Part shown: piece after piece, positions 1 through 42,671 of the stretch
Layout: the number at the start of each line of letters is the position of its first letter
Numbering within the stretch: position 1 is the stretch's first letter
Origin: Acidimicrobiales bacterium
GTDB taxonomy: Bacteria > Actinomycetota > Acidimicrobiia > Acidimicrobiales > DASWMK01
Direction of reading: 5' to 3'
DNA: 42,671 nucleotides
Assembly (NCBI GenBank): GCA_036399815.1
Contig: DASWMK010000174.1
Span: 1-42,671 of the forward strand
Notes under the pieces: generated by a model
The model's input: only the letters and a program-made list of their open reading frames with translations
Databases searched by the model: none
Told to the model about the DNA's origin: nothing
Program-made: the position numbers and the translations under genes

Positions 1-2
1 TC

Positions 3-770
3 CGGCCGGCGGAGGTGGGCGACGCCGCCGCCGGCCTGTCGGTCGCCGTCGTCGGCGACGCCCGCACCGTCGCGCTCACCGCCACCGCGTTCGACGTGGC
101 CGGCCCGTCGTCGACCGACACCTCGTCGCTCCCGACGACGGAGACGACGGGCACGCCGCCGCCGCCGACGAGCGAGCCCGAGACCCTCGACGAGTGCGAC
201 GCCCGGGCGCTCGACGCCCGCGTCACCTACCAGCCGGCGCGGGAGATGCGGGTCGGGGACCAGGAGGAGGTCGTCGTGGCGGCCACCATCGGCGACCAGG
301 GCACGACCTCGCTCCCGGGCGGCGGGTCGAGCACGGTCGTCCCGTCGCCGCTCACCTGCCAGGTGCGGGCCCGGCTGGTCGGCACCGACTTCACGATCGC
401 CCCCGACGACTGGACGACGAAGTCGTTCCAGGGCAGCGACTCGGTGCGGTGGCTCTGGACGGTGACGCCGGAGCGGGCCGGCGACACCCTCGCCCTCATC
501 CTCGAGGTGCAGGGCCTGCGCTTCGACGACCGGGCCGGGACCTTCGTCGAGGCCGGCGGGGCGTTCGAGACGACCGCCGAGATCCGGGTGCGGTCGACCC
601 CGGCGTCGCTCGCCTCCCGGGTGAACGGGCTCCTCACCCACCCGGTCGGGGCGACGGTGGCCGGGGCCGCCGTGCTGGGCGCCGCCGGCTGGGGCGCGAA
701 GCGGGTCCAACGGGCGAGGGCGGCATCGTCCGCGCGTCCACGGCCGGGTGGCGCCGGGTCGCGCACGTAG
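3..770 (+). CDS. Partial membrane-anchored protein of unknown function (C-terminal part)
   Basis: The reading frame is already open at the window edge (from base 3), so the true start lies upstream; a GTG at 15 is only the first internal candidate. About 255 residues are visible. The first part is Thr/Pro-rich and linker-like. It is followed by a beta-rich segment of about 150 residues with repeated Val/Thr patterns and [12 protein letters not shown], which suggests an Ig-like or other beta-sandwich fold. Near the C-terminus a hydrophobic stretch (around [19 protein letters not shown]) is followed by Arg-rich residues, the pattern of a single C-terminal membrane anchor with a short cytoplasmic tail. 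I do not recognise the family. Its TAG stop overlaps the probable -10 element of pdxS. Confidence 0.6.
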
Positions 771-773
771 ACT
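768..773 (+). promoter_or_regulatory. Probable -10 element of a leaderless pdxS promoter
   Basis: TAGACT lies 7 nt before the ATG of pdxS, so transcription would begin at or next to the start codon. There is no Shine-Dalgarno sequence in between. The hexamer overlaps the stop codon of the upstream gene, and no convincing -35 box is seen. Confidence 0.45.
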
Positions 774-780
774 TGGGCCC

Positions 781-1692
781 ATGTCCGAGGACGGGTCGCC
801 CACCACCGCCGCCGGCCCGGTGACCGGCACCTTCCGGGTCAAGCGGGGCCTGGCCGAGATGCTGAAGGGCGGCGTCATCATGGACGTGGTCACCCCCGAG
901 CAGGCCAAGGTGGCCGAGGACGCGGGCGCGTCCGCCGTGATGGCCCTCGAGCGGGTGCCGGCGGACATCCGCCGCGACGGCGGCGTCGCCCGCATGAGCG
1001 ACCCCGAGATGATCGAGGGCATCAAGGCCGCGGTCACCATCCCGGTCATGGCCAAGGCCCGCATCGGCCACTTCGTCGAGGCCCAGATCCTCGAGGCCCT
1101 CGGCGTCGACTACGTCGACGAGTCCGAGGTGCTCACGCCGGCCGACGAGGCCCACCACATCGACAAGTGGAAGTTCACGGTCCCGTTCGTGTGCGGGGCC
1201 ACCAACCTGGGCGAGGCGCTGCGGCGCATCTCCGAAGGCGCGGCGATGATCCGCTCCAAGGGCGAGGCCGGCACCGGCAACATCGTCGAGGCCACCAAGC
1301 ACCTGCGGTCGATCCTCGGCGACCTCCGCCGGCTCACCCAGGCCGACTCGGCCGAGGTGTACGACTGGGCCAAGCAGCTGCGGGCCCCGGTCGGGCTGGT
1401 GCAGGAGGTGGCGGCGACCGGCTCGCTGCCCGTCCCCCTGTTCTGCGCCGGCGGCATCGCCACCCCGGCCGACGCCGCCCTCGTCATGCAGCTCGGCGCC
1501 GAGGCCGTGTTCGTCGGCTCCGGCATCTTCAAGAGCGCGGACCCGCCCCGCATGGCCAAGGCCATCGTCGAGGCGACCACCCACTTCCGCGACCCGCACA
1601 TCCTGGCCAAGGTCAGCCGCGGCCTGGGCGAGGCCATGCGGGGCCTGGAGATCGGCGGCCTCGAGGTCAAGCTGGCCGAGCGGGGCTGGTGA
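781..1692 (+). CDS. pdxS: Pyridoxal 5'-phosphate synthase lyase subunit PdxS
   Basis: PdxS makes PLP from ribose 5-phosphate, glyceraldehyde 3-phosphate and ammonia in the DXP-independent vitamin B6 pathway. The 303-residue protein has the usual family length plus about 11 extra N-terminal residues. The conserved catalytic positions are visible: Asp35 in [11 protein letters not shown], Lys92 in [10 protein letters not shown] (Schiff base with the sugar) and Lys160 in [12 protein letters not shown]. The protein is normally a cytosolic dodecamer that receives ammonia from PdxT, encoded 24 nt downstream. The ATG at 781 was chosen because a TAGACT -10 element lies 7 nt upstream, which fits a leaderless message. 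The family assignment is certain. Confidence 0.98.
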
Positions 1693-1716
1693 GCGCGGTG
1701 CGCCAGAGGCCCCCAG

Positions 1717-2295
1717 GTGGGCGGGGTGAAGGTCGGCGTCCTCGCCCTGCAGGGCGCGTTCGCCGTCCACGCCCGGGCGCTGCGGGAGTCCGGCGCCGAC
1801 GCCGCTGAGGTCCGCACCCCGGCCGACCTGGCCGGGGTCGACGCGCTCGTCCTGCCCGGCGGCGAGTCGACCACCAACTCCCTGCTGCTCGAGTCCTCCG
1901 GCCTGTTCGACGCCATCGCCGAGCGGCTCGACGGCGGCATGCCGGCGTTCGGCACCTGCGCCGGGATGATCCTCCTCGGCCGTGAGGTGCTCGACGGCCG
2001 CCCCGACCAGCGCAGCTTCGGCGCCATCGACGTCGCCGTGCGCCGCAACGCGTTCGGCCGCCAGGTCGACTCCTTCGAGGCCGACCTCGACGTGGAGGGC
2101 GTCGACGGCGGCCCGTTCCACGCGGTGTTCATCCGCGCCCCGGTCATCGAGCGGCTCGGCGACGGGGTCGACGTGCTGGCCAGGGTCGGGGACCGGCCGG
2201 TGCTGTGCCGCCAGGGGCGGGTGCTGACGGCCGCCTTCCATCCCGAGCTCACCGACGACCTTCGACTGCACGAGCTGTTCCTGAGAGAGGTGTGA
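1717..2295 (+). CDS. pdxT: Pyridoxal 5'-phosphate synthase glutaminase subunit PdxT
   Basis: PdxT hydrolyses glutamine and channels ammonia to PdxS. The 192-residue protein shows the class I glutaminase features: LPGGEST at about 47-52, nucleophile Cys81 in FGTCAGM, and His175/Glu177 in FHPEL. The GTG at 1717 has AGAGG 7 nt upstream. An in-frame GTG at 1726 would give the common MKVGVLALQG start, with AGGTGG 5 nt upstream, and is a real alternative. The gene sits in a tight pdxS-pdxT-yebC run, and its stop is separated from the yebC GTG by one base, so co-translation is likely. Confidence 0.97.
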   Translation: MGGVKVGVLALQGAFAVHARALRESGADAAEVRTPADLAGVDALVLPGGESTTNSLLLESSGLFDAIAERLDGGMPAFGTCAGMILLGREVLDGRPDQRSFGAIDVAVRRNAFGRQVDSFEADLDVEGVDGGPFHAVFIRAPVIERLGDGVDVLARVGDRPVLCRQGRVLTAAFHPELTDDLRLHELFLREV

Positions 2296-2296
2296 C

Positions 2297-3046
2297 GTGT
2301 CCGGCCACTCGAAGTGGGCGACGATCAAGCACAAGAAGGGCGCGGCCGACAAGGCCCGCGGGAAGCTGTTCGCCAAGCTGATCCGCCAGGTCGAGGTGGC
2401 GGCCAGGGAGGGCGGCGGCGACCCCGAGACCAACCCGTCGCTGCGCACGATGTTCCAGAAGGCGAGGGACGCGTCCGTCCCCCTCGACACGATCGAGCGG
2501 GCGATCAAGCGGGGCACCGGCGAGCTCGACGGCGTCACCTACGAGTCGGTCAGCTACGAGGGCTACGCGCCGAACGGCGTCGCCGTCTACGTCACGACGC
2601 TCACCGACAACCGGAACCGCACGGGCTCGGAGATCCGCAGCCTGTTCACCCGCAACGGCGGCTCGCTGGCCGAGCCCGGGGCGGTGGCGTGGCAGTTCGA
2701 GCGCAAGGGCGTGCTGATCGTCCCCCGGTCGGTGGGGGAGGACGACCTGATGCTGGCCGCCCTCGAGGCCGGCGCCGAGGACATCGCCGACGAGGGCGAC
2801 ACGTGGCGGGTGACGTCGGCGCCGACCGACCTCGCCGCCGTGCGCTCGGCCCTCGACGAGGCCGGCATCGGCTACGACTCGGCCGAGCTGACGATGGTGC
2901 CGACCACGTCGGTCCCCCTCGGGACGGCCGACGCCGCCAAGCGCGTCCTCCGCCTCATCGACGCCCTGGACGACCACGACGACGTCCAAGAGGTCTTCGC
3001 CAACTTCGACATCCCCGACGAGATCCTCACCGACGTGTCCGTCTAG
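2297..3046 (+). CDS. yebC: YebC/PmpR-family protein (TACO1-like)
   Basis: This 249-residue protein begins with the family signature MSGHSKWATIKHKKGAADK. It also carries the conserved TLTDNRNRTGSEIR and GGSLAEPGAVAWQF segments typical of YebC. Family members have been described as transcriptional regulators and, more recently, as factors that help ribosomes through difficult proline-rich sequences; the mitochondrial TACO1 is a homologue. The GTG start follows the pdxT stop by one base, which implies translational coupling. In many actinobacteria ruvC is found next to yebC, but here about 19 kb of accessory genes intervene. Confidence 0.96.
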   Translation: MSGHSKWATIKHKKGAADKARGKLFAKLIRQVEVAAREGGGDPETNPSLRTMFQKARDASVPLDTIERAIKRGTGELDGVTYESVSYEGYAPNGVAVYVTTLTDNRNRTGSEIRSLFTRNGGSLAEPGAVAWQFERKGVLIVPRSVGEDDLMLAALEAGAEDIADEGDTWRVTSAPTDLAAVRSALDEAGIGYDSAELTMVPTTSVPLGTADAAKRVLRLIDALDDHDDVQEVFANFDIPDEILTDVSV

Positions 3047-3047
3047 C

Positions 3048-3103
3048 GACGGGGCCGGGCGCGAGGCGGCGCGGCGCGCCGGGGTGGCGACCTCCGGCCC
3101 GTC
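3048..3103. terminator. Possible bidirectional terminator hairpin
   Basis: GACGGGGCCGG just after the yebC stop can pair, with one bulged G, with CCGGCCCGTC about 35 nt further on. The loop is GC-rich and there is no T-tract. It lies between converging genes, so it could end transcription from both sides, but the long loop makes this weak. Confidence 0.3.
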
Positions 3104-3428
3104 AGGGCGTGCCGCCCACCTTCCTCGCGGCCTGAGCGGCGAGCGACCACTCGAGGTCGGTGCACTCCCGGCAGATGCCCGGCGGGTCCTGGTAGGCGCC
3201 ACAGACGGTCGTGCCGTCGCTGAACACCTGGGTGTCGTTGTCGAACACGACGTGGGCGTACTTCACGGTGGTGGACGCGGCGTCGTCGCCGTACACACGG
3301 GTCAGCACGAAACGGGCGAGGGCGGCGAGGCCGGTCTTCGGCCCCTCGCCCAGGCCCCTCGCCTGCCCGAGCTCCTCACCGTCGAGCCGTGTCTCCGGGC
3401 GGGCCTGGCGTCGCTGTCGATCGTCCAC
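3102..3428 (-). CDS. Small hypothetical protein, third gene of a Cys-rich cluster
   Basis: I chose the GTG at 3428 because a purine-rich AGAGGGGGAG sits just upstream. This gives 108 residues. The N-terminal 30 residues are polar and Arg-rich. The rest contains LARFVLTRVYGDD, a segment rich in Thr, Val and Asp, and three cysteines near the end (CGAYQDPPGICREC). I do not recognise a family. Its start lies inside the 3' end of the preceding gene (53-nt overlap), so either that gene's last residues are non-conserved or one of the two boundaries is wrong. It is probably co-transcribed with the two genes at 3376-4136. Confidence 0.5.
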   Translation of the reverse strand: MDDRQRRQARPETRLDGEELGQARGLGEGPKTGLAALARFVLTRVYGDDAASTTVKYAHVVFDNDTQVFSDGTTVCGAYQDPPGICRECTDLEWSLAAQAARKVGGTP

Positions 3429-3849
3429 GGTGCTCCCCCTCTGTGTCGCGAGATCCGGCGGGTACCCGGCGCGTGTGCACGACGAGCGGGCACACCGCGC
3501 ATGCCTCCGCGCCCCGCTGCGCGAACCAGCGGCAGGACCGCCGGATGCCGCAGCGCGGCAGCAGGCCGACGCGGGCCTCCGCGGTCGCGGCGCCGACTCG
3601 TGACCCGAGCACGCCGTCGACCACGCCGCAGCGGTCACCCGTCCAGTGGCCGCACGCGTCCTCCACGCACGGCTCGGCGAACCGGAACCTCGCCTCCGGG
3701 GGCCGATCGGCGGCGCGGGCGCGGCGGACGAACTCGTCGTCCACGACCATCGGCGGGCTCACGAACCCGACCGCACCCTCGGGCCCGACCACCCCGAGCA
3801 GGACGGCGCCGTCCCGGCACCGCCCGCTCGGGCACGTCGGGGTGGTCAC
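3376..3849 (-). CDS. Nine-cysteine protein of unknown function
   Basis: The protein has 157 residues. The GTG start overlaps the stop of the preceding gene in a GTGA arrangement, a sign of translational coupling. Cysteines are at 6, 11, 61, 66, 74, 100, 106, 117 and 120, in local patterns such as CPSGRC, PCVEDAC, CGIRRSC and ACAVC. The spacing and the aromatic residues between them (HWTGDRC, CRWFAQ) suggest a metal or Fe-S site rather than secreted disulfides, since there is no signal peptide. After about residue 125 the sequence becomes low-complexity and is probably not part of the fold. I recall no named family for it; the function is unknown. Confidence 0.65.
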   Translation of the reverse strand: MTTPTCPSGRCRDGAVLLGVVGPEGAVGFVSPPMVVDDEFVRRARAADRPPEARFRFAEPCVEDACGHWTGDRCGVVDGVLGSRVGAATAEARVGLLPRCGIRRSCRWFAQRGAEACAVCPLVVHTRRVPAGSRDTEGEHRGRSTATPGPPGDTARR

Positions 3850-4136
3850 AACGCGCGCTCTTCCCGGATCCAGATGCCGGCGGTGGAACCGTTCCCGGGG
3901 AAGGTCGAAGGGTCGAACCGGCCGGAGTCGCCCAGGCCGCCCGGCGCATCCGCGGCCTCGCGCTCCTTCGGCGCCCGGAAGGCGACGGAGTAGCCGTTGG
4001 CCACGTCGGCCCCGGCCAGCTCGATCAGGACGGCTCGCTGCACGGCGCGCTCGATGCGCGCGTGCAGCTCGTCGGGGAGCGGGACGTCGATCCGGACCTT
4101 GAACTCCTTGGCGGAGCCGGTCGGGCGGTCGGTCAT
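3846..4136 (-). CDS. Small hypothetical protein, first gene of the Cys-rich cluster
   Basis: This 96-residue protein starts at an ATG preceded by an excellent Shine-Dalgarno sequence, AGGAGGT with 5 nt spacing. That makes this start much better than any upstream codon in the open frame. The N-terminal half (KEFKVRIDVPLPDELHARIERAVQRAVL) looks like a beta-strand followed by an amphipathic helix. The C-terminal half is Gly/Pro-rich and ends GIWIREERAL. It contains no cysteine. It is coupled by a 4-nt overlap to the nine-cysteine gene, so the two products may work together. No family was recognised. Confidence 0.65.
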   Translation of the reverse strand: MTDRPTGSAKEFKVRIDVPLPDELHARIERAVQRAVLIELAGADVANGYSVAFRAPKEREAADAPGGLGDSGRFDPSTFPGNGSTAGIWIREERAL

Positions 4137-4164
4137 GTCGGACCTCCTGCTCGGAGCGGCCGCA

Positions 4165-4170
4165 ATGGTA
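4165..4170 (-). promoter_or_regulatory. Candidate -10 element for the Cys-rich cluster
   Basis: TACCAT on the minus strand lies about 28 nt before the ATG at 4136, leaving room for a short leader that carries the AGGAGGT ribosome-binding site. No clear -35 box is seen. Confidence 0.3.
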
Positions 4171-4250
4171 CAGCGCGGACGCACGTGGGGCGACCCGCCG
4201 AAACGGATTCGCCGTCGACGGCTCGGCGGCCGAGCCCGCGCCGGAGGTCC

Positions 4251-4279
4251 TTGACGGGGGTCGGTGGACTCCGTAGGTT
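4251..4279 (+). promoter_or_regulatory. Sigma-70-type promoter of the secreted protein gene
   Basis: TTGACG (4251-4256) and TAGGTT (4274-4279) are separated by exactly 17 nt. This is one of the best matches to a housekeeping promoter in the window. The predicted leader is about 68 nt and ends in AAGGGGG before the ATG at 4354. Confidence 0.55.
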
Positions 4280-4353
4280 CCGGCACTTCCGGGAGCGGCC
4301 GGCGCGCGCTGGGTCACCGTCCCGGCCCGCCGGCCCTGACGCAAGGGGGCAGC

Positions 4354-8527
<4,174 letters not shown>

Positions 8528-8548
8528 TAGCCGGACCCGACGCAGGAC

Positions 8549-8580
8549 GCCACGCGAGCCGCTCCGGCGGCTCGCGTGGC
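8549..8580 (+). terminator. Hairpin terminator after katG
   Basis: GCCACGCGAGCCG pairs perfectly with CGGCTCGCGTGGC: 13 bp with a 6-nt loop, 21 nt after the katG stop. The rest of the gap to 8740 shows only a weak promoter candidate. Confidence 0.7.
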
Positions 8581-8683
8581 CCGTCCGGCTTCCGGCGTTC
8601 GTCCGAGTGGTCCGGTTGCGGCAAGTGGGTGCGGGCCGGCGGCCGGCCGGGTACTGACCCCGTGATCGCGGAGCGTGCCCCGG

Positions 8684-8710
8684 TTGGTACGCTCCGAGGG
8701 ACCGTAACCT
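8684..8710 (+). promoter_or_regulatory. Weak promoter candidate for the MFS gene
   Basis: TTGGTA (8684-8689) and TAACCT (8705-8710) are separated by 15 nt, shorter than optimal. The spacing to the TTG start at 8741 would leave a leader of about 25 nt containing the GGAG ribosome-binding site. Confidence 0.3.
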
Positions 8711-8740
8711 GATCGCAACATCGGCGGATTGGAGCACCCC

Positions 8741-10480
8741 TTGAGCGACGACCTCCCCGTCGCCACGGTGGCGCAGCCAGCGGGCGGATCGGACCGGGCC
8801 GGCGCGGCGCGCGCCGGCGAGGCCGCCGCCGGCGCGCCCGACCAGCGCCCCGGACCGTCGGCGCCGGCCGCATCGTCGCCGACCCCGACCACACCCGACG
8901 AGCGCCCTGGCGCGGCGGCGCTGCGGCCGCACGCGCCGGACGGCACCACGCCGGACGGAGCGCCGGCGGCGTCGTCGCTCGCGGTCACGACCCCGGACGG
9001 TGGGCCGGCGGCGTCCTCGCTGCCGGCCATGACGCCCGACGTCGGGCCGGCGGCGTCGTCGCTGGCGGCCATGACGCCCGACGGTCGGCCGGCGGCGTCG
9101 CCGCGCTCGGTCACGACCCCGGACGGTGGGCCGGCGGCGTCGTCGCTGCCGCCCACCACGCCGGCCGACGGGGCGGCCGAGGGCGCGGCGCACGCGCCCG
9201 CAGCGGGCGAGGCCACGGCGCCGGCCCCGGCCGCGGCCAACGCGCCGACGGCGGGGCGGGACTTCCGGCTCCTCTGGACGGGCCAGTCCGTGAGCCTGCT
9301 CGGCGACCAGTTCATCCTTGTCGCCCTCCCGCTGATGGCCGTGGCCACGCTCGGCGTGTCGGCCGCGCAGGCCGCGCTCCTGCCCTTCGCCATGAAGCTG
9401 CCGTTCCTGCTCCTCGGCCTGCCGGCCGGGGCCATCCTCGACCGGATGCCCCGCCGGCCGGTGATGATCCTGAGCGAGGCCGTCCAGGCCGGGTGCTACC
9501 TGCTCATCGCCGCCCTGGCCGCGGCCGAGGCGCTCCCGTTCGGGCTGCTCATGCTGCTCGTCGCCGTCAGCGGGTGCGCCACCGTGTTCTTCCAGGTCGC
9601 CTACACCTCGTACCTGCCGTCGTTCCTGCGCGAGCCCCGAGCCCTGCACCGGGCCAACGCCCGCCTCCAGCTGTCCGAGTCCGTCTCCCGGTCGCTCGGC
9701 CCGGCGATGGCCGGCCCCCTGATCGCGGCGGCCGGGCCGGTGGGAGCCGTGTTCGCCAACTCGGGCTCGTTCGCCGTGTCGGCCGGCACCCTTTTCGGCA
9801 TCCGCCACCGCGAGCCCCGGCCCGAGGCGGCCGAGCCGGACCGGGGGTGGCTGCGCCGGGAGATCCGGGAGGGCGTCGGCTTCGTCTTCGGCCACCCGAT
9901 CCTCGAGCCGATCCTCATGTGCGGCGCGGTCTACGTGCTGTTCCAGGGGATCGTGATGACGATCATCGTCCTCTACTGCCTCGAGGTGCTGGGCCTGAGC
10001 GAGGCGGCCATCGGCCTGGTCGTCGGGGCGTCGGCGCTCGGCTACCCGACCGGGAACCTGCTCTCGGCCCGCGTCGCCGACCGCATCGGGCCGCTGCGCA
10101 CGATCGTGCTCGGCGCGGCGACGTCCGCCACCGGTTTCGTGCTGATGCCGATCTCGGGGAGCGCCGGCTTCGTCGTCGGGCTGGTCGCCGCCAGCGTCGT
10201 CCACGGGATCGGCGAGGGCATGTTCGGCCCCACCTGGACGACGATCCGCCAGACGGTCACCCCGCCGACCTTGCTCGGCCGGGTCAACTCCGTGGAGCGC
10301 TTCCTGCTGTGGGGCGTGGTCCCGCTGGCCAGCCTGGCCGCGTCCGGCCTCATCTCCTGGATCGGCCTGTCCGGCGCCATGTGGGTCGGCGCCCTCGGCA
10401 CCGTCGCCTGCCTGCCGCCACTGCTGCGCCGCGGCGTCGCTGCCGGGGTGCGGGGCGGGTCGGTCGAGGCCTGGTCCTGA
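8741..10480 (+). CDS. MFS exporter with a long repetitive N-terminal tail
   Basis: The 579-residue protein has two parts. Residues 1 to about 170 are Ala/Pro/Thr-rich, lack hydrophobic segments and contain five 14-residue repeats (TTPDGGPAASSLPA-like). From GRDFRLLWTGQSVSLLGDQF the protein is a typical 12-helix major facilitator of the EntS/MFS_3 type, with AGAILDRMPRRPVMI as the conserved loop between helices 2 and 3. Such transporters export siderophores, peptides or drugs; the substrate is unknown here. I chose the TTG at 8741 because GGAG lies 6 nt upstream. The next gene, a hydrolase, follows after 23 nt and may be co-transcribed. Confidence 0.8.
   Translation: MSDDLPVATVAQPAGGSDRAGAARAGEAAAGAPDQRPGPSAPAASSPTPTTPDERPGAAALRPHAPDGTTPDGAPAASSLAVTTPDGGPAASSLPAMTPDVGPAASSLAAMTPDGRPAASPRSVTTPDGGPAASSLPPTTPADGAAEGAAHAPAAGEATAPAPAAANAPTAGRDFRLLWTGQSVSLLGDQFILVALPLMAVATLGVSAAQAALLPFAMKLPFLLLGLPAGAILDRMPRRPVMILSEAVQAGCYLLIAALAAAEALPFGLLMLLVAVSGCATVFFQVAYTSYLPSFLREPRALHRANARLQLSESVSRSLGPAMAGPLIAAAGPVGAVFANSGSFAVSAGTLFGIRHREPRPEAAEPDRGWLRREIREGVGFVFGHPILEPILMCGAVYVLFQGIVMTIIVLYCLEVLGLSEAAIGLVVGASALGYPTGNLLSARVADRIGPLRTIVLGAATSATGFVLMPISGSAGFVVGLVAASVVHGIGEGMFGPTWTTIRQTVTPPTLLGRVNSVERFLLWGVVPLASLAASGLISWIGLSGAMWVGALGTVACLPPLLRRGVAAGVRGGSVEAWS
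8945..9154 (+). repeat. Five tandem 42-bp repeats in the MFS gene
   Basis: Five consecutive 14-codon units, each (T/M)TPDxxPAASxxxx, fill this stretch, and a sixth partial unit (TTPADG) follows. The copies differ at several positions, so the array is not a recent duplication. It encodes a disordered, proline-rich tail on the cytoplasmic side of the transporter. Confidence 0.85.
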
Positions 10481-10503
10481 ACGCGAGCAACCGAGGAGGA
10501 GCG

Positions 10504-11496
10504 ATGCAGTACGCAGAGGGGACCGACGAGTTCTACGCCCGGTACCACGAGGTGATGCCGGAGGACTTCATCCACCTCGACGTCGCCGAGCAGCGGCGGC
10601 TCTTCGAACGCCTCGGCGACGCCTTCCCGTACGACCTGCCCGACGGCATCCGCGTCGAGCACCACGAGATCACGAGGGACGGCCGTCGGCTCCTGTTCCG
10701 GTCCTACCGGCCCGAGCGACCACGCGGGCGCGGCTTCGTCGTCTACTTCCACGGCGGCGGGTTCGTGGTCGGCTCCCTCGACAGCCACGAGCCGATCGTC
10801 GCCGAGCTGGCCGACCGGACCGGGCTGGTGGCCGTGTCCGCCGAGTTCCCCCACGCCCCCGAGCACCCGTTCCCCGCCGCGCTGGAGGACTGCTACGCCA
10901 TCCTCGGCGCGCTGGCCGAGGACCCGGGCCTCGTCGGCGGCGACGTGGACACCGCCGAGCCCGTCCTCTGCGGCGACAGCTCGGGCGCCAACCTCGCCGT
11001 CGCCCTCTGCATGCTCTGCCGAGATCGGGGCGGCCCCCGCCCGAAGGGCCAGGGCCTCATCGGGCCGGTGCTCGACTTCGCCCGCTGGTTCGACGGCAAC
11101 CCCGAGGTCGACTTCGGCGAGGAGATGCGCCACTACACCCGCTCGTACTGCCCGACCCGCGAGCTGGTCGAGCACCCGTACGCCTCGCCGCTCGTCCACG
11201 GGTCGTTCCACGGCCTGCCGCCGGCCTACGTGATGAGCACCGAGTACGACGAGCTGCGGGAGGACGCCGAGGTCTACGCCGAGCGGCTGCGGGAGCTCGG
11301 CATCCCGGTGCAGCTCGTCGTCGAGCCCGGCCTGCCCCACGCCCCCGTGCGGGGCCGGTCGGTGATCCCCCAGGTGGCCGACGCCTGGCGCCGGTACTGC
11401 GCGGCCGTCGGCCTGCTGGCCGAGCCGGTGATCGACCTCCGCGACGGCGTGCTCACGACGGGGGGTCGGCTGGGGAGCCGAGCAGGAACTCGGTGA
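10504..11496 (+). CDS. HSL-family alpha/beta hydrolase (carboxylesterase)
   Basis: This 330-residue protein belongs to the hormone-sensitive-lipase (alpha/beta hydrolase fold-3) family. It has the HGGG oxyanion motif at 83-86 and the GDSSG nucleophile motif with Ser159. Asp249 (STEYDELRED) and His279 (GLPHAPVRG) complete the probable triad. No signal peptide is present, so it is cytoplasmic. The ATG follows a GAGGAG ribosome-binding site and lies 23 nt after the MFS gene, so the two may share an operon. Its last 44 nt overlap the 3' end of the convergent hydrolase gene. The ester substrate cannot be predicted. Confidence 0.88.
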   Translation: MQYAEGTDEFYARYHEVMPEDFIHLDVAEQRRLFERLGDAFPYDLPDGIRVEHHEITRDGRRLLFRSYRPERPRGRGFVVYFHGGGFVVGSLDSHEPIVAELADRTGLVAVSAEFPHAPEHPFPAALEDCYAILGALAEDPGLVGGDVDTAEPVLCGDSSGANLAVALCMLCRDRGGPRPKGQGLIGPVLDFARWFDGNPEVDFGEEMRHYTRSYCPTRELVEHPYASPLVHGSFHGLPPAYVMSTEYDELREDAEVYAERLRELGIPVQLVVEPGLPHAPVRGRSVIPQVADAWRRYCAAVGLLAEPVIDLRDGVLTTGGRLGSRAGTR

Positions 11497-12247
11497 TCGC
11501 CGGGAGGGCCGCCGGGTCCTCCATGAGGAAGAGGTGGCCGCCCTCGAAGACGCGGAGCCGGGCACCGGGGATGCGCCCGGCGAGCGCCTCGGCGTTGGCG
11601 ACCGGGGCGATCCCGTCGTAGCGGCCGGCGGCGACCAGGGTCGGGGCGGCGATCCGGTCCAGCCGGTCCCACGTGTCGTGCCGGCGGCGGGCGTCGAGCT
11701 GGCGGGGGTTGTAGCGGCCGCGGGCCCCGGCCAGCTCGACCAGGCGGGCGGTCTCCTCGGGGTGCGCCTCCTGCCACGCCCGGCCCAACCGGGTGTCGCC
11801 GACGCCGAGCATCATCCGCAGCCGCTCGTCGTCGGGCAGCCCCTCGACCTCGTGCAGCGGGAACGACGCCCCGCCCGCGCCGCCGCTCGACGTGCAGCAG
11901 AGCACCAGCCGGTCGACCCGCTCGGGATGGCGGATGGCGAGCTCCTGGCCGACCATCCCGCCGAAGGAGGCGCCGACCACGTGGGCCCGCGGCCAGCCGA
12001 CCGCGTCGAGCACGGCGACGGCGTCCTCGGCGTAGTCCTCCATCGTGTACGGCCGCTCGGGCCCGCCGCTGCGGCCCTGGCCCCGGTGGTCGTGGGCGAC
12101 GACCTCGAACCGCTCGGGCAGGGGGCCGTCGAACACGTTCGGCCGCCGGCGCAGGTCGCCGCCGGTGCCGCTCATGTAGAGCAGCGGCGGCCCCTCGCCG
12201 CCCCGCTCGTACCAGAGGTCGACGTCGCCGCTGCGGGCCCAGGCCAC
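11453..12247 (-). CDS. Alpha/beta hydrolase (prolyl-aminopeptidase/3-oxoadipate-lactonase-like)
   Basis: This 264-residue single-domain hydrolase shows Ser94 in the elbow GASFGG, Asp211 in AAGRYDGIAP and His238 in FEGGHLF, the full catalytic triad. DHRGQGRS at about 53-60 is the usual segment before the elbow. The sequence fits the large group annotated as 3-oxoadipate enol-lactonase-like or general hydrolases, whose substrates cannot be read from sequence. It starts at a GTG 20 nt after the receiver-protein gene on the same strand and so may be the last gene of the ABC exporter operon. Its end overlaps the opposing hydrolase gene. Confidence 0.88.
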   Translation of the reverse strand: MAWARSGDVDLWYERGGEGPPLLYMSGTGGDLRRRPNVFDGPLPERFEVVAHDHRGQGRSGGPERPYTMEDYAEDAVAVLDAVGWPRAHVVGASFGGMVGQELAIRHPERVDRLVLCCTSSGGAGGASFPLHEVEGLPDDERLRMMLGVGDTRLGRAWQEAHPEETARLVELAGARGRYNPRQLDARRRHDTWDRLDRIAAPTLVAAGRYDGIAPVANAEALAGRIPGARLRVFEGGHLFLMEDPAALPAITEFLLGSPADPPS

Positions 12248-12267
12248 GGCGGGACGCTACCGGGCGG

Positions 12268-13023
12268 CTACCCGGTGACGGCCGCCATGGCGGTCATGGC
12301 GTCGCACGTGCCGTCGAGGACGTGCACCGCGGCGGTGGCGGCCGGGCCCGGCCACGTGGCGGCGAGGCGACCGAGGACGGCGCGGGCCCCCTCGGCCCGC
12401 CCGCCCACGAGGAGGACGACGAGGACGTCGCGGCGGAGGATGATCCGGTCCTGCTGGCGCACGACCCGGCGGACGTCCTCGGCCAGCACGGCCGCCGGCG
12501 TGCCGTCGACGTAGATGCCGACGAGCGCGTCGCCCGCCTCGGCGGCCGCCAGCGCGCCGTAGAACTCGCTCGGGTCGTCCACGCCCGTCGCCGCCCGCAG
12601 GCTGGGCGTGCCGATCGTCCTCGTCGGCCGGCGCCGCTCGGCCGCGGACGGGCCGAAGCCGAGGTCCGACAGGGCGCCGTCGATGGCCCGGCCGAGCCCG
12701 TCGAGGTCGGGCTTGTCGACCACCCGGATGCCCTGCCCCTCGAGGTCGCGCACCGTCGACGCGTACCAGGTGAACACCACGATCTGGCACGGCGCGCCCC
12801 GCTCCCGCACGTGGCGCACCACGTCGATGCCCGACCCGAACGTGAGGGCCATGTCGACCACCACGAGGTTGGCCTCGAACCGGTCGATGAGGTCGATGGC
12901 GTCGAAGCTCCGGTCCGCCTCGGCCAGCACCGACCCACCCCGGTCCTCCACGAACGCGGTGATCGTCGACCGCGCCGCCCGATCGCCGTCGCACACCACT
13001 GCCCGAACCCCGTCCGCCGCCAT
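12268..13023 (-). CDS. Receiver-domain protein with an unassigned C-terminal domain
   Basis: Residues 1 to about 120 form a two-component receiver domain with the expected acidic pair Asp12/Asp14, phospho-acceptor Asp57 (LVVVDMAL), Thr85 and Lys104 (VVDKPD). The C-terminal 110 residues are not a DNA-binding domain. A stretch around VRRVVRQQDRIILRRDV followed by LVVLLVGG vaguely resembles a degenerate GGDEF fold that lacks the signature. The total is 251 residues. The ATG has AGAGGTGAG upstream and lies 5 nt past the permease stop. No histidine kinase is encoded nearby, so its partner is elsewhere. Confidence 0.75.
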   Translation of the reverse strand: MAADGVRAVVCDGDRAARSTITAFVEDRGGSVLAEADRSFDAIDLIDRFEANLVVVDMALTFGSGIDVVRHVRERGAPCQIVVFTWYASTVRDLEGQGIRVVDKPDLDGLGRAIDGALSDLGFGPSAAERRRPTRTIGTPSLRAATGVDDPSEFYGALAAAEAGDALVGIYVDGTPAAVLAEDVRRVVRQQDRIILRRDVLVVLLVGGRAEGARAVLGRLAATWPGPAATAAVHVLDGTCDAMTAMAAVTG

Positions 13024-13028
13024 GTCGC

Positions 13029-13853
13029 TCACCTCTCGTCCGCCACGCCCAACAACCGGGCCCTCGTCACCGACCGGATGCCCCGGTGCAGCGACCACGC
13101 CGCCAGCGCCCACGCCACCGCGCCGATCCACCACGAGGCCGACGCCGCGCCGAACAGCGCGCCCGTCGACTGCCCGTAGGCGACCATGATCAGCGGCAGG
13201 GTCACGAGCCCCGACGCCTGCTGGGCGGCCGCCGTCGACTTCACCCTCGCCGACAGCCGCAGCACGAGCGACAGGGCGAGGGCGAGGAACGGCGGCACCA
13301 CCCACAGCATCAGCACCCACCACGGGCCGGTCGGGAAGAACCAGCCCCCGACGCCGGGCCCGACCACCGTGTTGACGACGAGGGAGTACACGCCGAAGCC
13401 GACGGCGGTCGTCAGGTAGCCGGGGACCAGGCTGGCCAGCACCTTGCCCAGGTAGATCTCGTGCACGCCGGCGGGGGAGTGGGCGAGGAACTCGCCGGTC
13501 CCCCGCTCCCGCTCGCCGACCAGGGTGGCGGCCCCGACGGCCGTCGAGATCGTGAGGGGGACGACCACGGCCACCGGGGCGAACAGGAACACGGCGAGGG
13601 CGTAGGACGACCGGGCGGCGGGCGAGTCGCCCTTGATGGCCGCCTGCGCGCTCGGGGGCAGGACGGCGAGCGCCTCGCTCACCTGGGACACGGCCTCCAC
13701 GTCGCCGAGGCGGGTGATCGAGAGCAGCAGCACCAGCGGGATGACGAGGAAGAACAGGCTGCCGAGCGCGGCCATCGGGATCCAGAAGTCCCTGGCCTGG
13801 CGGAGCTGGCGCAGGTCCGTCCTCGTGATCGTCAGCAGACGGCCGCCGTTCAC
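13029..13853 (-). CDS. ABC-2-type transporter permease
   Basis: The 274-residue membrane protein has about six hydrophobic segments, beginning with IPMAALGSLFFLVIPLVLLL. It contains the segment LVGERERGTGEFLAHSP, typical of ABC-2 permeases, where it precedes a coupling helix. A soluble loop of about 35 residues lies between the first two helices. The GTG start overlaps the ATPase stop in a GTGA arrangement, so the two subunits are co-translated. Together they would form an exporter for an unknown substrate such as a drug, peptide or lipid. The receiver-domain gene follows after 5 nt. Confidence 0.85.
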   Translation of the reverse strand: MNGGRLLTITRTDLRQLRQARDFWIPMAALGSLFFLVIPLVLLLSITRLGDVEAVSQVSEALAVLPPSAQAAIKGDSPAARSSYALAVFLFAPVAVVVPLTISTAVGAATLVGERERGTGEFLAHSPAGVHEIYLGKVLASLVPGYLTTAVGFGVYSLVVNTVVGPGVGGWFFPTGPWWVLMLWVVPPFLALALSLVLRLSARVKSTAAAQQASGLVTLPLIMVAYGQSTGALFGAASASWWIGAVAWALAAWSLHRGIRSVTRARLLGVADER

Positions 13854-14821
13854 GCCGCGGCCACCTCCGTGGCCGGGGCGGCGCCGGCGGGGCGGCGGCG
13901 GACGGCGAAGTACAGGTCCTCGAGGCTCGGGGTGACCGGCTCGACGCGGGTCAGCCGGGCGCCGGACGCGGCGAGGGCGGCGACGAGGTCGGGGACCCGG
14001 TCGAGGTCGTCGAGGCGGACGGCGAGGGACCGGTCGTCCCGCCACTCGCCGCCGAGCACGCCGGGCAGGCCGGCCAGCGCGTCGAGCGCGGCCGGGTCCT
14101 CGGCGCCGATGCGGACGACGGCGCCCGGCCAGTAGCGCTCGGCCAGGTCGGCCGGGGTGCCGGCCACGAGGTCGGCGCCGGCGTCCATGACGACGACGTG
14201 GTCGGCCAGGCCCTCGGCCTCGAGCAGGAGGTGGGTGCACATGACGACGGTGGTGCCCTCGGCCGTCATCTCCCTGATCAGCTCGAGCACGGCGTGGGAC
14301 GACTCGGGGTCGAGGCCGGAGGTCGGCTCGTCGAACAGCAGCAGCTCCGGGCGGTGCAGCACCGAGCGGGCCAGCGCCAGCCGGGTCTTCATCCCGGTGG
14401 AGTAGCCGCCCACCTGCTGGTCGAGGGCGTGGTCGATGCCGAAGCGGGCGGACGCGGCCCGGATGGGCCCGTCCATCGCCGACCCGAGCCCGTACAGCGC
14501 GGCCGCGTAGGCGAGGTTGTCCCAGCCGGAGAGCCGGTCGTACAGCGCCGGCTTGGCCGACACCACGCCGCACCGGCGCCGCACCTCCTCGCCCTCGCCG
14601 GCCGCGGCCGGGTCGAGCCCGAACACCCGCACCGTGCCGCGGTCGGGGCCGAGCGCCCCGGTGATCATGCGGATGGCCGTCGTCTTCCCCGCGCCGTTGG
14701 GACCGAGGAGGACCGTGATCCGCCGGGCCGGCACGGCGAGGCTCAGCCCGGCCAGGGCGGGCACCGGGCCGAAGGCCCGGTGGACCGTGTCGAGGGCGAC
14801 GACGGAATCGCTCACCCGCAC
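13850..14821 (-). CDS. ABC transporter ATP-binding protein
   Basis: This 323-residue ATPase is of the CcmA/DrrA exporter type. Walker A is GPNGAGKTT at 40-48, the signature is GGYSTGM at about 138-144, where the usual LSGG is replaced by YSTG, and Walker B with the catalytic Glu is [12 protein letters not shown] at about 160-171. The C-terminal 100 residues after [12 protein letters not shown] form the regulatory extension common in this subfamily. GTG starts are possible at 14821 and 14815. It is the first gene of a minus-strand operon with the permease, the receiver-domain protein and probably a hydrolase. Confidence 0.93.
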
Positions 14822-14873
14822 CTCATCGGCACCATCGGCGGCGGGTTCACCCGGAACGGCGCCCGGCGTGGCC

Positions 14874-14879
14874 TACCCT
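14874..14879 (+). promoter_or_regulatory. Probable -10 element of a leaderless peroxiredoxin promoter
   Basis: TACCCT lies 6 nt before the GTG at 14886. The 64-nt gap to the divergent ABC ATPase gene must hold both promoters. Confidence 0.4.
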
Positions 14880-14885
14880 GCGGGG

Positions 14886-15389
14886 GTGGTGGGACCGACG
14901 GCCGGCGGCGAGGGCGTGGCCGTCGGCGACGTCGCCCCGGACTTCGCCCTCCCCGGCACCGGCGGCCGCACCTACCGCCTGTCCGAGCTGCGGGGCCGCA
15001 CGGTCGTCCTCGTCTTCTACCCGGGCGACGCCACGCCGGTGTGCACCCGCCAGCTCACGAGCTACACGACCGACTGGGACCGCTTCGCCGCCCTCGGCGC
15101 CCAGCTGCTCGCCATCAGCCCGCAGTCGGTGGAGAGCCACGAGTCCTTCAGCGGCGCCCACGGGTTCCCGTTCCCGCTCCTCGCCGACGAGGACCGCTCG
15201 GTCGGCCGGGCCTACGGCGTGCTCGGGCCCCTCGGGTTCTACCGGCGCTCGGTGTTCGTGGTCGACGCCGGCGGCATCGTCCGCTACCGCCACCGGTCGC
15301 CCCACAGCCTGACCTTCCGCCCGTCCGACGCGCTCGTCGAGGCCGTCCTGGCCGCCGACCGGGCGGCGCCGGCCGGCGGGCAGGGCTAG
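14886..15389 (+). CDS. Peroxiredoxin of the BCP/PrxQ (AhpC-TSA) type
   Basis: The thioredoxin-fold peroxidase has 167 residues. The peroxidatic motif is PGDATPVC with Cys53, preceded by the conserved Pro46 and Thr50. In most PrxQ proteins a resolving Cys lies five residues after the first; here that position is Thr58 (CTRQLTSY), and no other Cys is present. The enzyme therefore probably works by a one-Cys mechanism with an external thiol. It lacks a signal peptide. GTG codons at 14886 and 14889 are both possible. It complements KatG in peroxide defence. Its stop is 6 nt from that of the convergent aminopeptidase gene. Confidence 0.88.
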
Positions 15390-15395
15390 CTGCTC

Positions 15396-16826
15396 CTACT
15401 GGGCGCGGAACCCGCAGGCCAGCTCGACGAGGGTACGGACGCCGAACCCGGTGGCGCCCGCCGTCCACTCGCCGTCGTCCTCGTCGCACCACGCCGGCCC
15501 GTTCACGTCGAGGTGGGCCCACGGCAGGCCGGCCGGGACGAACTCCCGCAGGAACAGCGCCGCCACCACCGACTGCCCGTGGCGGTTGCCGGTGGCGTTC
15601 ACCAGGTCGGCCACCTTGGACTCGATCATCCTCGGGTCGACGCCGTCGAGGGGGAGCGGCCACACGAGCTCGCCGGCCCTGGCCGCCGCCGCCCCGACCT
15701 CCGCCACCCACCCCTCGTCGTTCCCGGCCAGCCCGGCGTAGCGCCGGCCGACGGCCATGGCGACGGCGTCGGTGAGGGTGGCGACGTCGACGACGGCGTC
15801 GGGCCCCTCCTCGCCGGCCAGGGCGAGGGCGTCGGCCAGGATGAGGCGGCCCTCGGCGTCGGCGTTGCGGACCTCGACGGTGCGCCCGTTGCGGGTGCGC
15901 AGCACGTCGCCCAGCCGCATGGCGTCGCCCCCGGCCATGTTGTCGGTCAGGGGCAGCCAGCCGACCACCCTCGCCCGGCAGCCGACGGCCGGGAGGGCCG
16001 ACATGGCGGCGAGCACGGCGGCGGCGCCGGCCATGTCGATCTTCATGTCGACCATGAACGAGTTCGGCTTCAGGGTCAGGCCGCCGGAGTCGAACGTGAC
16101 GCCCTTGCCGACGAGGGCGAGCGTGCCGGCCGGGTCGGGCGGTCGCCACTCGAGGCGGACGAGGCAGGGCGGCTGGGCCGAGCCCCTGGCCACGCCGAGC
16201 AGGCCGCCCAGGCGCTCGGCGGCGAGGCGCTCGCCGGTCCACACCTCGGCGTCGACGCCGGCCGACGCGGCCACCTCGAGGGCCCGGTCGGCGAAGGCGG
16301 GCGGGGTCAGGGTGCCGCCGGGCTCGTTGCCGAGGTCCCGCGCCAGGGCGACGGCGGCGGCCACGGCGCCGGCCCTGCGGAGGTCGTCCTCGGCGGCGCC
16401 GGGGGCCACGACCACGAGCCGCTCGGCCCCGTCCGGGCGGGCGGCCGACTTGTAGCGGGTGAACCGGTAGAGGCCGAGCCGCCAGGCCTCGGCCACGAGG
16501 CGGGCGGCGTCGGCCGGCCAGCTGCCGTCGGCCGGGACGGTGAACGCCGTCGTGCGGTGGCCGCGCGCCGCCCTGGCCGCCCCGGCCGCGGCCCGGCGGA
16601 CGGTGGCGGCGTCGCCGGCGCCCGACGGGCCGGCCCCGACCACGATCGTCGCCGGCCCGCCGTCGACCGGGGGGAGCGCCCTGGCGTCGCCGGGCCGGCC
16701 GGTGAACCCGGCGGCGGCGAGGAAGGCGGCGGCCGGGGCCCGGTCCAACCGGTCGGCGTGCACGGGGACGACGACGGCGTCGACCCCGTCGGGCACGGCC
16801 GGCGCCAGCTCGACCTCGACGGTCAC
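15396..16826 (-). CDS. M17 leucyl aminopeptidase-family enzyme
   Basis: This 476-residue cytosolic dizinc aminopeptidase removes N-terminal residues from peptides. Metal-binding and catalytic signatures are visible: GKGVTFDSGGLTLKP (Lys and Asp ligands), DMKIDMAGAAAVL, and NADAEGRLILADAL, a variant of the NTDAEGRL signature with Ala in place of Thr. The N-terminal 160 residues form the poorly conserved M17 N-domain. The GTG at 16826 is the only plausible start after the preceding gene's stop, 38 nt away, and has no strong ribosome-binding site. It is the last gene of the minus-strand cluster that includes a 30-residue peptide, so a role in trimming that peptide is possible but not shown. Confidence 0.9.
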   Translation of the reverse strand: MTVEVELAPAVPDGVDAVVVPVHADRLDRAPAAAFLAAAGFTGRPGDARALPPVDGGPATIVVGAGPSGAGDAATVRRAAAGAARAARGHRTTAFTVPADGSWPADAARLVAEAWRLGLYRFTRYKSAARPDGAERLVVVAPGAAEDDLRRAGAVAAAVALARDLGNEPGGTLTPPAFADRALEVAASAGVDAEVWTGERLAAERLGGLLGVARGSAQPPCLVRLEWRPPDPAGTLALVGKGVTFDSGGLTLKPNSFMVDMKIDMAGAAAVLAAMSALPAVGCRARVVGWLPLTDNMAGGDAMRLGDVLRTRNGRTVEVRNADAEGRLILADALALAGEEGPDAVVDVATLTDAVAMAVGRRYAGLAGNDEGWVAEVGAAAARAGELVWPLPLDGVDPRMIESKVADLVNATGNRHGQSVVAALFLREFVPAGLPWAHLDVNGPAWCDEDDGEWTAGATGFGVRTLVELACGFRAQ

Positions 16827-16863
16827 CGCCCCCGCCGCCCCGCGGCGCCGGAGGGCGACGGCG

Positions 16864-19356
16864 TCACCGGCGCCGCTCCGCCCCCCACGCCTCCAGCCCG
16901 CCGGCGTACTCGGCGGCCAGCGAGCCCATGCCGTCGGTCGCCACCCGGCGCCAGCCCCGCGCCGCGGACACGGCGTACGGGTCGACCCGCAGGGCCTGCA
17001 CGAACGCGTCCTCGGCGACGACGGCGTTCCCGGCCCGCTCGTGGCACTCGCCGGCCATGGCGCTGGCGATCGCCGTGCCGAGCGGGCCGAGGCGGGCGGC
17101 CCGCAGGTAGCTGTCGCCGGCCTCGGCGTAGCGGCCCTGCTTGGCCAGGCACTCGCCCAGCTCGATGTGGCTCTTCGGGTCGTAGGGGTCGAGGGCGAGG
17201 AACTCCCTCGTCCTCGCCTCGGCCAGGGCCACGTCGCCCAGCGCGTACGCCTCCTTCGACCGGCTCTCCAGGCAGGCGTGCAGGTTCTCCCTGGCCAGCA
17301 GCTCCTCGAGCGGCGTCGACGCCGGCACCGCCCTGGCCAGCTCCTCGGCCCGGTCCATGTCGGCCACCATGCCATCCCGGTCGCCGGTCATGTGCGGGGT
17401 GAACCCGGCCCCCCGGTAGAAGCGGCTCTCGAGCATGGTCCGCTCGAACGGGGTGAACTCGTCGCTCGTCAGCACGTCGGCGAGGTGCTCGGCCGCCCGG
17501 GCCCGCCACCGCAGGGCGTCGTCGACCGACTTCGTCTCCCTCGCCGCGAACACGATCCCGAACGTCGACACCGTGAGCCGCAGGTGGAGCGGGCAGCCGG
17601 GGGCGTCGACCATCTCGAACGAGTCGGTCGGGTGGACCGGGTGGCGGCTGCCGACCGAGGCGACGTAGCGGGTCAGGTCCCGCCACTGCCACTGGTAGAA
17701 CTCGAGCGGCTCGCGCAGGCTCGACACCGGCCGGTGGGGGACGAGGTCGAGGACGAGGTCCCGGAAGCCCAGCCGGAACAGCAGCAGGCACGTCAGGTGC
17801 TGGCGCAGCAGGTCGGAGCGGTCGAAGTCGGCGACCCACTCGCACAGCTGCTCCCAGGCCGGCGTGCGGAGGTGGGGCGGCACGTCGGCCGGGTGGCGGG
17901 CGGCGAGCTCGGCCAGCCCCGACTCGCGCACGAGGTTGGTGCGGAAGGCCGGCGGCATCACCCGCTGGAAGTCGATCCTCGGCGGCCGGCCGGCGACCGC
18001 CGCCCGGTAGGCGTGGGTGGGGATCGAGGCGTACAGGCACGGCGAGCCCGACTCGCCGAGGTCGAAGTAGGCGGCGTACATGCGGTGGTGCCAGTTGGCC
18101 CGGTGGCCGTCGGCCGGCTCGGCCACGAGGGCGGCGAGAGGCCCGTCGCCGGTCGCCTCGCAGGCACGGACGAGCGCGGCCCGGGTCTGCTCGGACCGGG
18201 GCGCGGCGCGGAAGGCCCGCTCGCACAGCACCCTGGCCAGCTCCTCGGACCCGAGCCGGCCGGCGCAGGATGCCGCCCGCAGCAGGGCGAAGGCCCCGCC
18301 GTAAGGGCCGAGGCGGGCGGCGACCAGGTAGCCGGCCAGCGCGCCGGGCAGGTCGCCCCGGCGCTCGGCGGCCTGGGCCGCCTGCATGCGGATCTTCACG
18401 CACCACGGGTCGAGCTTGAGGCCCTCGGCGATCGCCGCCTCCTCGGCGTCCCGGTCGCCGAGCTGGACGGCGATCTCGACCCGGCGGTCGACGATGCGCC
18501 GCCGCATCTCGGCCGCCACCTCCTCCTGCTCGGGCGACGCCGGCGCGCCCGCGGCGGCCACCAGGCCGGCCTCGTCGAGCACGGCCCAGGCGCCGGCCGG
18601 GTCCTTGCGCCGGTCGGCGAGCATCGCCTCGCGCACGAGCAGGCGGGCCCGCCAGATGCCGCGGTCGAAGGCCGGCAGGCCGGGCGCCAGCTCGTCGAGG
18701 ATGGCCGCGGCCCGGCGGGCGTGGCCGTCGGCCGCCGACCAGTCCTCGGCGTGGCGGGCGAGCGTGTAGCTCCACGCCGCGCACGCCTGGAGGTGGGCGA
18801 CGGTGGGCTCGGGGCGGTCGACCAGCGCGGCGAAGGCCGCCCTCGTCGCGTCGGTGAGCCCGGCCAGCTGGAACGACGCCGTCGCCCTGGCGTACTGGAC
18901 GAGCGCCGGCAGCGCCTCCCGGCAGGCGGCGGGGTCGAGGTCGGCGGGGGCGAGGTCGAGGACGGCGCGGGGCAGGCAGGCGGCGACCAGCCACAGCGCC
19001 AGGCCGGCCCGGTCGGCGTCGTCGAGGTCGTCGCGGCGGGCGAAGGCGTCGGCCATGGCCGCCCAGGCCGGCGAGGCCAGGCCGGCCGGCAGGTCGGCCG
19101 GGCGCTCGGCCCGGTACTCCCGCAGGCGCGACTCCTCGACGAGGAGGGTGCGGAAGCTGGCCGGCATCACCATGCCGAACCGGGGCGCCTCCGGCCGCCG
19201 GGCGGCGAACAGGCGGGCGGCCACCACCGGGCCCTTCGCCTGGATGGCGGTGATCGGCGCGGCCTCGCCGTCGAAGTAGGGCCGGTGGACCTCGAAGGTC
19301 AGCCAGCTCGGGGCGGCCACGCCCACCCGGCCGTGGCTCCGTTCCCAGCGATCCAT
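16864..19356 (-). CDS. 830-residue internally duplicated TPR protein of unknown function
   Basis: The protein consists of two homologous halves of about 415 residues. Each begins with a beta-rich segment and the motif VMPASFRTLLVEES (63-76) or VMPPAFRTNLVRES (466-479), followed by ADLP/ADVP and then an all-helical part. Each ends with a tetratricopeptide region: LDPWCVKIRMQAAQAAERRG at about 315 and LDPYDPKSHIELGECLAKQG at about 722, then YLVAARLGPYG or YLRAARLGPLG. There is no signal peptide or membrane segment. TPR arrays usually bind peptides or proteins; the gene lies 85 nt after a 30-residue peptide gene, which is the obvious candidate ligand. The ATG has GGAGGGGGG 7 nt upstream. No known enzyme motif is seen. 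Confidence 0.8.
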   Translation of the reverse strand: MDRWERSHGRVGVAAPSWLTFEVHRPYFDGEAAPITAIQAKGPVVAARLFAARRPEAPRFGMVMPASFRTLLVEESRLREYRAERPADLPAGLASPAWAAMADAFARRDDLDDADRAGLALWLVAACLPRAVLDLAPADLDPAACREALPALVQYARATASFQLAGLTDATRAAFAALVDRPEPTVAHLQACAAWSYTLARHAEDWSAADGHARRAAAILDELAPGLPAFDRGIWRARLLVREAMLADRRKDPAGAWAVLDEAGLVAAAGAPASPEQEEVAAEMRRRIVDRRVEIAVQLGDRDAEEAAIAEGLKLDPWCVKIRMQAAQAAERRGDLPGALAGYLVAARLGPYGGAFALLRAASCAGRLGSEELARVLCERAFRAAPRSEQTRAALVRACEATGDGPLAALVAEPADGHRANWHHRMYAAYFDLGESGSPCLYASIPTHAYRAAVAGRPPRIDFQRVMPPAFRTNLVRESGLAELAARHPADVPPHLRTPAWEQLCEWVADFDRSDLLRQHLTCLLLFRLGFRDLVLDLVPHRPVSSLREPLEFYQWQWRDLTRYVASVGSRHPVHPTDSFEMVDAPGCPLHLRLTVSTFGIVFAARETKSVDDALRWRARAAEHLADVLTSDEFTPFERTMLESRFYRGAGFTPHMTGDRDGMVADMDRAEELARAVPASTPLEELLARENLHACLESRSKEAYALGDVALAEARTREFLALDPYDPKSHIELGECLAKQGRYAEAGDSYLRAARLGPLGTAIASAMAGECHERAGNAVVAEDAFVQALRVDPYAVSAARGWRRVATDGMGSLAAEYAGGLEAWGAERRR

Positions 19357-19389
19357 CGTCCGACCCCCCTCCTCGGCGCAAGGACGACC

Positions 19390-19423
19390 GGGCCCCGCGG
19401 CGCGAGCTCGCGCCGCGGGGCCC
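19390..19423 (-). terminator. Perfect 34-bp palindrome: hairpin or attenuator after the small peptide gene
   Basis: GGGCCCCGCGGCGCGAG is followed immediately by its exact reverse complement, a 17-bp perfect dyad (realistically a stem of about 15 bp with a 4-nt loop). It lies 18 nt after the stop of the 30-residue peptide gene and 33 nt before the TPR gene. It has no T-tract. Such a hairpin could end or slow most transcription, or protect the short message, so that the peptide is made in excess over the downstream proteins. Confidence 0.7.
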
Positions 19424-19441
19424 TGGTGCGAGGACGTCTGC

Positions 19442-19534
19442 TCAGGCGTCCAGGAAGCAGGTCCAGCAGTCGGCGACGCCGGTCGTCACCTCGACCTCGT
19501 CCGCCAGCTCCTCCCACGTCTCGTAACGCGGCAT
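19442..19534 (-). CDS. 30-residue Cys-containing peptide (candidate RiPP precursor)
   Basis: The ATG at 19534 is preceded by AAGGGAG with 7 nt spacing, one of the better ribosome-binding sites in the cluster. The peptide begins MPRYETWEEL, continues with an acidic Glu/Asp/Val stretch and TTG, and ends DCWTCFLDA. The acidic helical N-terminal part resembles a leader. The short C-terminal end, with two Cys in a CxxC pattern and aromatic Trp and Phe, resembles a modified core. Upstream on the same strand are a class V aminotransferase and an MFS exporter; downstream are a hairpin, a duplicated TPR protein and an M17 peptidase. No lanthipeptide, YcaO, radical SAM or ATP-grasp enzyme is nearby. 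It could also be a signalling or toxin peptide. Confidence 0.7.
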   Translation of the reverse strand: MPRYETWEELADEVEVTTGVADCWTCFLDA

Positions 19535-19571
19535 GCAAATGCTCCCTTCGTCGAGGGGAATGGTGAGCCTC

Positions 19572-19600
19572 AATGTCAGGGACGACGACCGCGTTGTCAA
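19572..19600 (-). promoter_or_regulatory. Candidate promoter of the 30-residue peptide gene
   Basis: A consensus -35 box, TTGACA (19595-19600 on the minus strand), overlaps the TGA stop of the aminotransferase gene. Seventeen nt further is GACATT (19572-19577), a partial -10 match. Transcription would begin about 30 nt before the ATG at 19534, so the peptide could be transcribed independently of the upstream genes. Confidence 0.5.
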
Positions 19601-20709
19601 CCCTCAATCCGGTCCGGGATCGCCGCGAGGAAACGGTCGATCTCGTCGTCGCCCGTCCAGAAGTGGGCCGAGATCCGGATCTTCCCATCGGGGAATGAGA
19701 CGGCAAACCCGGAAGCAATGAGGTCGGCATGCAGGCGGTCGGCGCCCGGCGCCGAGAACGACACGATCCCCGAGCGGGCCGCCTCGCCGTCCCGGCCGAG
19801 CACCTCGAGGCCCCGGCCGGCCAGCCCCTCCCGGAGGCGGGCGGCGAGGGCCAGGACCCGGGCGGCGACGGCGTCGGGCCCGGCCGCCTCGAGCTCGGCC
19901 AGGGCGGCGGCCAGGCCGGCGATGCCGACGAAGTTCGGCATGCCGCCCTCCACCCGGCGGGCGCCGGGGCGCAGCGGCAGGTCGTAGGTGAAGTGGCCCT
20001 CGCCCCGGACCAGCAGGTCCTGGGAGCGGTCGAAGCCGAACCAGCCGGCCGGCGCCCGGCGCAGCAGGTCGAGGCGGTCGCGGCGGCAGTAGAAGACGCC
20101 GGTGCCGGGCGGCGCGCACAGCCACTTGTGGCCGCCGGCGGCGAGGAAGTCGACCGGCGCGGCCCGCACGTCGACGGGCAGGGCGCCGAGGCTCTGGACG
20201 GCGTCGACGCACACCAGCGCGCCCGCGGTGGCGGCCACCCGGCACACGGCGGCGAGGTCGATCCGGAAGCCGGTGAGGAAGTGCACGTGGCTGACCGCGA
20301 CCAGGCGGGTGGACGGCCCGACGGCGGCGGCGACGTCGGCGAGGTCGTAGCCGCCGTCCCGCTCCGGCACCCAGCGGAGGACGACGCCCCGGTCGGCGAG
20401 GCGGCGCCAGGGCTGGACGTTGGCCGGGAAGTCGCGGTCGAACACGACGACCTCGTCGCCCGGTCGCCACTCGAGCCCGTCGGCCACCAGGTGGAGGCCG
20501 GTGCTCGTGTTGGGCACGAGGGCGACCTCGTCGTCGTCGCAGCCGAGCAGGCGGGCCGTGGCCGAGCGGGCCGCCTCCCTCGCCGCGAAGAACCGGCCGT
20601 ACGCCGCCGACCCGGTGGCCAGCACCTCGTCGGCGGCCTCGTGGACGGCGGCCACGGCGGCCGGGCGGACGAGCCCGATGCCGGCGTAGTCCAGGTAGGC
20701 GCCGGCCAT
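19597..20709 (-). CDS. Class V aminotransferase-fold PLP enzyme
   Basis: This 370-residue protein belongs to the class V aminotransferase / cysteine desulfurase / isopenicillin-N-epimerase superfamily. Cofactor-site residues are visible: VPNTSTGLH (phosphate), SHVHFLTG, CVDAVQSLG with the Asp that pairs with the pyridine nitrogen, and the Schiff-base Lys in AAGGHKWLCAPPGTG. There is no obvious catalytic Cys loop of the NifS type, so desulfurase activity is doubtful. The ATG overlaps the MFS stop by one base (TGATG), so the two are co-translated. It lies 62 nt before the small peptide gene. The substrate is unknown, and it could act on that peptide or on a free amino acid. Confidence 0.88.
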   Translation of the reverse strand: MAGAYLDYAGIGLVRPAAVAAVHEAADEVLATGSAAYGRFFAAREAARSATARLLGCDDDEVALVPNTSTGLHLVADGLEWRPGDEVVVFDRDFPANVQPWRRLADRGVVLRWVPERDGGYDLADVAAAVGPSTRLVAVSHVHFLTGFRIDLAAVCRVAATAGALVCVDAVQSLGALPVDVRAAPVDFLAAGGHKWLCAPPGTGVFYCRRDRLDLLRRAPAGWFGFDRSQDLLVRGEGHFTYDLPLRPGARRVEGGMPNFVGIAGLAAALAELEAAGPDAVAARVLALAARLREGLAGRGLEVLGRDGEAARSGIVSFSAPGADRLHADLIASGFAVSFPDGKIRISAHFWTGDDEIDRFLAAIPDRIEG

Positions 20710-21941
20710 CAGCGGTCGCCGACGGGCGCCAGCTCGCGGGGCGCCTGCGTGCCGGCGACCGTCCACAGCGCGGCGCCGATGGCGGCGGCGACCGGGATCC
20801 CGTGCAGGATCAGCACGTACCCGGCCACCCAGTCGGGGGCGGCGACGAGCGACGTCACCAGCAGGCCGACCACGAACCCGGCGTTGACGACCACCTGGGC
20901 CAGGCCGAACACGCTGCCCCGCCTGGCGTCGGGCAGGTGCTGGACGGCCTGCTTGAACGTGATCTCGCTGAACGCGTCGCCGAGGCCGGCGACGGCGGCG
21001 GCGGCGAGCATGGCCGGCCACGGGTCGAGCCAGAAGATGGCGATGAACCCGGCCGACATGACCGAGGTCGCCAGGTAGAACACCAGCTGGGGGGCCCGCT
21101 CGATGACGGCGGCCAGGGCGGGGCGGAGGACGAGGCTGCCGAAAAGGGTCCCGGCCGCCCACGCCATCCACAGCGCGCCGGTGACCGAGGCCGGGTTGGC
21201 GGGGTCGCGCTCGCCGCCGAGCACGGGCAGGCCGACGTGGTGGGACGAGCTGCCGAAGGCGTCGAGGCCCCGGACGACGACCAGCCCGAGGATGCCGGCG
21301 CCGGCGAGCGCGGCCCAGCCCGGCGCCGGTCCCCGCCGGCCGGCCGCCAACCGCGTGTCGTCGAGGTCGTCGCCCTCGTCCTCCCGGAGGCGGAGGGGCA
21401 GGGTCAGCACGGCCAGCGCCGAGACGCCGTAGGTGGCGGCGTCGAGCGCGAACACGCCGCGGAACCCGACGACGGGGACGGCGATCGTCGCCAGCCCCAT
21501 GCCGACCACCAGCGCGGCCCCCTTGATGCCCGAGACCACGCTGTTGACCAGCTGGACCCGGCCCTTGGCGAGGGCCGGCGTGGCCGCGGCCAGGGTCGCC
21601 TCGAACACCGACCGGCCGGCGCCCACGACGACCACGGCCGGGAACAGCCAGCCGAGCTGCGCGCCCGACGGCACGACGGCCAGCACGACGAGGGCGGCCA
21701 TGCGGACGAGGTCGGCGGTGAGCATGGCCCGCCGGCGGTCCCACCGGCCGCCCCACCGGTGGCCGAGGCGCCCGCCGACGATGCCGCCGCCGTAGAGGCA
21801 CAGCCCCACGAGCCCGGTGGCGAGCACCGACTCGGTGCGCACCCAGACGAACACGCCGATGCACACGAAGTCGAGCGCGAACCCGACGTCGGAGACGGCC
21901 TTCGCCGTCAGCAGGCCGACGACCGGGAGGGAGGGCTTCAT
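20709..21941 (-). CDS. MFS transporter
   Basis: This 410-residue membrane protein has about 12 hydrophobic helices and the MFS loop GGRLGHRWGGRWDRRRAML between helices 2 and 3. A short, acidic, Arg-rich cytoplasmic loop (LREDEGDDLDDTRLAAGRR) separates the two six-helix halves. It resembles EntS-like and macrolide-type exporters. It is the first gene of the minus-strand cluster and is coupled to the aminotransferase by a TGATG overlap, so an export role for the cluster's product is plausible. The ribosome-binding site is weak. A TATCCT hexamer at 21979-21984 (minus strand) could be its -10 element. Confidence 0.88.
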   Translation of the reverse strand: MKPSLPVVGLLTAKAVSDVGFALDFVCIGVFVWVRTESVLATGLVGLCLYGGGIVGGRLGHRWGGRWDRRRAMLTADLVRMAALVVLAVVPSGAQLGWLFPAVVVVGAGRSVFEATLAAATPALAKGRVQLVNSVVSGIKGAALVVGMGLATIAVPVVGFRGVFALDAATYGVSALAVLTLPLRLREDEGDDLDDTRLAAGRRGPAPGWAALAGAGILGLVVVRGLDAFGSSSHHVGLPVLGGERDPANPASVTGALWMAWAAGTLFGSLVLRPALAAVIERAPQLVFYLATSVMSAGFIAIFWLDPWPAMLAAAAVAGLGDAFSEITFKQAVQHLPDARRGSVFGLAQVVVNAGFVVGLLVTSLVAAPDWVAGYVLILHGIPVAAAIGAALWTVAGTQAPRELAPVGDR

Positions 21942-22138
21942 CGGGCGGCCACCACGGGGTCTTGGTCGGGGCACGCGCAGGATAGATGGTCGGCTTCGGC
22001 GCCGTGCCGTCGCCCACCATTGCCGGTAGAGGCCCGTCCGGGTGGAGCGGGTATTTCGGGAAAGGTAAAGCCGCTGTTTGCTCGGCCGGTGCAAGGAACG
22101 GCGGCCGGAGGGTCCACCAGCCGGTCGGCCCGGCGGGG

Positions 22139-22144
22139 TAGCGT
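22139..22144 (+). promoter_or_regulatory. Probable -10 element of a leaderless ruvC promoter
   Basis: TAGCGT lies 7 nt before the ruvC GTG. The 210-nt gap between the divergent MFS and ruvC genes also contains a distinctly A/T-richer patch (22050-22085), probably promoter DNA, but no clear -35 box was found there. Confidence 0.4.
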
Positions 22145-22151
22145 CGAACCC

Positions 22152-22649
22152 GTGTTCGTCCTCGGCATCGACCCTGGGCTCTCGCGGTGCGGCTACGGCG
22201 CCGTCGACCAGCCCGCCGGCGGCCGGCCCCGGGCGGTGGCCATCGGCGTGCTGACGACCAGCCCGGACCTCGACCTGCCCGTCCGGCTGGCCGCCCTCCA
22301 GCGGGAGGTGCGGGGCCTGCTCACCGAGCTCCGGCCGGACGTCGTCGCCGTCGAGCGGGTGTTCTTCCAGCGCAACGTGCGCACGGCGATGTCGGTCGGC
22401 CAGGCGAGCGGGATCGCCATGGCCGAGGCGGCGGCCGCCGGGTGCGCCGTGCACCAGTACTCGCCCAACCAGGTGAAGGAGGCGGTGGCCGGCTGGGGGG
22501 CGGCACCGAAGGAGCAGGTCGAGCGGATGGTCCAGACCCTGCTCGGGCTCGACCGGCCGCTCAAGCCGGACGCGGCCGACGCCACCGCCCTCGCCCTCTG
22601 CCACCTGGCGATGGCGCCGCTGCTCACCCGGCTGGCGGCCCGGTCGTGA
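22152..22649 (+). CDS. ruvC: Holliday junction resolvase RuvC
   Basis: RuvC cuts Holliday junctions symmetrically during recombination repair. The 165-residue protein shows the four-acid RNase H-type active site: Asp7 (GIDPGLSRCGYG), Glu in VAVERVFFQRN, and the two acids in KPDAADATALALCH near the C-terminus. The length is normal. The GTG start is preceded by a -10-like TAGCGT at 7 nt, which suggests leaderless translation. The stop overlaps the ruvA GTG by 4 nt. Confidence 0.97.
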   Translation: MFVLGIDPGLSRCGYGAVDQPAGGRPRAVAIGVLTTSPDLDLPVRLAALQREVRGLLTELRPDVVAVERVFFQRNVRTAMSVGQASGIAMAEAAAAGCAVHQYSPNQVKEAVAGWGAAPKEQVERMVQTLLGLDRPLKPDAADATALALCHLAMAPLLTRLAARS

Positions 22650-23269
22650 TCGGCTCGCTGCGGGGGCGCCTCGTCGACCGCGACCCGAGGGGCGAGGTCC
22701 TCGTCGAGGTGGGCGGGGTGGGCTACCGGGTGACCGTCGCCCCGGCCACCCTGGCCCGGCTGGGCGAGCCCGGCGCCGAGGTCTTCGTGTGGGTCCACCA
22801 GCACCTGCGGGAGGACGCGTCGGTCCTCTACGGGTTCGCGGCGAAGGACGAGCGGGCCTGCTTCGAGGCGCTGCTCGGCGCTCACGGCGTGGGGCCGGCG
22901 CTGGCGCTCGCCATCCTGTCGGTGCACGGGCCGGTGGAGCTGCGCCGGGCGCTCGCGGAGGACGACCTGGCCGCGCTGTGCCTCGTGCCCGGCGTGGGCC
23001 GGAAGACGGCGGCGCGCCTGCTGGTGGAGCTGAAGTCCCGCCTCGACCTCGATCTGGACGGGGCGGCCGAGGTGGCGGCCATCGGCGGGTCGGTGCTGGT
23101 GGACACCGGGCCGCCGTCGGCCAAGGCGGACGTGCGGGCCGCGCTGGCCGGGCTGGGCTACGGGCCCGACGAGGTGCGGGCCGCGCTGCGCGAGCTGCCC
23201 GACGACGGCGACCCCGCCCTGCTTCTCCGGCAGGCCCTCCAGGTGCTGGCCGGGGCGAGGACGGCGTGA
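22646..23269 (+). CDS. ruvA: Holliday junction branch migration protein RuvA
   Basis: RuvA is the junction-binding subunit that loads the RuvB motor. The 207-residue protein has the OB-fold start ([29 protein letters not shown]), helix-hairpin-helix motifs ([14 protein letters not shown] and [17 protein letters not shown]), and the flexible C-terminal three-helix domain that contacts RuvB ([17 protein letters not shown]). The GTG start lies within the ruvC stop (GTGA). The ruvB gene begins 34 nt downstream. Confidence 0.97.
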
Positions 23270-23303
23270 TGGGTGGCGCCGCGCCAGGGGCGGGAGGGGG
23301 CTG

Positions 23304-24338
23304 ATGCGGGAGGAGCTGCTCACCCCGGAGCCGGTCGAGGCCGAGCTGTCGGCCGAGGCCGGGCTGCGCCCCCGGTCGCTCGCCGAGTTCGTCGGCCAGG
23401 CGGAGCTGAAGGAGCACCTGTCGATCATCCTCGAGGCCGCCCGCCGCCGGGGGCAGGCCGCCGACCACCTGCTCTTCGCCGGGCCGCCGGGGCTCGGGAA
23501 GACGTCGCTGGCCGGGATCGTGGCCGCCGAGATGGGGGTGCGGCTCCACGTCACGTCGGGGCCGGCGCTGGAGCGGGCCGGCGACGTCGCCGCCATCCTC
23601 ACCCAGCTGGACGAGGGCGACGTGCTGTTCATCGACGAGCTCCACCGGCTGGCCCGGGCGGTGGAGGAGGTCCTCTACCCGGCCATGGAGGACTTCCAGC
23701 TGGACATCGTGCTCGGCCGGGGGCCGGCGGCCCGGTCGCTGCGCCTCGACCTGCCCCGGTTCACCCTCGTCGGCGCCACCACCCGCACGGGGCTGCTCAC
23801 CGGGCCGCTGCGGGACCGCTTCGGGCTCGTGTCCCGGCTGGACTACTACGACCCGGACGACCTCCGGGCCATCGTGCTGCGGGCCGCCGGCATCCTCGGG
23901 GTGCGGGTGGACGACGGCGGCGCGGCCGAGATCGCCCGGCGGGCGAGGGGCACTCCCCGGATCGCCAACCGCCTGCTGCGCCGGGTGCGGGACGTGGCCG
24001 AGGTGCGGGGCGACGGCGTGGTCGACCGGGCGTCGGCGGCGGCCGGGCTGGCCCTGTTCAACGTCGACGAGCGGGGCCTCGACAAGGTCGACCGGGCCAT
24101 CCTGTCGGCGCTGTGCGAGCGCTACGGCGGCGGCCCGGTGGGCCTGTCCACCCTGGCCATCAGCGTCGGCGAGCCGCCCGAGACCCTGGAGGACGTGCAC
24201 GAGCCGTTCCTCATCCAGCAGGGCCTGCTCGCCCGCACCCCGAGGGGCCGGGTCGCCACCCCGGCGGCGTGGGGCCACCTCGGCCTCGCCCCACCCCCGC
24301 CGCCGCCCACCCCCGCCGACCCCGGCCTGTTCGGCTGA
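23304..24338 (+). CDS. ruvB: Holliday junction ATP-dependent helicase RuvB
   Basis: RuvB is the AAA+ motor that drives branch migration with RuvA. The 344-residue protein has Walker [10 protein letters not shown] at about 59, Walker [10 protein letters not shown] at about 110, sensor 1 in [19 protein letters not shown], and the C-terminal winged helix ending in [21 protein letters not shown]. The final Pro-rich tail ([15 protein letters not shown]) is a local extension. The ATG follows the ruvA stop by 34 nt with GGGAGGGGG upstream. Confidence 0.98.
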
Positions 24339-24343
24339 GCCGC

Positions 24344-24415
24344 CCCGCCGCCGGCGCGATGCGGAAGGCGGCCAACCCCGTCCGTTCCGCTCGAGCGCGC
24401 CGCCCGGCGGCGGGG
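24344..24415. terminator. Possible terminator between ruvB and the convergent oxidase gene
   Basis: CCCCGCCGCCGG (24344-24355) can pair perfectly with CCGGCGGCGGGG (24404-24415), but the loop is 48 nt long. The gap between the converging genes holds nothing else I can identify. Confidence 0.3.
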
Positions 24416-24442
24416 TGCGACGGCGGCGGGCCCGGCGCCTGC

Positions 24443-25534
24443 TCAGGCGCGGGCGGGAGCGTAGGGGGAGAGGTCGACGGGCGGGGTGCGGCCGAGGGCG
24501 AGGTCGGCGGCCAGGCGGCCGACGTAGGGGCCGACGGTGAGGCCGCCGGCGCCGAGGCCGGTGGCGAGCACCACGCCGTCGACGCCGGGGACGGGGCCGA
24601 GGACGGGAAGGCCGTCGGCCGACGCCGGGCGCAGCCCGACCCGCACGTCGGCGACCGTCCCGCCGGCCAGGCCGGGGGCGACGGCCAGGGCCCGGCCCAG
24701 CACCTCGTGCAGGCCGGCGGCCGTCGGCCGGGGGTCGAAGCCCGAGCCGGTCTCCCTCGTCGCCCCGGCGACCACCCGGGACGGGCCGAAGGCGACCAGG
24801 TAGTGGCCGTCGTCGGCCACCACCGACGGCCAGGCCGACGTGTCCGTCCCGGGCAGGTCGAGGTGGACCAGCTGGCCCCGCTGGGGCTCGACGGCGACGG
24901 CGACGCCGAGCGGCGCGCCCGTCGCCCTCACCCACGCGCCCGCCGCCACCACGACGGCGTCGGCCGGGACGGGCCGGCCGTCGACGGCGACCGCCGCCCG
25001 CCCGGCGTCCACCGACAGCGCCGCCCCGCCCGCCACCACGGTGGCGCCCAGCCGCTCGGCCCCGGCCAGCAGGGCGTCGCGCACCCGGCGGCCGTCGACC
25101 CGCCAGCCGTGCTCCACGTGCACGCCGGCCAGCCGCTTGTCGAGGGGCGGGAACCAGCGGACCGGCTCGCCCGGCGCCAGACGGGTGACGGCCCCGACGG
25201 CCGGCTCGGCTGCGGCCCGCCGCTCGGCCAGCGCCGCCGCCCGTTCGACCACGGCCGGGTCGGCCGACACGAGCAGGCCGCCGACGTCGGCCCAACCGAC
25301 GTCGGCGCCGAGCGCCTCGACGAGCGGCGGGTAGGCGAGCGCGGCGGCGCGGGCGAGCTCGTACCAGCGCGGGTCTTCCACGCCCGACAGCCAGGGGCAG
25401 ACGATCCCGGCCCCGGCGGCCGTCGCCTGGCCCGGCCGCCCGGCGTCGACGACGGCGACCTCGGCGCCCGCCCCGGCCAGGTGGAAGGCGGCGGCGGCCC
25501 CGACGATCCCGCGGCCGACGACGAGGACCCGCAC
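24443..25534 (-). CDS. FAD-dependent amine/amino-acid oxidoreductase (DAO family)
   Basis: The 363-residue flavoprotein is of the D-amino-acid oxidase / glycine oxidase / DadA superfamily. An N-terminal FAD-binding Rossmann motif is present (VLVVGRGIVGAAAAFHL), followed by VVDAGRPGQATAAGAGIVCP. A central substrate domain and the C-terminal FAD-closing segment (GLRPASADGLPVLGPVPG ... LATGLGAGGLTVGP) complete the fold. The likely reaction is oxidative deamination of a glycine-like or D-amino acid. The GTG at 25534 was chosen at the start of the Rossmann strand, 11 nt after the DUF2993-like gene on the same strand, so the two probably form an operon. Confidence 0.85.
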   Translation of the reverse strand: MRVLVVGRGIVGAAAAFHLAGAGAEVAVVDAGRPGQATAAGAGIVCPWLSGVEDPRWYELARAAALAYPPLVEALGADVGWADVGGLLVSADPAVVERAAALAERRAAAEPAVGAVTRLAPGEPVRWFPPLDKRLAGVHVEHGWRVDGRRVRDALLAGAERLGATVVAGGAALSVDAGRAAVAVDGRPVPADAVVVAAGAWVRATGAPLGVAVAVEPQRGQLVHLDLPGTDTSAWPSVVADDGHYLVAFGPSRVVAGATRETGSGFDPRPTAAGLHEVLGRALAVAPGLAGGTVADVRVGLRPASADGLPVLGPVPGVDGVVLATGLGAGGLTVGPYVGRLAADLALGRTPPVDLSPYAPARA

Positions 25535-25545
25535 GGCCGACCGGC

Positions 25546-26385
25546 TCAGGCCGGGGGCCGGAACGGCGACAGGTCGAGCGCGGCGCCGGTGAAGGAGCGC
25601 ACCTGGCGGACCAGCCGGTCGAGCTGGGCCGGGCGGATCGGCGCCCGCCACTCCTCGACCACGCCGGCCACCCGGACCCCGCCGGGCGCCAGCGCCACCT
25701 CGGTGACGTGCAGCCCGGGGACGACCGGGAGGGGGATGGCCGGCCGGGGCACCAGCCGGGCGCCGGCGACGAAGCGGCGCGACCCCCGCACGACCACCGA
25801 GCGGGTGGCGAGCCGCACGGAGCCGCCGTCGAGGACGGGCTCGACCTCGACGTGCCCGAGGTCGGCGTGGTCGGCGAGGTGGGCCCGGGCGACGGCGTCG
25901 TCGCCGACGACGACCCGGAGGCGGCCGGTCACCCGGGCGACGGCCCGGTCCACCTCGTCCCGGCCGACGAGCACCCGGACCTCGACCGGCGCGGCGACGA
26001 GGACGGGCACCTCGCCCGGCTGCACGTGGGCGTTGCGGGCCAGGACGGTGAGGTGGCGGAACGTCCAGGGGTCGGCGGCGACGTCGTCGGCCGCGACGGT
26101 CACCGTCCCGTACTGGCCGACGAGCGGCCCGAGGGTCGGCGGGTCGACGGCGCAGGCCAGCAGCGACAGGGCCACCTCCCGGCCGCCGGCCCGGAACCTC
26201 ACCCGCCGGCCGACGAGCGACGACGACACGGCGGCCACCAGGTCGGTGAGCACGCTGGCCGGCGAGAACCCGAACAGCTCGCCGAGCTTCGGCATCCCGG
26301 GCAGCTGAGGGACGCCGGGCGGCGGCCAGGGCGGCCGGAACCCCCGCAGCCACCCCTCGCCCTGTCCCCCGGTCGTCCCTGGCAT
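25546..26385 (-). CDS. DUF2993 / LmeA-like lipid-binding protein
   Basis: The 279-residue protein resembles the actinobacterial DUF2993 family, to which mycobacterial LmeA (a phospholipid-binding protein of lipomannan elongation) belongs. The pattern is a beta-rich sheet of alternating Val and charged residues, with a central segment around AHLADHADLGHVEVEPVLDGGSVRLATR and a C-terminal PLPVVPGLHVTEVALAPGGVRVAG. The first 45 residues are Pro/Gly-rich and no clear signal peptide is seen, unlike LmeA. The assignment is moderately sure. It is divergent from the GRDP-like gene and in one transcription unit with the oxidase. Confidence 0.6.
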   Translation of the reverse strand: MPGTTGGQGEGWLRGFRPPWPPPGVPQLPGMPKLGELFGFSPASVLTDLVAAVSSSLVGRRVRFRAGGREVALSLLACAVDPPTLGPLVGQYGTVTVAADDVAADPWTFRHLTVLARNAHVQPGEVPVLVAAPVEVRVLVGRDEVDRAVARVTGRLRVVVGDDAVARAHLADHADLGHVEVEPVLDGGSVRLATRSVVVRGSRRFVAGARLVPRPAIPLPVVPGLHVTEVALAPGGVRVAGVVEEWRAPIRPAQLDRLVRQVRSFTGAALDLSPFRPPA

Positions 26386-26442
26386 GGCTTCCCGATCCGG
26401 TCGGCGGGTCTAAGCGAGCGTAGCCCCCGCTTCAGTACCCAA

Positions 26443-26472
26443 TTGACTTAGTTACGTGGTTGTAACTACAGT
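26443..26472 (+). promoter_or_regulatory. Promoter of the GRDP-like gene with an operator-like dyad
   Basis: TTGACT (26443-26448) and TACAGT (26467-26472) are separated by 18 nt. The spacer carries a perfect inverted repeat, TAGTTAC-N6-GTAACTA (26449-26455 and 26462-26468). A dyad placed between -35 and -10 is the usual position for a dimeric repressor such as a MarR or TetR type. The stretch is far richer in A+T than the rest of the window. Confidence 0.6.
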
Positions 26473-26518
26473 GGTGTCATTCTGGGCAAGGGCCCGGTAA
26501 CGACGAAACGGAGACAAC

Positions 26519-26998
26519 ATGTCGGCTGTGAGCGTGCTCGAAGCGACGACCCGCCCCGCGATCGCCGCGATGAGCCTCGTGCAGACGCTGGACTTCAGCA
26601 TGCTGCGAAGGAAGCTCGAAGACCCCGACGAAGGGCTCGGCGTCCCGAGCGAACGGCTCGATGTCCTCGAGCAGGAATACAGGAGGTTCCTCGCGCTCCG
26701 GCTGGCGTACCCGGCTGAGGAGATCACGCCTTGTCGCGCTGTCGACCAGTTCTGGCACGCGCACATTCTCGACACCGAGGCATACGCGAGCGACTGTGAG
26801 CAGCTGTTCGGTCGCTTCGTCCACCACTACCCGTACTTCGGGATGCGCGGTGACGATGACGCTCGGGACCTCCGCGATGCGTTCGCGCGGACGCTCGAGC
26901 TGTACGTCGAGAACTTCGGCGAGCCGCCCGCAGGCACCTGGCCGGTGACGACCGCGGCCAAGTGCCGCACGAAGTGCAAGCCGGTGAAGTGTAAGTAG
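26519..26998 (+). CDS. GRDP-like small protein with a Cys/Lys-rich C-terminal tail
   Basis: The protein has 159 residues. The core (about residues 35-135) matches the bacterial glycine-rich-domain-containing-protein-like (GRDP-like) family, recognised by VDQFWHAHILDTEAY (75-89), DCEQLFGRF and HHYPYFGM. After a Pro/Gly hinge it ends AAKCRTKCKPVKCK, with Cys at 149, 153 and 158; two other Cys are at 72 and 93. The tail could bind metal or be a modified peptide core with the folded domain as leader; this is an inference. GGAG lies 6 nt before the ATG. Early Glu codons are mostly GAA, unlike the GAG-dominated neighbours, which hints at transfer. Its own promoter and terminator make it monocistronic. 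Confidence 0.75.
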   Translation: MSAVSVLEATTRPAIAAMSLVQTLDFSMLRRKLEDPDEGLGVPSERLDVLEQEYRRFLALRLAYPAEEITPCRAVDQFWHAHILDTEAYASDCEQLFGRFVHHYPYFGMRGDDDARDLRDAFARTLELYVENFGEPPAGTWPVTTAAKCRTKCKPVKCK

Positions 26999-27015
26999 GG
27001 CCGGGCGCCCGGAGT

Positions 27016-27035
27016 CCGCTCCGGGGCCGGAGCGG
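27016..27035 (+). terminator. Hairpin terminator after the GRDP-like gene
   Basis: CCGCTCCG and CGGAGCGG form an 8-bp stem with a 4-nt loop, 18 nt after the stop codon. A shorter GC palindrome (27001-27012) precedes it. Confidence 0.55.
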
Positions 27036-27076
27036 CGGCCGGCAGCCGGTAGGTTGGCGAGCCGGAGGTCGCCGGG

Positions 27077-28225
27077 GTGCACATCGAGTTCAACAGCTCG
27101 CCGAGGTCCAGCCTGGGCGTGGAGATGGAGCTGGGGCTGGTCGACGCGGAGACGCGGCGGCTGGTGAGCGCGGCGTCGGACCTGCTGGGCGAGCTCGGCC
27201 GGGGCCATCCCGGCGGTGAGCACCCGAAGGCCAAGCACGAGCTGTTCGAGTCCTGCGTCGAGATCATCACCGGCGTGTGCGCCACGCCGGCCGAGGCCCG
27301 CGACGACCTGGCCCGCACCCTGGACGAGGTGGCGACGGCGGCCGCAGCCCGGAACCTCGACCTCGTGTGCGCCGGCACCCACCCGTTCTCGCCCTGGCAC
27401 GAGCAGCAGATCAGCCCGAGCCCCCGCTACCACCAGCTGGTCGAGGACTGCCGGTGGACGGCGCTGCGGCTGGTGATCTTCGGCGTCCACTTCCACGTCG
27501 GCGTGCGGTCGCCGGAGAAGTCGATCGCCATCGCCAACACGCTCGGCACCTACCTGCCCCACCTGCTCGCCCTGTCCAGCTCCAGCCCCTACCTCGAGGG
27601 CCACGACACCGGCATGGCGTCGGTGCGCACGAAGGTGTTCGAGGCCCTGCCCACGGCCGGGCTGCCCGAGCAGCTCGCCGGGTGGGCGGAGTTCGAGGAG
27701 TTCATGGCGACCCTCCAGCTGGCCGGCGCCATCCGCACGGTGAAGGAGGTGTGGTGGGACATCCGCCCCCACCCGGACTTCGGCACCGTCGAGCTGCGGA
27801 TGTGCGACGGGATCGCCTCGCTGGAGGAGGTGGCGGCGATCGCGTCCCTGGCCCAGAGCCTCGTCGACTGGCTCGACTCGCTCCACGACCGGGGCTACAC
27901 CCTGCCGGTGCCGCCCCAGTGGGTGGTGCGGCAGAACAAGTGGCGGGCGGCCCGCTACGGGCTCGACGCCGAGCTGATCGTCGACGGGTCGGGCGGCCTC
28001 GTGCCGGTCCGCCAGGCCGTCGCCGACACCCTGGAGGAGCTGACGCCGGTGGCCCGGCGCCTCGGCGGCGAGGACGAGCTGCTCGGCGTGCGGCGCATCC
28101 TCGAGCGGGGCTCGTCCGCCGACCGGCAGCGGCGGGTGGTGGAGCAGGGCGGGACCCTGGTGGACGTGGTCGACTCGCTCGCGACCGACCTCGGCGCCCA
28201 CCGGGCCAGCGCCGCGCAATCCTGA
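27077..28225 (+). CDS. GCS2-type carboxylate-amine ligase (YbdK family)
   Basis: The 382-residue protein belongs to the glutamate-cysteine ligase GCS2 / YbdK family, which joins a carboxylate (typically glutamate) to an amine (typically cysteine) using ATP. Features seen are SLGVEMELGLVDAETRRL at the start, HELFESCVEIITGVC, the conserved GVHFHVGV, DIRPHPDFGTVELRMCDG and RQNKWRAARYGLDAELI. The GTG has GGAGGTC upstream, and a TAGGTT hexamer at 27050 could be the -10. The stop overlaps the ATG of the M20 gene (TGATG), so ligase and hydrolase are co-translated. Whether it makes gamma-glutamylcysteine cannot be decided from sequence. Confidence 0.88.
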   Translation: MHIEFNSSPRSSLGVEMELGLVDAETRRLVSAASDLLGELGRGHPGGEHPKAKHELFESCVEIITGVCATPAEARDDLARTLDEVATAAAARNLDLVCAGTHPFSPWHEQQISPSPRYHQLVEDCRWTALRLVIFGVHFHVGVRSPEKSIAIANTLGTYLPHLLALSSSSPYLEGHDTGMASVRTKVFEALPTAGLPEQLAGWAEFEEFMATLQLAGAIRTVKEVWWDIRPHPDFGTVELRMCDGIASLEEVAAIASLAQSLVDWLDSLHDRGYTLPVPPQWVVRQNKWRAARYGLDAELIVDGSGGLVPVRQAVADTLEELTPVARRLGGEDELLGVRRILERGSSADRQRRVVEQGGTLVDVVDSLATDLGAHRASAAQS

Positions 28226-29457
28226 TGGCGGTGCAGGACCTGGCGGCCGGGCCGGGGGACGACGTGCTCGCCCGGGTGGTGGACCGCTTCCTCGCCGACC
28301 ACGGCGACGAGCTGGTGGCCATCCGCCGCCGCATCCACGCCCACCCCGAGCCGTCCTGGCACGAGCAGGCGACGACCGCCCTCGTGGCCGAGCGCCTCGC
28401 CGCCGCCGGCCTGTCGCCCCGCGTGCTCGCCGGCGGCACCGGCCTCGTGTGCGACGTCGGCCCGGCCGGCGCCGACGGCCCGACCGTCGTGCTCCGGGCC
28501 GACCTCGACGCGCTGTGCCTCGAGGACACCAAGGACGTGCCCTACCGGTCGACGGTGCCCGGCGTGTGCCACGCCTGCGGCCACGACGTGCACACCACCT
28601 CGCTGCTCGGCGCCGGCCTGGTCCTCGACCGGGCCCTGGCCGAGACCGGCGGCGGGCGGGTGCGGCTCGTGTTCCAGCCGGCGGAGGAGGCGCTGCCCGG
28701 CGGGGCGACGGCGGCGGTGGCGGCCGGCGTGCTCGAGGGCGCGTCGGCCATCTTCGCCCTCCACTGCGACCCCGGCCTCGACGCCGGCCGGGTCGGGGTC
28801 AAGGCGGGCTGCATCACGTCGGCCTGCGACCTCGTCGTCGTCCGCCTCCACGGCCCCGGCGGGCACACGGCCAGGCCCCACCTCACGGCCGACCTCGTCC
28901 ACGTCGCCGCCCGCATCGTCACCGACGTCACGGCCGGCATGGGCCGGCTCATCGACGTGCGCAGCGGGGTCAGCGTCGTGTGGGGCGCCATCCACGCCGG
29001 CGGCGCGCCGAACGTCATCCCGAACGCGGCCGAGGTGGCCGGCACCATCCGGTGCATGACGAGGGAGGCGTGGGAGGCGGTGCCCGCCATCGTCCGCCGC
29101 CTGCTCGACGCCGTCGTCCTGCCCCTCGGCGCCACCTACGACCTCGACTACACCCGCGGCTCGCCGCCGGTCGACAACGACCCGTCCGCCACCCGCCTCG
29201 TCGCCAACGCGGTGTCGGCCGCGCTCGGCCCCGACGCCGTGGCCGAGGCCGTGCAGAGCGTCGGCGCCGAGGACTTCTCCTGGTACCTGGACCACGTGCC
29301 CGGCTCCTTCGCCCGCCTCGGCGTGCGGCCGCCGGGGACGGTCGAGGCCCCCGACCTCCACACGAGCGCGTTCGACGTGGACGAGCGGGCCATCGGGGTG
29401 GCCGTCCGCACCTTGACGAGGGTGGCCGTCGAGGCCCTGGCCGCCTACCGGTCGTGA
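28225..29457 (+). CDS. M20-family amidohydrolase / metallopeptidase
   Basis: This 410-residue M20D-type enzyme resembles the amidohydrolases that remove acyl or amino-acid groups from amide conjugates (IAA-amino-acid hydrolase, hippurate hydrolase). Metal-binding motifs are HACGHDVHTT (Cys118, His120) and QPAEEALPGG with the catalytic Glu154-Glu155. A dimerisation domain follows (GPGGHTARPHLTADLVH), and HTSAFDVDE near the end supplies the last ligand. The ATG overlaps the ligase stop by one base, so the pair may make and break amide bonds in one thiol or amino-acid pathway; this is an inference. Confidence 0.9.
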   Translation: MAVQDLAAGPGDDVLARVVDRFLADHGDELVAIRRRIHAHPEPSWHEQATTALVAERLAAAGLSPRVLAGGTGLVCDVGPAGADGPTVVLRADLDALCLEDTKDVPYRSTVPGVCHACGHDVHTTSLLGAGLVLDRALAETGGGRVRLVFQPAEEALPGGATAAVAAGVLEGASAIFALHCDPGLDAGRVGVKAGCITSACDLVVVRLHGPGGHTARPHLTADLVHVAARIVTDVTAGMGRLIDVRSGVSVVWGAIHAGGAPNVIPNAAEVAGTIRCMTREAWEAVPAIVRRLLDAVVLPLGATYDLDYTRGSPPVDNDPSATRLVANAVSAALGPDAVAEAVQSVGAEDFSWYLDHVPGSFARLGVRPPGTVEAPDLHTSAFDVDERAIGVAVRTLTRVAVEALAAYRS

Positions 29458-29472
29458 CCGGGCCCGGACGCG

Positions 29473-29508
29473 CCGGCGCCCCCCGACCCGAGGGCCGAGG
29501 GGCGCCGG
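29473..29508. terminator. Bidirectional terminator hairpin
   Basis: CCGGCGCCCC and GGGGCGCCGG pair over 10 bp around a 16-nt loop, between the converging M20 and protease genes. Confidence 0.55.
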
Positions 29509-29537
29509 GGAGGCGCACGCTGCCGGAGGAGGGAGGG

Positions 29538-30365
29538 CTAGAGCAGCGGCGCGGTGACCAGCTTCAGGCGGATGCCGAGGACCTGCCCGGCCCGCTGCTG
29601 CTGGGGGCCGAGGCGGGTGATGCCGATGGTGCCGGCGTCGGTGGTCGTCCCGATCTCGGCGGTGTGCACGCCGATGGTGACGAGCACGCCGATGGCCCGG
29701 CCGGCGTCGTCGATCACGCCGCTGCCGGAGTCGCCGAAGATGGCGAGGCCGTTGGCGTAGACGTGGTTCGGGTTCGGCATGGACAGGGCGACGTGGGTCC
29801 TCGCCGGGATCGTCTCGCCGAGCAGGAGGCCCTGGCCGAAGTGGTGCAGGACGACCGGCTCCTGGACGAGGGCGTCGTTGCGCCCGGTCGGCCCGCCGAA
29901 GTGGCACATCTGCGGGCTGGCCTGCACGCCGGGGTCGAGGCGGATGAGGGCGAAGTCCTTCGGGTCCTGGAGGATGGCGTAGGCGAACTCGCCGACCCGG
30001 TTGCCGTCGGCGTCGGTGGCCACCGGCCCGCTGCCGGCCGCCCACGAGCGCTCGCCGACGTCGCCGCCGACCGGGCTCTCGCCGAGGATGCAGTGGCCGG
30101 CCGTGCCCATGTAGCGGTTGCCGTCCGACCCCCGGAACAGGAAGTTGAACGTGCACTGGCCCACGTCGCTGTTGACGATGGCGCCGGGCCGCACGCCGGG
30201 GCAGGTGCCGGTGCCGACGGGCGGGGCGGCGGTGCCGACCCCGATGGTGCAGGGGGCGCCGCCGAGGGTCCAGTTGGGGTCGCCGGCCTGAGCCGGGGTC
30301 GGGGCGAGGACGGTCGTCGCGAGCAACGCCGCTCCCCCCGCAACGAGAGCACGCAGTCGGGTCAT
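29538..30365 (-). CDS. Secreted trypsin-like serine protease
   Basis: The 275-residue protein begins with a Sec signal peptide (MTRLRALVAGGAALLATTVL, cleavage probably after the APAQA-type site near residue 27). The S1 catalytic triad is visible as His91 in GTAGHC, Asp137 in DFALIRLD and Ser213 in GDSGSGV. Several cysteines (39, 55, 71, 92, 154) allow disulfides. There is little room for a propeptide, so it may be active without processing. Family members hydrolyse extracellular proteins; some Ser-protease homologues of this type are loosely specific. It is divergent from queA. Confidence 0.85.
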   Translation of the reverse strand: MTRLRALVAGGAALLATTVLAPTPAQAGDPNWTLGGAPCTIGVGTAAPPVGTGTCPGVRPGAIVNSDVGQCTFNFLFRGSDGNRYMGTAGHCILGESPVGGDVGERSWAAGSGPVATDADGNRVGEFAYAILQDPKDFALIRLDPGVQASPQMCHFGGPTGRNDALVQEPVVLHHFGQGLLLGETIPARTHVALSMPNPNHVYANGLAIFGDSGSGVIDDAGRAIGVLVTIGVHTAEIGTTTDAGTIGITRLGPQQQRAGQVLGIRLKLVTAPLL

Positions 30366-30407
30366 GGCGCTGGATTCGCCACCGCCGGTTCCGGTTCCTG
30401 CTCGCCC

Positions 30408-31421
30408 ATGGACCGCTTCGACTACGGCCTGCCGCCGTCGGCGATCGCCCAGGTCCCGGCCGAGCCGAGGAGCGCGGCCCGGCTGCTCGTCGACGGCGGC
30501 CCCGGCCGGCCGCCGGCCCACCGCACGGTCGCCGACCTGCCCGACCTCGTCGGTCCCGGCGACGTGCTCGTCGTCAACGACACGAGGGTGATCCCGGCCC
30601 GGCTGGCCCTGCGCAAGGCGACCGGCGGGGAGGCCGAGGTGCTGCTGCTCGAGCCCCACCCGGCCGGCGGGTGGGAGGCGCTGGTGCGCCCGGGCCGCCG
30701 CCTCCCGCCCGGCACCGTCCTCCGGCCCGACGCCGCCGACGACGGGTTCGCCGCGGTCGTGGGGGAGGACCTGGGCGACGGCCGCCGCCGGGTCGACCTG
30801 TGCCTCCCGCCGGGGTTGGCCGAGGCCGACGCGCTGGCCCGCCACGGCGCCGTGCCGCTGCCGCCCTACCTCACGGGCGGGCTGCCCGACCCGGAGCGCT
30901 ACCAGACCGTCTACGCCGCCCATCCCGGGTCGGTGGCCGCGCCGACGGCCGGGCTGCACCTCACCCCCGAGGTGCTCGACCGGTGCCGGGAGCGGGGCGC
31001 GCTGGTGGCGACCGTCGACCTGTCCGTCGGCATCGGCACGTTCCGGCCGGTCACCGTGGACGATCCCGCCGAGCACCGCATGCACGCCGAGCGCTACCGG
31101 GTGCCGGCCGCGACCATGGACGCCTGCCGGGCGGCCCGCCGGGTCGTCGCCGTCGGGACGACGACCGTGCGGGCGCTCGAGGCGGCGGCCGCCACCGGCG
31201 ACCTCGAGGGGCGGACCGACCTGTTCGTCCGGCGGGGCTTCCCGTTCCGGGTCGTCGGCGCCCTGCTGACGAACTTCCACCTGCCCCGGTCGTCGCTGCT
31301 GCTCCTCGTGGACGCGTTCGTCGGCGACCGCTGGCGCGACCTCTACGCCACCGCCCTCGCCGACGGGTACCGCTTCCTCTCCTTCGGCGACGCCATGTTC
31401 CTGCCCGCCCGCACGGCATGA
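30408..31421 (+). CDS. queA: S-adenosylmethionine:tRNA ribosyltransferase-isomerase QueA
   Basis: QueA adds the epoxycyclopentanediol group from S-adenosylmethionine to preQ1 in tRNA, forming epoxyqueuosine at position 34. The 337-residue protein begins with the family pattern FDYGLPPSAIAQVPAEPRSAARLL. It also shows VLVVNDTRVIPARL, SVAAPTAGLHLTPEVL, the VGIGTFRPV segment and TNFHLPRSSLLLLVDAF. The ATG at 30408 matches the expected start. The stop overlaps the tgt ATG (ATGA). It is divergent from the secreted protease; the 42-nt gap holds no clear promoter. Confidence 0.97.
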   Translation: MDRFDYGLPPSAIAQVPAEPRSAARLLVDGGPGRPPAHRTVADLPDLVGPGDVLVVNDTRVIPARLALRKATGGEAEVLLLEPHPAGGWEALVRPGRRLPPGTVLRPDAADDGFAAVVGEDLGDGRRRVDLCLPPGLAEADALARHGAVPLPPYLTGGLPDPERYQTVYAAHPGSVAAPTAGLHLTPEVLDRCRERGALVATVDLSVGIGTFRPVTVDDPAEHRMHAERYRVPAATMDACRAARRVVAVGTTTVRALEAAAATGDLEGRTDLFVRRGFPFRVVGALLTNFHLPRSSLLLLVDAFVGDRWRDLYATALADGYRFLSFGDAMFLPARTA

Positions 31422-32554
31422 GCGTGGTCCGCCTGGACGTCGAGGCGACCGATGGGGCGGCCAGGGCCGGGCGCCTGCGCACCCCGCGGGGCGAGGTGCC
31501 GCTGCCGTGCTTCATGCCCGTCGGGACGAGGGGGGCGGTGCGCACCCTCTCCTCGGCCGACCTCGACGCGCTCGGCCCGCCCGTGGTCCTCGCCAACACC
31601 TACCACCTGATGCTGCGGCCGGGCGCCGACGTGGTCGCCGGGCTCGGCGGCCTGCACCGGTTCTGCGCCTGGGACGGCCACCTGCTCACCGACTCCGGCG
31701 GGTTCCAGGTGTTCTCCCTCGACCCGGCCGTGGACGACGACGGGGTGACGTTCCGCTCGACCTACGACGGGTCCACCCACCGCCTGACGCCCGAGGGCGC
31801 GGTCGACGTCCAGGAGCGGCTCGGTGCGGACGTGCAGATGGTCCTCGACGTGTGCCCGCCGCTGCCGTCCCCGCCCGCCGTCGTGCGCCGCGCCGTGGAG
31901 CGGACGGCGGCGTGGGCGGCGCGGGCCAGGCGGGCCCACCGGCGCGAGGGCCAGGCCCTGTTCGGGATCGTGCAGGGCGGGGTGGACGCGGACCTGCGCC
32001 GGGAGAGCGCGGAGCGGACCGTCGCCCTCGGCTTCGACGGCTACGGGATCGGCGGGCTCTCGGTCGGCGAGCCGCGCGAGGAGATGCTCCCGGCCCTGGC
32101 GGCCACCGTCGCCGCCCTACCTGCGGACCGGCCCCGCTACCTGATGGGGGTGGGCGACCCGGTCGGGCTGGTCGAGGCCGTGGCCCTCGGGGTCGACCTG
32201 TTCGACTGCGTCCTGCCCACCCGGCTGGCCCGGCACGGCACCCTGCTGACCACGGCCGGCCGGCTGAACCTGCGCAACGCCGCCCACGCCACCGACCCCG
32301 GCCCGGTGGACCCGGCCTGCCCGTGCCCGGTGTGCGCCCGGTGGAGCCGCGCCTACCTGCGCCACCTGCTCCAGGTGAACGAGCCGACCGTCCACCGGCT
32401 GCTGACCATCCACAACGTGTCCTGGCTGCTGGCGCTGGTCGACCGGGCCAGGGCGGCGATCCGGGCCGGCACCCTGAGCGGCCTGCGGGCCGAGGTCGCC
32501 GCCGCCTGGCCGGGCCCGGTGGGCGCGACGGGGACCGGGGCCCCCGGGGACTAG
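31418..32554 (+). CDS. tgt: tRNA-guanine transglycosylase
   Basis: Tgt exchanges guanine 34 of GUN-anticodon tRNAs for preQ1, the step before QueA. The 378-residue protein has the active-site Asp in LLTDSGGFQVFSL, the nucleophile Asp in DLFDCVLPTRLARHG, the GIVQGGV segment, and a zinc site, CPCPVC, with a following His (TIHNVSWLL). The ATG start overlaps queA, so the two are co-translated. No other queuosine genes are in this window. The C-terminal 20 residues are Gly/Pro-rich and probably disordered. Confidence 0.97.
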   Translation: MSVVRLDVEATDGAARAGRLRTPRGEVPLPCFMPVGTRGAVRTLSSADLDALGPPVVLANTYHLMLRPGADVVAGLGGLHRFCAWDGHLLTDSGGFQVFSLDPAVDDDGVTFRSTYDGSTHRLTPEGAVDVQERLGADVQMVLDVCPPLPSPPAVVRRAVERTAAWAARARRAHRREGQALFGIVQGGVDADLRRESAERTVALGFDGYGIGGLSVGEPREEMLPALAATVAALPADRPRYLMGVGDPVGLVEAVALGVDLFDCVLPTRLARHGTLLTTAGRLNLRNAAHATDPGPVDPACPCPVCARWSRAYLRHLLQVNEPTVHRLLTIHNVSWLLALVDRARAAIRAGTLSGLRAEVAAAWPGPVGATGTGAPGD

Positions 32555-32593
32555 CCTTGCTCCGGCCCTGATCCCGTCCCCTTGGACCGTCCG

Positions 32594-32980
32594 ATGTCGC
32601 TGCTCGTGCCCCTCGTCCTGTTCGGCCTCCTGTGGGCCCTGCTCATCCTCCCGCAGCAGCGCCGCATGCGCGCCCAGCAGGAGATGCAGAACAACCTGGC
32701 GCCGGGCGACGAGCTGGTCACCGCCGGCGGCGTCTACGGCCGGGTGACCGAGGTGGACAGCGAGTCCGTGTTCCTGGAGGTCGCCGAGGGGATCGAGCTG
32801 CGGGTGGCGAAGAGCGCGGTCGCCCGCCGCCTGCCGGCCCAGCTGGCCACCACCGACGAGGCCGCCGAGGCGGAGGTCGACGAGTTCGACCTCGACCTCG
32901 ACGGCGACACCACCGCCCCCGCCATCCCGCCGCCCGACGGGCCAGACGGCCAGAGCCGGGCCCGGCGGGACGACGGCTGA
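32594..32980 (+). CDS. yajC: Preprotein translocase accessory subunit YajC
   Basis: YajC associates with SecDF and the SecYEG channel. The 128-residue protein has a single N-terminal membrane helix (LVPLVLFGLLWALLILPQQR) followed by the conserved RMRAQQEMQNNLAPGDELVTAGGVYGRV domain. The C-terminal tail is acidic and rich in Asp/Glu. The ATG at 32594 is preferred to the TTG at 32582 because it places the helix at the N-terminus. It is followed after 15 nt by secD. Confidence 0.92.
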   Translation: MSLLVPLVLFGLLWALLILPQQRRMRAQQEMQNNLAPGDELVTAGGVYGRVTEVDSESVFLEVAEGIELRVAKSAVARRLPAQLATTDEAAEAEVDEFDLDLDGDTTAPAIPPPDGPDGQSRARRDDG

Positions 32981-32995
32981 GCCCGAGCCCGAGCG

Positions 32996-34699
32996 ATGCG
33001 CCGACCACTCCTCATCTCCCTGCTCTTCGTCGTCCTGCTGGCCGGCGGGGCGCTGACCGCCACCCTGCTGGCGGGCAACAGCCCCGAGCTCGGCCTCGAC
33101 CTCCAGGGCGGCGTCTCGGTCGTCCTCCAGCCGAAGGAGGAGGTCCCCTCCGACCGGCTGGACCAGTCCATCGAGATCATCCGCAACCGGGTCGACGCGC
33201 TGGGCGTGGCCGAGCCCGAGATCGCCCGCCAGGGCAACGCCATCGTCGTCCAGCTGCCCGGCGTCCGGGACCAGCAGCGGGCCCTGGAGCTGGTCGGCCA
33301 GACGGCCGAGCTGCGCTTCCGGCCCGTGCTCGCCACCCTCGGCCCGGTCGGGGCGACCACCACGACCACCGCGCCTCCCGAGACGACCACCACGACGGCG
33401 GCCGACGGGTCGACGACCACGACCGAGGCGGACGGGTCCACCACGACCACGGCGGCGGACGGGTCCACGACCACGACCGAGCCGGCCGACGGCGACGCCT
33501 TCAGCGACCTGAGCCGCCCGCCGGCCGCCGGCCTGGCCGAGGGCGAGCAGGCCCAGGCCCAGCCGTCCACCTCGTCGAGCGCGACCACGGCCACCACCGC
33601 CGCCGAGACCACGACGACGACGGCGGCCGAGGGCGCCGCCACGTCGACCACGGCCACCACGGCGCCGGCCACCACGCCGACCACCAACGCCGAGGGCGTC
33701 ACCCCCAGGGAGGCGGACGACCCCGAGGCCGAGGTCATCTTCCCGGGCCGGGAGGGCGACCCGACCCGCTACGTGCTCGGCCCGTCCCAGCTCACCGGCG
33801 AGGCGCTCAACACCGCCGACGCCCGCTTCGACGAGACGAGCGGCGAGTGGGGCGTGTTCCCCGAGTTCAGCGGCGACGGCATCGCCTCGTTCAACGCCGT
33901 GGCCGGGCAGTGCTTCAACCGGGAGCAGACCTGCCCGACCCAGCAGCTCGCCATCGTCCTCGACGGCGTGGTGCAGTCGGCGCCGACCATCCAGGAGCCG
34001 TCCTTCCAGCCCGACCAGATCCGCATCAGCGGCGCCTTCTCCGAGGGCGAGGCCAAGGACCTCGCGCTCGTCCTCCGCTACGGCGCCCTGCCCGTCGAGC
34101 TCGAGCGCCAGTCCGTGCAGACCGTGTCGGCCACGCTCGGCAAGGACTCGCTGCACGCCGGCGTGATCGCCGGCCTGGTCGGCGTCGGCCTCGTGGTGCT
34201 GTTCATGCTCGCCTACTACCGGATGCTCGCGGCGGTGGTCCTGCTCGGGCTGTGCGTGTCGGCCGCCCTCCTGTGGTCGATCGTCGCCTACCTCGGCGAG
34301 AGCCAGGGCCTGGCCCTCACCCTGGCCGGGGCGACCGGGATCATCGTGTCGATCGGCGTCACCGTGGACTCCTACGTCGTCTACTTCGAGCGGCTGAAGG
34401 ACGACCTCGAGAGCGGCAAGACCCTGCGGTCGTCGGTGGACCGGGGCTTCACCAACGCCTACCGCACGATCATCAACGCCGACCTCGTGTCGCTGATCGG
34501 CGCCCTGCTCCTGTACTGGCTGACGGTCGGGCCGGTGCGCGGCTTCGCCTTCTTCCTCGCCCTGTCGACCGCGCTCGACATGTTCGTCGCCTACTTCTTC
34601 ACCCGCCCGGCGGTGGCCCTCATGGCCAGGAGCCCGCGCTTCGGCGCTCGGGCGACGCTCGGCGTCGGCACCCGGAGACCCGCGGAGGCGCTGGCATGA
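32996..34699 (+). CDS. secD: Protein translocase subunit SecD
   Basis: SecD uses the proton motive force to pull exported proteins across the membrane. The 567-residue protein has an N-terminal helix, then the [16 protein letters not shown] motif and the start of the P1 domain. A low-complexity insert follows (residues about 120-240), rich in Thr, Ala and Asp, with three ADGSTTTT repeats. The second half of P1 comes next, then six C-terminal helices with [16 protein letters not shown] and [15 protein letters not shown]. The insert is longer than in most SecD proteins but lies in a variable extracellular part. The stop overlaps the secF ATG. Confidence 0.96.
33401..33481 (+). repeat. Three tandem 27-bp repeats in secD
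   Basis: Three units of nine codons each encode ADGSTTTT plus Glu or Ala. They lie in a Thr-rich segment of the extracytoplasmic domain and are the most regular part of a longer Thr/Ala region. Confidence 0.8.
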
Positions 34700-35985
34700 C
34701 GTCGACGACCACGACCACCGGCCCGGACGGCACCGGCGACGGCGCCGCCCGGCGGGGCCTCTGGTACCGCCTCTACCACGGCGAGACGACGTTCGACTTC
34801 AACGGCCGGCGCTGGGTCGGGTTCGCCATCTCCGGCACGGTCCTGCTGATCAGCGTGCTGTCCCTGTTCACCCGCGGGCTCAACCTCGGGATCGACTTCG
34901 AGGGCGGCGTGGTGTGGGAGGTGCCGGCCGAGAACGGGCTGACGGTCGACGACGTGCGCGACGTCGTCACCCCGTTCGGCCTCGAGGACGCCCGCATCCA
35001 GACCCTGTCGGGCGGCGAGGGCGAGCGCGTCCGCGTCCAGGCCGGGCCCCAGGGCGAGCAGGAGGACGCCATCACGTCCGCCCTCGCCGAGGCGGCCGAG
35101 GTCGACTCCGAGGACATCGGCTTCACGTCGGTCGGCCCGTCCTGGGGCGAGGAGATCACCGACAAGGCCGTGCGGGCCCTCGTGTTCTTCTTCATCGCCA
35201 TCGCGCTCTACATCTCGTTCCGGTTCGAGTGGCGCATGGCCGTCGGCGCCATCGCCGCCGTCGTCCACGACATCCTGATCAGCGTCGGGATCTACTCCCT
35301 GGCCGGGTTCGAGGTCACGCCGGCGACGGTCATCGCCTTCCTCACGATCCTCGGCTTCTCGCTCTACGACACGATCGTCGTGTTCGACAAGGTGAAGGAG
35401 AACACCCGCAGGGTCAGCAGCCGGTTCACCTACGGCGACGTGGTGAACCTGTCGATGAACCAGACCCTGATGCGGTCGCTCAACACCAGCGTGGCCGCCA
35501 TCCTCCCGGTCCTCGCCCTGCTGCTGATCGGCGCCGGCCTGCTCGGGGCGGTGACCCTCCAGGAGTTCGCCATCGCCCTGCTCGTCGGCCTCTTCGTCGG
35601 CGCCTACTCCTCGATCGCCATCGCCACGCCCGTGCTCGCCGTGCTGAAGGAGCGCGAGCCCCGCTACCGCGACCTGAAGCGCCGGGCGGCGGCCCAGCGG
35701 TCGGCCGGCGCCGGGGCCCGGGTGGCGGCGGCCAGGGAGGACGTGGGCGGAGCCGACGAGGACGGCGGCGGCGGCCGGCGGCCCCGGGCGGCCAGGGTGC
35801 CGGTCACCCCGGCCGGCGAGGAGCTGACGGTCACCGCTCCGGCCGGCTCGGGGGCCACGTCGGCCACGTCGGCCAGGACGGGCACGCCGGCCCGCCCGGC
35901 CCAGGGCGCGGCGAAGAAGGCGGCGGCGGCCCGCCGGCCGGGCACGGCCCCGCCGCCGCGGCCCCGCAAGAAGCGCCGGCGGTAG
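34696..35985 (+). CDS. secF: Protein translocase subunit SecF
   Basis: SecF pairs with SecD in the SecDF motor. The 429-residue protein has a Thr-rich start, a first helix ([19 protein letters not shown]), the P4-type [17 protein letters not shown] motif and five further helices with [20 protein letters not shown] and [13 protein letters not shown], the conserved cytoplasmic loop. After about residue 335 an Ala/Pro/Arg-rich tail of about 95 residues ends in a basic PRPRKKRRR, an extension not needed for the fold. The ATG overlaps the secD stop (ATGA). Its TAG stop shares a base with the apt GTG. Confidence 0.96.
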
Positions 35986-36518
35986 TGGCCCCGGCCGTGG
36001 ACGCCGAGGCGCTGCGGGCCCGCATCCGCGACATCCCCGACTTCCCGAAGCCGGGGATCGTCTTCAAGGACATCACCCCGCTGCTGAACGACGCCGGCGC
36101 CTTCCGGTCGACCGTCGACGCCATCGCCGGCCACTTCGCCGGCCGGCCGGTCGACCGCGTGCTCGGCGTGGAGGCGAGGGGCTTCATCATCGCCGCGCCG
36201 GTCGCCTACCAGCTGCAGGCGGGCTTCGTGCCCGTGCGCAAGGCCGGGAAGCTGCCCTGGGAGATCGAGAAGCAGGAGTACGAGCTCGAGTACGGCACCG
36301 ACCTGCTCGAGATCCACCGCGACGCCGTCCGGCCGGGCGAGTCCGTGCTCGTCGTCGACGACGTGCTGGCCACCGGGGGCACGGCGGCGGCGACGGCCCG
36401 CCTGGTCGAGAAGCTCGGCGGCCGGGTGGCCGGCATGGGCTTCGTGATCGAGCTGGGCTTCCTCGACGGCCGGGCCCGCCTCGACGGGTACGAGCTGGTC
36501 TCCCTGGTCACCTACTGA
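35985..36518 (+). CDS. apt: Adenine phosphoribosyltransferase
   Basis: Apt converts adenine and PRPP to AMP in purine salvage. The 177-residue protein shows [18 protein letters not shown] near the N-terminus, [17 protein letters not shown], and the PRPP-binding motif [16 protein letters not shown]. The GTG at 35985 shares a base with the secF stop and gives a start about ten residues before the conserved core; a GTG at 35997 is possible. The secDF-apt-rsh order is typical of actinobacteria. Confidence 0.96.
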
Positions 36519-36535
36519 CCCCCGGGGGGCGGTCG

Positions 36536-36541
36536 TAGACT
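36536..36541 (+). promoter_or_regulatory. Probable -10 element of a leaderless rsh promoter
   Basis: TAGACT lies 7 nt before the ATG of the rsh gene, with the same spacing and hexamer as upstream of pdxS. It could give the stringent-response gene its own promoter apart from the secDF-apt operon. Confidence 0.45.
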
Positions 36542-36548
36542 GGCCCCG

Positions 36549-38759
36549 ATGCCGACCGTCGACCGCGTCCTGCCCTGGCGCCGGCACGTGCCGCCGCCCG
36601 CCGTGGAGCTGGCACCGGTCCTCGCCGCCTACCGGGCCCGGCACCCGAAGGACCAGACGACCCTGATCGAGCGGGCCTACACCTGCGCGGCGGAGGCCCA
36701 CGTCCACCAGGTGCGGCGCTCGGGCGACCCGTACATCCACCACCCGGTCGCCGTCGCCACCATCGTCGCCGGCCTCGGGCTGGACGACGTCACCGTCGCC
36801 GCCGCCCTCCTCCACGACGCCGTCGAGGACACCGGCGTCACCCTGGAGGACCTCGCCGACGAGTTCGGCCCCGAGGTGGCGGCCATCGTCGACGGCGTCA
36901 CCAAGCTCGACCGGGTCAAGTTCGACTCCCGCGAGGCCCAGCAGGCCGCCACCATGCGCAAGATGCTGGTGGCGATGGCGAAGGACCTGCGGGTCCTCAT
37001 CATCAAGCTGGCCGACCGGCTCCACAACATGCGGACCCTCGCCGCCATGCCCGAGCACAAACAGGAGCGCACGGCGAGCGAGACCCTCGACATCTACGCC
37101 CCGCTGGCCCACCGCCTCGGGATGCAGGACATCAAGCAGCAGCTGGAGGACCTGGCCTTCGCCGCGCTGCACCCGAAGCGCTACGCCGAGATCGACCACA
37201 TGGTGTCGTCCCGGGCGCCGGAGCGGGCCCTCTACCTCGACCAGGTGCTGGACCAGGTGCGGGAGCGGCTGGAGGAGCTCGGCATCCGGGCGACGGTCAC
37301 CGGCCGGCCGAAGCACCTGTGGAGCATCTACGAGAAGATGGTGGTGCGGGGCAAGGAGTTCGACGAGATCTTCGACCTCGTCGGCATCCGGGTCATCGTC
37401 GAGTCGGTCAAGGACTGCTACGCCGCGCTGGGGTCCATCCACGCCACCTGGAAGCCGGTGCAGGGGCGGTTCAAGGACTACATCGCCATGCCCAAGTTCA
37501 ACCTCTACCAGTCGCTGCACACGACGGTGGTGGGGCCCCAGGGCAAGCACATCGAGGTCCAGATCCGCACCACCGAGATGCACGTGCGGGCCGAGTACGG
37601 CGTGGCCGCCCACTGGAGCTACAAGGAGCACTCGCTCGACATCGCCTGGCTGAACCGGATCATCGACTGGCAGCAGGAGATCGGCGACCCGGCCGCCTTC
37701 ATGGCGAACCTGAAGTTCGACCTCGAGCAGGACGAGGTCTTCGTGTTCACCCCGAAGGGCAAGGTCGTCACCCTGCCGGTCGGGGCCACGCCGATCGACT
37801 TCGCCTACTCGATCCACACCGAGGTCGGCCACACCTGCATCGGGGCCAAGGTGAACGGCCGCCTCGTGCCCCTCGACTCGAAGCTGGCGTCGGGCGACAC
37901 CGTCGAGGTCGTCACCTCGAAGGCCGAGAGCGCGGGCCCGTCACGGGACTGGCTGAAGGTCGTGGCCACCCCGAGGGCGGCCAACAAGATCAAGCAGTGG
38001 TTCTCCCGGGAGCGGCGGGAGGACGCCACCGCGGCGGGCAAGGACGAGCTGATCAAGGCGCTGCGCCGCGAGGGCCTGCCGGTGCAGAAGCTCCAGGGCT
38101 CGGCCGTCCTGCTCGACGTGGCCAAGGCCATGAACTACGCCGACCTCGACGCCCTCCACGCCGCCGTCGGCGAGAACCACGTGTCGGCCAAGGCGGTGGC
38201 CCAGCGGGTGGGCCGGGCGCTGCGGGACGGCGACGCCGAGGAGCAGCTGCCGACCACCGCCACCCAGCCGGTGCGGCGCTCGCCGTCCAGGCGGGCGACG
38301 GCCGGCGTGCACGTCGAGGGCCTGGACGACGTGATGGTGCGGCTGTCGCGCTGCTGCACGCCGGTCCCGGGCGACGCCATCATGGGCTTCGTCACGCGGG
38401 GGAGGGGCGTGTCGGTCCACCGGGCCGACTGCGCCAACGCCGTCTCGCTGTCGGCCGGCCAGGGCGACCGCCTGATCGACGTGGAGTGGGACGAGTCCGG
38501 CCCCGGCGTGTTCGTCGCCTCCGTCGAGGTGAAGGCGCTCGACCGGTCTCGGCTCCTGCGGGACGTGTCGGCCGCGCTGGCCGACCACCACGTCAACATC
38601 CTGTCCTGCACCACGAACACCGGCTCGGACCGCATCGCCACCATGCGCTTCGACTTCGAGCTCGGCGACGCGTCCCACCTCGACTCGCTGATCGGGACGA
38701 TCAAGGGCATCGACGGCGTGTACGACGCCCACCGGGTCCTCCCCGGCCGCGGCGGCTGA
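36549..38759 (+). CDS. relA: Bifunctional (p)ppGpp synthetase/hydrolase, RelA/SpoT family
   Basis: This enzyme makes and degrades the alarmone (p)ppGpp, the signal of the stringent response. The 736-residue protein has the full long-RSH layout. The HD hydrolase domain carries His89-Asp90 and Glu93-Asp94 (LLHDAVEDTG), so hydrolysis is probably intact. The synthetase domain (DEIFDLVGIRVIVE, PKFNLYQSLHTTVVG) comes next, followed by TGS (VFVFTPKGKVVTLPVGATPIDFAYSIHTEVGH), a zinc-finger/CC segment with LSRCCTPVPGD, and a C-terminal ACT domain (FVASVEVKALDRSRLLRDVS). Actinobacteria often have one such bifunctional enzyme. Confidence 0.97.
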   Translation: MPTVDRVLPWRRHVPPPAVELAPVLAAYRARHPKDQTTLIERAYTCAAEAHVHQVRRSGDPYIHHPVAVATIVAGLGLDDVTVAAALLHDAVEDTGVTLEDLADEFGPEVAAIVDGVTKLDRVKFDSREAQQAATMRKMLVAMAKDLRVLIIKLADRLHNMRTLAAMPEHKQERTASETLDIYAPLAHRLGMQDIKQQLEDLAFAALHPKRYAEIDHMVSSRAPERALYLDQVLDQVRERLEELGIRATVTGRPKHLWSIYEKMVVRGKEFDEIFDLVGIRVIVESVKDCYAALGSIHATWKPVQGRFKDYIAMPKFNLYQSLHTTVVGPQGKHIEVQIRTTEMHVRAEYGVAAHWSYKEHSLDIAWLNRIIDWQQEIGDPAAFMANLKFDLEQDEVFVFTPKGKVVTLPVGATPIDFAYSIHTEVGHTCIGAKVNGRLVPLDSKLASGDTVEVVTSKAESAGPSRDWLKVVATPRAANKIKQWFSRERREDATAAGKDELIKALRREGLPVQKLQGSAVLLDVAKAMNYADLDALHAAVGENHVSAKAVAQRVGRALRDGDAEEQLPTTATQPVRRSPSRRATAGVHVEGLDDVMVRLSRCCTPVPGDAIMGFVTRGRGVSVHRADCANAVSLSAGQGDRLIDVEWDESGPGVFVASVEVKALDRSRLLRDVSAALADHHVNILSCTTNTGSDRIATMRFDFELGDASHLDSLIGTIKGIDGVYDAHRVLPGRGG

Positions 38760-38822
38760 GCGCCGGATCGGGCGTCCCGGCTGCGGCCGGCGCCGGCGCC
38801 GCCCCGGCCTTCGTGACCGGCG

Positions 38823-39506
38823 CTACCCGGCCTTCCTGATCGGGGCGACCAGCCGGGCGAACCGGCGCCGCCAGGCGACGGCCAGCAGGGCCCGCACCGG
38901 CAGGGGCGGGGCCGGCATGGCGGCCAGGGCCTCGGGGTTGCGGCGGATGGCGTCGTCGATCGAGCCGACGGCGACGGCCAGGTCCCGGAACGGGAGCCGG
39001 CGGAGCAGCTGGGTGTCGATGCGGCGCCAGGCGTCGGCGGCGAGGTGCTCGTTGATCAGCGGGAGCACGTCGTCCTCCTCGTGGCGCAGGTGCTCCTCGA
39101 GCGACGCCCCGAGCCGGCCGAGGGTGACCCTGAGCCGCTCGGCCGACGCCTCGTCGGGCCGCTCGGCGAAGGCGGCGAAGGCGGTGTCGGCCTCGCCGAG
39201 GTGGCCGTCCACGTCGGCGTGCTCGGACCGCATCCGCTCCTCCTGCTCGGCGAAGCCGGGCGCGGCGGCGCGGAGGGCGGGCCAGACGAGGTCGTCCTCG
39301 CCGACGTGGTGGTGGTGCAGGCCCTTGGCGAAGTGGTGCCAGAGCCGGTGGAGGACGGCGGCCGTCGCCGCGTCGCCCGGCCGCCAGGCGCCGACCGCGG
39401 CGGTCAGCTCCTCGAGGCCGGCCCGGAGGGTGAGGTGGACGCCCTCGAACCCGGAGAGGTCGGGGCCGCCCGCCCGAGCCCGGCGGATGGGGCGGAACTC
39501 GGCCAC
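38823..39506 (-). CDS. Hemerythrin-like (HHE) domain protein
   Basis: The 227-residue protein carries a hemerythrin-type four-helix bundle, with His24 (GFEGVHLTLRAG), His53/57 (LHRLWHHFA), the His64-67 cluster with Glu70 (GLHHHHVGEDD), and His139/His142-Glu143 (EEHLRHEEDD). These are suitable ligands for a di-iron site. The C-terminal 70 residues form a conserved extension (VGSIDDAIRRNPEALAAMP) of unknown role. Such proteins sense or store oxygen, iron or nitric oxide. It starts at a GTG and lies convergent to rsh, 9 nt after the dienelactone hydrolase gene, with which it may share a transcript. Confidence 0.85.
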   Translation of the reverse strand: MAEFRPIRRARAGGPDLSGFEGVHLTLRAGLEELTAAVGAWRPGDAATAAVLHRLWHHFAKGLHHHHVGEDDLVWPALRAAAPGFAEQEERMRSEHADVDGHLGEADTAFAAFAERPDEASAERLRVTLGRLGASLEEHLRHEEDDVLPLINEHLAADAWRRIDTQLLRRLPFRDLAVAVGSIDDAIRRNPEALAAMPAPPLPVRALLAVAWRRRFARLVAPIRKAG

Positions 39507-39515
39507 CTCGCCGGC

Positions 39516-40238
39516 CTAGCGGGCCGGCTCGCCGGCCGCCGCCGGCAGGTGGGCGGCGAGGAAGGCGACCGTGCGGTCCCACGCCGACCGGGCCGCCGCC
39601 TCGACGTGGAACATGGGCGCGTCGTGGTTCTCGAACGCGTGCCCGGCGTGCTCGACGTTCAGCTCGAACCGCTCCTCGCCGGCGATGGCCTCCCGCAGCC
39701 GCTCGACGCCCTCGAAGGGGATGTAGGGGTCGGCGTCGCCGAAGTGGAAGAGCGTGGGGCAGGTGACCGAGCCGAGCAGGTCGAGCTGGTCGGGCACGCC
39801 CGAGCCGTAGTAGCTGACGCAGCAGGCCGGGTCGCCGGCGGCCGCCGCCCCGAAGGCGAGGGTGCCGCCGAGGCAGTAGCCGAGGATGGCCGGCCGGCCG
39901 TCGACCTCGTCGAGCCCGGCGAGGTGGTCGAGGCCGGCGACGCAGTCCTCCACGGCCTTGCCGATGTCCAGCTCCTGCACGGCGGCGAGCGACTCGTTCA
40001 GCCCCCGCTCGTCGTGGTCGGCCCGGTAGCCGGGGCGGGTGCGCCAGTAGAGGTCGGGCGCGCCGACGACGTAGCCGCGCTCGGCCAGCCGCTCGGCGAC
40101 GGCCTCGATGAACGAGCTGACGCCGAAGATCTCCTGCACGAGCACGATCCCCGGCCCCCGGCCGGCGCCGGGGAGCCAGAGGTGGAGGTCGAAGGCGCCG
40201 CCCTCCCGCGGGACGCGCTCGACACGGGTCGTCGTCAT
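39516..40238 (-). CDS. Dienelactone hydrolase family protein
   Basis: This 240-residue alpha/beta-hydrolase is of the carboxymethylenebutenolidase type. The Cys nucleophile is Cys122 in LGYCLGGTLAFG, and the activating Glu36 lies in VLVQEIFGV. Asp170 (HFGDADPYIPF) and His200 (EHAGHAF) complete the triad. The family opens dienelactone rings in chlorocatechol degradation, but many members have other esters or unknown substrates. I chose the ATG at 40238 because the first conserved strand begins soon after it and the upstream residues are Arg-rich and non-conserved. It is divergent from the XRE gene. Confidence 0.88.
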   Translation of the reverse strand: MTTTRVERVPREGGAFDLHLWLPGAGRGPGIVLVQEIFGVSSFIEAVAERLAERGYVVGAPDLYWRTRPGYRADHDERGLNESLAAVQELDIGKAVEDCVAGLDHLAGLDEVDGRPAILGYCLGGTLAFGAAAAGDPACCVSYYGSGVPDQLDLLGSVTCPTLFHFGDADPYIPFEGVERLREAIAGEERFELNVEHAGHAFENHDAPMFHVEAAARSAWDRTVAFLAAHLPAAAGEPAR

Positions 40239-40290
40239 GGCCGCAGTCTCCCAGCCCGGCACCGCCGGTGCGCCCCGATGCCGGCTGCGG

Positions 40291-40296
40291 CATACT
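40291..40296 (+). promoter_or_regulatory. Probable -10 element of the leaderless XRE gene
   Basis: CATACT lies 6 nt before the GTG at 40303. The 64-nt intergenic region is shared with the divergent dienelactone hydrolase gene. Confidence 0.35.
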
Positions 40297-40302
40297 GGCG
40301 CG

Positions 40303-40638
40303 GTGGACCTGGGTGCGACGCTCCGGGAGGCCCGCCGCCGGGCCGGCCTGACCCAGCGCCAGCTGGCCGAGCGGGCCGGCACGTCCAAGGCCGCGGTGGC
40401 GCGCTACGAGTCCGGCCGGGTCACCCCCGACCTGGCGACGTTCGCCCGCCTGGTCGAGGCCTGCGGCCACCAGCTGGCGGTGACGCCCGCCGCGGCGGCC
40501 CCCGATCCCCGGATCGACCGTTCGGCCATCCGCCGCCTGCTGGCCATGCCCGTCCCCGAGCGGGTCGCCCTGGCCGTGGAGGAGGGCCGGGCCATCGGCC
40601 GGTTCGACCGGGCCGTCGCTGCCGCCCGCCTCCGGTGA
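40303..40638 (+). CDS. XRE-family HTH protein (candidate antitoxin)
   Basis: The 111-residue protein has a clear XRE helix-turn-helix in residues 15-55 (LTQRQLAERAGTSKAAVARY, ESGRVTPDLATFARLVEACG). A C-terminal part follows, with RIDRSAIRRLLAMPVPERVALAVEEGRAIGRF. The gene overlaps the following nucleotidyltransferase by a GTGA junction, a pair typical of MNT/HEPN-free type II or type IV-like toxin-antitoxin modules in actinobacteria. It would bind its own promoter and repress the pair. The GTG was chosen because the -10 hexamer lies 6 nt upstream, suggesting a leaderless message. The antitoxin role is an inference from arrangement. Confidence 0.75.
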   Translation: MDLGATLREARRRAGLTQRQLAERAGTSKAAVARYESGRVTPDLATFARLVEACGHQLAVTPAAAAPDPRIDRSAIRRLLAMPVPERVALAVEEGRAIGRFDRAVAAARLR

Positions 40639-41126
40639 CCCCGGCCTTCGACCCGCTCGGCGCGCTCCGCGCGCTCGTCGACCACGACGTCCGCTTCGTG
40701 CTCGTCGGCGGGCTTGCCGGCCGGGTCCACGGGTCGCCGACGGTCACCAACGACACCGATGTCTGCTGCGCGAGGGACGCCGAGAACCTGGAGCGCCTGG
40801 CGAGCGCCCTCCGCTCCCTCGACGCCCGCCTCCGGGGGGTCGACGACGACGTCCCCTTCCTGCTCGACGCGAGGACGCTGGCCGCCGGCTGCAACTTCAC
40901 GTTCACGACGTCGGCCGGGTCCCTCGACGTGCTCGGGCTGCCGAGCGGCACGGCCGGCTACGAGGACCTCGCGGCCGGCGCCGAGCGGCTGGACCTGGGC
41001 GACGGCCTCGTCGTCGACGTCGTCGCCCTGGACGACCTCATCCGGATGAAGCGGGCGGCCGGCCGCCGCAAGGACCTCGTGGAGGTCGAGATCCTGCTCG
41101 CCGTCCGCGAGGAGGCCGGCCACTAA
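40635..41126 (+). CDS. Nucleotidyltransferase-fold protein (candidate toxin, AbiEii-like)
   Basis: This 163-residue protein has the minimal nucleotidyltransferase signature: VLVGGLAGRVHGSPTVTNDT followed by DVC, with the two acidic residues of a hG(G/S)-xx-DxD-type active site. LDDLIRMKRAAGRRKDL near the C-terminus resembles the end of AbiEii/AbiGii-type toxins. It is translationally coupled to the XRE gene. Members of this group modify tRNA or act as abortive-infection effectors; the target here is not known. The GTG at 40635 overlaps the upstream stop by 4 nt. The next gene, hisS, starts 11 nt downstream with its own -10-like hexamer. Confidence 0.75.
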   Translation: MTPAFDPLGALRALVDHDVRFVLVGGLAGRVHGSPTVTNDTDVCCARDAENLERLASALRSLDARLRGVDDDVPFLLDARTLAAGCNFTFTTSAGSLDVLGLPSGTAGYEDLAAGAERLDLGDGLVVDVVALDDLIRMKRAAGRRKDLVEVEILLAVREEAGH

Positions 41127-41129
41127 CCT
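41124..41129 (+). promoter_or_regulatory. Probable -10 element of a leaderless hisS promoter
   Basis: TAACCT lies 8 nt before the GTG of hisS and overlaps the stop of the preceding gene. Confidence 0.4.
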
Positions 41130-41137
41130 GCGGCGTC

Positions 41138-42424
41138 GTGCCCCAGTTCACGGCGCCCATCGGGACGCGGGACGTCTTCGGCGACGAGGCGGCCCGGTGG
41201 GAGGCGCTGCTCGCCCGGTTCGCCGGGCACGTGGAGCGGGCCGGCTACGGGCTGCTCGTCAGCCCGGCCTTCGAGGACCTCGCCGTGTTCCAGCGGGTCG
41301 GGGAGGGCACCGACGTCGTCCGCAAGGAGATGTACGACTTCCTCGACAAGGGCGGCCGCCGCATCGCCCTCCGCCCCGAGGGGACGGCGTCGGTCGTGCG
41401 GGCCTTCGTCCAGCACCGCCCGCCCACCCCGTTCAAGGCCTGGTACGTCGCCCCCTGCTTCCGCTACGAGCGCCCGCAGGCCGGCCGCCTGCGCCAGCAC
41501 CACCAGCTCGGCGTCGAGGTGCTGGGGCCCGACGACCCGGACGTGGACGTCGAGGTCATCGCCGTCGGGCACGAGTTCCTGCGCTCGCTCGGCCTGACCG
41601 GCATCGACCTGCTCGTGAACTCGATGGGCGACCGGGCCGGCCGGGCCGCCTACCTCGACGTGCTGCGCCGCTTCCTCGACGAGCACCGGGGCGACCTGGC
41701 CGAGGAGGACCGGGAGAAGGTCGACGCCCATCCGCTGCGGGTCCTCGACTCCAAGCGCCACGCCTCCCGGTCGGTGGTCGCCCACGCCCCGAGCATCCTC
41801 GACCACCTGAGCGACGACGCCGCCGCCCACTTCGAGCGGGTGCAGACCGGCCTCCGCGAGCTCGGCATCCCGTTCCGGGTCGAGCCCCGGCTGGTGCGGG
41901 GCCTCGACTACTACACCCACACCACCTTCGAGCTGCAGTCGACCGCGCTCGAGGCCGCCCAGAACACGGTGATGGGCGGCGGCCGCTACGCCGGGCTGAG
42001 CGAGGCGCTGGGCGGGCCGCCCACGCCGGGGACGGGCTTCGGGTCGGGCATCGAGCGGGTCCTGCTCGCCTGCGACGCCGAGGGCGTGTTCCCGGCGCCG
42101 CCGCCCCGGCTCGACGCGTTCGTGGTCGACGTCACCGGCGGCACCCACGCGCGGGCGATCACCGCCGAGCTCCGCCGGGCCGGCCTGGCCACCGACCGGG
42201 CCTGGGACCAGCGGTCGATGAAGGCGCAGATGAAGCTGGCCGACCGGTCGGGCGCGGCCGTCGCCGTCATCGTCGGCCAGGACGAGGCGGCCACCGGCAC
42301 GGTCACCCTGCGGCCGCTGCGGGGCGGCGACCAGGAGGTGGTCGACCGCCAGGACGTCGTGCGGGCCGTCGCCGACCTCAGGGCGCGGCGAGCTCCACGA
42401 CCGTCGACCCCGTCGACGCGGTAG
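41138..42424 (+). CDS. hisS: Histidyl-tRNA synthetase
   Basis: HisS charges tRNA-His with histidine. The 428-residue class II synthetase shows motif 1-2 landmarks (VRKEMYDFLDKGGRRIALRP, EGTASVVRAFVQH, WYVAPCFRYERPQAGRLRQH), the His-specific signature RGLDYYTHTTFE with GGGRYAGL, and motif 3 in GFGSGIERVLLA. A C-terminal anticodon-binding domain follows (LDAFVVDVTGG to VVDRQDVVRAVADL). The GTG start is preceded by a TAACCT hexamer at 8 nt. The last 47 nt overlap the end of a minus-strand open frame. Confidence 0.98.
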   Translation: MPQFTAPIGTRDVFGDEAARWEALLARFAGHVERAGYGLLVSPAFEDLAVFQRVGEGTDVVRKEMYDFLDKGGRRIALRPEGTASVVRAFVQHRPPTPFKAWYVAPCFRYERPQAGRLRQHHQLGVEVLGPDDPDVDVEVIAVGHEFLRSLGLTGIDLLVNSMGDRAGRAAYLDVLRRFLDEHRGDLAEEDREKVDAHPLRVLDSKRHASRSVVAHAPSILDHLSDDAAAHFERVQTGLRELGIPFRVEPRLVRGLDYYTHTTFELQSTALEAAQNTVMGGGRYAGLSEALGGPPTPGTGFGSGIERVLLACDAEGVFPAPPPRLDAFVVDVTGGTHARAITAELRRAGLATDRAWDQRSMKAQMKLADRSGAAVAVIVGQDEAATGTVTLRPLRGGDQEVVDRQDVVRAVADLRARRAPRPSTPSTR

Positions 42425-42671
42425 GGAACGCCGGGCGGCTGCCGACCGTCACCGCCTCGGGCGCCGGGTGGACGACGACCCGGAACGAGGCGCCGCCCCG
42501 CGTCGCCACCCCCGTGTTCCAGCTCGACCACCGCAGCTCGACGTCGACGGCGGCCAGCGCGCCCTTCAGGTCGGCCCGCACCCGCTCGGCCGGCCAGTGG
42601 GTGACGAACACCAGCCGGTCGACGCCGGGCACGGGCAGCGGCTCGACGTTGGTGAGCGGGGCCAGCTGGCA
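42378..42671 (-). CDS. Partial hypothetical protein (C-terminal part), runs off the window
   Basis: The minus-strand frame is open to the right edge, so the start lies outside. About 97 residues are visible, with DRLVFVTHWPAERVRADL, a central ELRWSSWNTGVATRGGASFR and VVVHPAPEAVTVGS. No family was recognised. Its last 47 nt overlap the hisS 3' end on the other strand, so the stop position is slightly uncertain. Confidence 0.5.
   Translation of the reverse strand, partial: CQLAPLTNVEPLPVPGVDRLVFVTHWPAERVRADLKGALAAVDVELRWSSWNTGVATRGGASFRVVVHPAPEAVTVGSRPAFPTASTGSTVVELAAP

Follow-up and report, generated by a model that had tools for sequence, protein, structure and literature searches.

The whole stretch of DNA that was analysed (42,671 nt) is referred to here as the window. 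Its minus strand carries, in order of transcription, genes for an MFS exporter (20709..21941, 410 aa, ATG start; Pfam MFS_1, E 2e-21), a class V (fold type I) PLP enzyme whose ATG overlaps the MFS stop (19597..20709, 370 aa; Pfam Aminotran_5, E 9e-46), a short peptide, a TPR-type solenoid protein (16864..19356, 830 aa; Pfam TPR) and an M17 leucyl aminopeptidase (15396..16826, 476 aa, GTG start; Pfam Peptidase_M17, E 1.5e-106), which are the neighbours that the original prediction had named. The peptide gene (19442..19534, minus strand) runs from ATG to TGA over 30 codons and encodes the 30 aa peptide MPRYETWEELADEVEVTTGVADCWTCFLDA, with the C-terminal end DCWTCFLDA. A ribosome binding site, AAGGGAG (19542..19548, minus strand), lies 7 nt 5' of the ATG; the complete frame, its site and its end were thus borne out as first described. 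The mechanical ORF list has the frame begin further upstream, at an in-frame TTG (19600; 52 aa); the ATG was retained because the homologues and the Shine-Dalgarno site favour it and because the upstream gene ends at 19597. A purine-rich Shine-Dalgarno site was also present 5' of every peptide homologue. No further copy of the peptide was found in the window's own genome by protein search, and a 29-nt DNA match on another contig (G000:C57) was dismissed as a chance match inside an unrelated gene.

These five genes (about 6.5 kb), termed here the cassette, are located inside an insert of roughly 19 kb (window 3046-22159) that parts yebC (2297-3046) from ruvC (about 22159-22649). The surrounding housekeeping block consists of pdxS-pdxT-yebC and ruvC-ruvB-yajC-secD-relA-hisS, two groups that adjoin in the normal arrangement. 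The insert also carries a peroxidase-family gene (4823-8527, plus strand), a second MFS gene (8729-10480, plus strand), alpha/beta hydrolases, a response-regulator-like gene and an ABC ATPase. No standard maturase was seen in the window when its main predicted genes were scanned against Pfam, in agreement with the original prediction.

Relatives were first sought in GTDB 220 contigs (one genome per species) with the TPR protein as query. Two were obtained (55% identity), from Longispora albida (Micromonosporaceae) and Kitasatospora sp. MBT63, and at both loci a peptide-like frame (MEARYETWENLAEDVEITTAQSDVWACFLADDAA and MAYESWESLADEVEISTGAADCWTCLIDDAA, respectively) lies between an aminotransferase-like gene and the TPR gene. 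A profile made from the three peptides (window, Longispora, Kitasatospora) was used for family scans, and homologues were detected in 14/347 Streptomycetaceae genomes (Kitasatospora included; E 2.8e-19 to 9.8e-14) and in 2/251 Micromonosporaceae genomes (Longispora included; E 4.1e-20 and 5.4e-14). The check that had been suggested, a search for peptide frames near homologues of the TPR protein, was therefore positive at 16 further loci, each in another genome; with the window, 17 loci have a homologous frame at the same place, always between a class V PLP enzyme and a TPR protein of the 830-residue type. In a separate TPR profile search of 249 Streptomycetaceae, the full-length TPR protein was found in exactly the 14 genomes with the peptide, and this co-occurrence (14/14) makes the TPR protein a search handle for further members and for the product. 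One genome (G936), the only one of the Streptomycetaceae with two copies, carries a tandem pair of peptide genes that differ slightly (MAYESWEMLTDEVEVTTGSADCWTCLVDDAA and MAYESWESLADEVEITTGAADCWTCLMDDAA; L062 9883-9978 and 10021-10116).

Elsewhere the searches were negative. The 99 genomes of the window's own order gave chance-level peptide matches only and no credible relative, among 237 genomes sampled from the class to which Longispora belongs, none beyond Longispora itself had a peptide relative, and among 397 genomes (own order plus a phylum sample) the only copy of the TPR protein was that of the window. No family in Pfam or NCBIfam matched the peptide. Peptide matches in four genomes (G816, G1193, G1213, G1361; E near 0.01) were partial and within longer frames, and were rejected. 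Two plasmid matches (Streptomyces cavourensis and Streptomyces sp. S8; E about 1) were also rejected; the one of the two that was examined, in S. cavourensis, sits inside a 327-aa gene.

The gene order MFS - PLP enzyme - peptide - TPR - M17 was recovered by tblastn, with like spacing, wherever the contig reaches far enough. Clustering of all frames around the 17 loci gave no other conserved genes beyond the four large recurrent ones, which are 53-60% (MFS), 55-67% (PLP), 53-63% (TPR) and 49-65% (M17) identical to the window proteins. In the 14 other loci with enough contig on that side, the MFS protein is found at the corresponding position, and the M17 peptidase is a fixed member of the cassette. 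The link between the peptide and its neighbours, originally an inference, now has behind it a five-gene order that is fixed in all loci. In one genome (G839; L073 10217-12758) the TPR gene is broken up over different frames, with tblastn pieces 1-403, 390-499 and 499-819, owing to either a frameshift or an assembly error. In the TPR tree, the window protein pairs with that of G1130, a genome from the search of the Longispora family, with support of 100/99 and with Longispora outside; the same pairing is seen in the M17 tree. This pairing, together with the absence of the cassette from the other sampled genomes of its own order, suggests that the cassette in the window was acquired by horizontal transfer.

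Among the 15 distinct peptide sequences, residues E5, W7, E8, L10, V14, E15, T18, D22, W24 and C26 (window numbering) are invariant, and Y4, D12, E13, A21, C23, T25 and D29 are nearly so. Conservation covers both halves of the peptide, as YE(S/T)WExLxDEVE and ADCWTC, and most of the variation falls in the first few positions and the last 3-5. The leader-plus-core layout that had been proposed did not hold up, as no split into a conserved and a variable part is visible. The CxxC pair that had been reported is present in the window and is not invariant: the Longispora peptide (L031 7783-7887) has DVWAC in place of DCWTC, with the rest of its cassette intact, and the invariant core is D-x-W-x-C. 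This natural variant narrows the choice of residues that could serve as the substrate, and a disulfide or cystine within CxxC is disfavoured as the general substrate of the PLP enzyme because Longispora is without the first Cys. In every comparison with the window peptide the rate of nonsynonymous changes per site was below that of synonymous ones (averages over all peptide pairs: pN 0.15, pS 0.35), and, judged by these rates, the peptide is under purifying selection; the coding constraint named beforehand as a test is present. The codon for C26 is TGT in 12 of the 18 peptide copies, which is unusual in host genomes whose codons almost always end in G or C.

A strong hairpin (19387..19426, minus strand; best 40-mer, -41 kcal/mol) lies between the peptide and TPR genes. 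It was found in 17/17 loci, with z-scores of -3.1 to -8.3 against dinucleotide shuffles (window, -6.3), in a peptide-TPR gap of 79-125 nt, and in the tandem pair it follows the second copy only. The hairpin is likely to be a differential-expression element or a partial terminator: directly 3' of a small gene, such a structure would be expected if the peptide is made in excess over the downstream proteins.

The TPR protein consists of two related halves and is all-helical in its AlphaFold2 model (pLDDT 89). No enzyme domain was found hidden in it by Pfam or Foldseek, the Foldseek matches being TPR scaffolds only, and neither method found a DNA-binding domain. The protein also has remote relatives of half its size, about 28% identical to one of its halves, that are encoded next to exporters. 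Two of them (L034, L107) have MFS genes downstream; on the Kitasatospora purpeofusca plasmid (L034 8001-11723) the half-size TPR gene is followed by genes for a Pfam-less protein and an MFS exporter, and a small frame, MAEQTQVNDDIYTDLEGTEAISASVHLD (L034 7841-7927), lies directly upstream. A putative, distinct peptide cluster in G855 (L106 2528-9556, minus strand) combines a half-size relative and a small peptide frame with genes for an arginase-family enzyme, a MATE exporter, a beta-propeller protein and an M3 peptidase.

For the PLP enzyme, the nearest solved relatives in a PDB profile search were SufS-type cysteine desulfurases (CsdA too) and the cystine C-S lyase C-DES. The AlphaFold2 model (pLDDT 82) had a TM-score of 0.85 to C-DES (1elq), the highest among the matches listed, and also 0.85 to 1n2t. 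The enzyme has the PLP fold of C-DES and SufS/CsdA in common, as well as the PLP lysine (K195), which is invariant in the alignment of the cassette enzymes. The catalytic loop Cys that marks cysteine desulfurases (SufS/NifS) is missing and no Cys is conserved there; a desulfurase-like fold with the PLP Lys and without the Cys loop is the arrangement of C-DES. The cassette enzyme is only about 26% identical to C-DES and SufS/CsdA and, unlike them, is encoded in a peptide operon.

The M17 protein matches the NCBIfam leucyl aminopeptidase model above cut-off, and the metal and catalytic motifs are preserved throughout the cassette members. Its best solved relative is 5lhj (E 3.5e-101; 343 bits, versus 234 for the next), which we take to be the bottromycin maturation peptidase BotP, also of family M17; an M17 fold with an intact active site, as expected of a BotP-type enzyme, is found here too. 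In the M17 tree, the cassette proteins group in a single clade (93/93), next to which stands a second M17 aminopeptidase of the window's own genome (G000:C50 13595-15037; 52% identical to the cassette enzyme), and 5lhj joins this clade and two other M17 proteins on a long branch (support 80/54). Descent of the cassette enzyme from BotP is not claimed, because 5lhj joins lower in the tree and with weak support.

BotP, an M17 enzyme whose structure has been solved, cleaves the N-terminal Met off the bottromycin precursor (PMC10885120), and the same activity was demonstrated by assay for its orthologue BtmM (PMC5103208). In the bottromycin cluster, as in the cassette, an M17 leucyl aminopeptidase adjoins a short precursor. 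That cluster also contains a YcaO enzyme, a radical-SAM methyltransferase and an amidohydrolase, whereas the conserved cassette has none of these and has a PLP enzyme and a TPR protein instead; the peptides are unrelated, and the YcaO cyclodehydratase pair and GPVVVFDC-type core of bottromycins are missing from the cassette. A TPR protein and an MFS exporter are encoded in the biphenomycin (bip) cluster (BipB/BipC; PMC12707348) and in the pbs cluster (PMC12026744), and the ammosamide cluster has AmmC2 (PMC12424672). Likened by gene content, the bip and pbs clusters bring together a peptide, an MFS exporter, a TPR protein and a metallopeptidase, as the cassette does, but they have MNIO, B12-radical-SAM and arginase-type enzymes and a FHAFRF-type core that the cassette does not. 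The main text of the decRiPPter survey describes 18 ungrouped candidate families from Streptomyces, with Cys/Ser/Thr-rich small precursors and aminotransferases, and does not name the cassette (PMC7794033). No paper on the D-x-W-x-C peptide motif or on the five-gene combination was found in the literature searched, and the cassette looks like an undescribed RiPP-like system.

We consider it probable (about 0.68) that the peptide is the precursor, and thus the substrate, of a five-gene RiPP-like cassette, with predicted roles in binding (TPR), modification (PLP), trimming (M17) and export (MFS). With the hairpin in place, the peptide would be made in excess over the cassette proteins. The two-lobed TPR solenoid may bind the acidic segment YE(S/T)WExLxDEVE and present the peptide, and the M17 aminopeptidase would shorten it from its N-terminus. 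Once an alpha-amine has been freed, the PLP enzyme could act on the D-x-W-x-C region; alternatively, it could use free cyst(e)ine and deliver sulfur to the invariant Cys26. The product would leave via the MFS exporter. Fold-type-I PLP enzymes normally need a free amino acid or a free N-terminus; since they act on free alpha-amino groups, either prior trimming of the peptide or a free amino acid substrate would be required.

The possibility of a RiPP-like or signalling-peptide system, as first put forward, is supported, the tests of TPR neighbourhood and coding constraint having been passed. The cassette has the short encoded precursor and dedicated neighbouring genes that are expected of a RiPP system, and a peptidase and an exporter wherever the contig reaches. 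The precursor reading is favoured by the five-gene synteny with no other gene conserved around it, by the strict co-occurrence of peptide and full-length TPR protein in Streptomycetaceae and by the presence of the hairpin 3' of the peptide gene(s) in every locus. Sequence constraint points the same way, in the apparent purifying selection on a peptide with an invariant D-x-W-x-C and in the retention of PLP Lys195 and the M17 motifs in all members. Tandem paralogues are a common habit of precursor genes, and the pair in G936 was counted on this side. Arguments by analogy may be added: 5lhj, taken to be BotP, as the best solved M17 match, the TPR protein and MFS exporter of the known RiPP clusters bip and pbs together with AmmC2 of ammosamide, and the half-size TPR relative in the other small-peptide cluster (G855). 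Against the precursor reading, the conserved unit contains no class-defining maturase (LanM, YcaO, radical SAM, ATP-grasp etc.) and the cassette no recognisable RRE, action of a PLP enzyme on an internal residue is not obvious (the weakest point of the proposed mechanism), and both peptide halves are conserved, unlike the usual variable core that accompanies a conserved leader. In addition, the grouping of the cassette enzymes with 5lhj in the M17 tree is not firm, and enzymes of this family commonly serve housekeeping functions. The further proposal of a new ribosomal peptide class, in which the D-x-W-x-C of a 30-residue precursor would be modified, on a TPR scaffold, by a PLP enzyme resembling cystine lyase before M17 trimming and export, is tentative and falls a little short of an even chance; we know of no RiPP class with PLP-enzyme chemistry on such a motif.

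With just 30 codons, the frame could have been a spurious one within an intergenic region, an explanation that is practically excluded, since 16 other genomes have homologues in the equivalent position (E as low as 4e-20); a real gene, and no chance frame, is confirmed. The peptide could also be an attenuator leader, with translation of the Cys/Trp-rich frame controlling the hairpin and hence the expression of the TPR and M17 genes, as a short frame with Trp and Cys codons is directly followed by a strong hairpin in 17/17 loci. In an attenuation leader only the regulatory codons would be conserved, ahead of alternative hairpins; here, although a hairpin is present, the whole peptide is conserved, including residues of YExWExLxDEVE that have no regulatory sense. 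The deficit of nonsynonymous changes, the tandem copies with a hairpin after the second only and the replacement of the first Cys in Longispora also speak against attenuation, which we regard as very improbable.

Two other roles of the peptide were considered, and both are unlikely. As a signalling peptide, unmodified or lightly trimmed, it would leave the cell through the MFS protein, the TPR protein would sense or buffer it in a manner similar to Rap-type proteins, and the M17 enzyme would degrade it. TPR folds bind short peptides, as Rap-type TPR proteins do, and an exporter and an aminopeptidase are present; but the TPR protein has no DNA-binding domain, the cassette has no conserved regulator, the fixed PLP enzyme is left without a role, and the peptide hardly diverges between species, as signalling peptides usually do. 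Alternatively, the peptide might be a small carrier or partner of the cystine-lyase-like PLP enzyme, either as a persulfide sulfur acceptor on Cys26 or as a scaffold for a small metabolite, by a logic comparable to that of the SufE/CsdE acceptors and the carrier peptides of pearlins. The resemblance of the PLP enzyme to SufS, CsdA and C-DES, the invariance of Cys26 but not of the other Cys, and the near-absence of core variation would suit a carrier. The absence of the desulfurase Cys loop, the lack of a conserved downstream sulfur-using or tRNA-dependent ligase gene and the aminopeptidase fixed in the cassette do not.

The cassette is compact and strictly conserved, but none of its enzymes is among those by which RiPP clusters are currently mined, and such searches may therefore miss it. 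RRE domains bind the precursor in many RiPP systems, and the cassette suggests that TPR solenoids can take this role. If the PLP enzyme acts on the peptide, a PLP-based transformation would be added to ribosomal peptide chemistry.
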